Under the pieces are notes generated by a model that saw nothing but the letters and a program-made list of their open reading frames with translations, did no database searches and was not told the origin of the DNA. A program made the position numbers and the translations under genes. Shown one piece after another: positions 1-64,000 of a stretch of DNA of 64,000 nt (the first letter of the stretch is position 1; each line of letters begins with the position of its first letter). This stretch comes from a virus: positions 1 to 64,000 of the IMG/VR virus record IMGVR_UViG_3300043331_000919; one strand, 5' to 3'.

Positions 1-2
1 GT

Positions 3-242
3 GACGGAACCAACACCTACGCCCAGTCAGGAACATCGGCTGACCTCGCGGTCGGCGACGTGGTGCGCGTCGAGGTGCGCGAGACCTCCGCTGGGACGTT
101 CGAGTACCGCCTCTTGGTTAGCGGCGACGACATCATGGCTTGGGGCGGAATCACCGCCCACGCGGCCGGAACCCTCCAGGGGGTCGGCGGCAACAACGGA
201 TTCGCGTACACGGCCGAGGACTTCAAGGTCACGCCGATCTAG
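3..242 (+). CDS. 3' fragment of a beta-rich protein, possibly tail or receptor-binding (5' end outside window)
   Basis: The reading frame is open from the first bases of the window and stops with TAG at 240-242, giving about 79 residues of a longer protein. It is rich in Gly, Thr, Val and alternating hydrophobic residues (DVVRVEVRETSAG, EYRLLVSGDD, ending AEDFKVTPI), typical of a beta-sandwich or lectin-like C-terminal domain. Such domains are common in phage tail fibres and minor tail proteins, but nothing here proves that role. The downstream neighbour is a leftward sigma factor whose stop lies 27 bases away, so the two genes converge. Confidence 0.5.
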   Translation, partial: DGTNTYAQSGTSADLAVGDVVRVEVRETSAGTFEYRLLVSGDDIMAWGGITAHAAGTLQGVGGNNGFAYTAEDFKVTPI

Positions 243-268
243 CCCCAACAGCGCCATAAGCCGGGGGA

Positions 269-985
269 TCATCCGAGTCGAGCCAGCCGAGCGAGTAGCT
301 GGATCCTGGTCTGCCGGCAGAGCTCGCTGGAGATACCCATCCGCTCCCCGGCCTCCTTCAGGTTGGCCCCGTCGCAGTAGAAGGCGATCACGAAGGCGCG
401 GGCCCGCGGGGGCAGCTTGGCGAGGCGCTCTGCCACTCGTACCCGGGCGTCCGTGAGGTGCAGCATGACCTCAGCCTCGGAGTCCTGCCCGCGGGTCTCC
501 ATGACGCTATTCTCGACGTCGAGAGATCCGGCGAGTGACTTCTGGTGCAGGAGTGCCTGGCGCACGGCGGCCACGTCCTCGCCGATGGTGTCGGCGATCT
601 CCTCCATGGTCGGGTCGCGTTGCAGGCGCTCCCAGAGCTCGTCGATGGCCGCCTGCACCAGCTTCACCTTGCGCCGCGTGGCGCGCGCCAGTGGATCCTG
701 CTTCCGCTGGCCGTCCACGATGGCGCCCGAGATCCGGCGCGTCGCGTAGGTCTCGAACTTCACGCCCTGCTCGGGGTCGAACCGCTGGATCGCGTCGATC
801 AAGCCATGCTGGGCGTACGAGAGGATGTCCTCGGAGTCCTGGTAGGCCGGCGCCTTGGCCAGCGCCCGGCGCGCAAGGTACGACGCGAGGCTGGAGTACT
901 GCCGCATCAGCAGCTCCATGGCGTCGGAGTTCTGGGTCTCACCGTAGACCGCCCAGACCTCGGCGAGCTCGTCGTCGCTCAGCAC
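269..985 (-). CDS. phage RNA polymerase sigma factor, WhiG/FliA (sigma-28) type
   Basis: The 238-residue product has the domain order of group 3 sigma factors. Region 2 spans roughly residues 23-97 and contains the core-binding and -10-recognition signature (DSEDILSYAQHGLIDAI, then RFDPEQGVKFETYATRRI). Region 3 is roughly 105-160, and a C-terminal helix-turn-helix (region 4, about 180-236) has LPPRARAFVI and KEAGERMGIS. I chose the GTG at 983-985 because it overlaps the TGA of the upstream gene as GTGCTGA; the longer frame reads into that gene. It would redirect host RNA polymerase to phage promoters, and the recurring [GT][CT]CGAAGT element resembles the GCCGATAA -10 box of WhiG/FliA promoters. 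Sigma identity is strong; target promoters are inferred. Confidence 0.87.
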   Translation of the reverse strand: MLSDDELAEVWAVYGETQNSDAMELLMRQYSSLASYLARRALAKAPAYQDSEDILSYAQHGLIDAIQRFDPEQGVKFETYATRRISGAIVDGQRKQDPLARATRRKVKLVQAAIDELWERLQRDPTMEEIADTIGEDVAAVRQALLHQKSLAGSLDVENSVMETRGQDSEAEVMLHLTDARVRVAERLAKLPPRARAFVIAFYCDGANLKEAGERMGISSELCRQTRIQLLARLARLG

Positions 986-1368
986 AGGCACTCGCAGCCG
1001 CGGGGCTGGCAGTAGCAGGCGCTGTTGTCGACCCAGTGGTGGCGCGAGATCCTCTGGCCGCTCGCGAGGTCGAGATGGGCCACCGTGTAGCAGTGCTCGC
1101 AGCCACACCGCGTCCCGCATCGCATCGTCGCGGTGTCGATCCGGGCTCGGTGCAACAGCTGGAAGTCCGGCCCGTTCAGCCAGCGCTCCATCGCCACGAC
1201 GTTCTCGACCCGATCCGGCCGTGGGACCGGGATCAGGTCTTCTACGTTCCAGCGGCCGGAGCGAGTCACCACCTGGTCGTTCGGCAGGTCGATCTCCCTG
1301 ATGGTCTCGACGACGCCTGACGGCACGCGCAGCGTGCTCACGCCGGGGCAGATGGGCAGGTGACTCAC
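979..1368 (-). CDS. Cys-rich hypothetical protein upstream of the sigma factor
   Basis: The product is about 129 residues from the GTG at 1366-1368. The C-terminal third is cysteine-rich (CGTRCGCEHC, then NSACYCQPRGCECLC), suggesting bound zinc or another metal. It is translationally coupled to the sigma gene through a 7-base stop/start overlap, so a regulatory or anti-sigma role is conceivable, as some anti-sigma factors use zinc; this is inference from position only. It also contains AMERWLN, a weak relative of the WLD peptide found elsewhere in the window. The start is uncertain because the frame extends further upstream into the divergent promoter region. Confidence 0.5.
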   Translation of the reverse strand: MSHLPICPGVSTLRVPSGVVETIREIDLPNDQVVTRSGRWNVEDLIPVPRPDRVENVVAMERWLNGPDFQLLHRARIDTATMRCGTRCGCEHCYTVAHLDLASGQRISRHHWVDNSACYCQPRGCECLC

Positions 1369-1480
1369 GCTTCCATCATCACCCCAGCGTCCAGACCTTT
1401 GCCCCAGTCTGCGACTGAACGGGCGTTGAGATGGGAACAGGTCGAAGTGAGAGGTGTCCAACCGACCACGGAGGTTCGAG
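1369..1480. promoter_or_regulatory. divergent intergenic region with AACGGGCGTT palindrome and GTCGAAGT element
   Basis: This 112-base gap separates the leftward sigma operon from rightward genes. It holds one AACGNNCGTT palindrome (1418-1427) and one GTCGAAGT element (1441-1448), followed by an SD-like GAGG at 1471-1474 for the gene at 1481. The combination recurs at 17.07-17.12 kb and 9.96-10.05 kb. Promoters in both directions are expected here but no -35/-10 pair is convincing by eye. Confidence 0.45.
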
Positions 1481-1738
1481 ATGACCGGACGCGAGAAGGG
1501 CACCGCCACGATGCCCTGCCCCCACTGCGGCAACGAGCTCGCTGCGATCGCCCAGGCGGACGGCAGCCTCGCTGGCGAGACCTGCAAGAAGTGCTACGGC
1601 GGCGTCGAGAAGGCGAGCCAGCAGGAGGAGGTCCAGGGCCGCGAGGTCGCGACCCCCGAGGCCGAGGGCGCTGTCACCACCGAGGCCGCCACCGAGGAGG
1701 CCCCCACCCGGAAGAAGAAGGAGCGCAGCGATGGCTGA
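1481..1738 (+). CDS. small zinc-ribbon protein with charged tail
   Basis: The 85-residue product starts at an ATG six bases after GAGG. Two CxxC knuckles (CPHCGN near residue 12 and CKKC near residue 35) form a likely treble-clef or ribbon. After them comes a low-complexity Glu/Ala/Thr segment ending in a basic cluster (RKKKERSDG). Its stop overlaps the next gene by 8 bases. I do not recognise a specific family; nucleic-acid binding is plausible. Confidence 0.6.
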   Translation: MTGREKGTATMPCPHCGNELAAIAQADGSLAGETCKKCYGGVEKASQQEEVQGREVATPEAEGAVTTEAATEEAPTRKKKERSDG

Positions 1739-1979
1739 CGAGAAGACCGGCGAGAAGAAGACCCAGGCCCCAGCCAAGAAGACCGCGGCCAAGAAGACCG
1801 CGGCCAAGAAGACCACCTCCGGTCGGGCTCTGCTCGCCCGCGGCAAGGGCGGCGGGAAGCACAAGGGCAGCGGGAAGCGCGGCACCGACCCGGTCCTCAC
1901 CCCGGGCCAGCTCTCCGGCCTCGCCGGCGGCCCGACGCAGGACGACCTCAACCCCGCCTTCGGCGGGCCGCAGGACTGA
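1731..1979 (+). CDS. Lys/Ala-rich basic protein (histone H1-like composition)
   Basis: The 82-residue product begins with repeats of the type AKKTAAKKT (residues about 14-30), encoded by tandem near-identical 15-base units. A Gly/Lys-rich basic stretch follows, then an acidic-neutral tail with PTQDDLNPAFGG. Such KAAKK-type segments resemble the C-terminal arms of actinobacterial HupB-like and eukaryotic H1-like proteins and bind DNA non-specifically. A similar AKK-rich linker occurs in the Sak4-like ATPase at 34.85 kb. Role is inferred from composition only. Confidence 0.6.
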   Translation: MADEKTGEKKTQAPAKKTAAKKTAAKKTTSGRALLARGKGGGKHKGSGKRGTDPVLTPGQLSGLAGGPTQDDLNPAFGGPQD

Positions 1980-1980
1980 C

Positions 1981-2157
1981 GTGAGCGGCGCCCCCGTCGT
2001 ACTCCGCATCTGGCTGCCCCACCACGAGCCATCGCTCGCGTGCTGGTGCCGACCGCGGAGTCTCGATGGGGGCGCCGTGCTGCACCGGCGGATCCTCGGC
2101 CGGCCGGGCAGTCAGGAGCGCTGCATGGTTCGCCTGATCGACGGCGTCCCGGCGTGA
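1981..2157 (+). CDS. short hypothetical protein (58 aa)
   Basis: The GTG start lies one base after the previous stop and the TGA overlaps the next gene's GTG, so it fits the coupled-operon pattern. The product has APVVLRIWLPHHE, CWCRPRS and RCMVRLIDG, with a few Cys and His. It resembles no family I know. It could be a real small gene or merely an open frame. Confidence 0.4.
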   Translation: MSGAPVVLRIWLPHHEPSLACWCRPRSLDGGAVLHRRILGRPGSQERCMVRLIDGVPA

Positions 2158-2333
2158 CCTACGAGGACCAGTGGAAGTGCCGCGTCTGCCGAGTCGGTCA
2201 GGTCGTGCCCAGCCTGGCCCGGGACTGCGAGCGGCGCCACGGGGTCGACCCGAAAGGTCTTGACGACCCGGTGAAGATGGTCGCGCTCTGTAGTGGAGTG
2301 GGCGTCCCCGAGGAGGGGGCGGAGGTCGCTTAG
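2154..2333 (+). CDS. small Cys-containing hypothetical protein (59 aa)
   Basis: It starts at a GTG overlapping the previous TGA (GTGA). Residues 8-12 form a CRVC knuckle (KCRVCRVGQVV) followed by a third Cys in RDCERRHG, a composition seen in many small phage zinc-finger proteins. The 14-base element CCGAAAGGTCTTGA (2250-2263) lies inside this gene and may have constrained its sequence. Function unknown. Confidence 0.45.
   Translation: MTYEDQWKCRVCRVGQVVPSLARDCERRHGVDPKGLDDPVKMVALCSGVGVPEEGAEVA
2250..2263 (+). promoter_or_regulatory. CCGAAAGGTCTTGA element, copy 1 of 3 (candidate -35 region)
   Basis: This 14-mer recurs at 13535-13548 (one base different) and 30323-30336, each time upstream of a rightward transcription unit. 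It ends in TTGA, continuing as TTGACG here, which matches a -35 hexamer. No clear -10 is visible at 16-18 bases, so the assignment as promoter is tentative. Confidence 0.35.
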
Positions 2334-2506
2334 ATCTCGGGCTTACAACGAACCGGACACCTCATTCGACGTGCGACGAGTGAATAACCGGAAAGGCTCC
2401 TTCCCCCTTTCTTGAAAAGTCATGGGGGGTAGGGGGGCCTTTCCAAATCCGTTTCCTAATCTCTCTGCTCCGAGTGGTGAAAAGCCACTACGGCTAGGAG
2501 AGGGAA
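2334..2506. other. low-GC intergenic region with inverted repeat and G-tracts (possible terminator or cos-proximal site)
   Basis: This 173-base gap is clearly less GC-rich than its surroundings. It contains the inverted repeat GGAAAGGC (2390-2397) / GCCTTTCC (2437-2444), enclosing a C-run and two G-runs around a TA. It sits just before the nuclease and terminase genes, where cohesive-end phages often carry cos. It could equally be a terminator for the upstream genes plus a leader for 2507. A good SD (AGGAGAGGG) ends the region. Confidence 0.35.
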
Positions 2507-2890
2507 ATGCTCGAACGCGATCTTCAGAATCTCATCGTCTCGTTCTGTCAGAGGCAGAAGCTGCTCGTCTACCACACGTTCGATAGTCGGAGATCCGAGC
2601 CGGGCTTCCCGGATCTGGTGATCGTCGGCGGCAACGGCGTGGTGTACCGCGAGCTGAAGAAGCAGGACGGCCGGCTCACCCGCGACCAGCAGCACTGGCT
2701 CGCCGCTCTGGAGGCCGCCGGCGAGAACGCGGGCGTGTGGCGGCCCTCCGACTGGCCCGACAACGTCCGTTCAGACCTGAGTCACCTCACCAGGCTGACC
2801 GTCGAGCGGCCGGCGCCGACCCAGGCAGAAGTCCGCCGCGCGCTGGCGCGTCGCGGTGCCAAGAATGTTCCACCTCCCGGTATGGTCTAG
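2507..2890 (+). CDS. VRR-NUC domain nuclease
   Basis: The 127-residue product fits the VRR-NUC fold, a PD-(D/E)xK nuclease family of Holliday-junction or flap nucleases found in phages and in FAN1. The visible catalytic pattern is an N-terminal Glu (LERDLQ), PGFPDLVIVGG at about residues 32-42 giving the metal-binding Asp, and ELKKQDG at 49-55 giving the E-x-K. The domain then continues with DQQHWLAALEAAG. Start at ATG with a strong SD. It precedes the packaging genes and may assist end processing, but its substrate is unknown. An AACGTCCGTT site lies inside (2762-2771), and the palindrome TGGTCTAGACCA (2883-2894) spans the stop codon. Confidence 0.87.
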   Translation: MLERDLQNLIVSFCQRQKLLVYHTFDSRRSEPGFPDLVIVGGNGVVYRELKKQDGRLTRDQQHWLAALEAAGENAGVWRPSDWPDNVRSDLSHLTRLTVERPAPTQAEVRRALARRGAKNVPPPGMV

Positions 2891-2894
2891 ACCA
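2883..2894. promoter_or_regulatory. palindrome TGGTCTAGACCA, copy 1 of 2
   Basis: A perfect 12-base palindrome spans the stop codon of the VRR-NUC gene and the short gap before 2915. The same 12-mer is the core of a 16-base palindrome at 59427-59442 upstream of the Ku gene. A shared operator is possible; two copies are weak evidence. Confidence 0.35.
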
Positions 2895-2914
2895 GCAGCG
2901 GAAGGGGGCGGCGA

Positions 2915-3559
2915 ATGTCGCAGTCGAGCATCACGACCAGGCCAGCACGGCACAAGGTCGAGTCGATGAATGGTGAGCAGATCGAACTGCTCCACATCAA
3001 CGAGAAGAAGTTCTACGAGGGCGCGAAGCAGCGTTATCTCGACGAATACTCGTTCACGATGGCGAATGACCTTCGCACGCTCGACCGCCTTCTTCTCCTC
3101 GAAGTCCAGATGTACCGCTACCAGTGGTACTTGATGGCCGGCATGGACTACGAGTCGATCGACCTCGAAGCGAAGGAGGAGGTCGAGTACCGCCGGGCCG
3201 TGAAGGAGCTCACCGCCCAGATCAACGAGACCCAGGCGGCTCTCGGGCTCACCAAGGCGCAGCGCGACAAGCAGACGGTCGACTCGGTCGGCGGCTACAT
3301 CAAGCAGCTGCAGGAGGCCGCGCGGCACCACGGCGTGAAGCGCGAGAAGGAGCTCGGCCGGGCGATCGAGCTGGTGAAGGAGCTGTTCTCGCTGTGCGGG
3401 GCGTTCCAGCGCTCGAACGAGGCGGAGCGGCGCAAGCTCGGCTTCGAGTCGGCCGAGGACATCGTCACCTGGGTGCTGGAGTACATGAAGCCGGAGTACG
3501 ACGCGATCGACGAGCACTTCCGGCAGCACCAGCAGCGCTTCTACATCCGGAAGCTCTGA
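2915..3559 (+). CDS. putative terminase small subunit or packaging accessory
   Basis: The 214-residue, highly charged helical protein has a mid-segment (LGLTKAQRDKQTVDSV, about residues 109-124) that recalls the helical region of phage small terminase or terminase-associated proteins. It lies three genes ahead of the large terminase. There is no clear helix-turn-helix, so the neighbouring HTH protein at 3897 is an alternative small-subunit candidate. Its stop overlaps the next ATG by one base. Confidence 0.45.
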   Translation: MSQSSITTRPARHKVESMNGEQIELLHINEKKFYEGAKQRYLDEYSFTMANDLRTLDRLLLLEVQMYRYQWYLMAGMDYESIDLEAKEEVEYRRAVKELTAQINETQAALGLTKAQRDKQTVDSVGGYIKQLQEAARHHGVKREKELGRAIELVKELFSLCGAFQRSNEAERRKLGFESAEDIVTWVLEYMKPEYDAIDEHFRQHQQRFYIRKL

Positions 3560-3900
3560 TGACGGGACACACGGGCCCGCTGGGCATCGAGGCGCCGCCG
3601 GTCCGCCTCGCGGCCGGCGTCAAGCCTTGGCCCGAGAGCTGGGAGTTTCGCCCGGGGATCGACGACTGTGACCACCAGTGGCAGATCGCGGTCGTCACCT
3701 CGGCCGACACCATCGTGAGCGAGGCGGTCGTGCGCTGCGTGGACTGCTTCAGCCCGCGCTGCGGGAGCTCGGTGAATCGGGATCCGTGCATGCTGCGCCG
3801 CCATCACGAGCACAACCACCTGCCGTGGGGCGCGTGGGTGCGCACCCGACTGCCGGAGGCGCTGGACCGCGAGTCGGTGGAGAGGTGGCTGGACGCATGA
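3559..3900 (+). CDS. small Cys/His-rich protein with WLD tail
   Basis: The 113-residue product contains a Cys/His cluster (CDHQW, CVDCFSPRCG, CMLRRHHEH) likely to bind zinc. It ends in LDRESVERWLDA, the clearest left-arm member of the WLD peptide family. DNA encoding that tail (GGAGAGGTGG) also provides the SD for the next gene, whose ATG at 3897 overlaps this stop as ATGA. No known function. Confidence 0.6.
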   Translation: MTGHTGPLGIEAPPVRLAAGVKPWPESWEFRPGIDDCDHQWQIAVVTSADTIVSEAVVRCVDCFSPRCGSSVNRDPCMLRRHHEHNHLPWGAWVRTRLPEALDRESVERWLDA

Positions 3901-4442
3901 CTGCGACGTGGCAGAAGATCCTGGAGTCCCACCCGGCCGGCCCGAGGTCCGACGACCCTGACTTCTGGGAGGAGTACCTCGCCGAGCACCCCGACGTGCT
4001 CCACCGCCTGCTCGCCGACGTCTACCAGGCCACTTACGGCGCCGAGAAGCCGCCGACGCTGGACGACCTGTGGGCGATCATGGCGACGCCGCGGTTCACC
4101 AGCCAGGACTTCGGGGACGCGGTACTGGAGCTCCTCGGTGACCGCAGCATCCGCTGGCTCGCGCAGCAGGTCGGCATCGCTCACCCGCAGCTGTCGCGCT
4201 ACCTGTCCGGCCAGCGGCCGATCATCAGCGTGCACGACCACCGCGGCTCCATGCGCCGCATCGAGAGCGTTGCCCAGGCGCTCCACGTCCACCCCTCATA
4301 CTTCACCGAGTGGCGACGCCTCTGGATCATGTCGCTGATCGACTCGGCCTTCGCCAGCCAGCCGTCCCTCTCGGTCGGCATCTTCCGTCGCTTCTCGGGC
4401 TTCGAGGAGCGCAACGTCCGTTCAGATCGGAGTGCGTCGTGA
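3897..4442 (+). CDS. helix-turn-helix DNA-binding protein (XRE-like)
   Basis: The 181-residue protein has a Cro/CI-type helix-turn-helix at about residues 80-135 (IRWLAQQVGIAHPQLSRYLSG, then RRIESVAQALHVHPSYF). The N-terminal region is acidic and helical. HTH proteins just before large terminase genes in actinophages can be small terminase subunits that recognise the packaging site; it could also be a repressor. It is a candidate binder for the AACGNNCGTT sites, one of which overlaps its own 3' end (4413-4422). It ends in a GTGA overlap with the next gene. Confidence 0.65.
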   Translation: MTATWQKILESHPAGPRSDDPDFWEEYLAEHPDVLHRLLADVYQATYGAEKPPTLDDLWAIMATPRFTSQDFGDAVLELLGDRSIRWLAQQVGIAHPQLSRYLSGQRPIISVHDHRGSMRRIESVAQALHVHPSYFTEWRRLWIMSLIDSAFASQPSLSVGIFRRFSGFEERNVRSDRSAS

Positions 4443-5185
4443 AGCTGCATCCCCCCAAGGGCGTCCTCCGTCTCGGCGCCGGCAACATCTACGTGGCCAA
4501 CCCGAAGCCGGCGTACGCCGTCGACGTGGCTCTCGACTGGCACCCACACTCGTGGGGCTGGGCCGAGATGGGCACCGACGCACGACTGGCCCGACGCGAG
4601 GGGGCGCAGCGCGACTACCATGCGCTCACCGCGTTCGGCTTCGAGGACATGCGCGACGCGAACGACTGCATCATGCACGTCCGGAAGGCGCTCAACGTCC
4701 GCCACTTCTCGATGACCCAGGTCTGCGACGACGCCAACCCGGACAAGCTCGCCCACGACCGCACCTTCTCGATGCTCGCCTACGAGGCGCCCTGGCTGGG
4801 CAAGGTCGGCGGCGACCCTGCGGTGGCCTGCCACATCGCGATCCACCCGAACTGGGTCACCGGCTTCAGGAATCCCGACGCCCCGATCGTGCGCGAGTAC
4901 GTCGACTCGATGCGCGCGCTCGACGCCATGCTCCGCTTCGCCGACGCCATGGGTTGGCTGACCACCGTCACCGGCGACTTCAACCTCCCGAAGCGGCAGG
5001 GCGACCGGGCCTACCTGACGTCGTACGACGTCTTCGAGGCGTACCGGATGCGCGTGAAGATGGAGCACATCGACGGCATCGCCTACGACCGGCGACTGGA
5101 TCTGGTCGACTGGGCCGTCGTGCACAAGGCGCGGACCAAGTCCGACCACCCGTGGGTGCTCGGCGACTTCGAGCGGGTCGCATGA
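4439..5185 (+). CDS. endonuclease/exonuclease/phosphatase (EEP) family protein
   Basis: The 248-residue product carries the two most recognisable EEP superfamily motifs near its C-terminus: TVTGDFNLP (Asp-Phe-Asn) at about residue 178 and the final SDHPWVLGDF with the catalytic His. The DNase I-like fold cleaves phosphodiester bonds with Mg2+. The N-terminal half is compatible with this sandwich fold but less clear. It sits between an HTH protein and large terminase in a tightly overlapping series, suggesting a role in DNA processing around packaging. Start GTG overlaps the previous TGA. Confidence 0.68.
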   Translation: MKLHPPKGVLRLGAGNIYVANPKPAYAVDVALDWHPHSWGWAEMGTDARLARREGAQRDYHALTAFGFEDMRDANDCIMHVRKALNVRHFSMTQVCDDANPDKLAHDRTFSMLAYEAPWLGKVGGDPAVACHIAIHPNWVTGFRNPDAPIVREYVDSMRALDAMLRFADAMGWLTTVTGDFNLPKRQGDRAYLTSYDVFEAYRMRVKMEHIDGIAYDRRLDLVDWAVVHKARTKSDHPWVLGDFERVA

Positions 5186-5307
5186 TCCACGACCACGCGC
5201 CCCAGCCAGGCCCGGACTACTGGTCCTGGCGCTGCCTGGCTTGCGGAGAGCCTGTGCGCGAGCACGTTGGCCTGATCCGCCGCCTGATCCGGAGGTGGTT
5301 CGGGTGA
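5182..5307 (+). CDS. very small protein with one zinc knuckle (41 aa)
   Basis: ATG overlaps the preceding stop (ATGA) and its TGA overlaps the terminase GTG, so it is embedded in the coupled operon. It contains WRCLACGEPVREH with a single CxxC and a basic end (RRLIRRWFG). Single-knuckle proteins of this size usually pair ligands or dimerise around zinc. The gene may mainly serve translational coupling to the terminase. Confidence 0.5.
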   Translation: MIHDHAPQPGPDYWSWRCLACGEPVREHVGLIRRLIRRWFG

Positions 5308-6971
5308 GCGCCATCCCGATGCTCACCGAGGACGAGATGTACCTGGCGGCCATCCTCGACGACGCTTCGGGCGTTGAGCTCGCCGAGTTCTGCTGGATCG
5401 ACGAGGAGCAGGAGGACGCCTGCTTCCGCCTCTGGGACTACCAGTGGGTCTGGTATCGCAACGAGGCCACCTACCAGATCGACTGGTGTGGCCGAGCCGT
5501 CGGCAAGTCCGTCGGCATCCAGATGCGTGCCTTCGCGTTCCCGTTCAACTACCCGGGTGCCGAGATGCTGATCACCGCGCCCGAGCTCAACCACCTGCGG
5601 CCCATCACCGACAAGGTCGAGCACCTGTTCCGCCACACCCGGCTCGGCTCCGCGATGCTGCCGGCCACCCGCGGCGGGGGCATCAACCACCAGCCCCAGT
5701 TCCAGGCGCACTTCATCAACAACTCCCGGATCATCAGTCGCCTCCCGAACCGCGACGGCCGCGGCGTGAAGGGCATGCACCCCCTCGTCATCGAGATGGA
5801 CGAGGGGCAGGACTACCCCGACGCTGGCTGGATCGAGATCATCGAGACGATGAAGGCCGGCTCGGTCGGCGCCCAGTGGCGGGTCCACGGGGTGTCCCGA
5901 GGCATCCGGGACCGCTACTACCGCTACACCATGGGCGAGGACCCGGACATCCCCTTCAAGGTGCACCGCTATATGGCCATGCACCGGCCCAGCTGGGGCC
6001 CGGACGAGCGCAAGGCCAAGATCGCGATCTACGGCGGCACCGAGGACAACGTCGACTACCGCCGCAACATCTACGGCGACCACGGCGACGCCACCAACCC
6101 GGTCTTCGTGCTCAGCCGACTCATGGCCTGCGTCCGGATCAACGAGAGCCCGTGGGCCTCGGAGTACAACGACACCGTCTACCGGCAGATCAAGATCAAC
6201 GACGAGCTGCTGCAGTCGATCGGCAACGTCGAGCACTTCCTCGACCTGCCCGGCAACCACCTGCACGAGCGCTACTCCTCGTACTGGGGCGGCATGGACG
6301 TCGGCTTCACGCGCGACCCCAGCGAGATCCTGATCTTCGGCGTGACCAAGCACCCCAGGGACAAGGACGCCGACCTCCACCGCCTGCTCGCCCGGGTCCA
6401 CATGATGCGGATCTCGGCCGACGACCAGGCCGAGGTGGTGAAGTTCCTGATGAACTTCTACGGCGACCGGCTCCGCGCGTTCGCCATGGACAAGACGGGC
6501 AACGGCCTGCCGCTGTGGCAGGCGCTCGACCCGGAGGCCGTTGGAACGTCCGTTCACCTGCGCCGCACGCCGCAGCACCTGGCCCGGAAGATCCGCGGCT
6601 ACGGCTTCTCGAACAAGGTCGCCGTCGAGTTCGACGACCGGGAACTGAAGGGCAAGGAGCGCCCCGAGGACGCCGTCATCCAGCGCAACGTCGTCGACTT
6701 CGCCACCGACGAGCTCCGCAAGCTGGTCGACCTCAACCGCATCGAGCTGCCGTACGACCGCGAGCTGCTCACCGAGTGGCAGGGCCAGGAGATCCAGTAC
6801 CAGCGCGACGAGGGGTCCGCGGCCGGCCTGAAGTCCCGACGCTACGGCGGCGGCTCCTTCCACACCCTCGACGCGGCCAAGATGTTCATCGCAGCCAAGC
6901 AGCTGGAGGCGATCGAGGCTGCGCTGAACATCACGAGGCAGCGGGGACCGGTTCTCGCCCGATTCGGATAG
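5304..6971 (+). CDS. terL: terminase large subunit (packaging ATPase-nuclease)
   Basis: The 555-residue protein is the DNA-packaging motor. The ATPase domain shows a Walker A variant CGRAVGKS at about 62-69, as in many siphovirus terminases, and a Walker B with catalytic Glu in LVIEMDEGQD (161-170). The C-terminal RNase H-like nuclease domain begins near GGMDVGFTRDP, with D332 as first metal ligand, and continues through AMDKTGNG. I chose GTG at 5304, four-base overlap with the preceding gene and GGAGG upstream, over a longer frame. It contains an AACGTCCGTT site (6545-6554). Confidence 0.93.
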   Translation: MSAIPMLTEDEMYLAAILDDASGVELAEFCWIDEEQEDACFRLWDYQWVWYRNEATYQIDWCGRAVGKSVGIQMRAFAFPFNYPGAEMLITAPELNHLRPITDKVEHLFRHTRLGSAMLPATRGGGINHQPQFQAHFINNSRIISRLPNRDGRGVKGMHPLVIEMDEGQDYPDAGWIEIIETMKAGSVGAQWRVHGVSRGIRDRYYRYTMGEDPDIPFKVHRYMAMHRPSWGPDERKAKIAIYGGTEDNVDYRRNIYGDHGDATNPVFVLSRLMACVRINESPWASEYNDTVYRQIKINDELLQSIGNVEHFLDLPGNHLHERYSSYWGGMDVGFTRDPSEILIFGVTKHPRDKDADLHRLLARVHMMRISADDQAEVVKFLMNFYGDRLRAFAMDKTGNGLPLWQALDPEAVGTSVHLRRTPQHLARKIRGYGFSNKVAVEFDDRELKGKERPEDAVIQRNVVDFATDELRKLVDLNRIELPYDRELLTEWQGQEIQYQRDEGSAAGLKSRRYGGGSFHTLDAAKMFIAAKQLEAIEAALNITRQRGPVLARFG

Positions 6972-7020
6972 ATCAGCGGGGTTCGCAGGCGTTCGCAGGC
7001 GTTGAGCCGAAGTCCCTGAC
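6972..7020 (+). promoter_or_regulatory. intergenic with tandem repeat and GCCGAAGT element seven bases before an ATG
   Basis: The gap contains two adjacent copies of GTTCGCAGGC followed by GTTGA, and GCCGAAGT at 7006-7013. The element ends seven bases before the ATG at 7021, which has no SD. The same geometry occurs at 14620/14635 and 40477/40491. If it is a -10 element, transcription would begin at or very near the start codon. Confidence 0.45.
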
Positions 7021-7428
7021 ATGCCGAGCACTCACATGGCGGAGGACCGCGACTTCTCGCCGATCGAGCCTGCGGCCGAGGCTTCGTTCCTCGGTGCCTG
7101 GAGTCCGGTCAGCGCCCTGGGCCCCGCCGGGCACATCGGGCCGCCGGCCGAGGTGGAGAAGGAACTCGACCTGATCGCTGCAGCCATCCGGGTCTTCCAC
7201 ATGAAGCCCGCCGACATGGTGATGCGCGAGTGCTCGGCGTACTCCGCGCGGCTCACCGAGCTCGCGGTGCTCATCCACCGCGTCGAGTCCCAGTCGCGGC
7301 ACTGGAGCAAGCTCCGCACCCAGCAGATCCAGCGGTTCCTCGACGAGATCGACCGCCAGTGGAAGACGGCGTCGCGCCTCATCGAGGTCTCGCGCCAGGA
7401 CATCGACCTCACGAGGGGCCAGCGATGA
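7021..7428 (+). CDS. hypothetical protein between terminase and portal
   Basis: The 135-residue product has a Pro/Ala-rich N-terminus and a helical C-terminal two thirds (about residues 45-130). ATG at 7021 lacks an SD and could be read leaderless if the upstream GCCGAAGT is a promoter element; a second in-frame ATG lies at 7036. Its TGA overlaps the portal ATG. No family is recognised; position suggests a virion or packaging accessory. Confidence 0.6.
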   Translation: MPSTHMAEDRDFSPIEPAAEASFLGAWSPVSALGPAGHIGPPAEVEKELDLIAAAIRVFHMKPADMVMRECSAYSARLTELAVLIHRVESQSRHWSKLRTQQIQRFLDEIDRQWKTASRLIEVSRQDIDLTRGQR

Positions 7429-9098
7429 CGATCGAGGTAATCGAGGGCGGCGGCGCCATGCCGACCCACACCGCGGAGGGCGGGATCCCGTGGGTCAACG
7501 CCTCTGGGCAGGAGGTCAACGTCGTCCAGTCCGCGGTGGACCGAGTCGGCCGCGAGATCGCCCGGTGGGTGCAGACCACCCGCGGGGCCGACCGGCCGAG
7601 CCTGTTCAACCGGGCCGCCTACCGCCACCCGTCCTCGCCGTACGCCCAGATGGAGACCGCCCGGTCGGCCGTCGAGAACGACGACGTCATCAGCGGCGCC
7701 TGCGACGTCACCGAGGCGCTCACCTTCCAGGGCGTGAAGTGGGAGGCCGAGGACGCCACCACCGCGGACATCTTCAACCAGATCAGCCGGGACCTGAACC
7801 TCGACGAGTTCGTCCGGATGTGGCACCGCGAGGACTTCACCTACTCGCAGGCTGTGGTCGGCGTCTGGTGGGGCGCCCGGGACTACACCCCGCGGACCCG
7901 GACCCAGACCGGGAAGCGCTCCAAGGCCCGGAAGCGGGTGGCCTGCCCGATCGCGCTCACCCTGCTCGACCCTCGCAAGGTGGTCCCGCTGAAGCCCGGC
8001 ATGTTCGGGCAGGACCGGCTCGCCTGGCACGTCACCGACGAGGAGTACGCGACCGCGATCGCGTCGTACGACGACGCCTTCGGCGACGAGGTGCTGCGCG
8101 AGTTCACCGTCGGCCCGATCCGGATCACCGACAAGGCCGAGATCAACGAGCTTGACGCCATGGGCATCGACCACCGGCGCCTGCTGCTGCTCAACCCCGC
8201 CTCGGTGTTCCGGATCACCCGGACCAAGGCCTCCTACGACCGGTTCGCCGCAGTGCGCCTGAAGTCGACGTTCCAGCTGCTCGACCTGAAGCTGCAGCTG
8301 ATGGAGGCCGACCGGGTCAGCCTCGTGGGCGCTGCCAACTTCATCCTGCTGGTCCGCCAGGGCTCCAAGGACGAGCCGGCCACGCAGGAGGAGATCGACA
8401 ACCTGAAGGACAACTTCAAGGTGGTCGCGAAGCTGCCCGTCGTGGTCGGCGACCACCGGCTCACCATCGACATCATCACCCCCGACCAGGACCACACTCT
8501 GGAGTCGAGCAAGTACGACACGCTCGACCGGCGGCTCATCGCCCGAGCGCTCGGCGCGATCGGCACCGGCGGTAGCAGCGAGCGGCGCGAGACCGGAATC
8601 AGCCCGGCCCGAGGCGTCGCCCGCCAGCTGGAGGGTCGCCGGCACATGATGAAGCGGGCCCTGGAGGAGCAGCTGGCCCGTCGGATCATCGACCACCCGG
8701 CCAACGACGGGATCTTCGAGAACGAGCCGAACCTCGTCTTCACCCCGCGCAACGTCCAGCTCGACTCCGACGCCGAGATCGCCCGGTCGATCCTCACCCT
8801 GCGCTCGACCCGCGACCTGTCGCGCGAGTCGACGCTGGAGTACTTCGGGTTCGACCAGGCCGTCGAGGCGCTGCGCCGGGAGTTCGAGGAGGAGGTCTAC
8901 GACGACATCTTCAAGACCCAGGTGCCCTTCTCGTCCCCCGACATGGGCGGCGACGGGGACGAAGGGGAAGGGGAGGCGTCGCAGGTCTCCGGGGCCAGGG
9001 GCGGGCGGCCGGCCGGGGGCGGCGAGTCCCCGCAGAGCCCGCAGGGACAGAGCGGCCGGCGCACCAGCCGGGGCACCCGATCGACGAGTGAGGACTGA
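7425..9098 (+). CDS. portal protein
   Basis: The 557-residue product follows terminase and precedes the capsid protease, as expected for the dodecameric portal at the capsid vertex. The central region (LLDPRKVVPLKPG, FRITRTKASYDRF, then the long helical VRLKSTFQLLDLKLQLMEAD) has the wing/stem character of actinophage portals. The C-terminus is a Gly/Glu/Ser-rich disordered tail. Start is ATG overlapping the preceding TGA as ATGA. Confidence 0.85.
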   Translation: MTIEVIEGGGAMPTHTAEGGIPWVNASGQEVNVVQSAVDRVGREIARWVQTTRGADRPSLFNRAAYRHPSSPYAQMETARSAVENDDVISGACDVTEALTFQGVKWEAEDATTADIFNQISRDLNLDEFVRMWHREDFTYSQAVVGVWWGARDYTPRTRTQTGKRSKARKRVACPIALTLLDPRKVVPLKPGMFGQDRLAWHVTDEEYATAIASYDDAFGDEVLREFTVGPIRITDKAEINELDAMGIDHRRLLLLNPASVFRITRTKASYDRFAAVRLKSTFQLLDLKLQLMEADRVSLVGAANFILLVRQGSKDEPATQEEIDNLKDNFKVVAKLPVVVGDHRLTIDIITPDQDHTLESSKYDTLDRRLIARALGAIGTGGSSERRETGISPARGVARQLEGRRHMMKRALEEQLARRIIDHPANDGIFENEPNLVFTPRNVQLDSDAEIARSILTLRSTRDLSRESTLEYFGFDQAVEALRREFEEEVYDDIFKTQVPFSSPDMGGDGDEGEGEASQVSGARGGRPAGGGESPQSPQGQSGRRTSRGTRSTSED

Positions 9099-9100
9099 CC

Positions 9101-9910
9101 ATGAGCAAGCTCGACCTGCTGGGCGACCTTCGGGAGCGCTACGGCACCAAGGCGGTAACGCCCGTTGTCACCCCGGCCGATGACCAGGTGAGCGTCGAGA
9201 AGGCGTTCGTCGTGCACGCCGACTCGGGGCGCACCGTGATCACCGCGCCGCTGCGCGAGATCGCGATGACCAACCCCGGCTTCATGTACCTGCGCGGCCG
9301 GTTCGTCGGCGCCGACACCCCCAACGGCAACGGCGCGCTGTGGTCCAGCGATGACCTGCGGCTCGGGGAGAACACCGTCGCCGGCGGCCCGCTGAACTGG
9401 CTCCACGACGAGACCCACATCATCGGCTGCCTCACCGACGGCCAGCTGGTCGGCGCGGAGAAGGCCGCCGAGGGCGTCAACGCCCACCTGTCGGCCACGG
9501 CCGCGGTGTGGCGCTTCCTGTTCCCCCGGGAGGCGCAGACCATCGAGAAGGCCGCCAACGACGGCGAGCTCTACTACTCGATGGAGTGCATCAGCCGCGA
9601 GGTCGCCTGCGTCGACACTCCGGGTCGGCCGGGCTGCGGGGAGACCTTCTCCTACGGCGACTACGACGCCGGGAAGTGCTGCACCCACCTGCGCGAGCGC
9701 TCCGCGGTGCGGCAGTTCGTCGACCCGATCTTCCTCGGTGGCGCGGTCGTCGTTCCGCCGATCCGGCCCGGGTGGCACCAGGCCAATGCTGAGGTGCTGC
9801 GCCAGGCCGCGTCGCTCGCCGAGGAGAACGGCCTGGCCGCCGGCAACCGCACGCAGGAGCAGGCCATGGGACTGGCGACCGCCGTGCTCGCCTGGGCCAA
9901 CCGCGACTGA
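9101..9910 (+). CDS. capsid maturation protease
   Basis: The 269-residue protein sits between portal and scaffold. It has the pattern of actinophage prohead serine proteases: a conserved His in NWLHDETHIIG (about residue 107) and a candidate nucleophile Ser in YYSMECISREV (about residue 160). It would cleave scaffold and capsid delta domain during maturation. A Cys cluster (CVDTPGRPGCGE, GKCCTH) near residue 170-190 may bind zinc. An AACGCCCGTT site lies near its 5' end (9157-9166). Confidence 0.78.
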   Translation: MSKLDLLGDLRERYGTKAVTPVVTPADDQVSVEKAFVVHADSGRTVITAPLREIAMTNPGFMYLRGRFVGADTPNGNGALWSSDDLRLGENTVAGGPLNWLHDETHIIGCLTDGQLVGAEKAAEGVNAHLSATAAVWRFLFPREAQTIEKAANDGELYYSMECISREVACVDTPGRPGCGETFSYGDYDAGKCCTHLRERSAVRQFVDPIFLGGAVVVPPIRPGWHQANAEVLRQAASLAEENGLAAGNRTQEQAMGLATAVLAWANRD

Positions 9911-10114
9911 CCCGACGCCTTAACCCGCCAAGCTGCCTGGCGAACCGCCGCCACGGGAACGCGCGTTCTGATCCGACCCCAAGGCGGGTCAAGACGTACC
10001 CAGCTGTTTCCTCAACGCCCGTTCTGTTGCGGGTCTCCCCCTCGCTGCCGAAGTGACCCACTGAACGCAGGTCGAGCCCGCCTCGACCCCAGATGAGCAG
10101 TGAGGAGGAGAGGC
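9911..10114 (+). promoter_or_regulatory. 204-base intergenic region with two AACGNNCGTT palindromes and a GCCGAAGT element
   Basis: Ahead of the scaffold/capsid genes lie AACGCGCGTT (9958-9967), AACGCCCGTT (10014-10023) and GCCGAAGT (10047-10054). The first palindrome is enclosed by an inverted repeat, TTAACCCGCC (about 9920-9929) and GGCGGGTCAA (about 9983-9992), with one mismatch. It has the densest clustering of the palindrome in the left arm. A promoter for the most highly expressed virion genes is expected here. The region ends with a strong SD (GAGGAGGAGAGG). Confidence 0.5.
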
Positions 10115-10642
10115 ATGGCTGACCCCAAGACGTTCACCGAGGACGAGCACCTCGCGATCCTTGCGGATCGGGTCACGAAGGAGACGGCGGAGCTGACCGG
10201 CACCGTCGAGACTCTCACGACCGAGCGCAACGAGCTGCAGAACAAGCTCGACGTCGCCGAGAGTGCCAAGGCCGCGGCTGAGCAGGAGCGCGACCAGGCC
10301 AAGCAGGAGCTCACCGACTTCCGCACGGAGGTCGAGGAGCGCGAGGCTGCCGCCCAGCGCAAGGAGGCCCGCCTGGGCCAGGTGAAGGAGGTGGCCGCCC
10401 ACCTGGGCGACGACTTCTTCGCCGACGACAAGCGCGTCGAGCGCATCGTCGCGATGTCCGACGAGGGCTTCGAGGGCTACCTCGACGACCTGAAGGCCAC
10501 CGCGCCGAGCAAGACCACCACGTCCAGCACCGCCCCCCGCGAGACGGCCATGGCCGGCGCGGGCAGCTCCACGGCCGACGAGGGCAAGCCCTCCGCCGCC
10601 AAGGAGCTGTTCCTCGGGCGCTTCCAGCCGAAGGGGGACTGA
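10115..10642 (+). CDS. scaffolding protein
   Basis: The 175-residue product is mostly coiled coil (about residues 25-90, rich in Glu/Lys/Ala/Gln heptads such as TETLTTERNELQNKLDVAES). A Thr/Ser-rich linker follows, then a short C-terminal helix (AAKELFLGRF) typical of the capsid-binding end of scaffolds. It lies directly upstream of the decoration and capsid genes. I chose the ATG after GAGGAGAGG. Confidence 0.75.
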   Translation: MADPKTFTEDEHLAILADRVTKETAELTGTVETLTTERNELQNKLDVAESAKAAAEQERDQAKQELTDFRTEVEEREAAAQRKEARLGQVKEVAAHLGDDFFADDKRVERIVAMSDEGFEGYLDDLKATAPSKTTTSSTAPRETAMAGAGSSTADEGKPSAAKELFLGRFQPKGD

Positions 10643-10645
10643 CCC

Positions 10646-11173
10646 ATGGCTTCCGACTACGGCCTCAACTTCGGGTTCCGCCGGTCCGACGAGTCGATGG
10701 CGACCCGCGAGGGCCGCTTCAAGACCCCGGCCACCGGCAACCCGCTCCGCATCGGCACCGCGGTCGAGATCGACCCCGCCGAGCCCGGCTACATGAAGCA
10801 GTCCGCTGCCGACGCCGCTCCGGTGTCGGGTCTCCGCGGCCTGCTCGTCCAGGAGGAGTCGCACCTCCAGGTGATCGGCACCTTCGACGTGCCGGGCCAC
10901 GACTCCTACGACCTCGGCCTCGCCAAGCTCGACCAGCTCTCCGTGATCTGGGCGGGCGTCGGCACCAAGGTCTGGTTCCGCAACACGGCCGCGTACTCCC
11001 GGGGCACCCGCTCCAAGGCCGCGGTCACCATGGTCGACCTCACCGGCGTGAACGTCGGCGACCAGCTCGGGTGGGACGGCAGCAAGTGGGTGAAGTCGGA
11101 CGTCGACACGCCCGGCTGGCTGACCGTGACCGCCACGTCCACCGACTACTGCGAAGCAGTCGTCACGTTCTGA
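10646..11173 (+). CDS. probable head decoration protein
   Basis: The 175-residue protein is beta-rich, with Gly/Val/Thr-dominated segments (PVSGLRGLLVQEES, VTMVDLTGVNVGDQLGW), and lies between scaffold and major capsid protein. Small beta proteins in this slot are usually capsid-stabilising decoration proteins of lambda gpD or SHP type. No family signature confirms it. Confidence 0.6.
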   Translation: MASDYGLNFGFRRSDESMATREGRFKTPATGNPLRIGTAVEIDPAEPGYMKQSAADAAPVSGLRGLLVQEESHLQVIGTFDVPGHDSYDLGLAKLDQLSVIWAGVGTKVWFRNTAAYSRGTRSKAAVTMVDLTGVNVGDQLGWDGSKWVKSDVDTPGWLTVTATSTDYCEAVVTF

Positions 11174-11189
11174 GAGGGGGCAACCCACC

Positions 11190-12176
11190 ATGGCTAAGAC
11201 CATCGACGACCTGATGGCGGCCCGGGCCGGTCTCGACCCGTTCGGTCGCCCCCGCGCGGCCGACCTGGAGAAGTACGAGCGCGCCAAGGCCGCGCTCAAC
11301 CAGGAGGCCAAGGACAACTGGGACAACGAGTCCTGGCACCGCGAGCAGGCGGCCATCCTCAGCGAGCGCTGGGACTACGGCTTCCAGTTCGACAACCTGT
11401 TCCCGACCTACTTCGAGGTCCGCAACGTCGGCGAGTTCGACAGCGTGGAGATCGTTGAGCGCCGGGGCCTGAACGTCTTCTGGACCGCCCGTGGCGGCTA
11501 CATCGACGAGACCCAGCTGAAGACCGAGCGGTTCACGATCCCTCGTGACACCGTCGGTTTCCACGTCTCGGAGTTCGAGGACAAGCTGCGTGCGAACTAC
11601 GCGGAGACCCTGGAGCAGCTCGCTGAGCTCGCCAACCAGCGGCTCGACGCTGAGGTCAACCGCCGCATGTTCAACCTGCTCCAGTTCGCGATCCCGTCGT
11701 CCAGCCCGTACTACGTGAACGCCACCTCTGGCCTCACGAAGGACATCCTGGACACCGCGATTCGCGAGGTGGCCGACCAGGTCAAGCCGAACAACGGCAC
11801 GATGCCCCCGATCACGATCCTCGGTCGCGCGACCATGATCGACAAGATCTCGGACGTCGTGACCGACGCGGCGGCGCTGTTCGACCCCGAGGCCACCGCG
11901 GAGATCCGCCGCATGGGCCGCCTCGGCGTCTACCGCGGTGCCAACGTGGTCCGGATCCAGAACTACACCGACGAGAACGACCAGTCGTACATCCCGGAGA
12001 ACGAGCTCTGGGTGTTCGGCGGCACCGTCGGCGTCTTCGCCAAGTACGGCGGGATGATCACGAAGTCCTGGGCCGAGAACACGGTCGACTACCGCCACAT
12101 CCGCTCGCGGATGGACTGCGGTGGCCTGGTGTACGCCCCGCAGCGGGCGCGTCGCATCGTCGACGGCACCGTCTGA
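11190..12176 (+). CDS. major capsid protein (HK97 fold)
   Basis: The 328-residue product follows the scaffold and decoration genes and is followed by a strong terminator, as for the most abundant virion protein. Its N-terminal helix, an extended loop region (FEVRNVGEFDSVEIVERRG), a P-domain-like segment with TILGRATMIDKISDV and an A-domain-like C-terminus (YRGANVVRIQNYTDEN, ELWVFGGTVGVFAKYGG) fit the actinophage HK97-type capsid proteins. No AACGNNCGTT site was found in this gene. Confidence 0.85.
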   Translation: MAKTIDDLMAARAGLDPFGRPRAADLEKYERAKAALNQEAKDNWDNESWHREQAAILSERWDYGFQFDNLFPTYFEVRNVGEFDSVEIVERRGLNVFWTARGGYIDETQLKTERFTIPRDTVGFHVSEFEDKLRANYAETLEQLAELANQRLDAEVNRRMFNLLQFAIPSSSPYYVNATSGLTKDILDTAIREVADQVKPNNGTMPPITILGRATMIDKISDVVTDAAALFDPEATAEIRRMGRLGVYRGANVVRIQNYTDENDQSYIPENELWVFGGTVGVFAKYGGMITKSWAENTVDYRHIRSRMDCGGLVYAPQRARRIVDGTV

Positions 12177-12182
12177 CCCGCT

Positions 12183-12204
12183 ACCCTCACTCTTGGGTGA
12201 GGGT
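12183..12204 (+). other. small hairpin after the capsid gene
   Basis: ACCCTCAC (12183-12190) pairs with GTGAGGGT (12197-12204) across a 6-base loop. It lies between the capsid stop and the main terminator and may protect the 3' end of the capsid mRNA. Confidence 0.4.
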
Positions 12205-12213
12205 CACAGCAGG

Positions 12214-12245
12214 AAAGCCCCCCGGCTCCGGCCGGGGGGCTTTCT
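12214..12245 (+). terminator. intrinsic terminator after the major capsid gene
   Basis: A perfect 12-base-pair stem (AAAGCCCCCCGG at 12214-12225 with CCGGGGGGCTTT at 12232-12243) encloses a 6-base loop and runs into a T-stretch. It is the best intrinsic terminator in the window. Confidence 0.85.
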
Positions 12246-12313
12246 GCATGCCTGGGGTAGCCCGTCTGGGCCATCGGGGTCGAAGTACTCGCTGGATCCA
12301 TAGGAGGTGCTCC
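12246..12313 (+). promoter_or_regulatory. intergenic region with GTCGAAGT element before the lysin
   Basis: GTCGAAGT at 12279-12286 lies 27 bases before the endolysin ATG, immediately downstream of the capsid terminator, so a new promoter is needed here. An SD (AGGAGG, 12302-12307) precedes the ATG. Confidence 0.45.
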
Positions 12314-12997
12314 ATGTCCTGGCGCGTAGCCCGTTCGCTCGACGTCCTGCTCGGCGAGATCAACGCCGCAGCCCCCGCCCGCAACAAGGCCTCCGACGGT
12401 TCGATCGGCGACGCCGCTCACGCCAGCAGGGACTCCGACCACAACCCGTGGGTGATCCACGGCGGCCAGGGCATCGTCCGGGCCCGGGACTTCACGCACG
12501 ACGTGGCCGGCGGCCTGGACTGCCACAAGCTCGCGAAGGCGCTGACGGAGCTGATCGCCCTGGGCGGCCACCCGGCCCTGCGGTCCGGCGCCTACGTCAT
12601 CTGGAACGGGCGGATCTACAGCTTCGACCGCCGCCACGAGGGCTGGCGCGACTACTCCGGCCCGAACCCGCACACGCACCACCTGCACCTGTCGGTCGCC
12701 ATCGACGCGGCCGGCTTCGACTCGAACCGACCCTGGTTCGTGATGACTGAGGAGGATCCGATGGCCGACTACGAGAAGCAGCTGAACGGCATGGACCGCA
12801 AGCTCGACCGGCTGCTCGCCCGTGACGAGCGGTTCCGGAAGACGGCCGCCCAGCGACACCAGAAGACGCTGGCCGCCCTCGACGAGATCGCCGAGCAGGC
12901 CAAGGACGACGCCACCAGGACGCAGATCCGTCGCCTGCGCGACCAGCTCGCCACCGAGACCCCGGAGAGCCCGGAGTCCCTCGCCGAGGAGGAGTGA
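12314..12997 (+). CDS. endolysin, VanY/M15-like peptidase
   Basis: The 227-residue product has an N-terminal domain (about 1-135) matching actinophage M15/VanY-type lysins. Metal and active-site signatures are SRDSDHNPW (residues 38-46), RARDFTHD (about 56-63) and HTHHLHLS (about 120-127). These enzymes cut peptide bonds in peptidoglycan. The C-terminal third (about 150-227) is a charged helical segment with no recognised wall-binding domain. I chose the ATG at 12314 because of the adjacent AGGAGG; the frame itself extends upstream through the terminator. Placement between capsid and connectors is unusual. Confidence 0.82.
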   Translation: MSWRVARSLDVLLGEINAAAPARNKASDGSIGDAAHASRDSDHNPWVIHGGQGIVRARDFTHDVAGGLDCHKLAKALTELIALGGHPALRSGAYVIWNGRIYSFDRRHEGWRDYSGPNPHTHHLHLSVAIDAAGFDSNRPWFVMTEEDPMADYEKQLNGMDRKLDRLLARDERFRKTAAQRHQKTLAALDEIAEQAKDDATRTQIRRLRDQLATETPESPESLAEEE

Positions 12998-13002
12998 CAC
13001 CC

Positions 13003-13500
13003 ATGGAGCAGTACCGAGAGCCCCAGCACACCCCGCTGCTGCAGCCCACCGTCGCGCCGAAGGCCGCCGAGGTGGTGCACGCCGCAGTCCCGGAAGGCGA
13101 GTCGCCCACCGGTGCGGTCGTCTCGCTCGCCGCGGTCCAGCCGACCCAGGTCCGTCGCCCGTGGCGCGCCACCCTGCGCACGGCGTTCGCCGGCGTCATC
13201 GGCTTCGCCGCGCTGCTGCCGTTCATCGTCGAGGCGACCGGCCTGGAGCCGGAGGTCTACCCATGGCTCGCCGGCATGCTCGCCGTGGCTGCCGCCGTCA
13301 CCCGAGTCATGGCGCTGCCGCAGGTCGAGGACTTCCTGCAGCGCTTCTTCCCGTTCCTCTCGGCCGCCGGCGGCAACCAGCCGGGCGTGCACCGGGGTGA
13401 GCGGGGGGCGTCGGCCAGCGAGCTGGCGCTGATCGTGCTCGCGGGCGTCGTGGTGGTCTGGTTCATCATCTGGCTGGTCGGCGGCCCGAACGCCCGTTGA
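13003..13500 (+). CDS. holin-like membrane protein
   Basis: The 165-residue protein has a Pro-rich N-terminus of about 55 residues, then three hydrophobic segments at roughly 59-79, 86-104 and 141-160, the last ending in VVVWFIIWLVGGP. It follows the endolysin by a few bases, so it probably forms the membrane part of the lysis cassette. I chose ATG at 13003 with GGAGGAG upstream rather than the GTG at 12994. Its last codons contain an AACGCCCGTT site (13489-13498). Confidence 0.65.
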   Translation: MEQYREPQHTPLLQPTVAPKAAEVVHAAVPEGESPTGAVVSLAAVQPTQVRRPWRATLRTAFAGVIGFAALLPFIVEATGLEPEVYPWLAGMLAVAAAVTRVMALPQVEDFLQRFFPFLSAAGGNQPGVHRGERGASASELALIVLAGVVVVWFIIWLVGGPNAR

Positions 13501-13596
13501 CGGTGCCAGAAAAGTTCCACGCCTGTGATTCGTCCCGAAAGGTGTTGACGGGTGGGGTTGAATGAGGCTCATCCCCACCCGCGCCAAGGAGGCACG
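13501..13596 (+). promoter_or_regulatory. intergenic region with CCGAAAGGTGTTGA element (copy 2 of 3)
   Basis: CCGAAAGGTGTTGA lies at 13535-13548, continuing as TTGACG, a good -35 hexamer. No clear TAnnnT is visible at the right distance. AACGCCCGTT is just upstream at 13489-13498. The region ends in a strong SD (AAGGAGG) before ATG 13597. Confidence 0.4.
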
Positions 13597-14124
13597 ATGA
13601 CGCAGCAGCCCATGGTTCCGGCCGACAAGGAGATCTGGGAGTCCACGATCCCCGGCCGAATCGCCGTCACCACGATCGACGACCGCGGTCGCGAGCGTAC
13701 CCAGTCGATCCTCGGCAAGGGCCAGCGACTCCGCGTCACCGCCGAGGAGCGGGCGATCAACGAGGAGCGCATCCGGGATCAGCAGAACAACCCGTTCCGC
13801 AACGGGATGCTGCTCCACATCAACCGGAAGCCGGCCGAGGAGCCGTCCGGTGACGGGGAGGGCTCCGCGGCCCCGTCGTCGCGCCCCTCCGACCAGGAGT
13901 TGAGCGACGACGAGCTCGCCGCCACCTTCGAGTTCGAGGGCGACGACTTCGCCGACGCCGTCCGGGCGCTCTCCGAGGTCAACGTCCGTCGCCTGAAGGT
14001 GCTCGCCGCCGAGCGGGACGCGAAGACCAGCCAGGTCGTCTTCATCAACAGCCACATCGAGGAGACCTGGCCGATCGGCGGGGACACCCCGACCTACCGC
14101 GAGATGCAGGGCGCCCCGCAGTGA
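13597..14124 (+). CDS. hypothetical protein, head-tail region
   Basis: The 175-residue product begins with a beta-rich segment (GRIAVTTIDDRGRERTQSILGKGQRLRVT), then a helix, a Gly/Ser/Pro linker at about 80-100, and an acidic helical C-terminus. It resembles tail- or head-associated small proteins seen between capsid and connector genes but I recognise no family. Start is set by AAGGAGG. A one-mismatch palindrome (AACGTCCGTC) occurs at 13981. Confidence 0.6.
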   Translation: MTQQPMVPADKEIWESTIPGRIAVTTIDDRGRERTQSILGKGQRLRVTAEERAINEERIRDQQNNPFRNGMLLHINRKPAEEPSGDGEGSAAPSSRPSDQELSDDELAATFEFEGDDFADAVRALSEVNVRRLKVLAAERDAKTSQVVFINSHIEETWPIGGDTPTYREMQGAPQ

Positions 14125-14378
14125 GCGAGGCCCACCCCGAGACCGTCTCGGCCCGGGTCATCGTCGAGGTGCTCGCCGGACTGATCCCCGGTCAGCCCAT
14201 GCCCGAGCACACGCGGCGCTTCGCCATCACCTCGCCGGAGTGGCGGGAGGCGAACGAGAAGGGCACCGCGTCCGAGCTGCTCGCGCAGGTCAACGGCAAG
14301 GCGCAGGGCTACGCGGGCCTGCTGATGCTCCAGCCGGATCACCTGAACTGGGTCCGCACCGACTGGATCTGGCTCTGA
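14121..14378 (+). CDS. small hypothetical protein (85 aa)
   Basis: GTG overlaps the preceding TGA. The sequence (VIVEVLAGLIPG, SPEWREANEKGTASELLAQVN, ending WVRTDWIWL) is amphipathic with an aromatic C-terminus. No family recognised. It is followed by an array of hairpins, so it probably ends the transcript begun near 13.5 kb. Confidence 0.5.
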   Translation: MSEAHPETVSARVIVEVLAGLIPGQPMPEHTRRFAITSPEWREANEKGTASELLAQVNGKAQGYAGLLMLQPDHLNWVRTDWIWL

Positions 14379-14634
14379 AGACTCCCTCCCGAGAGCGGTG
14401 ACGTCCCCCGTCGCCACGGCCGCTCTTGGGAGGGAAGGCGCCGGGCCTCCCCCAATGGGCTGGGGGAACCCCCGGGACTGGCGCCGACTGGGAACCTAGT
14501 GCACGAACGGATAGGGAGCGCACCGCTCGGCAGGTGAGGGTTTAGGCCGAGGCCCACGATCGCACACAGCCCCCGTAGACGGCTTGGGGAAGACGTCCGC
14601 GGGGGCTGTGTGCTGCCCGGTCGAAGTCTGAGTC
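14379..14634 (+). promoter_or_regulatory. 256-base intergenic region with three hairpins and a GTCGAAGT element
   Basis: The largest gene-free stretch in the window. Hairpin 1 pairs CCCTCCCGAGAGCGG (14384-14398) with CCGCTCTTGGGAGGG (14420-14434), one G-U pair. Hairpin 2 pairs TCCCCCA with TGGGGGA around 14448-14467. Hairpin 3 is a perfect 14-base stem, GCACACAGCCCCCG (14562-14575) with CGGGGGCTGTGTGC (14600-14613). GTCGAAGT (14620-14627) follows, seven bases before ATG 14635, which has no SD. Termination followed by re-initiation is the simplest reading. Confidence 0.5.
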
Positions 14635-15156
14635 ATGACGGCCCTCAGCACGCTCATCGAGCCCCTGAAGCGTGAGCTCGCGGTGCCCGGGACGTTTCCG
14701 GACGTCTTCCCCGACACGAGTAATGCAGACCTGCTGGGCAGCCTCGCGGACGGCTTCGCCGAGGCCCGCCTCGCTGGCTTCTTCCCCGACGTCACCTTGA
14801 CCCAGGTCGGCGCGGCGCCGAGCCTCGACTACGAGACCGACCCGGACCTGTCGCTCGCCGGCACCGCGGTGGTCGTGATCCTCACCTCGATCCGGATCCT
14901 CCGGTCCCAGCTGCGGAACATCAACAGCGGCCAGCGCTACAAGGCTGGGCCCGTCGAGTTCGAGACCACCAAGGCCGCCTCCATGCTGAAGGCCGAGCTC
15001 GACTACCTCACCGGCCGGCTGGACAAGATCATCGAGAACGCCGACAAGGCCGCGCGCGCCTCGGCCGGACTCGCCACCGTCTTCGACGGGTACATCGCCC
15101 GCGGGGGCAGCATCGAGCGCGCCGGCGGTCTCTACGCCTACGAGTACCGGGGGTAG
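14635..15156 (+). CDS. head-tail connector (adaptor) protein
   Basis: The 173-residue protein starts the connector block that leads to the tail tube. It has a helical C-terminal region (KAASMLKAELDYLTGRLDKIIENADKAARAS) and ends in YAYEYRG, resembling adaptor proteins of siphoviruses that bind the portal. The ATG lacks an SD and lies seven bases after GTCGAAGT. Assignment rests mainly on gene order. Confidence 0.6.
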   Translation: MTALSTLIEPLKRELAVPGTFPDVFPDTSNADLLGSLADGFAEARLAGFFPDVTLTQVGAAPSLDYETDPDLSLAGTAVVVILTSIRILRSQLRNINSGQRYKAGPVEFETTKAASMLKAELDYLTGRLDKIIENADKAARASAGLATVFDGYIARGGSIERAGGLYAYEYRG

Positions 15157-15159
15157 CCC

Positions 15160-15606
15160 GTGCCGAAGGAACTGCCTCCCGGGTTCAACGCCGACGAGAT
15201 CCGGAGGGGTCTGCTGCAGGCGATGGAGTTCGGCGCGCCCACGCGCACCGAGGACCAGGCGACCTTCTACTTCGTGGCCCGCAGCGCCCCGACCGGGCCG
15301 GCGGACGACGAGGGTGTCCCGTTCGACCCCAGCGAGCGTCCGACGAACGAGGCGAGCCCCGACAAGCTCACCGTGCCGTGCGCGGTCGAGTACTACGACG
15401 CCACCGGAGTGATCGAGACCTTCGGCGTCATCACGCCGACCAAGATCCGGGTCACCCTGCAGGATCCGGAGTGGCAGCAGGTGAAGGACTTCGCCTACGT
15501 GGTCGCCGGTGGTGACAAGTACATCCGGGCCCGCGTCGAGCCGCCGGTGGCACTCGGCAGCCTCGACTTCTGGATGGTCTGGTGCAGAGCGGAGGACGAG
15601 CGATGA
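15160..15606 (+). CDS. head-tail stopper-like protein
   Basis: The 148-residue product is beta-rich in its C-terminal half (VPCAVEYYDATG, TPTKIRVTLQDPEW, KYIRARVEPP), consistent with a stopper or connector protein in this synteny slot. It starts at GTG shortly after the previous stop and overlaps the next ATG (ATGA). Confidence 0.55.
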   Translation: MPKELPPGFNADEIRRGLLQAMEFGAPTRTEDQATFYFVARSAPTGPADDEGVPFDPSERPTNEASPDKLTVPCAVEYYDATGVIETFGVITPTKIRVTLQDPEWQQVKDFAYVVAGGDKYIRARVEPPVALGSLDFWMVWCRAEDER

Positions 15607-16124
15607 CCTGGCTGCGACACGCCTCTCGACACGTCCACCACTCGGTGGCCGACTACCTGCGCGCCCAGCTCGACGCCCTGAACTGGACCGACGAGGCGAA
15701 CACGCCGTTCGGGGCGCCCGCCGTCGACCTGCGCACGAGCGCCTCGATCGTGGGCGAGAAGCTCGTCGAGGGTATCTCCGCCGGCGTCGTCACGATCACC
15801 CTCGGACCGGAGCTGGCCCCCGAGGAGGAGGAGCTCGGCGGTCCGCTGTCACTGCAGGAGTACCCCTTCTTCATCGACATCTTCCAGGAGTCCGAGGGCG
15901 TGTGCACTGCGCTCGCCTGCGACATCCGGGACATCTTCATGGGCCGCCTGGCGGGCACGCAGCGCTGGCTGCCCGTCACCAACCAGGCCACCGACGCGGT
16001 CGTCGCGGGCTGGAAGCTGGAGTTCGACGACGTCGAGCGCGTCACTCCGGACCAGCGCTTCACCCTGCCCTGGCAGGTGGTGAAGGTGACCGCGTCGGCG
16101 TACTTCCCCGAGGTGGTCTACTGA
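15603..16124 (+). CDS. tail terminator/completion-like protein
   Basis: The 173-residue product occupies the tail-terminator position, third in the connector block. It has an N-terminal helix (SVADYLRAQLDAL) and alternating beta segments (VVTITLGPELAP, FFIDIFQES), a pattern seen in gpU-like tail terminators. ATG overlaps the preceding TGA. Confidence 0.55.
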   Translation: MTWLRHASRHVHHSVADYLRAQLDALNWTDEANTPFGAPAVDLRTSASIVGEKLVEGISAGVVTITLGPELAPEEEELGGPLSLQEYPFFIDIFQESEGVCTALACDIRDIFMGRLAGTQRWLPVTNQATDAVVAGWKLEFDDVERVTPDQRFTLPWQVVKVTASAYFPEVVY

Positions 16125-16411
16125 TGCAGTTCATCAAGAACCTGCTGAACGAGCAGCGCAAGCGGGCCGTGGGCAACCTGATGCGCCACATCGAGACCAA
16201 GGTCTACCCGCACCTGCCGCCGGCCGAGTGCGCCGATCTGCGCGCCAAGGTGATCGGGGCGCTCGGGCAGTACCACGACACCTGCCTCGACATCGTGAAG
16301 GCGTCCGTCGCTGACGGCAGCGTGCTCAACGACGAGGCGCTCGTGGTGCTCGCGCGCATGGAGGGCGCGCTCGCCGACCTGCGTCGCGAGGTGGACCATG
16401 CCGAGCGCTGA
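16124..16411 (+). CDS. small helical hypothetical protein (95 aa)
   Basis: The helical protein (IKNLLNEQRKRAVGNLMRHIETK onward) lies between connector genes with one-base overlaps and extends 14 bases into the next gene. No family recognised; structural or assembly accessory by position. Confidence 0.55.
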   Translation: MQFIKNLLNEQRKRAVGNLMRHIETKVYPHLPPAECADLRAKVIGALGQYHDTCLDIVKASVADGSVLNDEALVVLARMEGALADLRREVDHAER

Positions 16412-17063
16412 GATCCGCCTCCGGGTCGACGAGACTCCGAACCTGCGCAACGAGCTCGGCCAGTACACCTCGGCCGGCGTGCAAGAGATGCGGGACCGCA
16501 ACCAGCGCTACGCCATCAGCCTGCAGTCCCAGGTCGCGCTCCGGATGCGCAACCACATCGCCTTCGGCCGCCGGCCCAACGTCTCCACCGGACGACTGCT
16601 GCGCAGCACCATCGACGCCCGCAACATCCTCGTCGACCAGTACTACGTCGGCGTCGGCCGCCCGGACTGGCTGGACAAGTCGGTCGCCCGGTACTGGCGC
16701 ACCTTCGAGGAGGGCTCGGCCGCGGTCTGGCGACGCCCGTTCGCCGGCATGCAGCTGCGTGGCCGGTTCGGCGGCAGCATCGTCGGCTGGGCCCCCACGC
16801 GCACCCCGGGACCGCAGCCCCAGCCGCTCGCCGGCGGCCCCTGGAACGCGCAGGGCGGCAAGCTCCGCTGGTACTGGACGATGCCGCTGAACGACAACTT
16901 CGTGGTCAAGCGCGAGATCCAGCCCGCCAACATCTACGCCGAGGTCGCCCGCGAGGGCAACCTCAACGAGTACGCCGTGGCCAGTGCGCTGCGCTGGTTC
17001 GACCGGGTCTTCTCCCGCGGACTCTCGCCGTCGACCCCGCCGTACTTCTACGGGATGCGCTGA
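16398..17063 (+). CDS. minor structural protein, connector block
   Basis: The 221-residue product is basic and rich in Arg, Trp and Tyr (VALRMRNHIAFGRRP, KSVARYWRTFEEG, KLRWYWTMPLNDNF). It precedes the tail tube gene, a slot often holding HK97 gp10-like or minor head-tail joining proteins. The start ATG has GAGGTGG upstream. It is followed by an intergenic region with palindromes. Confidence 0.55.
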   Translation: MPSAEIRLRVDETPNLRNELGQYTSAGVQEMRDRNQRYAISLQSQVALRMRNHIAFGRRPNVSTGRLLRSTIDARNILVDQYYVGVGRPDWLDKSVARYWRTFEEGSAAVWRRPFAGMQLRGRFGGSIVGWAPTRTPGPQPQPLAGGPWNAQGGKLRWYWTMPLNDNFVVKREIQPANIYAEVAREGNLNEYAVASALRWFDRVFSRGLSPSTPPYFYGMR

Positions 17064-17167
17064 CGATCTGAACGGGCGTTCCAACGGCGTTGGCACTCGC
17101 CGGGGGCTTGGTCGAAGTCACCCCTGAAGGCGCCGTCTGGGCGCTACGCCCAAGGAGAGGAGCCTCG
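17064..17167 (+). promoter_or_regulatory. intergenic region with two palindromes and GTCGAAGT before the tail tube gene
   Basis: AACGGGCGTT (17071-17080) is followed by a shorter-spaced palindrome CCAACGGCGTTGG (17081-17093) and GTCGAAGT (17111-17118). An SD (AAGGAGAGGAG) precedes ATG 17168. This is the clearest co-occurrence of the two recurring motifs. Confidence 0.5.
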
Positions 17168-18616
17168 ATGGCGATCAAGGGTGGTCAGATCCTGCACGTC
17201 GGCAACGGCGTCTCGGTGATCGACCGTGTCCAGACCGGTGGCCCCGGTCAGCTGAACATCCCGACCGAGAAGATCAACGAGCTCGGCAACTACAAGAGCG
17301 TCGCCACCATCCGGGACACCCCGGACCTGACGTTCTCGCTGGAGTCGCTCGACGTCTCCACCGAGATCGAGGCGCTGATCACGCGAGCGTACGGCGGCCG
17401 AGAGGTCTCCGACGCCGACATGACCGTGGCCGACAACACGCTCACCTCGCTGACTGCAGCGTTCACGTCCGACGACGTGGGCCGCCAGGTGGTCGTGGCC
17501 GGCGCCGGTGCGAACGGTGGCGACCTCGTCACCACCATCGACACCGTCACCAGCGCCACCGAGGCCGAGCTCGCAGACCCGTCCGTCGGGGCCGTCACCG
17601 GTGCCGACCTGCGGATCACCGTCGGCGGCATCGACCTCGCGCTGGCCAAGCCCACCGACTTCGCCAGCCAGTTCAAGGCCGGTCGTGACGCGGCCGAGCC
17701 GTTCCGCGTCGTCTGCGGCGTCGCGATCCCGTACCTCAACCTGGAGTCGGTGTCGTACCGGTTCGGCCTGCGGGACAACGCCACGCAGACCGTGAACTTC
17801 CGCGGCGACTCGATCTTCTACAGCCCGGGCGGCGTCTACGTCCAGGAGGTCGCCGGCACCGGCACGGCGGACCAGGAGATCGTCACCGACCACCCGGCGT
17901 TCGAGGTGGCCGAGGGCGACGCCCGCCGCATCCTGTCGATCACTGCGGGCAGCAAGCGGCTCGCGTTCGGCGCCGACTACACCGAGGCGTACGGCGCGGT
18001 CGCCGGCGGCGCGGCCGTCACCACGGTCACCCTCGACGAGGCCGTGGCGACCACCGAGATGGTCCGGGTCGTCTACGCCTCGCCGGACGTGCTCACCTAC
18101 GACCAGTCGGTGCACGCCGACCCGGCGGTGAAGCCGGCGGCCGTGAAGGGTCGCGACATCGAGATCTACGTCGGCGGCTACGACCCGGCTGACCACGCCG
18201 GCTCGGCGGTCAACAAGCTGGCGTCGGTGCAGTCGGTCGGCGTCGACTGGCGCGTCACCCTGGACCGCGACGAGGAGCTGGGCAACCACTACGCCGTGGC
18301 CCAGGACCACCTCGACGTGCCCGCGGTGACCGGCTCGGTGGACATCAAGCCGCGCGACCCCGCGGACCTGACGGCGCTGATCCGGAAGTTCCAGGGCGTC
18401 GCCGACGCGACCAAGGTGCTCGGTCCGTCCAGCGCGGTCCCGCTGCCGCTGGACATCCTGATCAAGCACCCCGACACCGGCGCCGTCCTGAAGCGCCTGC
18501 ACGTCCCGGACGCCCGGTTCACCACCCCGGGCTACCAGGGTCGCGCGGCGCAGAAGGCGACCGTCACTGTGCCCTTCGAGTCCGACGAGGGCAGCCTGCT
18601 CGTCTTCGAGCGCTGA
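17168..18616 (+). CDS. major tail (tube) protein
   Basis: The 482-residue protein lies between connectors and tail chaperones. The N-terminal domain (ILHVGNGVSVIDRVQTGGPG onward, with STEIEALITRAYGG) and the C-terminal segment (TGSVDIKPRDPADLTALIRKF, ending TVPFESDEGSLLVFER) match tail tube proteins. Residues about 80-160 and 230-320 look like added beta-sandwich modules (SLTAAFTSDDVGRQVVVAGA; AGSKRLAFGADYTE), explaining the larger than usual size. Confidence 0.8.
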   Translation: MAIKGGQILHVGNGVSVIDRVQTGGPGQLNIPTEKINELGNYKSVATIRDTPDLTFSLESLDVSTEIEALITRAYGGREVSDADMTVADNTLTSLTAAFTSDDVGRQVVVAGAGANGGDLVTTIDTVTSATEAELADPSVGAVTGADLRITVGGIDLALAKPTDFASQFKAGRDAAEPFRVVCGVAIPYLNLESVSYRFGLRDNATQTVNFRGDSIFYSPGGVYVQEVAGTGTADQEIVTDHPAFEVAEGDARRILSITAGSKRLAFGADYTEAYGAVAGGAAVTTVTLDEAVATTEMVRVVYASPDVLTYDQSVHADPAVKPAAVKGRDIEIYVGGYDPADHAGSAVNKLASVQSVGVDWRVTLDRDEELGNHYAVAQDHLDVPAVTGSVDIKPRDPADLTALIRKFQGVADATKVLGPSSAVPLPLDILIKHPDTGAVLKRLHVPDARFTTPGYQGRAAQKATVTVPFESDEGSLLVFER

Positions 18617-18633
18617 TCGGACAGCTGGAACTC

Positions 18634-18665
18634 GCCCCGGAGCCCACCCGAGAGGGCTCCGGGGC
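18634..18665 (+). terminator. stem-loop after the tail tube gene
   Basis: A perfect 12-base-pair stem (GCCCCGGAGCCC with GGGCTCCGGGGC) closes an 8-base loop. No T-run follows, so termination may be partial, adjusting chaperone versus tube protein levels. Confidence 0.6.
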
Positions 18666-18712
18666 GGTCCCGATTCGGGACTGGAATGGAACAGGACTAG
18701 GACAGGAGCACC

Positions 18713-19621
18713 ATGAACATCAGCGAGCGCCTGCGGCGGGTCACGGACCTGTTCGTGGAGGGCACCGAGGTCTACCTCGGTGACGACGAGGCCGGGCAGC
18801 CGGTCGTCATCTGGGTCAACAAGCTGAACTCCTTCGAGGTCGAGGAGGCCCGCCGCGACGGCCAGGCCCGCCGCGGTCTCCGCATGGTCGAGCTCGGCAA
18901 GGAGGACAACCCCGAGCGTGCCGGCATCGTCGCCGAGATGGCGCTGTGGGACGACGACCAGCTCGCCAAGAACTACGTCGGCCAGAAGGCGGACGAGATC
19001 GACCTGGAGGCGTACAACGACCACTACGCCGACCCCGAGCAGCGCGAGCTGCTGGAGACCATCACCCGGATGCCGCAGCTGCTCGACGAGGCTGGAGTCG
19101 CTGAGGACGACCCGCGGCGCACCGAGCTGATGAACGCGCAGGCCGCCTGGATGCAGGCCCTCGCCGACCGAACCAAGAAGCTGCGGAGCCGCGCGCTGGA
19201 GGACGCCCGCGCCGAGGAGCGCGAGGCGCTGGAACGGGCGTTCATCGAGAACTGGCGCCAGCGCGAGACGCTCGACGTGTTCATGGCCGAGCGTCGCAAC
19301 ACCCAGCTGTTCTACGCGCTGCGCGAGTGCAAGGCCCAGGACGTCTCCACCGGCGCCCGGCCCGGCAAGGTCTGGGACCACAGCGCCTGCGACCACAGTC
19401 AGCGACTCGTCGAGGATCGCGCCGAGGTCCGGATGCTCCCGGACACGATCATGGCGAGGTGCATCGAGACGCTCGACGAGATCACCGTCCCGCAGCGTGA
19501 AGCGGGAAACTCGGACGCTCCGGCGAGTTCCTCCGCGTCGTCGGAGCCTGCAAGGCAGCCGGAGGCGACGTCACAGGGATCTTCCCCGGAGGTAGCCCCC
19601 TCCGAGCCCCCCACGAGCTGA
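18713..19621 (+). CDS. tail assembly chaperone G
   Basis: The 302-residue acidic, helical protein lies immediately before the tape measure gene, the conserved position of the G chaperone. It begins NISERLRRVTDLFVEG, has a long coiled region (about 130-190) and ends in a disordered Ser/Glu/Pro tail after the slip site (from about residue 265). ATG has AGGAG upstream. Most ribosomes should finish here; a fraction shift at 19504-19510 to make GT. An AACGGGCGTT site lies at 19233-19242. Confidence 0.78.
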   Translation: MNISERLRRVTDLFVEGTEVYLGDDEAGQPVVIWVNKLNSFEVEEARRDGQARRGLRMVELGKEDNPERAGIVAEMALWDDDQLAKNYVGQKADEIDLEAYNDHYADPEQRELLETITRMPQLLDEAGVAEDDPRRTELMNAQAAWMQALADRTKKLRSRALEDARAEEREALERAFIENWRQRETLDVFMAERRNTQLFYALRECKAQDVSTGARPGKVWDHSACDHSQRLVEDRAEVRMLPDTIMARCIETLDEITVPQREAGNSDAPASSSASSEPARQPEATSQGSSPEVAPSEPPTS

Positions 19622-19836
19622 CGATCGCGGTGGCCGAGGCGCTGCGGGTGCTCGGCTACTTCTCCGCGCCGGAGGACGAAGTACCCAGCGAGAACATCTG
19701 GCACCACCCCCAGCGCTTGGAGGAGTGGTTCGAGGCGGTCAAGCAGCGCCGAGAGAACGGGATGCAGCCGGTCGAGGCTGCGGACGACGCGGACATGACC
19801 GGCAACGAGCTGGCACGGGAGCTGAGAGGGGACTGA
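18713..19836 (+). CDS. tail assembly chaperone GT (programmed -1 frameshift product)
   Basis: A -1 slip on G GGA AAC at 19504-19510 moves ribosomes into an open frame that continues without stops to TGA at 19834-19836. The T extension reads KLGRSGEFLRVVGACKAA, then AVAEALRVLGYFS and WHHPQRLEEWFEAVKQR, a sensible helical protein, whereas the zero-frame tail is low complexity. The fused protein would be about 374 residues. The G/GT ratio controls tape-measure loading in lambda-like tails. A free start at 19630 is possible but lacks an SD. Confidence 0.75.
19504..19510 (+). other. -1 ribosomal slippery heptamer GGGAAAC
   Basis: The heptamer is in the correct phase (G GGA AAC) for gene G and matches the X XXY YYZ rule. 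Both frames remain open across it, and the -1 frame runs to the start of the tape measure gene. The same class of site is used in lambda G/GT. Confidence 0.8.
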
Positions 19837-19837
19837 C

Positions 19838-22800
19838 ATGGCGGGCGATGTGCGCCGGTTCAACGTCATCGTCGGGATGGCGTTCAACCCCGGGGACGCG
19901 GTGCAGCAGGCCGCTCGAACGGCCGACCAGATCACCGACGTGTTCCGGCGCGCCTCGGCCGTCCCGGTCGGCATGTTCGACCGGCAGATGGCGGTCAACT
20001 TCGGCAACGAGCTCCGTGCGCAGGTCCAGCGCGCGGTCGGCGCCGACGTCCGCAACAGCCCGCTGTTCCAGTCGATGCGCCCGGTCGACCAGGCCGCGGT
20101 CCGCAGCACCGCGCCCACCGACACCAGCCGCTACCTCGCCGAGCAGATCGCGCTGACCCGGGCCCACCTCGCACAGGCCGCCACCGAGCGGAAGGCCGCG
20201 AAGCCGCTGGGCAGCGAGGGTGGCTTCGCCAACAAGTACGAGCGCCAGGACGCCCTCCTGGCCTCCACGCAGCGCGTCGAGCAGGCCAACCGACGTCTCG
20301 CCGCCGCTCAGGAGAAGCACGCCGCCCAGGCCGAGCGGCAGGCCACCAGCGAGGCGAACCTCGCCAACCGGCAGATGCAGGCGATGGGTCGCGAGATCAA
20401 CGCGATCCTCGACCGCGAGCGCAACGACCGCCGCATGATGGACCGGGAGTTCAACACCCGGGGGCAGACGATCCTCGCGATGCAGCGCCGCAAGGACGCC
20501 GAGGACGCCGCCACCGCCGCCCTCCAGCGGCAGACCGCGAGCCAGCAGGCCGCCGACCGGGCCGCGGCCGGCTTCGGGACGCCGGGCGTGCCGACCACCG
20601 CGCTCGGCCGCGCGCAGGCCGGCGTCACCTCGGCCGGCATCGCCCTGGAGTCGGCGCAGATGGCGTACGCCCGGGTGCTGCAGTCGGAGACCCGGACCGC
20701 CGAGCAGGTCATGGCCGCCCAGCGCCGCGTCATCAACGCCTCGAACCAGCTCGCCAGCGCTCGCTCCCGGGTCGCCGCACTGGAGTCTGCTGCCACCAGC
20801 CTCGGCTCCGGTGGCAGCGGGTCGTTCCGCGGCGACTTCATGACCGGCTTCCACGGACGCGGCGACCGACCGTACGCCGAGCAGATCGGTCAGGCGTTCA
20901 AGTTCTCGATCTTCTACGGCACCGCCTACAAGCTGCTGTTCGGGATCACGCAGACCTTCCAGGCCACGCTGCAGGAGGGCATCGCCTTCCAGCAGGGCAT
21001 CACCGAGCTCCGGCTCGCCACCGGCCGTTCCGTCGAAGCCGCGGCCGAGCTCGCGAACAAGCTCGGCGAGTCGTCGGCGAACTACGGCTTCGGCCCGTCG
21101 GCGGGCATCGAGATCGGCGCCCGGTCGATCGGGCTGTACGGCGCCACCGGTGCCGACCAGGCGACGCAGGACCGGATCGCCCAGATGAGTGCCGAGACGG
21201 TCTCGAAGATCGCGTTCAACTCCGGCATGCAGGCCTCCGACATCCAGGCGAACGTCGCCGCGATCACGCAGGCGTTCGGCATGGGGGCCGCCGGGCAGTA
21301 CCGCGTCGCGGATCTCGACGCCTACTTCTCCCGGGTCTTCGGTATCGGCACCGGTCAGACGCTGGAGACGGTCGCCCAGGCGGGCACCGTGGGCCGGGCG
21401 GCCGGCTTCTCGCAGGAGGAGGTCTCCGCGATCGCCGCGGACATGATCTCTCGGACCGGCCAGACTCCGGCCGCCGTCGCGGGCTTCATGGCGCAGATCT
21501 TCTCCCGCGGTGGCGAGGGGTCGCTGACCTCGGTGGCCGGGAAGTACGGCATCGACCCGACGCTGACGCTCGCCGACCAGATCGACGCGCTCGCTCGGGT
21601 CTACCAGGAGGCCACGAACCAGGAGCGCGCCGAGATCTCCGCCGCCTTCGGTCGCGGCAAGGTCCAGAACGCCGCCATCGCCCTGCTGCAGGACTACGAG
21701 GCCGTGCGACAGGCATCGCGAGACGCCCGCACCGACGCCACCGGTGCTGCGGACCGTGCCACCCAGATGCGCCTCGGCGACATCGGCGGTCAGCTGCAGG
21801 TCACGCTCGGTTCGATGAAGGAGTTCGCCTCCGTGCTCGGCCAGTCCGGGCTGCTGGAGGTGCTCGGCGTCGGTGTGCTGGTCTTCCGCGAGCTCATCGA
21901 GGGCGCCACCGAGCTGATCCGCCTGTGGAACGAGCTGGACGGACCCCTGAAGGCCGCGGCTGCCGGACTGGTCGCCCTCGCCCTCGCGGCCCGGGGCGGC
22001 GCGCTGACGAGCGTTGCCAGCGGCGCGCTCGGCAACGCCGCGCTGTTCCGCTCGGCTGGCGGCATGTACGCCGGTGGCGTCCCCATCGCGGCCGGCCGGA
22101 TGGGCATCGCGACCGCTGGTGGTGCCGTGGCCCCGCTCGCCTCCCGTGCTGGCCTCGCCGCCGGCGCTGGCGCACTGCTCGGTGCTGGCGGTGGCATCCT
22201 GCCGATCGCAGCCGCCGTCGGCGGGCTGTACGCCGTCGGCGAGCTGGCCGGCTCCTCCCGGCGACTCCGGGAGGCCCAGGAGAGCGCATCCGAGGCACTC
22301 CAGAACAGCGACCTCGCCCCCGGCGCGGGCCCCGACAGCTACCGGACCCGCGCGGCCGAGCTCACCGCCCAGGCCGCAGCCCAGCGCGAGGCCGCCTCCG
22401 GCTGGGCCGCCCGGATCGTCGGTGGCGGCTCCCAGCGCTCTGAGGCGCTCGACATGGCCAGCGCGCTCTCCGAGGAGGCCGCCCGCCTGGAGCGGGTCGC
22501 CCGGCGCGCCGAGCAGCTCTACGTCGAGCCCGAGCGTCCGCTGATCGAGTCGTTCGACGCCGACGGACTCGCCCAGAGCCTCGACCTGATCAGCGCCTCC
22601 GGGGGCACCGCCCGGGAGCGCCTCGACGCGCTGCAGGCCGCCCTGCTCGGGACCGCCGACGCCGCCCGCACCGCTGAGCAGGGCTTCGACCGCCGCCTGT
22701 TCGCGGGCGAGAACGCCCAGGGCGTCTTCGAGGCGATCTCCGGGCAGCAGTACGGCCGCGTCCTGCGCTCCGAGCCGGGCATGAAGGAGATCTTCGGGTC

Positions 22801-24661
22801 GCTGCTCACCTACTCGGGCACCGGGCCGCTGATCGAGGACCGCGAGTACAAGGACATCACCGGCGACCTGATCTCCAAGGCGCTCACCCAGAGCGATGTC
22901 GAGGGTCGCCTGCGCGAGCAGCTGGCCGGCATCACCGACCTCGGCGAGCTCGACCGCGGCAAGATCAACGAGATCGCCCAGCAGGTCGTCGGCGACACCG
23001 CCAACTCGCTCAGCGAGGACGCCATCGGCGAGGGCGGCCTCAGCGCCGAGGACGTGGCCAAGGTGCAGGAGGTCATGATCGGCCGCGTCCGGCGCTACCT
23101 GCTTGGTCAGACCCGCGGCCTCCGCGTGGCGCTCCAGAAGGGCCTGCGACTCACGCAGGCCGAGGGTGACGCTGCGATCGCGGCGCTCATGAACGAGTCC
23201 GCAGCGCTCGTCGACTCACTGCCCGAGACCGACTACTCCGGCCGCGTCGCCGAGGGCCGGCGGCTGATCCGGACCATCCGGGCCACGATCCGGCGCACCG
23301 CGGGCGGGGGCACCCCGCAGATGCTCGCCGCCCTCGCCTCGGCCGAACGCCAGCTCGCCGAGATGGAGTTCAACCGCCTGGAGAACGCCCGCCGCGTCGC
23401 ACAGCAGAACGCGCGTTCGCGCGCCGAGGTAGCGCGGATCGGCCGATCCTTCCTGCGCCGCGAGCTCCGCGCCGCGATCCGCGGAGGCAACCAGGATCTG
23501 CTCGCCCAGATCATCGGACAGGCGGGCAGCGCGGCCCTGCGCATCGCCCGAGAGATGATCCAGGAGGCCATCAACGCCGCCCGGGCCGCCAACCAGATCC
23601 GTCTGGAGATGCTGCAGGTGCAGCGCGAGGCGCAGGGCGCGCTGAGCAACCTCGACTTCGTGCGTGGCGGCCAGGGCCCCGGCCTGCAGCCGACCGTCAC
23701 TCCGGAGAACCAGGGGCTGCTCGACGTCATCAACAACACCCCGACCGCCGGGTCGCGCGAGGATGACGTCTACACCAGCGGTTCCGACGTGCCTGGTTAC
23801 AAGCCCCCGCCGAGCGCGGGCGAGGCGGCAGCGAAGGACAAGGAGACCGCGGCCGAGCGGGCTGCCGCTGCCCAGGCGGCGTACGCCGTGCGGTCGGAGT
23901 CCAGCATCGCTGCGGCTCGTGCCGAGATCTCCGCGGCTCGCGCCGCCATGGCCGAGGCCAAGAAGGGCACCGTCGCCTACTACGACGCGCTCGGGCAGTA
24001 CTTTGCGGCGCGGAACTCGCTGACCGACGCCATCCTGGAGTACCGCAACACCAAGATGATGCTCGGCATCGACATCACCAACCCGCTGGCTACCGCCCGC
24101 GTGGCGCTCCGGGCCGCCGAGCAGCAGCTCCGCTCGAACCGCGGCAAGGGCGAGGACGTGGTCGCGCAGAGCAAGCTCGACGTCCGACAGGCCCAGGCCG
24201 ACCTGGAGGCCCAGAAGTTCCAGCAGCGGCTCGACGCGGTCACGGTCGCCGAGGAGCTCGGCCGCATCTCGCACCGCGCCTACATCAACTACCTGGAGAA
24301 CGAGCGGCGCCGGCTGAACCGGATCAAGGACCGCTCCTACCAGCAGCAGCAGCAGCTCAACCAGATCGACCAGCTGCTGCAGTCGGCCGCCGAGGCGATG
24401 CAGGGGCAGTGGAACTTCGGCGACATCAACCTGCCGACGCCGTACCAGATCCGCCGGCGCGTCGAGGAGATGGGTCAGGCCACCGGGCTCAGCGGCCAGC
24501 AGGGCTGGACGAACTACTGGCAGCAGGGTGGCGCGTCGACCGGCCAGAGCATCACCAACATCAACATCGACGGTGCCGACGTCGGCATGGTGAAGAAGAT
24601 CCTGCGCGAGGTGGTGGGCGAGTACGCCCGCACCACCGGCTCGCGGCCCAGGCACAGGTAG
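19838..24661 (+). CDS. tape measure protein
   Basis: At 1607 residues it is the longest gene in the window and sets tail length; at roughly 1.5 angstrom per residue this predicts a tail of about 240 nm. The N-terminus is coiled coil and Gln/Ala/Arg-rich (about 1-330). The centre has hydrophobic segments (around 360-380, 690-720 and 770-800), and the C-terminal third is again helical with poly-Gln (YQQQQQLNQIDQLLQ). It follows the G/GT chaperones and precedes distal tail genes. An AACGCGCGTT site lies at 23408-23417. Confidence 0.9.
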   Translation: MAGDVRRFNVIVGMAFNPGDAVQQAARTADQITDVFRRASAVPVGMFDRQMAVNFGNELRAQVQRAVGADVRNSPLFQSMRPVDQAAVRSTAPTDTSRYLAEQIALTRAHLAQAATERKAAKPLGSEGGFANKYERQDALLASTQRVEQANRRLAAAQEKHAAQAERQATSEANLANRQMQAMGREINAILDRERNDRRMMDREFNTRGQTILAMQRRKDAEDAATAALQRQTASQQAADRAAAGFGTPGVPTTALGRAQAGVTSAGIALESAQMAYARVLQSETRTAEQVMAAQRRVINASNQLASARSRVAALESAATSLGSGGSGSFRGDFMTGFHGRGDRPYAEQIGQAFKFSIFYGTAYKLLFGITQTFQATLQEGIAFQQGITELRLATGRSVEAAAELANKLGESSANYGFGPSAGIEIGARSIGLYGATGADQATQDRIAQMSAETVSKIAFNSGMQASDIQANVAAITQAFGMGAAGQYRVADLDAYFSRVFGIGTGQTLETVAQAGTVGRAAGFSQEEVSAIAADMISRTGQTPAAVAGFMAQIFSRGGEGSLTSVAGKYGIDPTLTLADQIDALARVYQEATNQERAEISAAFGRGKVQNAAIALLQDYEAVRQASRDARTDATGAADRATQMRLGDIGGQLQVTLGSMKEFASVLGQSGLLEVLGVGVLVFRELIEGATELIRLWNELDGPLKAAAAGLVALALAARGGALTSVASGALGNAALFRSAGGMYAGGVPIAAGRMGIATAGGAVAPLASRAGLAAGAGALLGAGGGILPIAAAVGGLYAVGELAGSSRRLREAQESASEALQNSDLAPGAGPDSYRTRAAELTAQAAAQREAASGWAARIVGGGSQRSEALDMASALSEEAARLERVARRAEQLYVEPERPLIESFDADGLAQSLDLISASGGTARERLDALQAALLGTADAARTAEQGFDRRLFAGENAQGVFEAISGQQYGRVLRSEPGMKEIFGSLLTYSGTGPLIEDREYKDITGDLISKALTQSDVEGRLREQLAGITDLGELDRGKINEIAQQVVGDTANSLSEDAIGEGGLSAEDVAKVQEVMIGRVRRYLLGQTRGLRVALQKGLRLTQAEGDAAIAALMNESAALVDSLPETDYSGRVAEGRRLIRTIRATIRRTAGGGTPQMLAALASAERQLAEMEFNRLENARRVAQQNARSRAEVARIGRSFLRRELRAAIRGGNQDLLAQIIGQAGSAALRIAREMIQEAINAARAANQIRLEMLQVQREAQGALSNLDFVRGGQGPGLQPTVTPENQGLLDVINNTPTAGSREDDVYTSGSDVPGYKPPPSAGEAAAKDKETAAERAAAAQAAYAVRSESSIAAARAEISAARAAMAEAKKGTVAYYDALGQYFAARNSLTDAILEYRNTKMMLGIDITNPLATARVALRAAEQQLRSNRGKGEDVVAQSKLDVRQAQADLEAQKFQQRLDAVTVAEELGRISHRAYINYLENERRRLNRIKDRSYQQQQQLNQIDQLLQSAAEAMQGQWNFGDINLPTPYQIRRRVEEMGQATGLSGQQGWTNYWQQGGASTGQSITNINIDGADVGMVKKILREVVGEYARTTGSRPRHR

Positions 24662-24670
24662 GAGGTAGCG

Positions 24671-25093
24671 ATGGGTGTCTACGGTTCATGGGTCGCCCAG
24701 GCCCTGGGGGACTATCTGTCCGGGAAGACGGTGAAGGCGCTGCTGGTCGACGAGACCTTCACCTTCGAGCCAGATCATCAGTTTCGTTCTTCGATCTTCA
24801 CGGAGGTGTCCGGCTCGGGCTACACCCCTGGCGGGGTCGGGGTCACTGGAGTGGTGGTCACCTACGACGCCATGAGCGACCGGGTCGTACTCAACTGCGA
24901 CGACGTGACGTTCGGACTCGCCGACATCCCGCTCGTTGGCGGGATCGTCTTCTACGTCTCCACCGGCGTGGCTTCGGCGGACCCACTCCTTGCGGTGGAC
25001 ACCTTCGCCCCGGTCGAGGTGACTAGCGCAGCCAACCTGGTCTACACCGTGGCCACCGGGGGGCTTGTCGCCGCAACTCTCGGGACGCCCTGA
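24671..25093 (+). CDS. small beta-rich virion protein
   Basis: The 140-residue product is beta-rich (VKALLVDETFTFEPD, TGVVVTYDAMSDRVVLNCD, GGIVFYVSTG) and lies directly after the tape measure with an AGGAGGT SD. Position suggests a tail-tip or decoration component; similar Gly-rich small proteins occur in this slot in actinophages. Codon use and GC look slightly less extreme than in the tape measure. Confidence 0.6.
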   Translation: MGVYGSWVAQALGDYLSGKTVKALLVDETFTFEPDHQFRSSIFTEVSGSGYTPGGVGVTGVVVTYDAMSDRVVLNCDDVTFGLADIPLVGGIVFYVSTGVASADPLLAVDTFAPVEVTSAANLVYTVATGGLVAATLGTP

Positions 25094-25914
25094 TGACCGT
25101 CGTAGCAGGTGAGACTCAGTCGATCCCCTTCGTCGTGGGCGAGGGTGATCTGGGTGTTACGCCGGCCATCTACGTCAACGTGTTGGACCCCACCATCGAG
25201 CGCGCCCCCGCGTCGCTGCGGGTCGACGTCGCTGCAGCCACTCCGCTCGGCGAGGTGATCTTCGAGGTGGATGGAGTCGAGGTGTGGCGCGCAACCGCGG
25301 ACGTTGACGGAGAGCTGCCCCGGGTGCCCGTGCCGATCAGCCGCGTTGCAGCGCCTGCGGCCGGCACGTACACGCTGACCGTCACCGACGCGACAACGGG
25401 CGTTGGGAGTGGCACCTTCGTCGCTCTCAGGGCTCCCGCCGCGCTGCCCGCGGCGTTGCCTGCGGACGTCAGTCCGATGATCGTGCCGAACTCGACGGGG
25501 CGCTGGGTGCTGCAGGATCTCGCCCCCGGCGGCCTTGGCTCCTGGGTGATGCCAGTGAATCCACAGTCGATGACCTCGCCACACTTCGAGCGGGTGGTGC
25601 AGTTCGACCACACGACCGCTGTCGACACCGGCCAGGCGCACGTCAGCGAGGGGGCGGTCGAGGCTCGCGCGTGGCGACTTGCGGGCTACTACCCGGACGA
25701 GAGCTACCACGACCAGCTCGCCGCCTATGCGGGGTTGAAGCGACGCTTCTACGTCATCGACCACCGAGGGCGAGCCTGGAAGGTCGCCGCGCGCGCCCTC
25801 AGCGCCCTCCCACGGAAGCGACAGAGGGACGAAGTCAGTCAGGACAACGACTGGGCCGGAGCCTGGCAGCTGGAGCTCGTGATCTACGACCAGATCCCGG
25901 AGGTGCCGGTGTGA
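25093..25914 (+). CDS. distal minor tail protein with N-terminal Ig-like domain
   Basis: Residues about 1-130 form a beta-sandwich resembling an Ig-like carbohydrate or adhesion module (VNVLDPTIERAPASL, GEVIFEVDGVEVWRATAD, AGTYTLTVTDATTG). Residues 140-273 (GRWVLQDLAP, MPVNPQSMTSPHFER, YHDQLAAYAGLKRRFYVIDHRG) align by eye with the whole of the next protein, so the two are paralogues, one with an extra domain. Likely part of the tail tip. An AACGGGCGTT site is at 25395-25404. Confidence 0.65.
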   Translation: MTVVAGETQSIPFVVGEGDLGVTPAIYVNVLDPTIERAPASLRVDVAAATPLGEVIFEVDGVEVWRATADVDGELPRVPVPISRVAAPAAGTYTLTVTDATTGVGSGTFVALRAPAALPAALPADVSPMIVPNSTGRWVLQDLAPGGLGSWVMPVNPQSMTSPHFERVVQFDHTTAVDTGQAHVSEGAVEARAWRLAGYYPDESYHDQLAAYAGLKRRFYVIDHRGRAWKVAARALSALPRKRQRDEVSQDNDWAGAWQLELVIYDQIPEVPV

Positions 25915-26300
25915 CCACGCAGCGATGGGTGCTTCACGACCCCGTGGCCGACGAGACCTGGACCATGCCGATCAACCCCGACAGCGTTACCGACCTCAAC
26001 CTCCTTGCGCGCTCGATGCAGTTCGCTCGGGGGGCGCGCGACCAGCGGGTCCGCACGTTCGTGGGCAAGCCCGGCGAGAAGCCGTACAACTGGGGCGGTG
26101 TCATCCGCACTCAGGCGCACTACGACCAGCTGGTCGCCTGGGCGGAGAAGACCAATCCGATCGAGGTCACTGATCACCTGAGCCGAACGATGCGGGTCTT
26201 CGTCGTCGCGTTCGAGCCTGCCGACCGGCCCCCGACCAAGCTCCTGAACTGGCGACTGCGCTACACGATGAAGACGATCCTGCTGGGAGGGCTGACATGA
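25911..26300 (+). CDS. minor tail protein, paralogue of the preceding C-terminal domain
   Basis: The 129-residue protein starts at a GTG overlapping the previous stop. RWVLHDPVADETWTMPINPDS, HYDQLVAWAEKTNPIEVTDHLSR and the following beta strand correspond segment by segment to the preceding protein's C-terminal half. Tandem duplication is the simplest explanation. It overlaps the next ATG. Confidence 0.65.
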   Translation: MTTQRWVLHDPVADETWTMPINPDSVTDLNLLARSMQFARGARDQRVRTFVGKPGEKPYNWGGVIRTQAHYDQLVAWAEKTNPIEVTDHLSRTMRVFVVAFEPADRPPTKLLNWRLRYTMKTILLGGLT

Positions 26301-28504
26301 GGGTGATCACGCCGGAGACCGACGAGGCATGGCGTAGCGAAGTCAAGGCCGGCCCGACTCGACCGGTCGTCCGGGCTACCGTGCAGAAGGCTCACATGCG
26401 GACCTATCCCTACAACACGGAGAACGCGCCGGGCGCGGACTACGACCACGAGCGGCCTCGGCGTGGGCACTTCGCAAACCTGCTGTTCGGCGGCGAGGAG
26501 GCCATCCGGGAGATCCGCGGCCTGCGTCGCTGCAGCTGGAGCCGCTCGGTGGACCAGGATGTTGCCGAGTGCACGCTGACCGTACTTAATAGCGAGCTGG
26601 TCTCGATCGGCGATCTGGACGAGTCTGACGACTTCGAGTTGCCTGGCTACTTCACCTTCTCCCGCGGCACTACGCTGCCCTCGGAGAACCGCTGGGGGTT
26701 CACCTCCGAGACCGGCTGGAATGACGTCCTCGCCCCGGATCGACTGGTCCGGACGTACGAGGGCTACGGCAGCGACATGGACGTGGCGCCGGGCGACGAC
26801 CCGAACCTCTACATCAGTGGCACCTGGCTGATCGACGAGGTGTCGTATGCCAGCAACGGCGACATCGAGATCCAGATGCGTGACCTGGGCCGACTGCTGG
26901 TGGACGCGATTGCCTTCCCTCCGATCGTGCCTCGCGACGATTATCCGATGACGTGGTCTCGGATTCGCACCGAACAGGTCGAGGGTCGAGATGCCACCGG
27001 CGGCGACTGGGGCGTGCCCAAGTCCACCGTGCAGACGTCGAACGACTACTACGTGGGTGCCGGCATTCAGGACACCCCGAAGTACGTGCAGGCGAGCGGC
27101 GTCGTCATGGGCCACAAGCCGAGGGATCCACTTCGTGATGACGAGGAGGATGAGCGCAAGTACTGGCTCAGCACCGGCCAGGAGTCCCCGGACAGCATGG
27201 TCTGGTGGCAGCAGACTTTCGACAACCCCGAGGGACTCGCGGCGATCCGGTTCCGCACCTCGGGCGGTCCGTTCAAGGTCTATGTCTCGGTACAGCGGGA
27301 CGACGGGAAGTGGTACGGCAAGAAGAAGATCCCCTACAAGGTGACCACCGAGGGCATCGACATCGAGGCCAAGATCCCCTTCGTGCAGAGCCTCACTGCC
27401 GAGCGCGGCCGACTGTTCGACCTGGTGCTGCGGCGGAAGTACGCCAACGTCAAGCGGATCCGCCTCACTTTCACGCACCTTCGTCGGATGTGGCCGGGCG
27501 GCACCTACCGGTGGCGTGCCGGGTTGCACCGCGTCCGGGTCTACACCGGCCCATTCAACGCTCTCGACTTCGCACCCGGCACCAAGCTGAAGGCGGTCGG
27601 CAACTACCGCGACTTCAGCGACATCGTGAGGTGGTGTGCCGCCTGGGCTGGCTTCTGGTGGCCCGAGTCGAACAGCATCGACTGGATGCGCTTCTCCACC
27701 GACGGACCCAAGGAGCACTACACCTACCCGATCAACGACGCGGCGTTGCCGCGGGGACGCGTGTGGGGCACCTTCCAGAACACCGGCACCGGTGGTGAGG
27801 CGGACCTTACGGCTGAACAGTTCGACAAGCAGCCGCTGCTGAGCATGATCCAGCACGTCAAGGACATCGTCGGCTTCAACTTCTGGATCGACGAGGCTGG
27901 CGGCGTTGTGTGGCGCATGCCCAACCTTTACGAGGCCGGGAACTATGTCACTCGGGACCACAAGAGTTCGCGGTTCCAGCCGCCGCGTACCACTGACTTT
28001 GTCACTATCGACGAGGAGGAGACGCTCCTCGACTACTCGACCCGAGTGTCCAGCCGCAACCTGCGCGAGCGCATCTTCGTCTCGGACGCGATGGGCAAGC
28101 ATGGCGCCGTCGTGAAGGGCTACACCCCGTACAGAACTGGCCTGCGCCGCATCGCCGGCTGGTCGGACCAGCACTTCCGCGGCAACCGGGAGTGTCGCGT
28201 GGCTGCCGACATGATCGCCGCCCGGCAGATGTTCGACTTCCGGCGCTCCCGGGTCTCCATCTGGGGGAACCCCGCGATCCAGGTTGACGACCAGATCAGG
28301 ATCTTCGAGCGCGTCACCAATGAGACGTACTTCCACTACGTGCTGGGCGTCTCCTCCGATCTCGACATGGATCAGGGCACCTGGTCGTACGCCCTGGAGA
28401 CGCATTGGCTGGGCGAGCGCCGCTCCGACGCCTGGGTGATCGACCCTGAGGTGCTCGACGGGGCCACGCAGAGCTACTTGAACCTGTTGGGGTCGGTGGA
28501 CTGA
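26297..28504 (+). CDS. large minor tail protein (tail tip / baseplate hub-like)
   Basis: The 735-residue protein starts at an ATG overlapping the previous gene. N-terminal residues (TRPVVRATVQKAHMRTYPY, SWSRSVDQDVAECTLTVLNSE) are typical of actinophage minor tail proteins related to tail-hub proteins. The middle (VRWCAAWAGFWWPESNSIDWM) and C-terminus (AADMIAARQMFDFRRSRVSI, QVDDQIRIFERVTNE) resemble the gp27/hub-like architecture. Probably the central tail-tip component. Confidence 0.7.
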   Translation: MRVITPETDEAWRSEVKAGPTRPVVRATVQKAHMRTYPYNTENAPGADYDHERPRRGHFANLLFGGEEAIREIRGLRRCSWSRSVDQDVAECTLTVLNSELVSIGDLDESDDFELPGYFTFSRGTTLPSENRWGFTSETGWNDVLAPDRLVRTYEGYGSDMDVAPGDDPNLYISGTWLIDEVSYASNGDIEIQMRDLGRLLVDAIAFPPIVPRDDYPMTWSRIRTEQVEGRDATGGDWGVPKSTVQTSNDYYVGAGIQDTPKYVQASGVVMGHKPRDPLRDDEEDERKYWLSTGQESPDSMVWWQQTFDNPEGLAAIRFRTSGGPFKVYVSVQRDDGKWYGKKKIPYKVTTEGIDIEAKIPFVQSLTAERGRLFDLVLRRKYANVKRIRLTFTHLRRMWPGGTYRWRAGLHRVRVYTGPFNALDFAPGTKLKAVGNYRDFSDIVRWCAAWAGFWWPESNSIDWMRFSTDGPKEHYTYPINDAALPRGRVWGTFQNTGTGGEADLTAEQFDKQPLLSMIQHVKDIVGFNFWIDEAGGVVWRMPNLYEAGNYVTRDHKSSRFQPPRTTDFVTIDEEETLLDYSTRVSSRNLRERIFVSDAMGKHGAVVKGYTPYRTGLRRIAGWSDQHFRGNRECRVAADMIAARQMFDFRRSRVSIWGNPAIQVDDQIRIFERVTNETYFHYVLGVSSDLDMDQGTWSYALETHWLGERRSDAWVIDPEVLDGATQSYLNLLGSVD

Positions 28505-28935
28505 TGGAGTTCAACGCGCTGCAGCGCCGCGAGGAGGAGCTCGCTCGTCACCGAGAGAACGCCGGGCGACTGGCGGTCTGCCAGAAGGAGTGGGTCACGA
28601 CCGGCCAGGGCGTCGTCGAGGTGGAAGATCGCTTCGACTTCGGCCTGATCTTCGTCGATAAGCCGTTCCCCTCCTTCGGTTGCGAGATCGACCCTGACGA
28701 TGTTCGCGATGTGCTCGCCCTGGAGCCTGACGTCACGCCGCCGGTGCTCCCGCAGGTCACGGTCTACGTCAGCGAGTGGGACCGGGACGAACGAGGTCAC
28801 TATGTCGGCTGCTGGGTCAGTATTGCCGTGCTCTACCCCGCGCCGATCCCGGTCGATGCGCAAATCGCAGTGCGACACGGCCTCCAGCTGCAGGGTCTCG
28901 CACTGAAGGAGATCCCGGTCCACGAGGACGACTGA
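28504..28935 (+). CDS. tail-associated hypothetical protein
   Basis: The 143-residue product begins MEFNALQRREEELARHREN, a short helix, then a beta domain (VEVEDRFDFGLIFVDKPF, PQVTVYVSEWDRDERGHYVGCWVSI). It overlaps the preceding stop by one base. Position suggests a minor virion protein. It is the last gene before a small intergenic promoter candidate. Confidence 0.6.
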   Translation: MEFNALQRREEELARHRENAGRLAVCQKEWVTTGQGVVEVEDRFDFGLIFVDKPFPSFGCEIDPDDVRDVLALEPDVTPPVLPQVTVYVSEWDRDERGHYVGCWVSIAVLYPAPIPVDAQIAVRHGLQLQGLALKEIPVHEDD

Positions 28936-28977
28936 GCCGAAGTACACCGGTGAGAGCCGTCGCCAGGGGAGGTGGAC
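28936..28977 (+). promoter_or_regulatory. short intergenic region with GCCGAAGT element
   Basis: GCCGAAGT (28936-28943) directly follows the stop codon and continues as ACACCGG, sharing CGAAGTACACCG with the copy before 40491. An SD (GGGGAGGTGG) lies before ATG 28978. Confidence 0.4.
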
Positions 28978-29439
28978 ATGAGACTGGATCGCACCCACGT
29001 CACTCGGGCTTCGCGAGTGATGCTGCCGACGTACGTCGTCTTCAGCATCGCCCTCGGAGAAGCGTGGATCCTGCAGGACCCCTCGCGCCACTCCTACGCC
29101 CTGCAGCAGCTCGACCAGGTGTGGCCCCTCGCGGGAACGGGCGTTCTACTCATCGCGCTGGGGTCCTGGCTGGCATGCGGCCTCCTGGTCCACTCTCGCG
29201 TCGTCGCCGCCACCGCGCTGGCGACCGGGGCCGTGGCCTACTTCCTGCTCGGCGTCATCTTCGTCTACGACGCCGGCTACCAGCCGACCGACACCTTCCC
29301 CTTCTTCCGTGCGGGCGTTCCCGAGGCGTCACTCTCCGCGCCGTTCTGGCCATGGTTCGTCATGGTCGCCCATCTCGCCAGCCTGCTCTCCCTCACTCGG
29401 GACGAGGTCGGCGACTTCCGCGAGAGGAGCCGGCGATGA
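28978..29439 (+). CDS. membrane protein, possible second holin
   Basis: The 153-residue product has about four hydrophobic segments: 14-28, 48-68 (LAGTGVLLIALGSWLACGLLV), 74-94 and 118-135. It ends in a charged tail. It heads a three-gene set of small membrane proteins before the replication genes. Lysis (holin) or superinfection exclusion are both possible. AACGGGCGTT occurs at 29136-29145. Confidence 0.55.
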   Translation: MRLDRTHVTRASRVMLPTYVVFSIALGEAWILQDPSRHSYALQQLDQVWPLAGTGVLLIALGSWLACGLLVHSRVVAATALATGAVAYFLLGVIFVYDAGYQPTDTFPFFRAGVPEASLSAPFWPWFVMVAHLASLLSLTRDEVGDFRERSRR

Positions 29440-29810
29440 TCTCGCAGGCCATCGACCTCAGCCCCCTCCAGGCCGCGATCGCAGTGATCCTCGGCCTGGC
29501 CACGCTTGCCACCATCGGGGGTGGCTTGTACGCCGTCTTCCGCTCGGCCGCGCAGGACTCCCGCATCAAGCGGCTGCAGGACGAGCGAGACGACTACCTG
29601 TCGAGGCTCAACTACGTCGAGCCTCGACTCGTCAGGGCCGAGGAGCAGAATGAGATGCTTCGCGAGCTGCACAATCCCACGCAACACCTCGTGGATCTGA
29701 AGGGGCAGGAGCAGCGCAACCACGACGAGATCGTCAAGATCCTTGACGACCAGACGCGCACGCTCCGTGACGCCATCAGCCACAGCCACCCTCCCGATAG
29801 GACGAGCTGA
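29436..29810 (+). CDS. small membrane protein with coiled coil
   Basis: The 124-residue protein has one N-terminal membrane segment (about 10-34, AAIAVILGLATLATIGGGLYAVF) followed by a long coiled coil (about 40-115). This type II topology is typical of phage holin- or spanin-associated proteins. ATG overlaps the previous TGA. Confidence 0.6.
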   Translation: MISQAIDLSPLQAAIAVILGLATLATIGGGLYAVFRSAAQDSRIKRLQDERDDYLSRLNYVEPRLVRAEEQNEMLRELHNPTQHLVDLKGQEQRNHDEIVKILDDQTRTLRDAISHSHPPDRTS

Positions 29811-30247
29811 TGATCGACTACCCCCCCAACATGGAGCGTGAGTGGAGCGAGGAGGACGAGGCGACCTACCGTCGCGCCCTCTGGCTGAAGCGTGCCGTGG
29901 TGTTCTTGTGCGGCACCGTGGCGCTACTCAGCGTCGCCGTGGCCACAATCGTGACGGTCTCCATCCGGCTCGACCAGCTGGACAACACCGCGGCCATCGA
30001 GGCGTCGACCGTAGCGGCGGAGAACGCCAGGAAGACCGTCGAGCGCATCGAGGACTGCACCACCCCGGGGCAGAAGTGCTTCGAGGACGGGCAGCGCCGC
30101 GCCGGCGTCCTGGTGCAGAACCTCAGCGACGTGATCATCCTCGCCTCGGCCTGCGCCTCGAAGCCGTACGAGCAGACGCCAGCCCAGATCGAGGTCTGCG
30201 TGCGCCAGAAGCTGGCCGCTCAGATCGCGGCCCAGAAGCAGCGCTGA
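29810..30247 (+). CDS. small single-pass membrane protein
   Basis: The 145-residue protein has an acidic N-terminus, one membrane segment at about 29-52 (AVVFLCGTVALLSVAVATIVTV) and an extracytoplasmic helical domain with four Cys in two pairs (DCTTPGQKCFE; SACAS and VCVR), which could form disulfides. It completes the membrane trio and is followed by a regulatory region. Function unknown. Confidence 0.6.
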   Translation: MIDYPPNMEREWSEEDEATYRRALWLKRAVVFLCGTVALLSVAVATIVTVSIRLDQLDNTAAIEASTVAAENARKTVERIEDCTTPGQKCFEDGQRRAGVLVQNLSDVIILASACASKPYEQTPAQIEVCVRQKLAAQIAAQKQR

Positions 30248-30423
30248 CTCACCTGGGTGGACTAGGTCACCGGGACCATCGGGACCAGTTCCGGCCTCAA
30301 CGGGCGTTCGCTCAACGACACGCCGAAAGGTCTTGAATCCGCCGGGTGACATGCGTGTAACGTCCCGTCTGCCGAACTGAGAACAGCGAATCTCAGTCAC
30401 ACCATCTCAGCAGCGGGGGATCA
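30248..30423 (+). promoter_or_regulatory. regulatory region before the replication/recombination genes
   Basis: This 176-base gap holds AACGGGCGTT (30299-30308), CCGAAAGGTCTTGA (30323-30336), TGACATGCGTGTAA (30347-30360; compare TGACACGCGTGTC at 59401-59413) and an inverted repeat CTGAGA/TCTCAG near 30376-30395. TTGAAT with TGTAAC 17 bases later is a plausible -35/-10 pair. It is the most element-rich intergenic region in the window and probably drives the 30.4-33.9 kb block. Confidence 0.5.
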
Positions 30424-30624
30424 GTGAAGTATCTCGGGGACCGGACCGGGCATTACGACCACGGCCGGGGCACCGGCCTTGTGGGCAAGGTCGTCGGGCC
30501 GAACGTCAACGGCCAGTGGTTCGTCGTTGTCGGCGCCTCCTACGACGATGAGACCGACACGACGCACGTCGAGGTGGAGCCGATCCTCGACCCCGCCACC
30601 ATGCTCGACAGGAAGGCCCAGTGA
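30424..30624 (+). CDS. small hypothetical protein (66 aa)
   Basis: GTG start, preceded by a G-rich SD (GCGGGGGA). The sequence (GRGTGLVGKVVGPNVNGQWFVVVGASYDD) is compatible with a small SH3-like barrel. Its stop overlaps the next GTG. No known function. Confidence 0.5.
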   Translation: MKYLGDRTGHYDHGRGTGLVGKVVGPNVNGQWFVVVGASYDDETDTTHVEVEPILDPATMLDRKAQ

Positions 30625-31631
30625 CCTTGCAGCAGCTCGACGTCGACCTCGACTACGCCGAGGGGAACTACCTGAAGCCCAACGGGCTCGGTGGCTACAT
30701 CATCAGCGTCTCGGCCCTCCAGTCCTGGTCCCGCTGCCAGCTGCAGCGCTTCTACGAGCTCCGGGCCCGCCACGACCCCGAGGCGCCACAGGGGGACGTC
30801 CTGTCCGCCAGCGCCTACGGCAACGTCGTGCACTACGCCCTGCAGGCCATGGAGCTCGCCATGCACGAGGGCCGCGAGGACGCGCTGGAGGTCGGCCTGC
30901 GGACCTTCGAGCACTACTGGCACCCCGACAACATCACCGCGGTCACCCCGCGGATCACCGAGTGGCTCCCGCGGCAGACCTACGGCGGTCTCCGCGAGCG
31001 GGGCCGGCTCACCATCCGCGACCACCACTCGATGCTCCAGAGCGACAAGTCCTACGTGCTCGGCCTGGAGTACCCGTTCGCGGTCCCGATCGAGATCCGC
31101 GGCCGGGTGCACACCCTCCACGGCTTCGTCGACCGGCTCGCGATCCGGCAGCACTACCGCAAGCCCTACGTCAGCCTCGACGACAACAAGACCGGCAAGC
31201 AGCCGACCTTCCTGCGCTACCACATGCAGGGCACCGTCTACGGCTACGCCAGCACGCTCCCGGAGTTCTGGTGCGGCTGGCCCGAGTCCGGGCTCGGGGA
31301 GATGGAGCACTTCGACGAGGCCGAGGTCGAGCGGCTGGAGAAGCTGTTCGCCAGCTGGGACTTCCGACTCCACCGCGGCCTCCCCGGCGACGAGCCGCTC
31401 GCCTCGCGACGGTTCCGCTGGATCAACCTGCAGGAGATCAAGTTCGCCGACGGCGGCTGGCGCACCGAGCAGGACTACGCCCGCATGTTCCTCGGCGTCG
31501 ACGCCTACGTCCGGTCCAGCGAGGCCGGCATCTACTCCGTGAACACCACCGGCGAGGTCTGCCGCTACTGCTCGTTCCGCAAGGACTGTGGCGGCGTCGG
31601 CCTCCCCCACGAGACGGCGGGAGCCCCCTGA
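30621..31631 (+). CDS. Cas4/RecB-like PD-(D/E)xK exonuclease
   Basis: The 336-residue protein has the motif order of the PDDEXK_1/Cas4 family: an early Cys (C39), GNVVHYALQAME with H71, GFVDRLAI with D171, SLDDNKTGK with the D-x-K at about 188-190, and a C-terminal CRYCSFRKDC. Together with C39 these would make a four-Cys iron-sulfur site. Such nucleases process DNA ends in phage recombination, and the nearby Sak4-like ATPase supports that. Starts at GTG with a GTGA overlap. Confidence 0.8.
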   Translation: MTLQQLDVDLDYAEGNYLKPNGLGGYIISVSALQSWSRCQLQRFYELRARHDPEAPQGDVLSASAYGNVVHYALQAMELAMHEGREDALEVGLRTFEHYWHPDNITAVTPRITEWLPRQTYGGLRERGRLTIRDHHSMLQSDKSYVLGLEYPFAVPIEIRGRVHTLHGFVDRLAIRQHYRKPYVSLDDNKTGKQPTFLRYHMQGTVYGYASTLPEFWCGWPESGLGEMEHFDEAEVERLEKLFASWDFRLHRGLPGDEPLASRRFRWINLQEIKFADGGWRTEQDYARMFLGVDAYVRSSEAGIYSVNTTGEVCRYCSFRKDCGGVGLPHETAGAP

Positions 31632-31634
31632 GCC

Positions 31635-31955
31635 ATGTACCACGGACAGCAGCCTGAGCACGTCGACGTCGACGTCTACCTCCTCGTCGAGCCCCGCTGG
31701 GCCGACACCCGCTACTCCCGGGGCAGCGACGCCCAGGGGCGGCCAGTCCTCGAAGGGGGCAAGGTCGTCAAGGCCACACAGAGTCGCCCCACCGTAGGGA
31801 AGGCCGGTGGGGTGATCGCCAAGGTCACCATGCGCATCGACGCCGGATGCTTCCTCCCGCTGCAGCCGGAGGCCGTCATCCACATCCACCCGGGCAACGC
31901 CGAGACCATCGAGGTCGAGGCCATCGACCCCCGCATCGACGAGCCGGAGGTGTAG
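31635..31955 (+). CDS. hypothetical protein (106 aa)
   Basis: The product is beta-rich and ends in an acidic segment (AETIEVEAIDPRIDEPEV). It has VDVDVYLLVEPRWADTRYS, GKAGGVIAKVTMRID and VIHIHPGN. It lies between the Cas4-like nuclease and the PP-loop pair. No family recognised. Confidence 0.5.
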   Translation: MYHGQQPEHVDVDVYLLVEPRWADTRYSRGSDAQGRPVLEGGKVVKATQSRPTVGKAGGVIAKVTMRIDAGCFLPLQPEAVIHIHPGNAETIEVEAIDPRIDEPEV

Positions 31956-31960
31956 GCGGC

Positions 31961-33004
31961 GTGGATCTCTCCTCTCGGGACGTGGCTGAGTCATGGCTCG
32001 ACGCTCCCGTCGCAACGGGCGTTGTCGACCTGCAGTCGACCGGTCTCGTCGCCACCGATCAGGACGTCGCGAGGCTCTCGCGGCCCCAGCGCGAGGACCG
32101 CGTCACGCGCCTGCTGGAGGTCAGCCACCAGCTGGTCGACTACGCGATCCGGGAGCACATCACCGACGCCGGCAAGACCCACGTCGGCACCGCGGTGCTC
32201 TACTCCGGCGGCAACGACTCCACGACCCTCGCCCACATTTTCCGGCAGCGCGCCACCCACGCGATCCACGCCAACACCGGCATCGGCGTCGAGGCCACCC
32301 GCGAGTTCGTCCGCGAGACCTGCGACCTGTGGGGTCTGCCGCTGATCGAGAAGCACCCGCCGACGTCGTTCCGCGACCTCGTGCTCGACCAGGGCTTCCC
32401 CGGTCCGGCGCACCACTACAAGATGTACCAGCGCCTGAAGGAGCGGTGCCTCCGTCAGGCCCGCCGCGACCTGGTTGCGAACGGTCGGAAGCAGCGGGTC
32501 GTGTTCCTCGCTGGCCGCCGACGGGAGGAGTCCGCCCGGCGCGCCAGCGTCCCCGAGATGGAGCGCGACGGCGCTGTCGTCTGGGTCTCGCCGCTGGTGC
32601 TGTGGACCAAGCTCGACCTGAACACCTACCGCCTGATGATGCAGGCCGTCGGTGACGACGTGCCGCGCAACAAGGTCTCCGACCTGATCCACATGAGCGG
32701 CGAGTGCCTGTGCGGCTCGTTCGCTCACGCCGGAGAGCTGGAGGAGATCGGTGAGTGGTTCCCGGAGGTTCGCGCGGAGATCGAGGCGCTGGAGGCCGAG
32801 GTGCTCGCCACCGGCAAGCATCCGGAGTGGCGCTGTCGCTGGGGCTGGGGCGCCGACAAGGACGTCATCCAGAAGCTGCGCAAGCAGGGCATGCCGGACG
32901 CCGAGATCGCGGCGCTGTTCGAGCGCTCCACGTCGGGCCCGCTCTGCTCGTCCTGCGACTCCCGGGCGGACGGCGGCACGGTGATCTCGGGAGGGGGCTC
33001 CTGA
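31961..33004 (+). CDS. PP-loop ATPase, PAPS reductase/DndC-like (first of a pair)
   Basis: The 347-residue protein has an intact PP-loop, YSGGNDSTT (residues 81-89), characteristic of the PAPS reductase/ATP sulfurylase superfamily, which adenylates substrates with ATP. Cys groups follow at GECLCGS (about residue 248) and CSSC (about residue 333), suggesting a metal or cluster. Residues 2-14 read DLSSRDVAESWLD, an N-terminal copy of the WLD peptide. Homologues occur in DNA phosphorothioation (DndC), tRNA thiolation and many phages, so DNA or tRNA modification is plausible but unproven. AACGGGCGTT is at 32014-32023. Confidence 0.75.
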   Translation: MDLSSRDVAESWLDAPVATGVVDLQSTGLVATDQDVARLSRPQREDRVTRLLEVSHQLVDYAIREHITDAGKTHVGTAVLYSGGNDSTTLAHIFRQRATHAIHANTGIGVEATREFVRETCDLWGLPLIEKHPPTSFRDLVLDQGFPGPAHHYKMYQRLKERCLRQARRDLVANGRKQRVVFLAGRRREESARRASVPEMERDGAVVWVSPLVLWTKLDLNTYRLMMQAVGDDVPRNKVSDLIHMSGECLCGSFAHAGELEEIGEWFPEVRAEIEALEAEVLATGKHPEWRCRWGWGADKDVIQKLRKQGMPDAEIAALFERSTSGPLCSSCDSRADGGTVISGGGS

Positions 33005-33867
33005 TGGTGGACCTGACCTCTCGGGCCGCGGTCGAGTCATGGCTCGATCACCCCTCGCCAACGGTCGTTGTCATGTACTCGGGCGGCAAGGGCTCCTGGG
33101 CCGCTGCTCGCCACGTCCGCGACATCTGGGGCATCCCGGCCGACCAGATGAAGCTGCTGTTCACCGACACCAACGGCGAGGACCCCGACCTCTACCGGTT
33201 CCTGCAGGAGTCCGCTGACGACATCGGTGCCGAGCTGATCGTGCTCGACAACGACGGGCGGACGATCTGGGACGTCTTCCGCAAGCAGCGCATGATCGGC
33301 AACACCCGGCTCAGCGTCTGCTCGCGGGTGCTGAAGCAGGAGCCGGCCCGGCGGTGGCTCGAAGCCAACACCGACCCGGACCGCACCGGCGTGATCGTGG
33401 GCATCGACTGGACCGAGACGCACCGACTGCCGGCGATCGAGCGGAACTACCTGCCGTGGACCGCGCTCGCGCCGCTCTGCGAGCCCGGAGCGTGGTCGAA
33501 GGACCGGATCTCCAAGGAACTCGCTGCCGTCGGCATCGCGGAGCCGCGGCTGTACGCCATGGGCTTCCCGCACAACAACTGCGCCGGCGCCTGCGTTCGC
33601 GGCGGGCAGGGCCAGTGGGCGCTGCTGCTCCAGCACAACCCCGAGCGGTACGCCCAGGAGGAGGCGGAGGAGAACCGGTTCCGCGAGGAGACCGGCAAGG
33701 ACGTCGCGATCCTGCGAGATCGCCGCGGGGGCACCACCAAGCCCCTCACCCTCACTGCGCTGCGTAAGCGCATCGAGGGTGAGGGCGAGGTCGACATGGA
33801 TGACCTCGGTGGTTGCGGGTGCATGACCGACCTCACGAGTGAGGAGCAGGCACGAGCCCCCGGATGA
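33004..33867 (+). CDS. PP-loop ATPase, PAPS reductase family (second of a pair)
   Basis: The 287-residue protein has MYSGGKGSWAAA (residues 24-35), in which the usual SGGxDS Asp is Gly, as in a phage subgroup I recall. CSRVLK and a Cys motif NNCAGACVRGGQGQW (about residue 195) plus CGCM near the C-terminus complete the family features. Residues 3-15 (DLTSRAAVESWLD) again carry the WLD peptide, with strong DNA similarity to the preceding gene's N-terminus. The pair probably act together. AACGGTCGTT lies at 33060-33069. ATG overlaps the preceding TGA. Confidence 0.72.
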   Translation: MVDLTSRAAVESWLDHPSPTVVVMYSGGKGSWAAARHVRDIWGIPADQMKLLFTDTNGEDPDLYRFLQESADDIGAELIVLDNDGRTIWDVFRKQRMIGNTRLSVCSRVLKQEPARRWLEANTDPDRTGVIVGIDWTETHRLPAIERNYLPWTALAPLCEPGAWSKDRISKELAAVGIAEPRLYAMGFPHNNCAGACVRGGQGQWALLLQHNPERYAQEEAEENRFREETGKDVAILRDRRGGTTKPLTLTALRKRIEGEGEVDMDDLGGCGCMTDLTSEEQARAPG

Positions 33868-33974
33868 CCGCTGCATGAACGACGACGTTCCACGATCGTC
33901 ACGCCCAGCACCAGACCTACCGACCGGTATACCCAACATTGGGTAGGCCGACACCCACCAGAGAGAAGGAACCA
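33868..33974 (+). promoter_or_regulatory. operator-like intergenic region before the Sak4-like gene
   Basis: It contains TACCCAA-CA-TTGGGTA (33930-33945), a 7-base inverted repeat with 2-base spacer, overlapping a TATAC sequence that could be a -10. AACG-ACGA-CGTT (33878-33889) is a wide-spaced relative of the recurring palindrome. The region is less GC-rich than flanking genes and ends in an SD (GAAGGA). Confidence 0.45.
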
Positions 33975-35483
33975 GTGGCCCCACTGCTGATCAAGACGAC
34001 CGGGCTCGACGAGTACCTCGACCCGACCGGCGAGGCCTACATCAAGATGCTGCTGATGGGCGAGCCCGGGTCGGGGAAGACCCCCTCGGCCGCCTGCTGG
34101 CCGAAGCCGATCTTCGCTGACTGCGAGAACGGCCTGGCGTCGATCGCCCGACAGAAGGTGCCGTACGCCAGCATCCAGACCTCCCACGACATGGAGGCGT
34201 TCCTCGACCACCTGCGCCGCGACAGCCTGATGCCGGCCGAGCGCCGCAAGTACAAGACGGTCGTGATCGACACCATCGACTCCTACCAGCGCAAGCTCAT
34301 CGAGCAGCGCAAGCGGGAGGAGCGGAAGGACAGCATCAGCGGCTGGGCCGACTGGGGTTGGCTCGACGGCAAGATGGTCCAGCTCATCGAGGGCCTGATC
34401 AACCTCCGCATGAACGTCATCGTGAACATGCACGTCAAGGACTTCGAGGAGTCCGAGGGCGAGGGCGACAGCAAGAACACCACCCTGGTGAAGAAGGCCA
34501 AGCTGAAGGGCGACATCAAGGACTCGATCTGGCAGGACTTCGACCTCATTGGCCTGATGGAGAAGACCTACGTCGCTGAGAATGGCGAGCGGGTCCAGAA
34601 GCGCCACATCCGCTGGCACTCCGAGCCGAAGTACCCGAACCTGCGGGACCGGTTCAACGTGCTCCCTCGCTTCACCGACGTCGACTTCACCGAGCGGGAC
34701 TACCTGCAGATCTTCGAGGCGATCGCCAACAGCCTCGACGAGATCCCGGAGTCGGGCGTCGCCGAGGAGATCGAGACCCAGGAGGATCCCGAGCCGGCGC
34801 CCGCGGACGCCAAGGGCGGTCCGGTCGACTCGCCGAAGCTCCCGCCCAAGAAGACCACGAAGAAGGCGGCTGCGAAGAAGGCGGCCCCGGCGAAGAAGCC
34901 GGAGCCCGAGCCGGAGCCCGAGAAGGCCCCGGAGCCGGCAACGCCCGTCGCCGAGGAGCCCGCGGGGCCGGCCAGGGCCGAGGAGGCGCCGACAACGGAC
35001 GTTCCGACCGAGGAGCCTGCGGCCCAGCCCGAGCCCACCGAGGACCCCGAGACGCTCCTCACGGAGCAGCTGGGCGCGGAGAAGATCGAGGAGCAGGTCA
35101 ACGGCCGCGGGACCGCCGAGGAGCCCGTCACGCTCCCCGAGGGCCTGGCCATGGCCCAGGAGTCCAAGGCGCTGGAGGCCCTCGACCACGTCCACATGCC
35201 CGACGGCACCTGCCGGAAGAACACCTTCGGTGGGAAGTGCGGCACCGACGAGGGCAAGGTCACCGCCACTGCTCCGGCCAGCGACGAGGGCATGGCCGCT
35301 CCGGAGCGCAAGGCGGGAGCCAAGCACTGCGGTGACCAGCCCGCCACCATGGCCGGCAAGTACGCCCCGGCCCCGGGCTGCGGGGCCGAGCTCTCCGCGG
35401 CCAACGGCTCGCGAGCCCAGATCGCGATGCTCCGCCTGAAGACCTTCCTCTGCGACGACTGCCACGCGGCAGCGTCCGCCTGA
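33975..35483 (+). CDS. Sak4-like RecA-fold ATPase with zinc-rich C-terminus
   Basis: The 502-residue protein has Walker A LLMGEPGSGKT (residues 27-36) and Walker B KTVVIDTIDS (94-103), followed by the rest of an AAA/RecA-type core to about residue 265. These proteins (AAA_24/Sak4 type) act as phage single-strand annealing recombinases or replication loaders. Residues 290-390 are a Lys/Ala/Pro/Glu-rich disordered linker (KKTTKKAAAKKAAPAKK). The last 80 residues contain paired Cys/His (HCGD, GCG, CDDCH) suggesting a zinc module, an unusual addition. GTG start. AACGGACGTT at 34994-35003. Confidence 0.75.
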   Translation: MAPLLIKTTGLDEYLDPTGEAYIKMLLMGEPGSGKTPSAACWPKPIFADCENGLASIARQKVPYASIQTSHDMEAFLDHLRRDSLMPAERRKYKTVVIDTIDSYQRKLIEQRKREERKDSISGWADWGWLDGKMVQLIEGLINLRMNVIVNMHVKDFEESEGEGDSKNTTLVKKAKLKGDIKDSIWQDFDLIGLMEKTYVAENGERVQKRHIRWHSEPKYPNLRDRFNVLPRFTDVDFTERDYLQIFEAIANSLDEIPESGVAEEIETQEDPEPAPADAKGGPVDSPKLPPKKTTKKAAAKKAAPAKKPEPEPEPEKAPEPATPVAEEPAGPARAEEAPTTDVPTEEPAAQPEPTEDPETLLTEQLGAEKIEEQVNGRGTAEEPVTLPEGLAMAQESKALEALDHVHMPDGTCRKNTFGGKCGTDEGKVTATAPASDEGMAAPERKAGAKHCGDQPATMAGKYAPAPGCGAELSAANGSRAQIAMLRLKTFLCDDCHAAASA

Positions 35484-35511
35484 CCCTCACCACCACCAAG
35501 AAAGGAACACC

Positions 35512-35943
35512 ATGCCCAAGGACACCATGTCCCACGAGGACGAGTGGAAGCTCCCCAAGGACGTCCCGCTCCCCGCCGAGCTCACTGCTGTCAGCGTGCG
35601 CGAGATCCCGTACGTGAAGGACGGGGAGAAGAAGACCTTCACCAAGTGGGAGTGGGAGTTCAAGATCACCGAGGGCGAGTACGCCGGCCTGCGGGCCTGG
35701 GGTGACACCGACCCGCGGCTGACCAACCACCCCGACAACAAGGTCCGGCAGTGGGCGGAGACGCTCCGCGGCCGGGAGTTCGAGATGGGTGAGGGGCTCG
35801 ACACCGACGACCTGCTCGGCCTGCCCTGCACGATCGTCGTGGACAACACGATCCACACGAAGAAGGCCACCGGCGAGAAGTCCTACATCTGCCCGGTGGT
35901 GGACGTCCTCCCGTCCGGCATCGACAGCGAGCCGCCCTTCTGA
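35512..35943 (+). CDS. probable OB-fold/ssDNA-binding recombination partner
   Basis: The 143-residue protein follows the Sak4-like gene with a strong SD (AAAGGAACACC). Its beta-rich centre (KTFTKWEWEFKITEGEYAG, CTIVVDNTIHTKKATGEKS) and acidic C-terminus (GIDSEPPF) resemble small phage ssDNA-binding or DUF669-like proteins that accompany Sak-type recombinases. The acidic-aromatic tail is SSB-like. Inferred from position and composition. Confidence 0.5.
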   Translation: MPKDTMSHEDEWKLPKDVPLPAELTAVSVREIPYVKDGEKKTFTKWEWEFKITEGEYAGLRAWGDTDPRLTNHPDNKVRQWAETLRGREFEMGEGLDTDDLLGLPCTIVVDNTIHTKKATGEKSYICPVVDVLPSGIDSEPPF

Positions 35944-35956
35944 TCGACCTCTCCTA

Positions 35957-36010
35957 GCGCTGCATGTGGCCGCCCCTCGGGGGGCTCCGGGTTCGACTCC
36001 CGGCAGCGCA
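35957..36010 (+). ncRNA. tRNA-like element lacking one arm (possible tRNA remnant or attP-type core)
   Basis: GCGCTG (35957-35962) can pair with CAGCGC (36004-36009), forming an acceptor-like stem followed by A. CCGGG-TTCGACT-CCCGG (35987-36003) is a perfect T-arm with canonical TTC loop. Between them only 24 bases remain, enough for one hairpin (GCCCC/GGGGC), not both D and anticodon arms. The fragment ATGTGGC resembles a tRNA-His anticodon loop. It is therefore either a degenerate tRNA, a structured non-coding RNA or the tRNA-3'-end core of an attachment site. A CCA end is not encoded. Confidence 0.35.
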
Positions 36011-36050
36011 CAGCGTCAGCCATGCCTACTCACAGAAACGGGAACGTGCG

Positions 36051-38009
36051 TTGATCGACGAACTTGATCTGGTCGCCTACCTGACCAGCAAGGGTCTGCA
36101 GGTCCACCGGGCCGCGGGCAACGAGGTCACGGTGCACTGCATCTTCTGCGCCGACGGCGACCCGAAGGGCAAGGGCAAGCTCTACCTGAACACCGAGTCC
36201 TGGCTCTGGGACTGCAAGCGCTGCGGCGCCACCGGGAACCGGAAGGTGTTGCTGGAGCACTTCGGCGACGAGGACGCGATCCAGCACGCCGCCGGCAGCG
36301 ATCCGATGCTGAAGCGCCGCCTGCTCACCGAGGCCGCCGAGCTCGCTCACGAGATGCTGCTCGCCAACGAGAAGAAGCTCTCCTACCTGCTCGACCGCGG
36401 CATCCACCCCGACCTGATCATCAGCCAGAAGCTGGGGTACGTCCCGAAGAACGTCGGCCTCTCCGAGATGCTGCCGAGCCGCTCCAGCCTGAAGGGGTAC
36501 GTCGACCTGCAGGCGGCCGGGCTCATCACCCTCGGCGGCCGGGAGTTCTTCAGCGACTCGATCACGATCCCGTACTTCTCGCACGGCACGGTCATCCAGA
36601 TCCGCGAGAAGAACATCGACGGCAAGTACCGGACCACCGGCGGCGACGTCGCCCGGCTCTACAACGGCGACGCCCTGTTCGGCGCGGACCGGGTGCTCAT
36701 CACCGAGGGCGAGTTCGACTCCCTGGCGGTGCGCTCGCAGATCATCGAGTCCGGTGACCGCTGGTTCGAGGGCCTCGCCGTGGTCGGCCTGCCGGGCGCC
36801 GGCTCCTGGCCCGATGGCTTCGTCGAGATGCTCGGGCAGGCCCGGAAGGTCTTCATCGGCCTGGACCCCGACGACACCGGCGAGAAGTTCGCGAAGAAGC
36901 TGAAGGAGGAGGTCGGCAACCGGGCCCGGATCGTCAACCTCCCCGGCGGCGAGCCGAAGACGGACTGGACTGACTACTTCCTGCCGCGCACGGCGAAGAA
37001 CCCGAACGGCGGCCACGACTGGCGGGACCTGAAGTCGCTGCTGATCGAGGCCGACCTCGCCGGCAAGCAGCTGTTCAACATCGCCGACATCTCCACGAAG
37101 TGGCAGCGCCACCGGAAGCTGGCGCCCGGCCTGAAGCTCGGGTGGCCGTCGCTCGACACCGTGATCCGTCCCGGCCTGCGGCCCGGCCAGGTGATGATCC
37201 CGCTCGCCAAGTCCGGCACCGGCAAGACGGTCTTCCTCTCGAACATCGCCCACAACCTGCACAAGCACCGCGTGCTCTACGTGTCGCTGGAGATGACCGC
37301 GGCCGAGGTCTACGAGCACCTGCGCCGGATCCACCACTTCTGGAACCCGGCCGCCGGCCACGACCAGCTGCTGGAGGACTACGAGCGCCTGCACGTCGTG
37401 GAGCGCAACCGAGTGGGCCGTGGCGACCTCGGGGACTTCGTGAACGAGTACGCCGAGCTGGTCGGCGACGCGCCCGAGGTCATCATCGTCGACTACCTGC
37501 AGTACTACGCCCGGGCGTTCCGGGGCGGCACGCCGTACGAGCGCGCCAGTGACGCGGTGATGGAGCTGAAGGCGGTCGGCAAGGACGCCGCCTGCTCGCT
37601 GATCGTTCCCTCGCAGGTGAACCGGGGCGCCGAGCACGGCAAGCCGATCTCCGCGGACGACGCCCGAGACTCCGGTGTGGTCGAGGAGACCGGCGACTTC
37701 CTGATCTCGCTGTTCCGGCCCGACCAGGTCGTGGACAAGCAGTCGGCCACCGGCGAGCTCCCGATGCAGACCGGCGACTTCCGCGGCCAGATCCTGAAGT
37801 CCCGACACGGCGGCAAGGGCCGCACCTTCTCGTTCAAGATGTCGCTGCTCTCGCTCGCGATCGTCGACTCCAGCCCGCTCGGTGACCGGATCGCCTCCAG
37901 CAAGGTCGACCAGGAGAACAGCCTCTACCGGCAGGGCATCCACTACGAGGACTACCGCCGCGAGCAGCTCAACGACGCCTCCGCGGTGCCGCTCTGGGAG
38001 GGCGCATGA
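36051..38009 (+). CDS. bifunctional DNA primase-helicase
   Basis: The 652-residue protein unites a CHC2-type zinc finger (C30, C33, C55, C58), a TOPRIM domain (VLITEGEFDSLA at 215-226; GLDPDDTGEKF about 270) and a DnaB/T7 gp4-like RecA helicase (AKSGTGKTVF at 386-395; EVIIVDYLQYY at 476-486). It would synthesise primers and unwind DNA at the phage fork. No ATG or GTG lies near the zinc finger; I propose TTG at 36051, which is inside the palindrome AACGTGCGTT (36043-36052). A far upstream ATG at 35964 would run through the tRNA-like element. Confidence 0.87.
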   Translation: MIDELDLVAYLTSKGLQVHRAAGNEVTVHCIFCADGDPKGKGKLYLNTESWLWDCKRCGATGNRKVLLEHFGDEDAIQHAAGSDPMLKRRLLTEAAELAHEMLLANEKKLSYLLDRGIHPDLIISQKLGYVPKNVGLSEMLPSRSSLKGYVDLQAAGLITLGGREFFSDSITIPYFSHGTVIQIREKNIDGKYRTTGGDVARLYNGDALFGADRVLITEGEFDSLAVRSQIIESGDRWFEGLAVVGLPGAGSWPDGFVEMLGQARKVFIGLDPDDTGEKFAKKLKEEVGNRARIVNLPGGEPKTDWTDYFLPRTAKNPNGGHDWRDLKSLLIEADLAGKQLFNIADISTKWQRHRKLAPGLKLGWPSLDTVIRPGLRPGQVMIPLAKSGTGKTVFLSNIAHNLHKHRVLYVSLEMTAAEVYEHLRRIHHFWNPAAGHDQLLEDYERLHVVERNRVGRGDLGDFVNEYAELVGDAPEVIIVDYLQYYARAFRGGTPYERASDAVMELKAVGKDAACSLIVPSQVNRGAEHGKPISADDARDSGVVEETGDFLISLFRPDQVVDKQSATGELPMQTGDFRGQILKSRHGGKGRTFSFKMSLLSLAIVDSSPLGDRIASSKVDQENSLYRQGIHYEDYRREQLNDASAVPLWEGA

Positions 38010-38224
38010 AGACGAAGGCCACCACCCGCCCGTGGCTCAGCGGCCACTGCAACCCGTCGAACCCTGCGCACATCCACCTGCAGTGCCGGGGCTCCGCCGC
38101 GGGCCTGACGGCAACGCTCGTTTGTGCCTGCGCCTGCCACCTGGCCAGGGCCGCCGAGCCCACGCTAACGCCCGTTCCCGCATCGGAGCGGATCGAACAG
38201 ATGTTCGCGGAGGGGTCGTGGTGA
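38006..38224 (+). CDS. small Cys/His-containing hypothetical protein (72 aa)
   Basis: ATG overlaps the primase-helicase stop. The product has GHCNPSNPAHIHLQCRG and CACACHLARAAEP, a zinc-binding composition. Two AACGNNCGTT sites fall within it (38113-38122 and 38167-38176), only 54 bases apart. This small protein family occurs next to phage replication genes, but I cannot name it. Confidence 0.55.
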   Translation: MKTKATTRPWLSGHCNPSNPAHIHLQCRGSAAGLTATLVCACACHLARAAEPTLTPVPASERIEQMFAEGSW

Positions 38225-38640
38225 CTGAGCAGCCGAAGACGGAGGCCGCCCTCTACGACCTGCTCCAGCAGCGGTTCGGGATCGGCTCCTGGGACGAGGC
38301 CACCGCCAAGGTGCCCTTCTACCGGGCGCGCATGACCGAGATCTCCAAGCTGAAGGCGATGATGAAGCGCCGCCGGGTGCGCATCGAGGAGATCGTGCTG
38401 GCCGCCGACTACGCCTCGGCCCGCCAGATCCCGATCCGCGAGACCTGGCAGATCTTCGAGCTCGTCCCTGACGCGCTGAAGGACCAGCGCATGAACGGTC
38501 GCGCGGACATCGAGGAGCGGCTCCAGAAGGCCGCGGAGGAGGCGATGGCGCTCGGACGCCAGGACTGGGCCGTGCGCCTCTACAACACCGACCGACGGTC
38601 CGGAGAGGCCGTCCTTGCCGAGTGGGAGCAGCAGCGATGA
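38221..38640 (+). CDS. helical hypothetical protein (139 aa)
   Basis: GTG start overlaps the preceding TGA, with GCGGAGGGG upstream. The protein is mostly helical (EISKLKAMMKRRRVRIEEIVLAAD, IEERLQKAAEEAMALG). Basic segment at about 45-52 could contact nucleic acid. It lies in the replication block; no family recognised. Confidence 0.6.
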   Translation: MTEQPKTEAALYDLLQQRFGIGSWDEATAKVPFYRARMTEISKLKAMMKRRRVRIEEIVLAADYASARQIPIRETWQIFELVPDALKDQRMNGRADIEERLQKAAEEAMALGRQDWAVRLYNTDRRSGEAVLAEWEQQR

Positions 38641-38825
38641 GCGACACCAGCATGTTCGAGGAGCAGCGGGCGGCAGCCGCGGAGTTCATCCGCAAGGTGG
38701 CCGGCACCCACCCGACGCTGCGCGCGGCGTACGACGATGCGAAGAAGCGGGCCCGCAAGCGGCCGATCCTGCGCGAGCGGGTCTACTACGCCGGCTGGCT
38801 GCTCGGCTTCGAGGAGAAGTCCTGA
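38637..38825 (+). CDS. small helical protein (62 aa)
   Basis: ATG overlaps the previous stop (ATGA). The product is helical and basic in its second half (AAYDDAKKRARKRPILRERV). It ends with a one-base overlap to the next ATG. Function unknown. Confidence 0.55.
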   Translation: MSDTSMFEEQRAAAAEFIRKVAGTHPTLRAAYDDAKKRARKRPILRERVYYAGWLLGFEEKS

Positions 38826-38959
38826 TGGCCGAGTACTACGCCTACGACGAGACGACCCTCGCTCGTGCCGAGGTGCACGGGTGTCTGGACGAGGACGTGA
38901 GCACGGGCGACCCGGTGGTCTGCCGTGAGTGCGCCTACCCCGACGAGGTGCCCTGCTGA
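38825..38959 (+). CDS. very small Cys-containing protein (44 aa)
   Basis: The frame is flanked by one-base stop/start overlaps on both sides. It has GCLDED, VVCRECAYPDEVPC with four Cys in total, consistent with a mini zinc finger. Small size lowers certainty, but the coupling pattern supports it. Confidence 0.5.
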   Translation: MAEYYAYDETTLARAEVHGCLDEDVSTGDPVVCRECAYPDEVPC

Positions 38960-39333
38960 TGGCCAGGGTCACCCAGAAGGTCAAGCGCACGCTGGCGCAC
39001 ACCTCCAAGGCCACCGTGAAGATCTCGATGTCCGGGCTCTACAACCAGGTCCGGGAGAAGCACCACTTCCACTTCTGCTCCGATCGCGCCTGCCGGCTGA
39101 TCTACGAGGACAACTGCGCGGACCCCGAGCGCAACGGGCGTTGCCCGTCATGCCGCGGGACCACCCGCAACAACCTGCTGGTCCGAGACCCGCAGGAGTG
39201 CTGCCTGGACAACTGCGTCCAGATCACCGACCGCGACGTCCTGCTGGCACACAAGCTCGCCGGCCCGGGCCCGTGGTTCATCTGCAAGACCTGTGCCCGC
39301 TCGCACGGCTGGCCGTGCGTCACCACCACCTGA
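38959..39333 (+). CDS. multi-zinc-knuckle protein (124 aa)
   Basis: After a basic N-terminus (VTQKVKRTLAHTSKATVKI), it carries at least nine Cys in CSDRAC, NC, CPSC, CCLDNC, CKTC arrangements with nearby His (KHHFHFC), suggesting two or three zinc sites. Such proteins are commonly encoded in actinophage replication regions. AACGGGCGTT overlaps the RNGRC segment (39133-39142). Likely nucleic-acid binding; function unknown. Confidence 0.6.
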   Translation: MARVTQKVKRTLAHTSKATVKISMSGLYNQVREKHHFHFCSDRACRLIYEDNCADPERNGRCPSCRGTTRNNLLVRDPQECCLDNCVQITDRDVLLAHKLAGPGPWFICKTCARSHGWPCVTTT

Positions 39334-39343
39334 GAGGACCCTC

Positions 39344-39670
39344 ATGACCGACCGCATCCCCGCCTTCGAGGGGCACCCCGTCGACGGCACCGCCGTCAAG
39401 ATGTCGGGAGCCGCGCCGCTCGACGATCTCGACGGCGAGGTCATCAGCGTCGACGACGTCGTGCAGATGATCAGCCAGTTCCGCTGCGTCGGCGTGCACC
39501 ACCAGGTCGACAAGAACACCGGCAAGCTGATCCGCGTGCAGGTGCTCCGGCCCGTGCTGATGGCGCTGGTGCCGATCGACCCGAACGACCCGAACGACAC
39601 CGGCATCCGGCGCTCCATGCCGAAGTCGGTGCTCGGCTCGGTCGAGAGCAGCCGGGAGGACCAGTCGTGA
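39344..39670 (+). CDS. hypothetical protein (108 aa)
   Basis: ATG has GAGGACC upstream. The product begins TDRIPAFEGHPVDGTAVKMSG and continues with a beta-rich part (DGEVISVDDVVQMISQF, LIRVQVLRPVLMALVPID). This short family with a conserved GHPVDG-type start looks familiar from actinophages but has no assigned function. It overlaps the next GTG. Confidence 0.55.
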   Translation: MTDRIPAFEGHPVDGTAVKMSGAAPLDDLDGEVISVDDVVQMISQFRCVGVHHQVDKNTGKLIRVQVLRPVLMALVPIDPNDPNDTGIRRSMPKSVLGSVESSREDQS

Positions 39671-39924
39671 GGCGCATCCTGATCTTCGAGGAGGAGCGGA
39701 TCGCGATCGACATCGAGGAGATCGCCAAGGTCGAGGCCGTCGAGCCCGGCGAGCGCCAGACCCTCAACCGCTTCGGTGACCGCGACCCGCAGGACGCGCA
39801 GACCCGGGTCACGACGAAGTCGTCCGGCTTCTTCTACACCTCCCTGCCCTTCGAGGAGGTCATGGAGCGGATCACCACGTTCCGCCCGGCCCCCCACCCT
39901 CTGAGCGGAGACACCCGTGGCTGA
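39667..39924 (+). CDS. small hypothetical protein (85 aa)
   Basis: GTG overlaps the previous TGA. The acidic N-terminal strand-helix (RRILIFEEERIAIDIEEIAKVEAVE) and FEEVMERITTFRP give a small alpha/beta protein. No family recognised. Confidence 0.55.
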   Translation: MRRILIFEEERIAIDIEEIAKVEAVEPGERQTLNRFGDRDPQDAQTRVTTKSSGFFYTSLPFEEVMERITTFRPAPHPLSGDTRG

Positions 39925-40210
39925 CAACGCGCGTTACGAGATCCAGCAGATCATGTTCGAGCCCGCCGGCCAGGCGCTCCACATCTCCTACGTCTGCGTG
40001 CCCGACGACATCCGGGTGCAGGGCGCCGTGGTGATGCAGCGACAGGTGCGGCTCGCCGCCGGCCACCCCGACTACGCCGACGACATCGAGGGGCTGCACA
40101 GCCGCGTCGTTCGGATCCTTCGCTCGGCACTGGAGGACTTCGAGGCCTCGGAGCCGTTCGATCCGGACGAGGACGAGGACGAGGACGACGAGCGGGGAAT
40201 GGGGGAGTGA
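39917..40210 (+). CDS. small acidic-tailed protein (97 aa)
   Basis: GTG start overlaps the preceding gene by 8 bases. The body has alternating strands (YEIQQIMFEPAGQALHISYVCVPDD) and one helix; the tail is a run of Asp/Glu (PDEDEDEDDERG). AACGCGCGTT lies next to the start (39926-39935). Acidic tails can mimic DNA, but that is speculation here. Confidence 0.55.
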   Translation: MADNARYEIQQIMFEPAGQALHISYVCVPDDIRVQGAVVMQRQVRLAAGHPDYADDIEGLHSRVVRILRSALEDFEASEPFDPDEDEDEDDERGMGE

Positions 40211-40494
40211 TGGCAGTCAGCGGGGGACTCATGCTTGGGCCGGAGTACGCGTGGCACGCGCAGGCCCGGTGCAGCCAGCGCAAGGAGAGCGCCAAGGCCA
40301 CCCAGGAGCACGCCGATCGCTTCTTCCCGAACGGGCGTCCGTCGTCCGCGCTGAAGAAGCTGATGTGCGGCACCTGCCCGGTCCGCGAGGAATGCCTCGC
40401 CTGGGCTATTGCGAATGACGCGCATGGCATTTGGGGCGGGATGACCGAGAAGGAGCGTGCCGCGATGCAGGGGAAGGACGAAGTACACCGATGA
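40210..40494 (+). CDS. WhiB-like transcription factor 1
   Basis: The 94-residue product has the four-Cys pattern of WhiB proteins: an early Cys (ARCSQRKE), then CGTCPVREEC, followed by the turn GIWGGMTEKER. WhiB proteins bind a 4Fe-4S cluster and the primary sigma factor region 4 and are restricted to actinobacteria and their phages. Phage versions can repress host whiB genes and block superinfection. ATG chosen by one-base overlap with the previous stop; a GTG three bases upstream is possible. A GACGAAGT element lies near its 3' end. Confidence 0.82.
   Translation: MAVSGGLMLGPEYAWHAQARCSQRKESAKATQEHADRFFPNGRPSSALKKLMCGTCPVREECLAWAIANDAHGIWGGMTEKERAAMQGKDEVHR
40477..40484 (+). promoter_or_regulatory. 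GACGAAGT element before the HTH gene
   Basis: It lies six bases before ATG 40491, inside the end of the WhiB gene, and shares CGAAGTACACCG with the copy at 28936. The downstream ATG has no SD. If a -10 element, the HTH/WhiB2 genes could be transcribed leaderless from here. Confidence 0.35.
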
Positions 40495-40715
40495 CGACTG
40501 GCACCACTCGGGACGCCCAGGAGGCACCGATGACGATGGATGACGGCACCACGCTCCTCCTCCCGGAGGAGGCCGCCAGCTTGCTGCAGGTGCCCGTCTC
40601 CTGGCTCTACGCCGCAGCGCGCGAGGGCCGCTTTCCCTGCGTCCGCGTCGGCCGCTACGTGCGATTCCGCCGGGCCGACGTGGAGAACTACATCGCCGAA
40701 GGGGGCGCAGCATGA
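40491..40715 (+). CDS. excisionase/HTH_17-like DNA-binding protein
   Basis: The 74-residue product is a winged-helix of the MerR/Xis-like helix-turn-helix type: LLLPEEAASLLQVPVSWLYAA, then FPCVRVGRYVRFRRADVENYI. These proteins act as recombination directionality factors or small regulators; with no integrase in view a regulatory role is more likely. It sits between two WhiB genes with four-base overlaps on both sides. Confidence 0.8.
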   Translation: MTTGTTRDAQEAPMTMDDGTTLLLPEEAASLLQVPVSWLYAAAREGRFPCVRVGRYVRFRRADVENYIAEGGAA

Positions 40716-41020
40716 CCACTCGGAACGTCTTCACCATGTCCCGCACCGTCGGGGGGGCCGGCCGGGGCGGTGGTGCGCTGCCGTTCGAGCCGAGCTCGCC
40801 GGACTGGGAGGGCCGGGCGCTCTGCGCCCAGACCGACCCCGAGGGCTTCTACCCGGAGAAGGGTGGCTCGACGAAGGCGGCGAAGCAGGTCTGCCTGGGC
40901 TGCGAGGTCCGCGAGCAGTGCCTGCAGTACGCCCTGGCCAACGACGAGCGGTTCGGGATCTGGGGCGGCCTCTCGGAGCGCGAGAGGCGCAAGCTGAAGA
41001 AGGAGCGGGTGGAGTCATGA
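40712..41020 (+). CDS. WhiB-like transcription factor 2
   Basis: The 102-residue product is a complete WhiB domain: ALCAQTDPEGFYPEKGGS, VCLGCEVREQCLQYAL, FGIWGGLSERERRKLKK. The four Cys would ligate an iron-sulfur cluster and the final basic motif contact DNA. It is closer to the canonical bacterial WhiB than WhiB 1. Overlaps neighbours by four bases each side. Probably reshapes host or phage transcription. Confidence 0.88.
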   Translation: MTTRNVFTMSRTVGGAGRGGGALPFEPSSPDWEGRALCAQTDPEGFYPEKGGSTKAAKQVCLGCEVREQCLQYALANDERFGIWGGLSERERRKLKKERVES

Positions 41021-41268
41021 CCCACCGTCGGTTCGTCTTGCAGCGCGACCACGATGTGTCCGGCATCAGCGGGACGGGCGTGGTCGCCGAAGGTGTCGAG
41101 TTCTCCTCGGGCGTCGTCGCCTTGACCTGGCTGTCCGAGTGGCCCACGTCCGTCGTGTTCCACGATCGAGGCGTCGAGTCTGTTGAGGCCATCCACGGCC
41201 ACGGCGGCGCGACGCAGATCGTGTGGCTGGACGAGGAGGGTCAGCGCAGGAGAGAGGCCGGGCCGTGA
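41017..41268 (+). CDS. conserved actinobacterial small protein (83 aa)
   Basis: The sequence RFVLQRDHDVSGISGTGVVAEG, followed by FSSGVVALTWLSEWPTSVVF and GVESVEAIHGHGGATQIVWL, matches a widespread short protein of actinobacteria and their phages whose function is unknown to me. ATG overlaps the WhiB stop (ATGA). Confidence 0.72.
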   Translation: MTHRRFVLQRDHDVSGISGTGVVAEGVEFSSGVVALTWLSEWPTSVVFHDRGVESVEAIHGHGGATQIVWLDEEGQRRREAGP

Positions 41269-41537
41269 TTCCCGGCTACCGGGTGCCGCTCGCGGGTCCG
41301 CCGCGGTGGCTGGTCGGCGAGACCATCGTCGTGATCGAGCTGCCAACGGGCGTTTACCGGGTGACCGATGACGCGGATGGCGCCACGGTCCACATCGACG
41401 CCGACGAGGTTCGACGCGCCGCATCCGGTGTGGCCAACCTGATCGCAGCGAAGCTCCACGAGGCACGCCGGACAGCGCCGGCCGACGAGCCTGAGCCTGA
41501 TGTCCGGCGCCTGCTGCAGAGGGAATGGGGTGCGTGA
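41265..41537 (+). CDS. small hypothetical protein (90 aa)
   Basis: GTG overlaps the preceding TGA. The product has a beta hairpin (IVVIELPTGVYRVTDDADGATVHID) and a C-terminal helix (AASGVANLIAAKLHEARR). AACGGGCGTT lies at 41345-41354. No family recognised. Confidence 0.55.
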   Translation: MIPGYRVPLAGPPRWLVGETIVVIELPTGVYRVTDDADGATVHIDADEVRRAASGVANLIAAKLHEARRTAPADEPEPDVRRLLQREWGA

Positions 41538-41713
41538 TGGACGAGGATGAGCAGGGCTGGGTGGGCACGGTGCTGATCGAGCCGCTGAGCGTGGTCGCAG
41601 GGGCGGTGCTCGCCGGCGCACTGGTGACGTACGTGTGCTGGCGGGCGATGTGGGCGGGCTTCAACAAGCGCGACCTGGCCTACCAGGACGCGTGTCTGGC
41701 GGCCCGACGATGA
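41537..41713 (+). CDS. single-pass membrane peptide (58 aa)
   Basis: One hydrophobic segment at about 17-40 (PLSVVAGAVLAGALVTYVCW) follows an acidic N-terminus; the C-terminus is polar. One-base overlap with the previous gene and four with the next. Function unknown. Confidence 0.55.
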   Translation: MDEDEQGWVGTVLIEPLSVVAGAVLAGALVTYVCWRAMWAGFNKRDLAYQDACLAARR

Positions 41714-42090
41714 GCACCGAGCATCACGACATCGTGCTCGCGATCGACGCGCAGGGCATGGTGCACGCGAAGGCGGTGTGCACGGCCCCGCCGGAGGCGC
41801 AGTGCCGATGGGAGTCGAAGTGCGACTGCGAGGTCTACTACCACCTCGCGGTCGACGAGCACGGGCCGTTCCACGTCGCTGAGGGTCCGCCGCCGATCCG
41901 GGACCGCGTCGAGCTGGAGGACTGGCTGGAGGCGAAGCACCGCATGGCGTACGGCGGCGAGTGCCGGGTGGTCGCGTGGATCAACGCTGAGGACGCGCTG
42001 GAGGTCTACGACGGCGACGCCCGGGAGCTGTTCCGGCAGAAGATCGAGACCGCCTGGAACGGCGACTGCTACGTCTGGAAGGCGGCGTGA
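41710..42090 (+). CDS. hypothetical protein with WLE motif (126 aa)
   Basis: The protein has a Cys cluster (AQCRWESKCDCEVYYH) and an internal IRDRVELEDWLEAKH at about residues 63-77, a relative of the WLD peptide in an interior position. A C-terminal segment (YDGDARELFRQKIETAWNGDCYVW) follows. ATG overlaps the preceding TGA. No known family. Confidence 0.55.
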   Translation: MSTEHHDIVLAIDAQGMVHAKAVCTAPPEAQCRWESKCDCEVYYHLAVDEHGPFHVAEGPPPIRDRVELEDWLEAKHRMAYGGECRVVAWINAEDALEVYDGDARELFRQKIETAWNGDCYVWKAA

Positions 42091-42284
42091 TGGACGAGCT
42101 GTTCGAGGTGGAGCCGGTGGAGCCGCTCCGCGAGGGCGATCGAGTGTGGGCCCGGACGATCTCCGGCGACCGGCTGGCAACGTTCGTTGGCCACGCGGAC
42201 GATCATGGCTGGCCCCTGGGCGAGGTGGAGTTCGCCAGTGGGGAACGCGCGTTGCTGAACATCTGCAGCATCCGGAGGCGCTAG
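42090..42284 (+). CDS. small SH3-like barrel protein (64 aa)
   Basis: The sequence PLREGDRVWARTISGDRLATF, GWPLGEVEFASGERALLNICSI has the strand pattern and REGDRV start of small SH3-like barrels seen repeatedly in the right arm, but without the WLD tail. It is the last rightward gene before the arm-separating terminator. Two AACGNNCGTT sites lie within (42179-42188 and 42244-42253). Confidence 0.6.
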   Translation: MDELFEVEPVEPLREGDRVWARTISGDRLATFVGHADDHGWPLGEVEFASGERALLNICSIRRR

Positions 42285-42312
42285 ACTCCTCGCGGCGAAA
42301 GCCACCGACACG

Positions 42313-42358
42313 GAAGCCCTGCTCCTCACACCGCTGCGGGGGGCAGGGCTTCTGTCTT
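42313..42358. terminator. terminator between the convergent arms
   Basis: A perfect 10-base-pair stem GAAGCCCTGC (42313-42322) with GCAGGGCTTC (42343-42352) is followed on the + strand by TGTCTTT. The stop codon of the leftward gene (42326-42328) lies inside the loop, so the same hairpin sits at the end of both arms. Confidence 0.75.
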
Positions 42359-42661
42359 TGCGGCGTGGTAGTCGCGCTTCTTGCGCTCGCGGTCGCGCTT
42401 GCGCCGGCACTTCAGGCAGAACCGTCCGCCGCGCGACGGTGCCGGCCGCCCCCACTCGGCCATGTCGTGCCCTTGGGCGCACTCGTCCTTCGGCGCCGGG
42501 CCGCGCCGCCCGGGCGTGGGAACATGGAGGCCCTCGCGGGTCAGGTGGTTGTAGATCGTGCCGCGGGGGATCCCGGTCTGGCGGGAGATCGCGAGCACGC
42601 TGACACCGTCCTCGAACTGCTGCTCGACCCACGCCCAGAGGACGTCACCCTCGGTGATCAC
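42326..42661 (-). CDS. HTH protein with C-terminal zinc/basic domain
   Basis: The 111-residue protein starts at a GTG overlapping the upstream TGA. Residues 1-50 contain a resolvase/Hin-type helix-turn-helix (GVSVLAISRQTGIPRGTIYNHLTREG). The C-terminal half has CAQGHDM, FCLKCRRKRDRERKKRDYHAAK with three Cys and a His, a common zinc-hook arrangement in phage HNH-like or DNA-binding proteins. It ends the leftward operon and is a candidate regulator. Confidence 0.65.
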   Translation of the reverse strand: MITEGDVLWAWVEQQFEDGVSVLAISRQTGIPRGTIYNHLTREGLHVPTPGRRGPAPKDECAQGHDMAEWGRPAPSRGGRFCLKCRRKRDRERKKRDYHAAKTEALPPAAV

Positions 42662-43035
42662 CGCGAGCCTCCCGTCAGGACGTGGGCGTGCTGCCGGAGC
42701 CATGCCATGAGGGCACGCTGCTCGGCGGCAACGGCGTCGGCGTTGGCCCGGAGGATCGCCTCCCGGTCGCGGCCCGCGGCGTTGCGGGCGGCGCGCTCGG
42801 CCGTGCGTGCGTGGTAGCGGTCGGCCTGCTCCTTGGCCCATGCCTTCTGGTATCGGCTGTTGTGGGGCCGCTTGGTGGGCGTGCCCGCCCGGTCCATGAG
42901 CGCGAGGATGCCCGGGGTCAGCCAGTCGTGCCGGACTCGGGGGCTGCCGTCCCAGTCCTTCGGCCACAGGTAGGTGCACCCCTTCCCCTTGCGGGCTTGG
43001 CAGTCCGGGCAGGAGACGGTCAGCGGGTCAGTCAC
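42658..43035 (-). CDS. zinc-finger hypothetical protein (125 aa)
   Basis: GTG start with GGGAGGAGGGCAG upstream. It opens with SCPDCQARKGKGCTYLW, a three-Cys zinc motif frequent in actinophage proteins, continues with VRHDWLTPGILALMDRAG and ends in a basic helical region (RYQKAWAKEQADRYHARTAERAARN). Likely nucleic-acid associated. Overlaps both neighbours. Confidence 0.6.
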   Translation of the reverse strand: MTDPLTVSCPDCQARKGKGCTYLWPKDWDGSPRVRHDWLTPGILALMDRAGTPTKRPHNSRYQKAWAKEQADRYHARTAERAARNAAGRDREAILRANADAVAAEQRALMAWLRQHAHVLTGGSR

Positions 43036-43139
43036 CTGCCCTCCTCCCAGCACGGTCGGACGTCCGGCCAGTAGATGGTCACGTCGGCGTCGAGCGGGAA
43101 CAGCGGGCGCGTAGTCCACACGTCCTTCACGAGGGCCAT
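43032..43139 (-). CDS. very small protein (35 aa)
   Basis: A short frame from ATG 43137-43139 encodes ALVKDVWTTRPLFPLDADVT, then IYWPDVRPCWEEGR, and its TGA overlaps the next GTG. It fits the operon's coupling pattern and fills an otherwise empty gap. The SD is weak and no homologue is known to me. Confidence 0.35.
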   Translation of the reverse strand: MALVKDVWTTRPLFPLDADVTIYWPDVRPCWEEGR

Positions 43140-43297
43140 CCGTCAGGCTCTGCGTCGTAGCGCGACCCGGACCGGACCGGCGGTGACGGCGAGTAGAGGA
43201 CGGCCTTCTTGCAGCGGCGGCACAAGTTGAGTTGCCAGCCTCGGAGGACGACGCAGCACCAGGCGCAGCGGCGACGGAAGCCGAACCGGGCACTCAT
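43127..43297 (-). CDS. small basic zinc protein (56 aa)
   Basis: The product has CAWCC and LCRRCK within a strongly basic N-terminus (ARFGFRRR), suggesting a zinc ribbon. ATG overlaps the upstream stop (ATGA). It is placed after an SH3/WLD-type gene whose tail DNA provides the upstream purine-rich stretch. Confidence 0.5.
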   Translation of the reverse strand: MSARFGFRRRCAWCCVVLRGWQLNLCRRCKKAVLYSPSPPVRSGSRYDAEPDGWPS

Positions 43298-43575
43298 GAC
43301 TCCAGCCACTCGTCGAGCGCCTCGGCGTCGCTGAAGTCCGGCACGAGCTCGCCGGCGAGCACGGTGGACTGTGGGAAGGGAATGGGATCACTCCCGCTCC
43401 CGTCGGACATCCAGTAGTTGCCCTGGCGCGACCGGGGCGCCTCGGCGATGGTCAGCATGCGCTGATGTCTGCCGTCGTCCAGCAACACTCGTTGGCCGAC
43501 CGGGAGCGGCCGGAACTCCAGGTCCGGGTCGTAGGAGTCGGGGAAGTCCTGTGCCTCGTCGTAGTACCCCCTCAC
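43294..43575 (-). CDS. small SH3-like barrel protein with WLE tail
   Basis: About 93 residues from the GTG overlapping the upstream TGA. LPVGQRVLLDDGRHQRMLTI, NYWMSDGSGSD and STVLAGELVPDF form a small barrel. The C-terminus is FSDAEALDEWLES, a member of the WLD peptide family. Function unknown. Confidence 0.6.
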   Translation of the reverse strand: MRGYYDEAQDFPDSYDPDLEFRPLPVGQRVLLDDGRHQRMLTIAEAPRSRQGNYWMSDGSGSDPIPFPQSTVLAGELVPDFSDAEALDEWLES

Positions 43576-43829
43576 GAATCCAGCCACCTCTCCAGGTCGT
43601 CACGGTTGGCCATGTCCACTCTCCTCACCTTGCTCTCGTGTACGTCGTAGCGCACGAACCCTTCGTCCTCGCAGTCGACGTCGTAGAGCATCCCCTCCGG
43701 CGTGGAGGAGCGCCCCACGATGCGCCCGCTGGCCACGAAGTCTCCGAGGGCGAGCTCGATGAGAACGTGCGTTCCCTTCTCCAGTGCACCCTCGCTCAGC
43801 GGCTGCCACGGCTCCATCTCGTCGCCCAT
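43572..43829 (-). CDS. small SH3-like barrel protein with WLD tail
   Basis: The 85-residue product (LEKGTHVLIELALGDFVASG, RIVGRSSTPEGMLYDVDCED) looks like an SH3-like barrel and ends VDMANRDDLERWLDS. The tail DNA (CTGGAGAGGTGG) is positioned as the SD for the next gene's GTG. An AACGTGCGTT site lies inside (43764-43773). Confidence 0.65.
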   Translation of the reverse strand: MGDEMEPWQPLSEGALEKGTHVLIELALGDFVASGRIVGRSSTPEGMLYDVDCEDEGFVRYDVHESKVRRVDMANRDDLERWLDS

Positions 43830-44461
43830 CAGAACGGCAGATCCTGAATCGGGATGCGACCCTGCGTGCGCTGGCTGAGCTCGCCGTCCTCGTCCTCCAG
43901 CCACTCCTCGAACGCGGCCCGGGCGTCCTCGCGCTCATAGCCCTTGCGCACCCACGGCATCCGCAGAAACGTCCGGCCGCGGGCGAGACTGGCGTCGGCG
44001 TACCCCTGCTCGATCAGGCCCACCTCGGCGCACACCGTGATGAACTTCTCCCACTGCTCATGGCTGAGCTGGTGGTCGACGATCAGGTGGTGGTGGTCCG
44101 CCGTGGTCGACGGGAGCAGCACCGCGGGAAAGTCCAGGTCGAGTGCGATGACGTGGTAGTCGTCGCCACAGCCGTCTGGGCCCGAGAGCCGTGACCCGAG
44201 CACCTCGGCCTGAGCAACGGACGTTGTCGGCTTCCGCACCTCGGCCTCGACCCGCTCGGGCATGAGGCCATCGCTGTCGCGCTCGCCCTCCCAGTCGATG
44301 CCGTGGAACAGCTCGACCTGACGGACGAGGAGGTACGACAGCCAGGCCGGCGCCTCCATCAGGAACGAGCGCAGGGTACGGGTCCGGCTCCGGTCGGCGT
44401 TCTGTTGCCGGTGCTGCCCCTCGCCGGTCCAGTCGTCGAGCAACTCCTTCAGGCTCCTCAC
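43829..44461 (-). CDS. hypothetical protein, conserved phage type (210 aa)
   Basis: GTG start with four-base overlap. The core, HVIALDLDFPAVLLPSTTAD, HHHLIVDHQLSHEQW and SLARGRTFLRMPW, resembles a hypothetical family recurrent in actinophages, with conserved Asp and His residues that could coordinate metal. Near the C-terminus EDARAAFEEWLEDED is a relative of the WLD peptide. AACGGACGTT is at 44216-44225. Confidence 0.6.
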   Translation of the reverse strand: MRSLKELLDDWTGEGQHRQQNADRSRTRTLRSFLMEAPAWLSYLLVRQVELFHGIDWEGERDSDGLMPERVEAEVRKPTTSVAQAEVLGSRLSGPDGCGDDYHVIALDLDFPAVLLPSTTADHHHLIVDHQLSHEQWEKFITVCAEVGLIEQGYADASLARGRTFLRMPWVRKGYEREDARAAFEEWLEDEDGELSQRTQGRIPIQDLPF

Positions 44462-45021
44462 AGCGGCTTCCCCTGCGGGTCGAAGGTGGGCCGGTCGACG
44501 ATCTCGGTCAGCTCGCGCTCCCAGTCGACGACGCTGCCCGGCTCTCGGACGACCTGGTAGCCCCAGACGTGCGGGCACTGGGAGATCCAGGCGTCGAACC
44601 AGACCCGGCTCTGCGTGGCCAGGGTGATCGACAACGTCGTGCCGCGGTGGATCTCGGCGAGCCGCGAGAGCTCCTCGGCCACCTGATCCGCGGCCAGCTG
44701 CGCGGCGCCCCACTCCAGGTCGCCCCCGAGGGGTGCCGAGGGCATCCCGAAGATGTTGCCCTGAACGGGCGTTGTCGGCATGTTGAGGATGACCTCGAAC
44801 AGGTAGGTCGACTGCAGCTCGACGATGCCGGTGACGACGTCGCCGGAGAGGGCGAGCAGGTCACCGGGGGCGAGCGGCAGGTCGCTGGCGAACGAGATCA
44901 GTCGGCCGACGCCGGCCCGAACCGGCTCGATGTCGACGTTGACGCCGGCCACCCCGAGGGCCGCGGCGACGACGTTGCCGGGGGCGTAGGGGATCAGGGC
45001 GCGCATGGTGGTCTTCTTCAT
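44458..45021 (-). CDS. hypothetical protein (187 aa)
   Basis: The product starts with KKTTMRALIPYAPGNVVAAA and is mixed alpha/beta (NVDIEPVRAGVGRLISFASD, AADQVAEELSRLAEIHRGTTL). It ends in a Pro-rich segment. AACGGGCGTT lies at 44764-44773. One-base overlap with the upstream gene. No family recognised. Confidence 0.55.
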   Translation of the reverse strand: MKKTTMRALIPYAPGNVVAAALGVAGVNVDIEPVRAGVGRLISFASDLPLAPGDLLALSGDVVTGIVELQSTYLFEVILNMPTTPVQGNIFGMPSAPLGGDLEWGAAQLAADQVAEELSRLAEIHRGTTLSITLATQSRVWFDAWISQCPHVWGYQVVREPGSVVDWERELTEIVDRPTFDPQGKPL

Positions 45022-45269
45022 CAGATCTCGATTCCCGAGCGTCGGAGTTTGGCGATGGCGTTGCGGTCCCCACGCCAGTCGGAGGGCGTGCGCGCGAAGG
45101 TCACCGGGGTGAGCCGGTCTCCCTGCCCGTCGCGCCGGCCCCGCGGGGGCGTGAGTCGCGGATGGTTCTTCGCGGTCTGGTCGAGCGTCCAACCCGCCTC
45201 CAGGGCGGCGTCGATGGCCTGCTCGCGAGTGGGCCGGGTGATCCGTCGCTGCACGGTCGCCGCCCCCAT
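45021..45269 (-). CDS. HicA-like (YcfA) small protein, no HicB partner seen
   Basis: The 82-residue product has a dsRBD-like HicA fold signature: ALEAGWTLDQTAKNHPRLTPPRG with a His, followed by PVTFARTPSDWRGDRNAIAKLRR. HicA toxins cleave mRNA using that His. No HicB antitoxin adjoins it, so a housekeeping or RNA-binding role is equally possible. Overlaps both neighbours by one base or more. Confidence 0.55.
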   Translation of the reverse strand: MGAATVQRRITRPTREQAIDAALEAGWTLDQTAKNHPRLTPPRGRRDGQGDRLTPVTFARTPSDWRGDRNAIAKLRRSGIEI

Positions 45270-45712
45270 CAGGTGTGGACCCGCTGCTGCCGGGGCCCGA
45301 TCTTGCAGTCCGGGTCACCCGGGAACGTCCCGGTGTCGTCCGGCCAGACCAGCTGCAGCGCGGTGATCACCCCGAAGGTGCCGACCGCGGCCACCATGTC
45401 GGCACGCCACGGGTCGATCGCGATCGGGAAGCCCGGCACGCCAGCGTCGAAGGCATCCGGCACCGGCCGGCCATGCTCGAACGGGCGTTGGGTGTCGAGC
45501 TCGACCAGGTGGCGCAGCAGATCCTCGGCGTGCTCGGGCGAGAACGGGCCGCTGATCAGCAGCTCCGGCCGGCCGTGCATGGTCCGCCCCACGGTGTAGG
45601 CGTACGCGACGCCCAGGTGGTCGTGGCCGAAGTGCACGCCGTAGCCGTGGTCGAGGATCAGCTGCTGGAACAACTCCCGCAGCTCCTCCAGCGACTTCTT
45701 CGGGTCAGTCAC
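45269..45712 (-). CDS. DUF4262 family protein
   Basis: The 147-residue protein matches DUF4262: HGYGVHFGHDHLGVAYAYTVG, then GRPELLISGPFSPEHAEDLL, with the typical YTVG and PELL elements. Function unknown; the family is common in actinobacteria. GTG start. AACGGGCGTT lies at 45480-45489. Confidence 0.75.
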   Translation of the reverse strand: MTDPKKSLEELRELFQQLILDHGYGVHFGHDHLGVAYAYTVGRTMHGRPELLISGPFSPEHAEDLLRHLVELDTQRPFEHGRPVPDAFDAGVPGFPIAIDPWRADMVAAVGTFGVITALQLVWPDDTGTFPGDPDCKIGPRQQRVHT

Positions 45713-46085
45713 GCGGGACTCCTTCCGTTACGAGGTCAACGAGGCGTCGACCGCATCGTTCCCCGGGGTCGACCGCGGGGCCGTAGTCGTCGTTGAACTC
45801 GCCGCGATCGCCGTCGCTGGCCCGGGCGGACCAGGAGACGCAGCAACGAGGGCAGGCGAAGGAGTCGCCGTCACCCTCGACCTCTTGCCGACAGCCGGTG
45901 CAGACCGGGTACGTGAACTCGATCTGAGGTGGCTCGGTCTTGCCGTTGAGCTCGCGGCGACGCTTCGAGCAGTGGCAGAGGCTCGACCGCTCGCGCTGCT
46001 CGCAGTCGTCGTCGTGCAGCCCGCGTGCGAGCGCGTCGGCGTAGCGATCCAGGTGCTGCGCGTTCCAGCTGACGAGGTCGACCAT
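45705..46085 (-). CDS. zinc-ribbon hypothetical protein (126 aa)
   Basis: The product has an N-terminal helix (NAQHLDRYADALARGLHDDD), CEQRERSSLCHCSKRRRELN and a second zinc site CTGCRQEVEGDGDSFACPRC. Two ribbon-like sites suggest nucleic-acid binding. Eight-base overlap with the downstream gene. No function known. Confidence 0.6.
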   Translation of the reverse strand: MVDLVSWNAQHLDRYADALARGLHDDDCEQRERSSLCHCSKRRRELNGKTEPPQIEFTYPVCTGCRQEVEGDGDSFACPRCCVSWSARASDGDRGEFNDDYGPAVDPGERCGRRLVDLVTEGVPRD

Positions 46086-46480
46086 CAGTCGCGCACCTCC
46101 CCGCGGGGCGGGCCGGCGATGACCTCGCCGAGCCGGTACGGAATCATCGCGTCGTCGTAGAGCGGGTTCTCCGGATCGTCGGGTCGGTCGAGCTGAGTGG
46201 CGGCGCTGATGCGGAGGACGTGTGCGGCGGAGAGCGCGAGGTGCCGGCGGGACGTGGCCGCGGGCTTGACGACGAGCACGTCGGTGACCAGTCCGCCGGG
46301 CGCGAAGGCGACGCCAACGAGCCGGGCAAGGATAGAGGTGGCGCCCTCGACCTTCCGGTCGTGGCCGTACTCGATGAGCACGGGATGGCCGTGGGAGCTG
46401 GCGACGACAGCCTCCAGCATGCCGCGACGCTCCTTGACGGGAAGGCGGGCGATGAGTCGGTCGTGCATGGCCTTACCCAT
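46085..46480 (-). CDS. hypothetical protein (131 aa)
   Basis: The product is mixed alpha/beta (RRGMLEAVVASSHGHPVLIEYG, VTDVLVVKPAATSRRHLALSAAHVL) with acidic C-terminal loops. It ends in IPYRLGEVIAGPPRGEVRD. A second ATG lies four codons in. No family recognised. Confidence 0.55.
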   Translation of the reverse strand: MGKAMHDRLIARLPVKERRGMLEAVVASSHGHPVLIEYGHDRKVEGATSILARLVGVAFAPGGLVTDVLVVKPAATSRRHLALSAAHVLRISAATQLDRPDDPENPLYDDAMIPYRLGEVIAGPPRGEVRD

Positions 46481-46838
46481 CGTGCACCTCCCCGCGCGGC
46501 GCGGTGCCGCCGCCCGCGATCGGGTAGTGCTCGAACGGGTCGCCCAAGAAGGCGTCGGTGCAGTCGGGGCAACGCACGTCCTCCTTGCGGCCGTGACGCT
46601 CCTCGCTGACCAGGCGTCGGTTCTTGCAGGTTGCGCAGTCGCCGTACCGGATGGCCGCGGTGACGTCGCGCAGGTTGGCGAAGGCGTGGTTGATCACCGC
46701 CCGGGCGAAGTCGGCCTGCTCGCGCGGCGGGATCTTCCCGGTGAACACCCGCTCGCCAGTCGTGGCGTCTGAGGCGTTGATCAGGAGGTTGCGATCGGGA
46801 TCATGGTCGACCCCGAAGATCAGGTTCTGCTTGCCCAT
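46473..46838 (-). CDS. zinc-finger hypothetical protein (121 aa)
   Basis: ATG is preceded by AGGAGG. The N-terminus (NLIFGVDHDPDRNLLINASD) is a beta-rich domain; the C-terminal half has CATCKNR and RCPDCTD with flanking His/Asp, forming a zinc ribbon. It is divergent from the rightward HNH gene, with only 24 bases between starts. Confidence 0.6.
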   Translation of the reverse strand: MGKQNLIFGVDHDPDRNLLINASDATTGERVFTGKIPPREQADFARAVINHAFANLRDVTAAIRYGDCATCKNRRLVSEERHGRKEDVRCPDCTDAFLGDPFEHYPIAGGGTAPRGEVHDG

Positions 46839-46862
46839 TGACGGGCCTCCTACGGTAGATGG
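46839..46862. promoter_or_regulatory. 24-base divergent gap between 46838 and the HNH gene
   Basis: The gap contains the SD of the leftward gene (AGGAGG on the - strand) and a TACGGTAGAT sequence close to the HNH GTG. Any HNH promoter must overlap the leftward gene's leader; a leaderless HNH message is possible. Confidence 0.3.
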
Positions 46863-47204
46863 GTGAGCACTGCTGAGTTGGAGCTGGAACGCCTCGGGCT
46901 GGTCCCAACGGACGTTCGGGACTACGTGCTGGAGCGGGATCACTCCTGCTGTCGCGTCTGCGGTCGCTACGTCGAGGAGCCAGCCCTCCACCACGTCGTC
47001 TTCAGGAGCCAGGGCGGCCTGGACGTGCCCAGCAACCTGATCACCATCGGCTGGGTGCCGTGGCACGACTGCCACCTCCCCATCGCCCATGGTCCCGAGT
47101 CCCGGACGTGGCGGGAGATCTTCCTCGCCATCGCCGACCGGCCCGGCATCACGGCTCTTCAGGCTCGTCGGTGGCAAGCCACGCCTCCACCGACTCTCGG
47201 CTGA
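46863..47204 (+). CDS. HNH endonuclease (opposite strand to the surrounding operon)
   Basis: The 113-residue protein has the HNH signature: zinc ligands CCRVCG, HHVVFRSQGG (first His pair), SNLITIG (Asn) and HDCHLPIAHG. It is the only rightward gene in the right arm, and its 3' end overlaps the leftward gene at 47149 by 56 bases. That orientation suggests a mobile or independently regulated nuclease. AACGGACGTT lies at 46907-46916. Confidence 0.78.
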   Translation: MSTAELELERLGLVPTDVRDYVLERDHSCCRVCGRYVEEPALHHVVFRSQGGLDVPSNLITIGWVPWHDCHLPIAHGPESRTWREIFLAIADRPGITALQARRWQATPPPTLG

Positions 47205-47436
47205 GCTCGGCCGGCGGCGCGTCCACTCGCTCCAGGCAGTCCGCGTCGAGCACGATCCCCTTGGAGCCCGAGTCGTCGGGGGCCTTCACGAACAGCAGGG
47301 TGACGACCCCGTCCTCGCGCAGCTCAGGCACCTCGGCGCGGGCGAGCACCACCTCGCCGACGTCCCACCAGCAGTTGCGGTGGGCGCCGTACAGCGTGGG
47401 CGACTTCACGACGCGGTAGCGCAGCCAGGCGCTCAC
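47149..47436 (-). CDS. small barrel protein with WLA-type tail
   Basis: The 95-residue product (WWDVGEVVLARAEVPELREDG, GVVTLLFVKAPDD, IVLDADCLERVD) is a small beta protein ending ELSRESVEAWLATDEPEEP, a WLD-family peptide with extra residues. Its 3' end overlaps the HNH gene antisense. GTG start with four-base overlap to the upstream gene. Function unknown. Confidence 0.6.
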   Translation of the reverse strand: MSAWLRYRVVKSPTLYGAHRNCWWDVGEVVLARAEVPELREDGVVTLLFVKAPDDSGSKGIVLDADCLERVDAPPAELSRESVEAWLATDEPEEP

Positions 47437-48452
47437 GAACCCTCCCGGATCGCCTTGGCCTCCTCGCGAGCCCGCGCGAAGCCGTAGTCGGTGAGCTTGC
47501 GGCCCCGGCCGGTGATCGTGATGAGCCCGCGCTGCAGCAGCTGCTGCTCGTGGTGGTGGATCGGGCCCGGCTCGTTGAGGTTCGCCCGGATCGAGTCAGC
47601 CGACATGGTCCGCCCCTCGGCGAACGCGAGCAGGATCAGGATCTCCCGAGCGATCACGGTCAGGCCGTCGGCGGAGACGCCGGCCCACCGAAACGCCGTG
47701 GCCAGGTCGGGGTGACCCTCGGGCGCGGCGTACGACAGGTCCCGCACCCCGGTGAGGATCTGCCTCATCACCCGCGGGTTGCAGTCGGCGGCCCGGGCGA
47801 TCTGCCGGAAGTGCTCGTCGGCGAGGCCGGCTACCTGCATCCGCTCGGCGAGCGATGCGGCGATGCAGGCGCCCTCCTGGTCGGAGTACGGCACGATCGT
47901 GGGCTGAACCATGAAGCGGGAGATGAGGGTCTGGGGCAGGCGGCCAACGTCCGTTGTCGCCGCCACCACCGTGATGTGGGGCATCTCCTCGGCGCCGCGG
48001 CTGGTGTAGAGCACGCCCTCGGTCATGAACGGCAGCAGCCAGTCGGCGCGGTTCCGGTTCCCCGAGGTGAGCAGGTGCGCCTCGTCGATGAACAGGATGT
48101 CCCGATCCTCCATCGCCGACATCAGCGACTTCGCCTCGCCGGCGGTCAGCGGGCCGGTGGTCTGTACGAGACCCACCTCGGCGTGCCCGGCGATCAGTGC
48201 GGCCAGCGTCGACTTGCCGACGCCGTGCAGGCCCGACGCGAGCAGCGTGTGGTCGATCCGCGCGCCACGGGCTCGGGCTGACGCGATCGCGACCTGCAGC
48301 TGGTGCTTGGCCTCGGTCTGGCCGACGAAGCCGTCCCAGGTGCGCGGGTAGTCGGTGCCCTCGAAGATGGCCTCGCCGCGCTTCGGCGCCGGCGTGGCCG
48401 TGTCTTGGTCACTGAACAGGTCGTCCAGGATGTGCTGCGGGATGCCTCCCAC
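47433..48452 (-). CDS. RuvB-like AAA+ ATPase
   Basis: The 339-residue protein has RuvB features: an N-terminal TWDGFVGQTEAKHQLQVAI, Walker A ASGLHGVGKST (about 72-82), Walker B ILFIDEAHLL (119-128), sensor 1 VVAATTD and an arginine-finger segment LISRFM. A C-terminal winged helix follows (LLQRGLITITGRGRKLTDYG). RuvB drives Holliday-junction migration with RuvA. No ruvA or ruvC is visible here, so it must use host partners or act on its own. GTG start with GAGGAG upstream. AACGTCCGTT at 47946-47955. Confidence 0.83.
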   Translation of the reverse strand: MGGIPQHILDDLFSDQDTATPAPKRGEAIFEGTDYPRTWDGFVGQTEAKHQLQVAIASARARGARIDHTLLASGLHGVGKSTLAALIAGHAEVGLVQTTGPLTAGEAKSLMSAMEDRDILFIDEAHLLTSGNRNRADWLLPFMTEGVLYTSRGAEEMPHITVVAATTDVGRLPQTLISRFMVQPTIVPYSDQEGACIAASLAERMQVAGLADEHFRQIARAADCNPRVMRQILTGVRDLSYAAPEGHPDLATAFRWAGVSADGLTVIAREILILLAFAEGRTMSADSIRANLNEPGPIHHHEQQLLQRGLITITGRGRKLTDYGFARAREEAKAIREGS

Positions 48453-48509
48453 GGGGACTCCTCTCTCTCGGTGTGGCGATCAGGTGGGCGAGGCGACTGC
48501 GGAGCCGCC

Positions 48510-48572
48510 TCACGCCGTGGTCACCTCGCTGGCTGGGCACGCAACCCGACACCAGCAGTAGCGCTCACCCAT
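48510..48572 (-). CDS. possible 20-residue peptide
   Basis: A short frame encodes MGERYCWCRVACPASEVTTA, starting eight bases inside the 3' end of the preceding gene. Three Cys in CWCRVAC are notable, but the size and lack of clear SD make it uncertain. The rest of 48453-48509 holds only the leader of the RuvB-like gene. Confidence 0.2.
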   Translation of the reverse strand: MGERYCWCRVACPASEVTTA

Positions 48573-48939
48573 CGCCGTTCCTGGTGGCCTCGCGGGCAAC
48601 AGCGCGGAGGTCCAGCTCGATGCAGGCAAAGCAGTCGGGCTCGCCCTCACACCCGGAGTTGTGCTCCCAGCCCGAGTCGCCGTGGATGCTGTCCGCGATG
48701 GCGCTGACCCGCCCGGCGAGGGCGGTGATCTTCGCGGCGAGGTCGGCGGCACCCGCAGCACGAGCCTCGGCCTTGATGCGGGCGACCGAGGCGAGCAGGT
48801 CGCTGACCTCGTGCTCCACGTAGCCGTCGGATGCCTCGTTGTGCAGCGGGCAGATCGCCTCGTGGCATCGGCAGGCAAGGGCGTCCTGCTCCAGCTCGGT
48901 CAGGGTGTCGGTGTGCGCGGCGGCGTCAGGCGTGGTCAT
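48565..48939 (-). CDS. Cys-containing helical protein (124 aa)
   Basis: The product has ACRCHEAICPLHNEASDG, a zinc-like Cys/His group, a long helical stretch (VSDLLASVARIKAEARAAGAADLA) and a second pair (GCEGEPDCFACIELDL). It overlaps the upstream gene by 14 bases. No family recognised; similar small proteins occur in actinophage right arms. Confidence 0.55.
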   Translation of the reverse strand: MTTPDAAAHTDTLTELEQDALACRCHEAICPLHNEASDGYVEHEVSDLLASVARIKAEARAAGAADLAAKITALAGRVSAIADSIHGDSGWEHNSGCEGEPDCFACIELDLRAVAREATRNGDG

Positions 48940-49369
48940 CGGCCACCACTCCCTTGCCTCGGCACCGCCAGCACGGCACGTCGCTTCCTTGCTGGTGGTC
49001 GATTCCGGCCCCCTTGCACCACGAACAGGTGGTGTCGGCCTCGCGGGTGGGCTGACTGTCGGGCACAGGGTCGAAGGCGGCGCGAGGGCAGTCGGGAAAG
49101 TGCCACCACTGGTTCGCCGCGAACGCCTCGGAGCCACAGGTGCAGGGCTGGCTGTCGGCGGACCCAGCGAGACGGTCCTGGGCGAGCAGGTCTCCGACGA
49201 TGCTCTCAGCCTCGGCGCGCAGGCGCTCCCAGCCCTCGGCTGTCCCCTTCGGATCGTCCGGGTCGGGGTCGTCGTACCCGTCGGCGAAGTGCTCGGGGAT
49301 GTTCGCCGACTTGGTGAACTGGAGCGCGTCGAGGATGACGTGCAGGTGGTCGACTGACAGGTCGCTCAC
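48926..49369 (-). CDS. multi-zinc-finger protein (147 aa)
   Basis: GTG overlaps the upstream stop. The N-terminal half is helical (DHLHVILDALQFTKSANIPE); the C-terminal half has CTCGSEAF, HFPDC and a DnaJ-like CSWCKGAGID...CWRCRGKG pair. This last motif is the zinc-centre type of DnaJ and of some phage recombination proteins. Function unknown. Confidence 0.6.
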   Translation of the reverse strand: MSDLSVDHLHVILDALQFTKSANIPEHFADGYDDPDPDDPKGTAEGWERLRAEAESIVGDLLAQDRLAGSADSQPCTCGSEAFAANQWWHFPDCPRAAFDPVPDSQPTREADTTCSWCKGAGIDHQQGSDVPCWRCRGKGVVADDHA

Positions 49370-50049
49370 TCGATCTCCTCTCTCAGGACGTGCTTGATGC
49401 TGGCCTCGTCGACCGGCCAGAGCATGTCGTGCAGCGTGAACGTGTGCTTCTCGGCGAGCCACATCACGGTGCCGTTGGCGTCGAACACGGCGAGCGGCTC
49501 GTTCTCTGCGTCGCGGAGCACCATCGCTGCCACTCCGTGGTAGGCGTCTGGGCCCTTGTTCGTCGCGCGGAAGCCGCTGGGCGCGAACGAGCCGCGAGCG
49601 TGCGCGCCGTAGGCGTCCTCGAACGACTCCCGGGCGAGTCGCAGGTTCTCGATCGTGGGCGCAAGGTACGGCGGGCACTGCCAGGCCCAGTCGACCATCT
49701 GCTCGCCGTCCTGGTAGGCCACGGCGAACAGTGCGATCGGCTTGCCGTCCGGGCCGGTGAGCGACTCCCAGCGCCACTCGGTGCCGTCCGGCGCCTGGTA
49801 ACGCACGTTCGCAGGATCCTTCGCCTGCTCCTTCAACATCGCCTTCCTCTCCGGCCACGCGTCGATGGTGGCCGTGATCTTCTTGTAGCCGGAGGCGCCG
49901 ATGCCTCGCAGTCTGCGGACCTGCTTGTTGTCGACCAGCTCGGCGAGCTGTTCGAGCGTGGTGATGCCCGACTGCGCCAACGCGTTGAGCTCCCGAGTTC
50001 CCAGCGCACCCCACGGCTCGGTTGCCCCGAGTTCCACTGAAGTGCTCAT
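49366..50049 (-). CDS. protein with RNA polymerase alpha-CTD-like HhH domain
   Basis: Residues 20-68 (TRELNALAQSGITTLEQLAEL, then RRLRGIGASGYKKITATI) match the helix-hairpin-helix fold of the RNA polymerase alpha C-terminal domain and related DNA-binding HhH domains. The rest of the 227 residues is alpha/beta with no known family (WRWESLTGPDGKPIALFAVAY; VDEASIKHVLREEIE). It could mimic alpha-CTD to alter host transcription, or simply bind DNA. AACGCACGTT at 49800-49809. Confidence 0.6.
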   Translation of the reverse strand: MSTSVELGATEPWGALGTRELNALAQSGITTLEQLAELVDNKQVRRLRGIGASGYKKITATIDAWPERKAMLKEQAKDPANVRYQAPDGTEWRWESLTGPDGKPIALFAVAYQDGEQMVDWAWQCPPYLAPTIENLRLARESFEDAYGAHARGSFAPSGFRATNKGPDAYHGVAAMVLRDAENEPLAVFDANGTVMWLAEKHTFTLHDMLWPVDEASIKHVLREEIE

Positions 50050-50306
50050 TCCTCTCCTCCTTCTCGATTGCGGTTGAGCGGGTCGCTCTCCCCGCGGGCG
50101 ACCCAGTACTCGTTCATCACGAGCCCGTGAGCGAGGATCAGTCGGTCGGCGAGCAGCTGCAGCTGACGCGACTGCTGCACCCTGGCCTCCCGCTCCCGCT
50201 TCGGGCCTCTGTTGTCTCCCGAGTCACGGTGATCGGCACCGTGAAGTTCATCGGTCAGGTCCAGCACGTCGTCGAGCACGCTCTGCACCTTGGACAGGTC
50301 GATCAC
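50046..50306 (-). CDS. small helical protein (86 aa)
   Basis: GTG start with four-base overlap. A helical first half (LSKVQSVLDDVLDLTDELHG), a basic linker and a second helix (QQSRQLQLLADRLILAHGL) suggest a helical hairpin. No known family. Confidence 0.5.
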   Translation of the reverse strand: MIDLSKVQSVLDDVLDLTDELHGADHRDSGDNRGPKREREARVQQSRQLQLLADRLILAHGLVMNEYWVARGESDPLNRNREGGEE

Positions 50307-50620
50307 CCGTCACCTCCATCCAGCCAGAGCTCTACGAGCTCGCGGTTGTCCAGGTCGATGGGGGCCTCGTGGATCGTGTCCGACTCCGGCCACCAGAAGG
50401 GATCGCGAGTGCAGGTGTCCGGTCGATCTGCGAGTGGCTCGAAGACGATGTGCGCCCCGCCCGTAGTTGGTCGCGTCAGGTTGGCGAAGCGATCCCGAGT
50501 CTTCGCAGGCAGCTCTGAGAGGTCGCGAACGACACCGGGCAGCCCGATCCACTCGAACTGATTCAGGGGTGGCGAGGCGCGCGAGATCAGCACACGGTCG
50601 CCGGGGCGGAACCTACTCAT
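50303..50620 (-). CDS. small SH3-like barrel protein with WLD tail
   Basis: The 105-residue product starts MSRFRPGDRVLIS, a typical small-barrel start, then strands through GGAHIVFEPLADRPD. It ends PIDLDNRELVELWLDGGDG. Its ATG is seven bases after GGAGGAG within the upstream gene's WLD-coding DNA, a clear case of the tail supplying the SD. Confidence 0.65.
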   Translation of the reverse strand: MSRFRPGDRVLISRASPPLNQFEWIGLPGVVRDLSELPAKTRDRFANLTRPTTGGAHIVFEPLADRPDTCTRDPFWWPESDTIHEAPIDLDNRELVELWLDGGDG

Positions 50621-50888
50621 CGAGCCACTCCTCCAATGCCTCGCGGTCGTCGATCGGCACCACGCGGCCGAGGTAGGCGACCCGCTGCTCGCGGGTGACC
50701 TCCAGCACGTTGCCTTCGACCGGAAGGGCGTAGACGCGTTCCCCATTGACGAAGGGCCCGGGCCGGAGCGGGTCGACGCACAGCCAGGTCTCGGCGAATG
50801 GCCGCATGCGCCGGTCTACGCGCGCGAACCGGTCGCCGGGCCGCAGGTCGATCGCAAGGATGATGGGCGGCGCGAGGTCGTCAGTCAT
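50613..50888 (-). CDS. small SH3-like barrel protein with WLD tail
   Basis: The 91-residue product (AIDLRPGDRFARVDRRM, VNGERVYALPVEGNVLEVT) resembles the neighbour at 50303, and the pair are probably paralogues. It ends VVPIDDREALEEWLDE with TAG. Its start ATG likewise follows GGAGGAG from the upstream gene's tail by seven bases. Confidence 0.65.
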   Translation of the reverse strand: MTDDLAPPIILAIDLRPGDRFARVDRRMRPFAETWLCVDPLRPGPFVNGERVYALPVEGNVLEVTREQRVAYLGRVVPIDDREALEEWLDE

Positions 50889-51027
50889 CGAGGAACTCCT
50901 CCGCTCCATCGCGGGTCGACAGGTCAGGACGCTCGGCCACCCGTTCGGACTCCTGGATCCGGCGGGTCGCCGGGCAGTCGCGGGGCTCATGGTCTCCGTC
51001 GCAAAGTCCGCAGTATGCGTCAGTCAT
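50881..51027 (-). CDS. tiny zinc-knuckle protein with FLD tail (48 aa)
   Basis: The frame from ATG 51025-51027 reads TDAYCGLCDGDHEPRDC, a Cys3/His knuckle, and ends RPDLSTRDGAEEFLDD, a WLD-family tail with Phe for Trp. Its stop lies inside the next gene's start region, and its tail DNA provides that gene's SD (GGAGGAG). It overlaps the upstream gene by 8 bases. Too short for most gene callers but well supported by context. Confidence 0.62.
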   Translation of the reverse strand: MTDAYCGLCDGDHEPRDCPATRRIQESERVAERPDLSTRDGAEEFLDD

Positions 51028-52006
51028 CGAGCATCGCCTCCCGCAGGCCGCGGAGCGCCTCGTGCGCCACCTCCGCGGCAGCCGCCGTCACGTCCTGGTT
51101 CACCTGCAGGTTCTCCATGTGCTCCGTCGCGTTGTTGAGCACCTCGTCGTAGCGGGCCTGCAGCTTGGCGTACGCCGCCGGCGTGATCGACTTCCGCGTC
51201 GACAGCAGCTCGTCGACCTCGCGCGTCAGGTCGCGCAGCGACTGGCTGGCCTCCCGCTCGAACACCTTCGCCATGAACGCGCGTTCCCGCTCTAGGTCGA
51301 CCATCGGGATCATGTTCATGTGGCAGCCACCGCCGAAGCGGCTGACCAGATCTGCGACCCGGGCGAGCTCGTCGTCACGACTGGAGTGCACGAAGTAGAC
51401 GCCGCCCTTGATCTCGATGGCGTTGAGCTTCTTCAGGTAGCTGCGGATGCAGCCGCGGACCTTCTGGCCGTCGAGGAAGTCGTAGTAGTCGTGGTAGCGC
51501 GACACGATGTCCTTCGCCACCTGCTGCACCAGGGTGAGCTCGCCCTTCTCCAGGTTGGTCGGGTTCACCTGCACGCGCAGGTGGGCGGCGCTCTGGTCGT
51601 CGGCCTTGGTGGGCCGGTAGAAGGTGCAGGTGATCGCCTCGGTGTAGGAGAGCCGGCGCTTGCCGCCGTCCTTGACCTCCCGGGTGATCTGGCGGGTGAT
51701 GTAGTTCGGCGTCGAGGAGACCTCGCGGCACAGCAGGTTGCCGGTGCGGTCCTTGGACATCGGGTAGGTGTCCTTGGTGTCCGAGGTGGCCTTCTTGAAG
51801 GCGTCGAGGTACTTGTTCGGCGCCGGCAGGTAGGCCTCGTCGAGGTCGAGGTCGCGGAACCACTTCACCATGTCGTCGCGTCGGATGGGCTCGTCGGTGA
51901 TCGTGAACAGCACGATCCGGCCGAGCAGAACGTCCGTTGGTAGGTCGTTCAGCTCGTCGATGTACGCCCGGAGCTCGGACGGCTTGGACTTCTTCGCTGT
52001 GGCCAT
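51020..52006 (-). CDS. conserved actinophage protein (DUF6744-like, 328 aa)
   Basis: The product (LRAYIDELNDLPTDVLLGRI, WFRDLDLDEAYLPAPNKYLD, DLVSRFGGGCHMNMIPMVD, then a helical C-terminus) resembles a roughly 330-residue family frequent in actinophages that I recall as DUF6744. The DFLDGQKVRGCIRSYLKKL segment is a likely conserved core. Function unknown. Its leader carries CCTCAACGGGAGG, also found before Ku. Two palindromes occur (51276-51285, 51929-51938). Confidence 0.68.
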   Translation of the reverse strand: MATAKKSKPSELRAYIDELNDLPTDVLLGRIVLFTITDEPIRRDDMVKWFRDLDLDEAYLPAPNKYLDAFKKATSDTKDTYPMSKDRTGNLLCREVSSTPNYITRQITREVKDGGKRRLSYTEAITCTFYRPTKADDQSAAHLRVQVNPTNLEKGELTLVQQVAKDIVSRYHDYYDFLDGQKVRGCIRSYLKKLNAIEIKGGVYFVHSSRDDELARVADLVSRFGGGCHMNMIPMVDLERERAFMAKVFEREASQSLRDLTREVDELLSTRKSITPAAYAKLQARYDEVLNNATEHMENLQVNQDVTAAAAEVAHEALRGLREAMLDD

Positions 52007-52030
52007 GGGCCAGCCTCCCGTTGAGGTCTG

Positions 52031-52258
52031 TCAGAGGACGGAGTCGATGTACTCGCGGAGCACCTTCCCGCACAACTCGCAGCGCTCGGTGATGCGCAGA
52101 GAGCCGTTCCGGTCCGGGCTAGGGGCTTCCTCGACCATGTGGTCGTGGCAGTCGTGGTTGGTGATGTTCTCCTCGCGGAACTCGTCGTCCTCGGCCTCGG
52201 CGCGCTCGTACTCGGCCTGGATCGAGTGTGCCCAGGCGATCGGGTCGCGCTCGCTCAC
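52031..52258 (-). CDS. small Cys/His protein (75 aa)
   Basis: GTG overlaps the upstream TGA. The N-terminus is helical (IAWAHSIQAEYERAEAED); HDCHDHM and CELCGKVLREYI form a zinc site. It is the shorter of possible starts, chosen by the GTGA overlap. No known function. Confidence 0.55.
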   Translation of the reverse strand: MSERDPIAWAHSIQAEYERAEAEDDEFREENITNHDCHDHMVEEAPSPDRNGSLRITERCELCGKVLREYIDSVL

Positions 52259-52647
52259 GAGCTCGCCCACCCGAAGAAGACGAACTGGTGGCTCTGCCTG
52301 ACGGGCGCGTCGAGCCACTCGTCCAGGCTTTGACCCGGCGCCGGCTTGTCACTGCCGTCGGCGCGCGGCGGGGCGTCGGGCTCCAGGATCGGGATGCAGC
52401 CGGCCGGGCCCCACTTGTCGGCGATCAGGTGGTGGTCCTCGCTGCACATCCGCTCGGCCAGCGCGATCGCGTCGTGGTGGAGCAGGCCGTTCTTGTGCTC
52501 TGGGATGAGCGTGAACTCGTCCTTCTCGGCGATCGTGCCGGTGTAGCCACCGTGGCCGTGCTCGTAGGCGGCGTCGGACACCGCGCGTTGGAACGCGGTC
52601 TTCGCGTCCGTCCCGGTGGCAACGGTGATGAAGGTCTCGGCTCCCAT
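52255..52647 (-). CDS. conserved phage hypothetical with WLD motif (130 aa)
   Basis: The sequence FITVATGTDAKTAFQRAVSD, then AAYEHGHGGYTGTIAEKDEFT, recalls a hypothetical family of actinobacteria and phages. Near the C-terminus, GQSLDEWLDAPVRQS is an internal WLD peptide. The Cys and His in MCSEDHHL may bind metal. ATG is preceded by an SD in the upstream gene's tail region (AAGGAGG). Confidence 0.65.
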   Translation of the reverse strand: MGAETFITVATGTDAKTAFQRAVSDAAYEHGHGGYTGTIAEKDEFTLIPEHKNGLLHHDAIALAERMCSEDHHLIADKWGPAGCIPILEPDAPPRADGSDKPAPGQSLDEWLDAPVRQSHQFVFFGWASS

Positions 52648-52650
52648 GTG

Positions 52651-52968
52651 TCAGTCCTCCTTGTCGAGCCAGCGCTCGACTGCGTGCGTGTCGTTCATGT
52701 CGGGGATCGCAGACTCGACGACCTCCAGGCAGCGGAAGTCGACGCCGATCGCCATGCTGTCCTCGTCGAGGTCTGTCCCGTTCGAGGCGTAGACGCCGTC
52801 GCCCCAGAGAACCCAGGCGATGCCGGGGCTGCTGGTGTCGATCTCGGTGACCTCGCCCATCGCGCCGATCCCGGCGTATGGCCTGCAGAGACCCTCCGTC
52901 GCTCCGCGGAAGGTCAGGTTGGTCGCGAGGCGCACTCGGTCGCCCTCGCGGATCACGAGTCGAGCCAT
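52651..52968 (-). CDS. small SH3-like barrel protein with WLD tail
   Basis: The 105-residue product begins ARLVIREGDRVRLATNLTF and continues AMGEVTEIDTSSPGIAWVLWG, a classic small-barrel pattern. It ends MNDTHAVERWLDKED. Its ATG lies inside the upstream gene's WLD-coding DNA (GAGGTGGAGGC before ATGGCTCG). Function unknown. Confidence 0.68.
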   Translation of the reverse strand: MARLVIREGDRVRLATNLTFRGATEGLCRPYAGIGAMGEVTEIDTSSPGIAWVLWGDGVYASNGTDLDEDSMAIGVDFRCLEVVESAIPDMNDTHAVERWLDKED

Positions 52969-53285
52969 GCCTCCACCTCCTCGCGGTCTGTGCTCTCCGG
53001 AGCGTCGTACTTCCTGGTGGGCAGGGCCACCCCGGCGTAGCTCTGGATGCAAGCCCAGAGTCGCTCGCCGGCGTCCTTGCACTTGCGGCGCTCCATCGAC
53101 TGGCCGCGCGCCGTGGTGGCCGCGGCGACCGCGTAGAAGACCGCGTTGCGTGCATCTTCGAGCGGGACGCTCTCGCCCTCCGCGAGGCGGAGCAGCACGT
53201 TGCGCCACTCGTCGAGCACCTTCCGCAGCGTGCTCAACTCCCGCGCGTCAGCCCGCCGGGGCTCGGCGAGGTGAATGAACAGCAT
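52953..53285 (-). CDS. helical protein with WLD tail (110 aa)
   Basis: The product is mostly helical (ARELSTLRKVLDEWRNVLLRLAEG, ARNAVFYAVAAATTARGQ) and ends in PESTDREEVEAWLDS. Unlike the barrel paralogues, the tail here follows a helical body, showing it is attached to unrelated folds. It overlaps the barrel gene by 16 bases. Confidence 0.6.
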   Translation of the reverse strand: MLFIHLAEPRRADARELSTLRKVLDEWRNVLLRLAEGESVPLEDARNAVFYAVAAATTARGQSMERRKCKDAGERLWACIQSYAGVALPTRKYDAPESTDREEVEAWLDS

Positions 53286-53293
53286 GGCTCTCC

Positions 53294-54847
53294 TCAGATC
53301 GTCCGGAACAGTTCCTGCACGCCCTCGGGGGAGGCGTTCAGGCTGTTGATGTTCATGCAGCGGTCGGCGAGATCCTTCAGGTTGTTGCGGAACGGCTCGC
53401 CACCGATCTGCAGCCCGTAGCAGCGGATGCCGGCGGACTCGCGCAGCTCGCGCCACTCCTCGATGAACTCGGGGCTGACCCGGCAGTCGTCGTCGGTGAT
53501 GAAGACGACGTCGGGCAGGTCGCGCCCGCCGCGCTGGTAGTCGCGCACGATGTTCGCGGCCATGGCGATGGGCCGCTCGTACTGCGTGCCGCCGGAGAAG
53601 AAGTGCTCGGTGAACTCGATGACCTTCTCGATCGCCATGACGCCGCCGGGGAAGTCGATGCGCCACTGCTGGCTCGGGCTGGAGAAGCCGATGTAGGTGA
53701 AGTCCCGGCCGCCCCGGCGCGCCTGGTCGCACAGCGCCAGCGCCACGGCCTTCGACCACGCCTCGCGGGTGTTGCCCTCGTCGTCGACGCGAGCGCCCAT
53801 CGAGCCGGACTCGTCGCAGACCACGATGATCGGGCCCTTGCCGGCGCGCTCCGGGCCCACGGTCTCCCACTGCATGAGCTGGTGCCGGTGGTAGCGCAGC
53901 CAGAACTGGTCCTCCAGCTCAGGGATCGCCAGCGCGTTGATCTCGTTGGCGACCAGCTTCGCGATGTCGCGGCCAGTGGTGACGTCGCGGCGCTCGGCCG
54001 GCGCGCCGGTGACCTTGCGACGACGCTCGGCGTCCGCGAACTGGCGGAACGCGCCCACGAGGTCGGCGAGCTGCTTGATCTTGCCCCGGTCCAGGCGCTC
54101 CGCGAGGCGCCGGCGCTCCTCGAACGACATGCGCTGCAGCGTGCCGTCCTCCACGCCGTAGCCCTGCATGGCCTCCTGCTCGGCCTCGATCTTGTCCGCG
54201 GCGTCCTTCAGGCCCTTCTTCACCTGCTCCTTGGCCTGCTCGGCGTTCGCCTCGGCGTCGCCCTCGGCCTGCGCCATGGCGGCCATCGCCTGCGCGAGCG
54301 ACTCCGCGGCCTCCTCCTGGCCCTCGCCACTCTGCTGGGCCGCCTGCGCCGCTGCCAGCGCCTCCTGCAGCGCCTGCTGTGCTTGCGCGACGGCCTCGTT
54401 GATCTCGTCGGCGGCCTGCATCATGTCGTCCATGCGGTCGCGCATCGTGATCATGGCCAGCGCGGTGTTGTACTCGTCGAGCTTGGTGTGTGACCGGATG
54501 TAGGAGAACTCCTCGTCCTCGAACATCTGCCCGAGCATCGCGTGCTGCGCGACGTACTCCGGCTTCATCCGCGCCTGCTCGGTGAACCGCGGGTCTGCCT
54601 GGTTGAGCAGGTTGAACAGATCCTGGTAGCCGGCGCGCGCGGTGTCACGCTCCTCGGCGGCCTCGTTGACCTGCTCAGCGAGCGCGGGCACCTGGTCCAG
54701 CGTGGTGAGGTAGGCGAACCGGTCGAACCGGTCGAACTTCACCGCGTGCGTCTCGGTCGGTGTGACCGGCTTCGACGCGGCGACGGGGTCGTCCCAGAAG
54801 TCGTCGCCCTGCGCCTTCGCGATCATCTTGTCGAGGTACTCGCTCAT
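53294..54847 (-). CDS. VWA-domain protein, partner of the MoxR ATPase
   Basis: The 517-residue protein has a long acidic Ala/Gln/Glu coiled-coil region (about 140-235), a basic helical stretch, then a von Willebrand A domain with a complete MIDAS: CDESGSMG (344-351), SGGTQYERP (Thr) and VFITDDDC (Asp). This architecture resembles ViaA/CoxE/CobT-type partners of MoxR AAA+ ATPases. Such pairs remodel or insert cofactors into target proteins. The MoxR gene lies 860 bases upstream in the same operon. Start ATG is four bases inside the upstream stop. Confidence 0.85.
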   Translation of the reverse strand: MSEYLDKMIAKAQGDDFWDDPVAASKPVTPTETHAVKFDRFDRFAYLTTLDQVPALAEQVNEAAEERDTARAGYQDLFNLLNQADPRFTEQARMKPEYVAQHAMLGQMFEDEEFSYIRSHTKLDEYNTALAMITMRDRMDDMMQAADEINEAVAQAQQALQEALAAAQAAQQSGEGQEEAAESLAQAMAAMAQAEGDAEANAEQAKEQVKKGLKDAADKIEAEQEAMQGYGVEDGTLQRMSFEERRRLAERLDRGKIKQLADLVGAFRQFADAERRRKVTGAPAERRDVTTGRDIAKLVANEINALAIPELEDQFWLRYHRHQLMQWETVGPERAGKGPIIVVCDESGSMGARVDDEGNTREAWSKAVALALCDQARRGGRDFTYIGFSSPSQQWRIDFPGGVMAIEKVIEFTEHFFSGGTQYERPIAMAANIVRDYQRGGRDLPDVVFITDDDCRVSPEFIEEWRELRESAGIRCYGLQIGGEPFRNNLKDLADRCMNINSLNASPEGVQELFRTI

Positions 54848-55179
54848 GTGAGCCCTTCCTGCTGCTTGAACTGACGGAGAGCCTTGCGTAGGCCCTCCTC
54901 GTTGTACTCGCTGTCGATCGGGCCGAACTCAGCGCCAAGCGCGAACCGCCACGCGGTGGCTGCGTCGGGCCCGCGGCCCCAGTTGCCGCTGAACTCGACT
55001 TGGTAGACGTCGTCGCTGACCCAGCCCTCGGTGACGCCGTCACCGACGTCCACCAGCCACTTGCCGGCGTCGAGGTCGCCGAGAAAGTAGGCGTCCCCCT
55101 TGCGCTCCTCCAGCAGCGGCTCCGTGTCGTCGAGCCACTCCTCGACCGCGTCGCGATCGCTCGGATCAGGCATCAGCAT
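54844..55179 (-). CDS. hypothetical protein with N-terminal WLD peptide (111 aa)
   Basis: It begins MLMPDPSDRDAVEEWLDDTEP, an N-terminal copy of the WLD peptide, and continues with strands (AYFLGDLDAGKWLVDVGDG, DDVYQVEFSGNW) and an acidic helix (EEGLRKALRQFKQQEG). ATG 55179 follows GGAGGAG of the upstream gene's tail. It is the clearest right-arm example of the peptide at an N-terminus. Confidence 0.6.
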   Translation of the reverse strand: MLMPDPSDRDAVEEWLDDTEPLLEERKGDAYFLGDLDAGKWLVDVGDGVTEGWVSDDVYQVEFSGNWGRGPDAATAWRFALGAEFGPIDSEYNEEGLRKALRQFKQQEGLT

Positions 55180-55453
55180 CGAGGAACTCCTCCGCCTTCG
55201 CGCGGGTGGACAGGTCGAACGCCGACACCCTGATGAGGCACGGGTCGATCCAGAAGTGCTGGCCGGTGCCGAGCACCTCGACGTGGACGTCGTGCCACTC
55301 TTCGACGTGACCACGCACGATGCCGACCGTGCCGGCGTCGACGTACTGCTCGGTCTCCGAGCCGGGCTCGCGCCACACCTCGCCGGCCCTCGTGGAAACG
55401 AGCGTTCCCTCGTCCGGGAACACCGGCGTGTCGACGCAGGCCCAGCCGCTCAT
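55166..55453 (-). CDS. small SH3-like barrel protein with FLD tail
   Basis: The 95-residue product (VDTPVFPDEGTLVSTRAGEVW, VDAGTVGIVRGHVEEWHDV) is a beta protein ending SAFDLSTRAKAEEFLDADA. AACGAGCGTT lies within (55397-55406). ATG overlaps the upstream TGA. Confidence 0.62.
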   Translation of the reverse strand: MSGWACVDTPVFPDEGTLVSTRAGEVWREPGSETEQYVDAGTVGIVRGHVEEWHDVHVEVLGTGQHFWIDPCLIRVSAFDLSTRAKAEEFLDADA

Positions 55454-55710
55454 CCCGCCCGCTCCTCGTCCCACCTGACCTGATCGCCGAGCACGTCGCG
55501 GGTCAACGACAGCGCCTCGCCGCGGATCGCGCCCTTCAGCGCCTTCAGGGCCTCCATCACGAGCGGGCTGGCGGTCTCCACGACCACCACCGCGGAGCCG
55601 TGCTCCACGCTGGAGCCGAGGCAGACCTGCGCCTGCACGCCGCGCTTCAGCTCGCGGATCCCGCGCACCTCGCCCTTCAGCATCGAGGTGCCGTTGCTGA
55701 CGGTGCTCAT
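55450..55710 (-). CDS. small conserved hypothetical (86 aa)
   Basis: The product has GVQAQVCLGSSVEHGSAVVVV and ALKALKGAIRGEALSLTRDVLG, a beta-alpha pattern. It lies directly downstream of the MoxR gene with a four-base overlap. It could be an adaptor for the MoxR/VWA pair; this is inference from position only. Confidence 0.55.
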   Translation of the reverse strand: MSTVSNGTSMLKGEVRGIRELKRGVQAQVCLGSSVEHGSAVVVVETASPLVMEALKALKGAIRGEALSLTRDVLGDQVRWDEERAG

Positions 55711-56936
55711 CGCTGGCCCCCGTCGCCCATGCCCAGGCGCTTCTGGAGCATGATCTCGGCCTCGGCCTCCGGCTGCTCCAGGCAGACCATGAAGGCGCGC
55801 TTCAGGGTCCGGCGGTGCAGGTCGGAGACCTCCTTGAACTGCGGGATGCGGCGGCCGTCGGCCTCCATCAGCATCGTGTCGAGGCGGTTGCGGGCGTCGG
55901 CGAGCTTGCGGTTCGCCTCCTTGCCGTACGCCTGTCGCGCGTCGGTCTGGTCGTTGCCGCTCGCGTCCGGCCCGGTGCGCTCGGTGATGCCGTCGTCGAC
56001 CTGCTTGATCGCGTCGCGGATCTCCAGCAGCGGCTCGACGAACGGGTTGGCGGCCGACAGGCACAGCCGCGAGACCTTGTCGATCTGCTCGACGGTGTCC
56101 CACAGCGTGAAGCGGAGCACGACCAGGTCGTCCTCCAGCACCTCGTCGCGACCGTCGAGGAAGGCGTGCGCCTGCAGCGCGCGCATCGAGGCGCGCCAGC
56201 GACGGTCGGAGGGGTAGAGGTGCTCGCGGGTGAACGCGGCCTTCAGGCTGGCGAGCGCCTGGAGTGCGCGCTCGTCGATCTTCACGGCCGGCACGACGTC
56301 GTCGATGACGTCCTTCAGCTCCATCCACTCGATCTCGGTCTCGGGCGCCTTCATGTCGCCCACGAGCAGCTGGCGGAAGTTGTCGGTGTCCTGCAGGTAG
56401 TCCACGACCACCCGGAACAGGAGTCGGTCCCACAGGGCCGCGGCGTCGTCGGACTCCGCGGTCACCATCTCGTTGGACGCGGTGAACGCCGTCGACAGCG
56501 GCGCCGGGTGGCTGGAACGCCCGTTCTCGACCTCGTGGTAGAGCCGCTCGTTGAGCAGCGCCAGCAGGTCGTGGCCGAGGATGCTCGACATCTTGCCGAT
56601 CTCGTCCAGGAAGGCGAACTCCACCTGCGAGGCGAAGTGCTCGCGCTTCAGCACGTAGTCACCGGTCTCGCGGAACCGCTTCACGTCCAGCGGGCCCATG
56701 ACCGCCTCGGTGGGGCGGGTCTTGGAGAGCAGGGTCTCGAAGTAGCGCGCGCCCATGAAGGTGCGCACCATGGCGCGGACCAGGTCCGACTTCGCGGTGC
56801 CCGGAGGGCCCAGCAGGAAGACGTGCTGGCCGCTCAGGACCGCTAGGAGCATCGCGAGGATGGCGTCCGAGCGCTCCAGGTAGGTCGCGTTCAGCTCGTC
56901 CCGCAGGGCGTTGAGCTTGGTGGCGATGGGGTGCAT
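55707..56936 (-). CDS. MoxR-family AAA+ ATPase
   Basis: The 409-residue protein has Walker A LLGPPGTAKSD (41-51), Walker B VEFAFLDEIGKM (105-116), and sensor 1 FTASNEM (151-157) of the MoxR/RavA branch. These ATPases act with VWA proteins as chaperone-like remodelers, consistent with the gene at 53294. The C-terminal part is helical (VVLRFTLWDTVEQIDKVSRL) with a RavA-like ending. AACGCCCGTT lies at 56516-56525. Target in this phage unknown. Confidence 0.87.
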   Translation of the reverse strand: MHPIATKLNALRDELNATYLERSDAILAMLLAVLSGQHVFLLGPPGTAKSDLVRAMVRTFMGARYFETLLSKTRPTEAVMGPLDVKRFRETGDYVLKREHFASQVEFAFLDEIGKMSSILGHDLLALLNERLYHEVENGRSSHPAPLSTAFTASNEMVTAESDDAAALWDRLLFRVVVDYLQDTDNFRQLLVGDMKAPETEIEWMELKDVIDDVVPAVKIDERALQALASLKAAFTREHLYPSDRRWRASMRALQAHAFLDGRDEVLEDDLVVLRFTLWDTVEQIDKVSRLCLSAANPFVEPLLEIRDAIKQVDDGITERTGPDASGNDQTDARQAYGKEANRKLADARNRLDTMLMEADGRRIPQFKEVSDLHRRTLKRAFMVCLEQPEAEAEIMLQKRLGMGDGGQR

Positions 56937-56945
56937 GGTGTCCTC

Positions 56946-57848
56946 TCAGCAGCGCGGCAGGGCCGCGAGTTGGGTGGTGGTGCAGTCGGCGGGTGCAACG
57001 TCCGTTCGCAACCCGCGGAAGACCGGGAACCGCAGGGTGCCCCCGGACGTGATGTTGATGGTCTCGATCTCGCCGACGAGGAGCTCGCCAGCGTCGAGAC
57101 GGGACTTCAGGTCGTGCGTCTGGCGCTCGGTGAACCCAGAGCCACAACGACCGACTGGGACCACGGTCCCGCGCTCGTCCACCAGGGCGAGCAGCAGGGC
57201 GCCGAAGTGCTCGCGCGAGCCGCTGCCGGGCGTGTAGCCGGCGAGCAGGCACGAGACGCGGTGCAGGTGCTTGAACTTCACCCAGTCGCGCGAGCGACGG
57301 CCGAAGCGGTAGCGGGAGACGAGTCGCTTCGCGATCACGCCCTCCATGCCCATGGCGCGGGTCTGCGTCCACAGGCTCATGTCGTACGACACCGGCGCGA
57401 TCAGCACGCCGTCGTCGGCGAGGCGCTCCAGGCGCTCGCGACGCTCGCTCCACGGCTGCTTCGCGAGCGCCGGCAGGTCGAAGGCCACGAATCGACAGGG
57501 GTGCTCGTCAGCGGCCCGGCGGATCTTCGCGGTGATCGACTGCGACTCGCGCATGAGCGTGGTCTCGAACGATCCGTTGACGGCCACGATCTCGCCGTCG
57601 AGCCAGCCGTGTCGGCTGCCCCCGGATTGGTCCGTCATGGCGGCGACGACCTCCGGGAAGATCCGGGCCACGTCGACGCCCTTGCGGTTCAGGATCCGGC
57701 CGTCCGGCATCAGCATGGCCCGCACGCCGTCGAGCTTCGTGTCCAGCACCCAGTCGCCGGTCGCCATGAGTTGGTCCACCTGGACCGGGTCGCGACCGGA
57801 GGCGCCGGTACTGGCGCTCGCGAGCATGGGGAGGAACTCGGCCTGCAT
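56946..57848 (-). CDS. ATP-dependent DNA ligase (LigD ligase-domain type)
   Basis: The 300-residue protein carries the nucleotidyltransferase motifs: DTKLDGVRA with the adenylated Lys (K38), DGEIVA (84-89), EGVIAK (169-174) and WVKFK (189-193). An OB-fold domain follows (LAGYTPGSG, FGALLLALVDERG). It resembles the ligase domain of LigD that works with Ku. I chose the ATG at 57846-57848, one base overlapping the upstream stop; a start seven codons further in the same frame upstream is possible. AACGTCCGTT at 56997-57006. Confidence 0.87.
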   Translation of the reverse strand: MQAEFLPMLASASTGASGRDPVQVDQLMATGDWVLDTKLDGVRAMLMPDGRILNRKGVDVARIFPEVVAAMTDQSGGSRHGWLDGEIVAVNGSFETTLMRESQSITAKIRRAADEHPCRFVAFDLPALAKQPWSERRERLERLADDGVLIAPVSYDMSLWTQTRAMGMEGVIAKRLVSRYRFGRRSRDWVKFKHLHRVSCLLAGYTPGSGSREHFGALLLALVDERGTVVPVGRCGSGFTERQTHDLKSRLDAGELLVGEIETINITSGGTLRFPVFRGLRTDVAPADCTTTQLAALPRC

Positions 57849-58213
57849 CAGTTCTCCCAGATCCGCCACTCGGCGGACTCGACCTCGCCCGCGAACATCA
57901 GGCGCTCCTGAATCTCGGGGTCACTGGGGCCACCCTCGCCGAGCGAGTCCTCGGCGTCGCCGGCGTGCGACACGTCGCCCTCGTCCCAACGGACGTTGGG
58001 GAAGACCTCGCGCATCTCGGCCTCGGTCAGCGTGATGCTGCGTACGACCTTCTCGGTCTTGCAGATCGTGAACGTCCGCGGGGCGCGGACCTCCTCAGCC
58101 TCCCAGTGCCAACCGTTGCCGATCTTGTCGCAGGCTCGGTCGATGGCCTCCTCCTCGGTCTCGGCCTCCACGTTCATCGTGTAGTGGCCGGACACCTGAA
58201 ACTGCTTGCTCAT
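57848..58213 (-). CDS. hypothetical protein between ligase and Ku (121 aa)
   Basis: The N-terminus (QFQVSGHYTMNVEAETEEEAIDRACDKIG) has the pattern of small alpha/beta domains with a DpnD/PcfM-like or ASCH-like start. The C-terminus is acidic. AACGGACGTT lies at 57988-57997. Its location in the ligase-Ku interval suggests an end-joining accessory, but that is only context. Confidence 0.55.
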   Translation of the reverse strand: MSKQFQVSGHYTMNVEAETEEEAIDRACDKIGNGWHWEAEEVRAPRTFTICKTEKVVRSITLTEAEMREVFPNVRWDEGDVSHAGDAEDSLGEGGPSDPEIQERLMFAGEVESAEWRIWEN

Positions 58214-58554
58214 GACTCCCCCTCTCCGAAGTCGAAGTTCTCGTCGCCGACGATCTCGCGGAACGCGCGCGTCGACTCCAGCTCGGCACCGACCAGCAGC
58301 CCGAGCTCGAATGCGGCCAGCGGGATCGTCGCCTCGGCGCGCTGCTCCGCGGTCTCGCGGTCCACGCCCTCGCGCAGCAGCTGCATCTTGATGAGCGTCT
58401 GCCCACCGCCGAACAGCGCCTGCAGCGCCTGTGCAGTCTCGGCGTTCATCCAGCCGATCTGGATGCCCTGGCTGTGCATGATCCGCTTCGCGATCGTGAT
58501 GACCTGCTCGCTGCGCCGGTTGTTCGGCGGCGGGCCGGCTGGGGTGGCGGTCAC
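58210..58554 (-). CDS. helical protein downstream of Ku (114 aa)
   Basis: GTG overlaps the Ku stop. The product is mostly helical (EQVITIAKRIMHSQGIQIGW, TAEQRAEATIPLAAFELGLLV) with acidic Phe-rich C-terminus (DENFDFGEGES), an SSB-like tail. No family recognised. Confidence 0.55.
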   Translation of the reverse strand: MTATPAGPPPNNRRSEQVITIAKRIMHSQGIQIGWMNAETAQALQALFGGGQTLIKMQLLREGVDRETAEQRAEATIPLAAFELGLLVGAELESTRAFREIVGDENFDFGEGES

Positions 58555-59348
58555 TTCTTCTTCGCTCCCTTCGCGAGCTTCTGCATCTGCGCGATCAGGT
58601 CGTCGTCGCTGACCTTGGCGGCCACGGCCGGCGCGTCCTTGCCCGGCAGGGCCACGGTCTCGCCCTCGGCGAGCATCGCGTCGAGCGCCTGCCCGTACTT
58701 GTCCTCGTACGCCGCAGGGTCGTAGTCGGTCAGGAGGCTCGGCAGCATGCCGTCGAGAGCCGCGTACAGGGCATCGTTCACCACGCCACCGACACTCGGG
58801 GCGGGCTTCACGTTGTCCTGTCGCGCCCGCTTCTCCAGGCACAGCACGCCCTCGCGGACGGTGAGTCGGAACAGCGCGGTCGCGCTCGACGGCGTGTAGA
58901 GCCCGGCGAAGGCCAGCTCGGGGTGCTCGGCCACCAGCCGGGTGAGCAGCTGGTAGTGGTCCGCGGCGCCCGCGTCGGCCGGCGTCAGGTAGTGCAGCGT
59001 GTCGCCCGGGCCGGTGGCGGTGAGGAACTGCTCCGCGGGGTGGGCGACCAGGGACAGGGCGTCCTTGTACTGGCCGCTGTACTCCTCGCGCGCCTCGCCG
59101 ATCGCCTCCTTGTCCACCAGCGTGTAGGTCGAGCCGGTCTTGATGCCCTTGGAGAGGGTGTCGTAGTCGGTGATCGGACCGCACTTCGCGCACTGCTTCG
59201 GCGCCTGCACCGGCAGGTGCTCGTGCTCGGGCTTGCCCGGCTGACCGGAGCACAGGTTGCTCATGGTCGGGGGCCTGGTGATCGCGACCTCGGACTTCGC
59301 GGCGACTGAGAGCAGCCCGAACTGCAGGGTGATCTTGCGTGCTGCCAT
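58551..59348 (-). CDS. Ku-like DNA end-binding protein
   Basis: The 265-residue protein matches the bacterial/phage Ku core: ITLQFGLLSVAAKSEVAI at residues 6-23 (the SFGLVxIPVKL element), a zinc knuckle KQCAKCG (51-57) and the following DYDTLSKGIKTGSTYTLVDKE. Ku forms a ring on double-strand ends and recruits ligase. Mycobacteriophages Omega and Corndog are known to encode Ku for end joining at short cohesive ends. The ATP ligase lies three genes downstream. Start ATG follows CCTCAACGGGAGG. Confidence 0.82.
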   Translation of the reverse strand: MAARKITLQFGLLSVAAKSEVAITRPPTMSNLCSGQPGKPEHEHLPVQAPKQCAKCGPITDYDTLSKGIKTGSTYTLVDKEAIGEAREEYSGQYKDALSLVAHPAEQFLTATGPGDTLHYLTPADAGAADHYQLLTRLVAEHPELAFAGLYTPSSATALFRLTVREGVLCLEKRARQDNVKPAPSVGGVVNDALYAALDGMLPSLLTDYDPAAYEDKYGQALDAMLAEGETVALPGKDAPAVAAKVSDDDLIAQMQKLAKGAKKK

Positions 59349-59441
59349 GGGGTGAAACCTCCCGTTGAGGCTTGGGTGATGGGTCGATCATGGTCGCGAA
59401 TGACACGCGTGTCGATCCGCGAGGGGACTGGTCTAGACCAG
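59349..59441 (-). promoter_or_regulatory. intergenic region upstream of Ku with two perfect palindromes
   Basis: GACACGCGTGTC (59402-59413) and ACTGGTCTAGACCAGT (59427-59442) are 12- and 16-base perfect palindromes in the only sizeable gap of the right arm. The second contains TGGTCTAGACCA, also at 2883-2894; the first resembles TGACATGCGTGTAA at 30347. An internal promoter for the Ku block under operator control is likely. CCTCAACGGGAGG (reverse strand of 59358-59370) is the Ku leader. Confidence 0.5.
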
Positions 59442-59678
59442 TCAGACAGCGTTGAGGTTCGAGGGGCGCTCGGTGAGGCGCGCGGTCTCGTCCTGAGTGA
59501 TGCTGCCGTGGAGCTTCTCGCCGTGCTGGCGGGCGTGGTGGGCGCACCAGAGAAGGTCGCCGGCCTCGTGCTGCGTGCGCACGTACGCCTGCGCGCCGCA
59601 CCGGTCGCACCGGTCCAGCGCCGTCAGGGGCGCCGTGCTCTCCACGTCCGGTACTTCGACCGCAACGGGCGTTGTCAT
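59442..59678 (-). CDS. DUF7455-like zinc protein (78 aa)
   Basis: The sequence ALDRCDRCGAQAYVRTQHEAG, then LLWCAHHARQHGEKL, matches a short zinc-binding actinobacterial family I recall as DUF7455. Two Cys from RCDRCG and the CAHH group bind the metal. AACGGGCGTT lies near the start (59664-59673). ATG overlaps the upstream stop. Its stop codon abuts the palindromic region. Confidence 0.7.
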   Translation of the reverse strand: MTTPVAVEVPDVESTAPLTALDRCDRCGAQAYVRTQHEAGDLLWCAHHARQHGEKLHGSITQDETARLTERPSNLNAV

Positions 59679-60184
59679 CCGTTCTCCTTCGTCTCGTCGG
59701 ACTCCATGTCGTCCAGCCACTTCCCGATCGCGGCCAGATCGCCCGGGTTGGGCATGGGGTCGAGCGCGGCTGCGTGGGGCGTGAGCCACTCGATCGCCTC
59801 GCGGGGGTCGAACTCGTAGTAGGGCCCGGTCTCCGGGCTGGGAGCCGTGACGAAGCCCCACTGGGAGACCTGCGAGGAGTCGAGGCTGGAGGCGAAGTCC
59901 CACAGCGAGTTCTCGTCGAGACCCGCCTCCTCGGCGTCCAGCGACTCGCCGAACACGAACAGGCATGCGAAGGTCATGCTGGAGAAGTCCTGATCGCTCT
60001 GGTCGAGCGCGATCTTGATCTGGCTCTCGGGGCGCAGCGAGAGCACGTAGTGGCTCAGCGCCAGGAGCACGGCGATCTCAGAGAGCTCGCGCACCTTGCG
60101 GTAGATCTCCCACAGGCCGCCCGGTCCGCCGAGCGCCTTGCTCAGTCGCTCCTGCGCGACCTCGTGCTGCTCCGGCGTCATCAC
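59675..60184 (-). CDS. hypothetical protein (169 aa) with WLDD element
   Basis: The product is helical at first (IYRKVRELSEIAVLLALSHYV), then mixed, with acidic loops. Near the C-terminus NPGDLAAIGKWLDDMESDE is a relative of the WLD peptide. GTG overlaps the upstream TGA; an ATG follows directly. No family recognised. Confidence 0.55.
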   Translation of the reverse strand: MMTPEQHEVAQERLSKALGGPGGLWEIYRKVRELSEIAVLLALSHYVLSLRPESQIKIALDQSDQDFSSMTFACLFVFGESLDAEEAGLDENSLWDFASSLDSSQVSQWGFVTAPSPETGPYYEFDPREAIEWLTPHAAALDPMPNPGDLAAIGKWLDDMESDETKENG

Positions 60185-60546
60185 GGCTGCCCCGAGATCT
60201 CAGGGCGGTAGTGGCGGAAGCCGCGGTCGACCAGCTCCTCCATGCTGCGCGGGTGGCCCTCGTCGTCTTCCACGGCGCGCAGCGCGTCGAGTAGGTGGTG
60301 CAGGTCGCCCATGAGGTCGCCGATCGCGAGGAACACCGACTCTCCACTGGCAACGCCCGTTGTGACGGCGTAGTGGTGGACGGCCTTCGCGGCGAAGTGG
60401 GCCCGCCGTTCGTTCTCCTCTCGCGGCGCGATCCCGTGCAGCGGGATACCGGTGTCGGGCAGCGCGTCGAGCGCGTCGGTGGCGCTGAAGACTGCCTTGT
60501 CGACGGGGCGGGCGCGGTAGTCGCTGCCACCCTCGGGTGTGCTCAT
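60181..60546 (-). CDS. hypothetical protein (121 aa)
   Basis: The product has RARPVDKAVFSATDALDALPD, then a helical region (FAAKAVHHYAVTTGVASGESV; LMGDLHHLLDALRAVEDDEG). His pairs could bind metal. AACGCCCGTT at 60352-60361. ATG overlaps the upstream TGA. No family recognised. Confidence 0.55.
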   Translation of the reverse strand: MSTPEGGSDYRARPVDKAVFSATDALDALPDTGIPLHGIAPREENERRAHFAAKAVHHYAVTTGVASGESVFLAIGDLMGDLHHLLDALRAVEDDEGHPRSMEELVDRGFRHYRPEISGQP

Positions 60547-60704
60547 CGCAGGTTCTCCTCTCGTGGTTCGTGCTCGGCGACGAATGTGTCGTGGGCGTCG
60601 CAGGTCTCGCGCCACAGGCGGTCGTCCCCCGTCGCCTCGGGGTCCACCCAGCGGCCGTCCTCGTCCAGGCAGATCGACCGGCCACAGTGCTTGCAGATCC
60701 TCAC
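60543..60704 (-). CDS. small zinc-finger protein (53 aa)
   Basis: GTG start. RICKHCGRSICLDEDGRWVD and RETCDAHDTFVAEHEPRE give a Cys4/His-type finger resembling small zinc proteins in Streptomyces and phages that begin with ICKHCGR. Overlaps both neighbours. Role unknown. Confidence 0.62.
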   Translation of the reverse strand: MRICKHCGRSICLDEDGRWVDPEATGDDRLWRETCDAHDTFVAEHEPREENLR

Positions 60705-61663
60705 AGCTTCCCCCCTCCGATCAGCGTGACGGCCGCGTGAGCCGCGGCCAGGCGGTGTCCGAGCCACTCGGCCATGCCGACGTGCATGGCGTTGCCGAGC
60801 ATCTGGTAGCGCGCGGAGTCCGGGGCGCCGGTGCCAGCGGTCCAGTCGTCCGGGAAGCCTTGGAGCCGCTCCCACTCGGTCAGGGTCAGCGTTCGCAGGT
60901 GTCCGCCCTGCGAGATCAGGTGGGTCTGCCGGGCCGGACCGCCGCCATCGAAGCCGGTCAGCGTGTTCGCCATGCCGTCGGCGACCCAGGTCTCGTAGCC
61001 ACCCTTGCTCACGGCTGCTCGGGCTCGGGCGGACTTTCGCCAGACAGCATCGAACGCAGCGCCTCCAGCAGGTGCGGGTCCGCACGGTGCCCGCCGGACT
61101 CGATCCGCGGCAGCAGTTTCTCCGCCGAGCTCGGGGTCACCCAGAACCGACCATGCGAGTCGGGGGTCGCCTCCACGATGTCCGACCACGAGGACTCGCT
61201 CGCGTCGCTGGGGCGTGCCGAGGTGTCGCCCGTCCACCACTCGATACGCCCACCCATACCCGAGGTCCCCCAGGACACCGAAGATGGTGGCTGCGTCCCG
61301 CCCCCCGTTGCTCCGGAGGAGTCCGGTGGGGTTCTCGATGACCACCCAGCGGGGCTTGGTGTCGTCGAGGATCCGGGCGAACTCGAAGAAGTGCCCGGAT
61401 CGTCTTCCCGCGAGGCCGGAGCGATGCGGGGCGGCGATGGAGGTGTCCTGGCAGGGGAAGCCTCCTGCGGCGACGTCAGCGCGCGGTAGATCCGATCCGG
61501 CAACGTCACTGATATCTCCCATCAGTTGGGTGTGTGAGAAGTGGCGGCGCAGCACGCGCTGGCAGTGGGCGTCCCACTCGACCTGGCATGCGGTCTCGAT
61601 GCCGGCGCGACTGAAGCCGAGCTCGAATCCGCCGATGCCGGCGAAGAAGGAGTTGGCGATCAC
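60701..61663 (-). CDS. C5 cytosine DNA methyltransferase (Dcm type)
   Basis: The 320-residue enzyme has motif I SFFAGIGGFELGF (5-17), motif IV GGFPCQDTS with catalytic C71, motif VI VVIENP (108-112), motif VIII TPQRRERV and motif X YQMLGNAM. The target-recognition region is the variable part around 190-250. No restriction endonuclease adjoins it, so it is probably an orphan methyltransferase protecting phage DNA. CpG-containing sites such as the AACGNNCGTT palindrome are one conceivable target. GTG overlaps the upstream stop. Confidence 0.88.
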   Translation of the reverse strand: MIANSFFAGIGGFELGFSRAGIETACQVEWDAHCQRVLRRHFSHTQLMGDISDVAGSDLPRADVAAGGFPCQDTSIAAPHRSGLAGRRSGHFFEFARILDDTKPRWVVIENPTGLLRSNGGRDAATIFGVLGDLGYGWAYRVVDGRHLGTPQRRERVLVVGHRGGDPRLAWSVLGDPELGGETAAADRVRRAPCGPAPAGGAAFDAVWRKSARARAAVSKGGYETWVADGMANTLTGFDGGGPARQTHLISQGGHLRTLTLTEWERLQGFPDDWTAGTGAPDSARYQMLGNAMHVGMAEWLGHRLAAAHAAVTLIGGGKL

Positions 61664-62133
61664 AGGCCCACGTCCTCGCGGTCGGCGGTGATGGTGCGGT
61701 GGGAGCCGTCCTCGCGGGCTGCGTGCCAGTCCTCGTCGCGCTCGACCTCGGTTGCGAAGACCATCTCGCCCTGCGGGTAGAACCCGGCGACCAGGTCGCC
61801 GTTCGCGAGCCGGAACCAGCGCCATTCCGAGCGTGTGTCGTCGCTGTCGGGCAGCGACGTGAGCAACTGCGTGACGGTCGCGTGGTCACGGATCGGGAAG
61901 GATTCTGCGATGAAGAAGGTCTCGCTGCCGCTGGCATCGACGGCCTCGATCATGGCCTCGTGACGCAGCGCCTCGTAGTACCCAAGCACGACGGAGTCGG
62001 CCGGGTTGAGAGCGCCCACGCCAGCGAGGGAGCGCAACGCCTGCGCGACTCCGTGTGGTGTGATCGGCGCGCTGGCGTCGGCCAGGTGTTTGCGCACCGC
62101 GTCGAGCACGACCGTGTCTGGGGAGAAAGTCAC
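61660..62133 (-). CDS. hypothetical protein (157 aa)
   Basis: GTG start overlapping the upstream TGA. An N-terminal helical part (VVLDAVRKHLADASAPITPHGVAQALRSL) looks like a winged-helix-type segment; the rest is beta-rich (SGSETFFIAESFPI; WRWFRLANGDLVAGFYPQGE). It precedes the methyltransferase. No family recognised. Confidence 0.55.
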   Translation of the reverse strand: MTFSPDTVVLDAVRKHLADASAPITPHGVAQALRSLAGVGALNPADSVVLGYYEALRHEAMIEAVDASGSETFFIAESFPIRDHATVTQLLTSLPDSDDTRSEWRWFRLANGDLVAGFYPQGEMVFATEVERDEDWHAAREDGSHRTITADREDVGL

Positions 62134-62348
62134 AGGGCCTCCTGGGCGTAGCGCAGCACCGGGCCGCGGCGCCGCCGGAGCGTGACCACGATCCCCGCCG
62201 CTGCACGGGGGTCCACCTTGACGTCGATCAGGGCGAGGTAGGCACCGTACTGCTCGAACACGGTTCGCACAGCTGCGAAGTCGCGCTTCGCGAGTGCCTG
62301 CGTGCGTTTGGACTCGAACGCCCTGTCGGCCTTGGTCTTGTGACTCAT
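62130..62348 (-). CDS. small basic protein (72 aa)
   Basis: The product is basic (SHKTKADRAFESKRTQALAKRD) and ends with a strand pair (AAAGIVVTLRRRRGPVLRYA). Nucleic-acid binding is plausible. ATG overlaps the upstream TGA. No family known. Confidence 0.5.
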   Translation of the reverse strand: MSHKTKADRAFESKRTQALAKRDFAAVRTVFEQYGAYLALIDVKVDPRAAAGIVVTLRRRRGPVLRYAQEAL

Positions 62349-62812
62349 CGCCACATCCTTTCGCCGCCCGCGGCGACCCGGTCGAACGCCTTGTAGTCCC
62401 GGGTCGCGTGGTCGGTGTAGTGGTAGTGCGAGCCGAGCGCAGTGCGCACCGACCCCTGGTGCTGGCCCGTGGTGGGCGAGTAGCGGACCGCCGGCATGAC
62501 CCAGCGACCCAGCGGCCCCGCGGTCTCCAGCCACTCGTCAACTGCGTGCGGGTCGTCGAGTGACGGCAGGATCGCGAGTGTCGGGTCGAACCACGCGATC
62601 GGCGTGGCGTAGGACCAGACCGCGTAGGTCGCGGCCATGAGCGAGTCGTGCCAGCGCTGCGGCAGGCAGCCCGTGGTGAGGCCGAGCCAGGAGTGCTCGT
62701 CGAGCCGCTGCCCGGAGAAGGACTCGCGGTAGTTCGTGAACGAGCGTTGCTCGCGGATCATCGCGATCGCGTCGTCGTTCACGCGGATCTTCTTCACGGC
62801 GTCTCCAGCCAT
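62345..62812 (-). CDS. hypothetical protein with internal WLE peptide (155 aa)
   Basis: Residues 1-85 are mixed alpha/beta (IAMIREQRSFTNYRESFSG, DSLMAATYAVWSYATPIAWF). SLDDPHAVDEWLETAGPLG then marks a join, followed by a basic His-rich segment (GSHYHYTDHATRDYKAF). The arrangement looks like two former genes fused at a WLD tail. AACGAGCGTT at 62739-62748. The ATG lies inside the upstream gene's tail DNA. Confidence 0.55.
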   Translation of the reverse strand: MAGDAVKKIRVNDDAIAMIREQRSFTNYRESFSGQRLDEHSWLGLTTGCLPQRWHDSLMAATYAVWSYATPIAWFDPTLAILPSLDDPHAVDEWLETAGPLGRWVMPAVRYSPTTGQHQGSVRTALGSHYHYTDHATRDYKAFDRVAAGGERMWR

Positions 62813-63339
62813 GCGTCCACCACCTTCGTGTCGTGCAGCGGCACCAGCTGCCGCGCGGGGTAGATCCGGTCGACCAGGGCGAACGGCGAGCCGGTGTCCT
62901 TGGGGTCGCGCGCCGGGTCGCTGATGTGGTTCGGCCACCACGAGGCGTACTCGCGCGCGAAGTTCTTCACGCTCGGGTCCTTGGCGCGCCAGCCTCGCGT
63001 GGCGACCATGACTCGGGTCTGCTCCAGGAAGTTCGCACGGCCGGCGTACTGGCCGATGATCGCGTCGGGGTCGTAGCGGAACATCACCGCGATCCACCAG
63101 CCCCACTCCATCCAGGTGGCGGCGGCGCCGAAGGATTCGGCGCCGTAGCGGCCGGTGTTGCGCCGGCGCCTGCGGTGCGGCGCCTCCTGCCCCTCCAGCG
63201 CGGTGTCGAACTTCCGGGCGCGGCTCCGTGAGCCGGACTCGTCGCAGCGGTCTAGGTAGACGCCGGCGTCGACCAGACCCGCATCCTTCAGGGCTAGGTG
63301 CAGGTCGCGGTAGGTCATGCGGTCGGTGTGGATCAGCAC
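62794..63339 (-). CDS. hypothetical protein with WLE tail (181 aa)
   Basis: GTG start. The body has a basic region (QEAPHRRRRRNTGRYGAES), an aromatic segment (WMEWGWWIAVMFRYDPDAIIG) and WWPNHISDPARDP. It ends PLHDTKVVDAWLETP, a WLD-family tail overlapping the next gene's start. No family recognised. Confidence 0.58.
   Translation of the reverse strand: MLIHTDRMTYRDLHLALKDAGLVDAGVYLDRCDESGSRSRARKFDTALEGQEAPHRRRRRNTGRYGAESFGAAATWMEWGWWIAVMFRYDPDAIIGQYAGRANFLEQTRVMVATRGWRAKDPSVKNFAREYASWWPNHISDPARDPKDTGSPFALVDRIYPARQLVPLHDTKVVDAWLETP

Positions 63340-64000: not shown

Follow-up and report, generated by a model that had tools for sequence, protein, structure and literature searches.

Can a phage carry both the protein that binds DNA ends and the ligase that seals them? 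The mycobacteriophages Omega and Corndog (clusters J and O) encode Ku and use the LigD of the host; their genomes are linear, and the ends, which have 4-base 3′ overhangs, need to be joined (PMC4351075, PMC3706429). Phage Ku has been described as acting with a host ligase (PMC7719229, PMC4351075, PMC3706429, PMC8136500), and Ku alone is described in PMC8136500 and in PMC11936186, which lists the Streptomyces phage BillNye with Ku. A survey of about 3,000 actinobacteriophages gave no hits to components of non-homologous end joining (NHEJ), though Omega and Corndog are cited there (PMC7719229). In the open-access literature searched, no phage is described as having both Ku and ligase.

The locus that raises the question lies in the window, i.e. 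the whole stretch of 64,000 nucleotides that was analysed, comprising bases 1-64000 of a virus record of 79,506 bp (G000; IMGVR_UViG_3300043331_000919). The gene layout was taken from a simple gene call (Table 1). With the terminase large subunit as marker, the record is that of a tailed phage. The terminase call is corroborated by comparison with phage GX15bay (MK557849, L093), to which the structural module at 5304-28504 is related (38% for the terminase and 42% for the putative capsid); the GX15bay record contains no Ku or ligase of the window type. The long leftward arm carries Ku, two small ORFs, the ligase, a MoxR ATPase and a vWA protein. The contig is broken within tail-like genes (window 1-242 and record end 77,843-79,506), and there is no direct join between the reading frames of its two ends, so that the record is not closed. 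A scan of bacterial genomes with the vWA protein returned mainly distant planctomycete homologues and one short Nonomuraea match, and so pointed to no host.

Table 1. Features of the phage genome discussed in the text; positions are those of the window unless another record is named.
Feature	Position	Strand	Remarks
Terminase large subunit	5304..6971	+	marks tailed phage and lineage; family found in 7/8 genomes with the pair
Tape-measure-size ORF, 1607 aa	at 19838		gene call
Primase-helicase	at 36051		gene call; long leftward arm follows
RuvB-like AAA+ ATPase	47433..48452	-	in 8/8 genomes
DUF6744 protein (PF20529)	51020..52006	-	in 8/8 genomes
vWA-domain protein, partner of MoxR	53294..54847	-	DxSxS MIDAS motif; in 7/8 genomes
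MoxR/RavA-type AAA+ ATPase	55707..56936	-	in 7/8 genomes with the pair
LigD-type ATP-dependent DNA ligase, 300 aa	56946..57848	-	nucleotidyltransferase and OB domains; no polymerase or phosphoesterase domain
121-aa ORF, no assigned function	57848..58213	-	weak PHROG 10677 and sub-threshold DpnD-PcfM matches
114-aa ORF, no assigned function	58210..58554	-	between Ku and ligase; 4-nt overlap with Ku
Ku homologue, 265 aa	58551..59348	-	zinc ligands C33/H42/C53/C56; short Ku-like C-terminal helix
Conserved noncoding element, candidate cos site	G000 70,813-70,891 (L002 6,813-6,891; outside window); G024 ~25.33 kb; G004 ~22.14 kb; G023 contig ends; G022 left end		

Some further genes of the window are recorded here for completeness. 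A phage sigma-70-family factor (269-985) lies on the strand opposite to that of its homologues in the related genomes G023, G024 and G004. Two adjoining genes of the PAPS-reductase family (31961-33867), the second with an SspD-like PADLOC match, have a possible role in DNA modification or sulfur metabolism. Upstream of the Ku operon is a C5-cytosine DNA methyltransferase gene (60701-61660), with a homologue in G024 at 56-59% identity.

The Ku reading frame has a good coding score and a ribosome binding site. Its product matches the bacterial Ku profile TIGR02772 (Ku_bact) with E=5.6e-9 and 35.8 bits against a curated cut-off of 150, and PHROG 4873 (Ku-like DNA end binding) with E=2e-5 over residues 6-257; the match to Pfam Ku (PF02735) gives E=0.1, 12.9 bits against a cut-off of 25. 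The scores against TIGR02772 and Pfam are thus below the curated cut-offs, too low for formal annotation. Comparison with the solved B. subtilis Ku by phmmer gives E=2.7e-5. An AF2 model made from the single sequence was useless (pLDDT 35), and one made from an alignment of six rows (the window and five relatives) has a pLDDT of 54, i.e. only moderate confidence. A fold search of the PDB with the latter places bacterial Ku first (9vnq at 9e-12, 9i91, 8v53) and Ku70/80 next, as expected of the Ku core fold. The C-terminal segment VSDDDLIAQMQKLAK, a candidate for LigD contact, lines up with VSDLLAKLEASVK of known Ku in the alignment. The agreement of the profile searches with the sequence and fold searches of the PDB supports assignment of the product as a divergent Ku homologue.

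Translation of the ligase is better started at 57848 (giving 300 aa) than at 57869. The protein matches TIGR02779 with E=2.1e-50 (171.7 bits; cut-off 227.75), lies above the cut-off for both PF01068 and PF04679, and is fitted better by NHEJ-ligase profiles than by other ligase profiles. The motifs KxDG, LDGE, EGVIAK (EGxxxK) and WVKFK (WxKFK) are intact, and adenylation motifs I, III, IV and V are present in all eight genomes described below. Motif VI is altered, reading RTDV in the window where the LigD of M. tuberculosis has RPDK; across the eight ligases it is RTDV, RTDL or RSDL, so that the RxDK pattern is lost by replacement of lysine with V or L. There is no match to the LigD polymerase (TIGR02778) or phosphoesterase (TIGR02777) domains in G000, G001, G003 or G004, and by domain content a full multi-domain LigD is excluded for these four.

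Ku and ligase are two ORFs apart. Ku and the two ORFs overlap by 4 nt each, the second ORF shares 1 nt with the ligase, and a gap of 9 nt separates the ligase from MoxR; because of these overlaps and the short gap, the five genes look like one tightly packed operon. These results bear out much of an earlier sequence-only reading of the locus, which proposed a Ku homologue with a zinc knuckle in one operon with an ATP-dependent ligase, and which looked to a profile search to place the former in the Ku family; TIGR02772 and PHROG 4873 do so, though under curated cut-offs. Its description of the ligase as having all core motifs holds for the four named above and was overstated for motif VI. The same reading made the two intervening genes part of the pathway. 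We have rejected this because they are not conserved: the relatives examined showed no counterpart of either, and have Ku next to the ligase or different genes between the two. PADLOC assigns no defence system to the Ku, ligase, MoxR and vWA block.

The pair occurs well beyond this record. A search of IMG/VR, started with the MoxR of the locus and continued with alignments of Ku and of the ligase, gave seven further genomes and thus eight independent viral genomes with linked Ku and ligase (the window, L091, L092, L097, L122, L123, L124 and L129; L091 is the same phage as L090 and is counted once). Ku, ligase, the DUF6744 protein and the RuvB-like ATPase lie in a linked block in all eight, with MoxR and vWA in seven, and Ku and ligase always have the same orientation. 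Every Ku of the window type that we found is accompanied by the ligase. Their spacing varies, from adjacent in L091 to about 5 kb in L122, with other genes between them elsewhere. Chance pairing is excluded by this co-conservation.

The terminase family of the window is shared by seven of the eight at about 47-65% identity, and the Ku-ligase pair is therefore a trait of a phage lineage. We note that two of the terminase genes are enlarged: that of G001 (28,400-31,166; L120) has an intein-like insert beside the Walker A lysine within a 922-aa ORF, and that of G022 (82,797-86,699) apparently has two inserts in a 1304-aa ORF. Trees that included four lineage members among the sequences sampled place these in one clade both for Ku (support 100/100) and for the ligase (99/99). 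Since both proteins are monophyletic, the two genes were probably inherited together.

A tblastn search of 50,697 phage records with the window Ku gave no match, and the public phage Ku proteins retrieved are almost all from mycobacteriophage clusters J and O. Several candidates were set aside. L001, the first IMG/VR match for Ku, proved to be an unrelated protein matched by chance. L012 and L029 have Ku with a LigD containing the phosphoesterase (in L012 also the polymerase); these contigs, with bacterial Ku beside LigD domains, probably represent host DNA wrongly labelled viral in IMG/VR. In L026, a bacterial-type Ku at the edge of the contig lies next to a ligase of rhizobial type.

Whole genomes of three Ku-encoding mycobacteriophages (Firecracker, Baka and WXIN) contain no PF01068 ligase. 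Because the pair is kept in all eight genomes, and such a ligase is missing from these three, the earlier suggestion that a phage-supplied ligase makes the pathway more self-sufficient is a sensible one. Our preferred interpretation, to which we give a probability of about 0.58, is that the phage encodes a two-component end-joining module in which Ku bridges ends and the LigD-type ligase seals them, mainly in circularising the injected genome without host LigD. Ku would form a homodimeric ring on the DNA ends, protecting and bridging them after injection, and would recruit or stimulate the compact ligase, presumably by physical contact. Sealing would then give a circular template with no need of host LigD. 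Circularisation of the linear genome would be the main task of the module, with the mending of breaks made by host nucleases a second likely use. Against this stand the sub-threshold scores and weak model of Ku, the loss of the motif VI lysine in every ligase, and the presence of MoxR, DUF6744 and RuvB-like neighbours, which it leaves unexplained.

Circularisation by this route would call for unique genome ends, and a candidate site was found. Both ends of the G023 contig lie in a divergent intergenic region, and when joined they give an unbroken alignment with a noncoding element that is intact in G024 and G004. The element comprises a CCCCCC-GTTA box, about 40 nt, AACGGCAG, a spacer of 4-6 nt and CTCTCGCGAT, and the break in G023 is located in the spacer; the boxes of this candidate end element (ACGGCAG/CTCTCGCG) are CCCCCC-GTTA, ACGGCAG and CTCTCGCGAT. 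A model built from the G023, G024 and G004 sequences, i.e. without the record of the window, finds the element in that record (E=0.002; next best 2.4) and, in a pooled search, in G001 (E=0.005; position about 17.22 kb). The left end of the G022 contig also falls within the element, exactly at the AACGGC box (E=0.73 alone), so that two independent contigs terminate there. The pattern ACGGCAG-N(3-7)-TCTCGCGAT occurs once in the record of the window, compared with 0.001 expected.

The terminase lies 13-14.4 kb downstream of the element in G023, G024 and G004; in the record of the window the distance is about 14 kb plus a gap of undefined size. This distance is like that in Corndog, a Ku phage with 4-base ends whose terminase is about 14 kb from the left end (PMC4351075). 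G023 has no terminal repeat, and the genome ends of Firecracker and Baka do not match the element. Deduction of the end type by comparing the terminase with those of Corndog and Omega relatives was abandoned, since profile comparison gave no usable match. The conserved element is probably the packaging end site of the genome; cleavage there would place unique ends 13-14 kb upstream of the terminase. Given the conserved element and the two contigs ending in it, joining of unique genome ends is plausible.

The same observations bear on the strongest rival, a general module for double-strand-break repair or counter-defence, in which Ku shields the phage DNA ends from nucleases of the host and acts together with the ligase in mending restriction or CRISPR breaks, with no special role in circularisation. 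NHEJ joins any ends, and Mu Gam provides an example of a Ku-like end protector (PMC1378119). The RuvB-like ATPase nearby, together with a PD-(D/E)XK nuclease and a Sak4-like annealing protein elsewhere in the genome, suggests a broad DNA-repair set. Furthermore, relatives assemble as circles, so that proof of defined ends does not extend to every genome: G004 closes by an exact overlap of 48 bp, and G001 with G002 closes to a circle of about 74.9 kb (calculated from the overlap coordinates), assemblies that would also fit permuted or concatemeric DNA. However, the end-like element and the two contigs that stop in it point to unique ends that need joining, and conservation in eight out of eight genomes suits a core step of the life cycle better than optional repair. 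We therefore consider a purely repair-based role rather unlikely.

The neighbouring genes could be drawn into a larger scheme, in which Ku, ligase, MoxR, vWA, DUF6744 and the RuvB-like protein form one viral DNA-end machine, the AAA+/vWA chaperone loading, remodelling or removing the Ku ring during joining, later replication or packaging. We regard this as quite doubtful. More modestly, the MoxR/vWA, DUF6744 and RuvB-like proteins may help to remodel a Ku-ligase complex; MoxR is absent across the whole G022 (L122) record. MoxR and vWA gene pairs are also present in other viral contigs (L098-L105), and those records contain no Ku or ligase of the window type.

It is improbable, too, that Ku and ligase are mere neighbours, with Ku using host LigD as in Omega and Corndog while the ligase seals nicks in phage replication or recombination. 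Viral contigs often carry a ligase of this broad family but no Ku. This counts against the two-component module as well, since sealing nicks could be all that the window ligase does. Ku was likewise present in only eight of 87 loci containing such a ligase, all eight belonging to the lineage (seven genomes), and a separate locus survey found Ku beside other viral ligases in three contigs only, all with bacterial-type Ku. The 5 kb between the genes in L122 would also be compatible with independent roles, and host LigD could still provide the polymerase and phosphoesterase activities missing from the phage. Yet all eight genomes with this Ku have a linked ligase in the same orientation, each protein forms a single clade, and NHEJ-ligase profiles give the better fit. 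Finally, it is highly improbable that the Ku-like protein has ceased to be a working end binder or been repurposed (e.g. for DNA condensation or transcription control): while its identity to known Ku is only about 20-24%, its Pfam score sub-threshold and its model of low confidence, it has homologues over its full length at about 30% identity, an ORF kept intact in eight genomes, constant linkage to the ligase, and a complete set of zinc ligands in seven of the eight (C33, H42 and C53 being conserved and the fourth Cys or His, with Ser in the remaining genome).

We return to the two-component module and its relation to known systems. MoxR and vWA resemble RavA-ViaA in being adjoining genes for a MoxR AAA+ ATPase and a vWA partner with Walker and MIDAS motifs, but here they are phage-encoded and lie in an operon with Ku and ligase. 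Phage Mu likewise makes a DNA-end binder viewed as Ku-like, Gam, which is reported to promote joining with E. coli ligase (according to a passage of PMC8136500 citing that work); Gam belongs to another protein family, however, and has no phage ligase as partner. The LigD-like ligases of rhizobiophages (phiLM21, vB_RleM_PPF1 and many prophages) are also stand-alone phage ligases of NHEJ type, but they form a separate clade, with no phage Ku beside them in the loci examined (the Ku of L026 being bacterial in type). The bacterial NHEJ systems of M. tuberculosis and B. subtilis (Ku and LigD) share with the phage pair the Ku fold, the zinc ligands, the LigD-type ligase domain and the linkage of the genes; in contrast, the phage pair lacks the polymerase and phosphoesterase domains, has lost the motif VI lysine, and both of its proteins are very divergent.

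In Omega and Corndog, as in the present phages, the phage gene for Ku is part of a long array of leftward genes. The Ku of Firecracker, Baka and WXIN is about 20-24% identical and falls outside the present clade, and profile comparison reveals no usable similarity of the terminases. Known Ku-encoding phages are thought to borrow LigD from the host, whereas the present group has its own Ku and a compact ligase, so that dependence on host LigD would not be expected. If this is true, the pair would make up a viral NHEJ system that is minimal and self-contained and could in principle function in hosts without NHEJ. It is compact enough for biochemistry, and the candidate end site makes the idea of circularisation directly testable. 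In its predicted domains, the unit of Ku and a ligase domain is less than LigD and more than the set used by Omega and Corndog.
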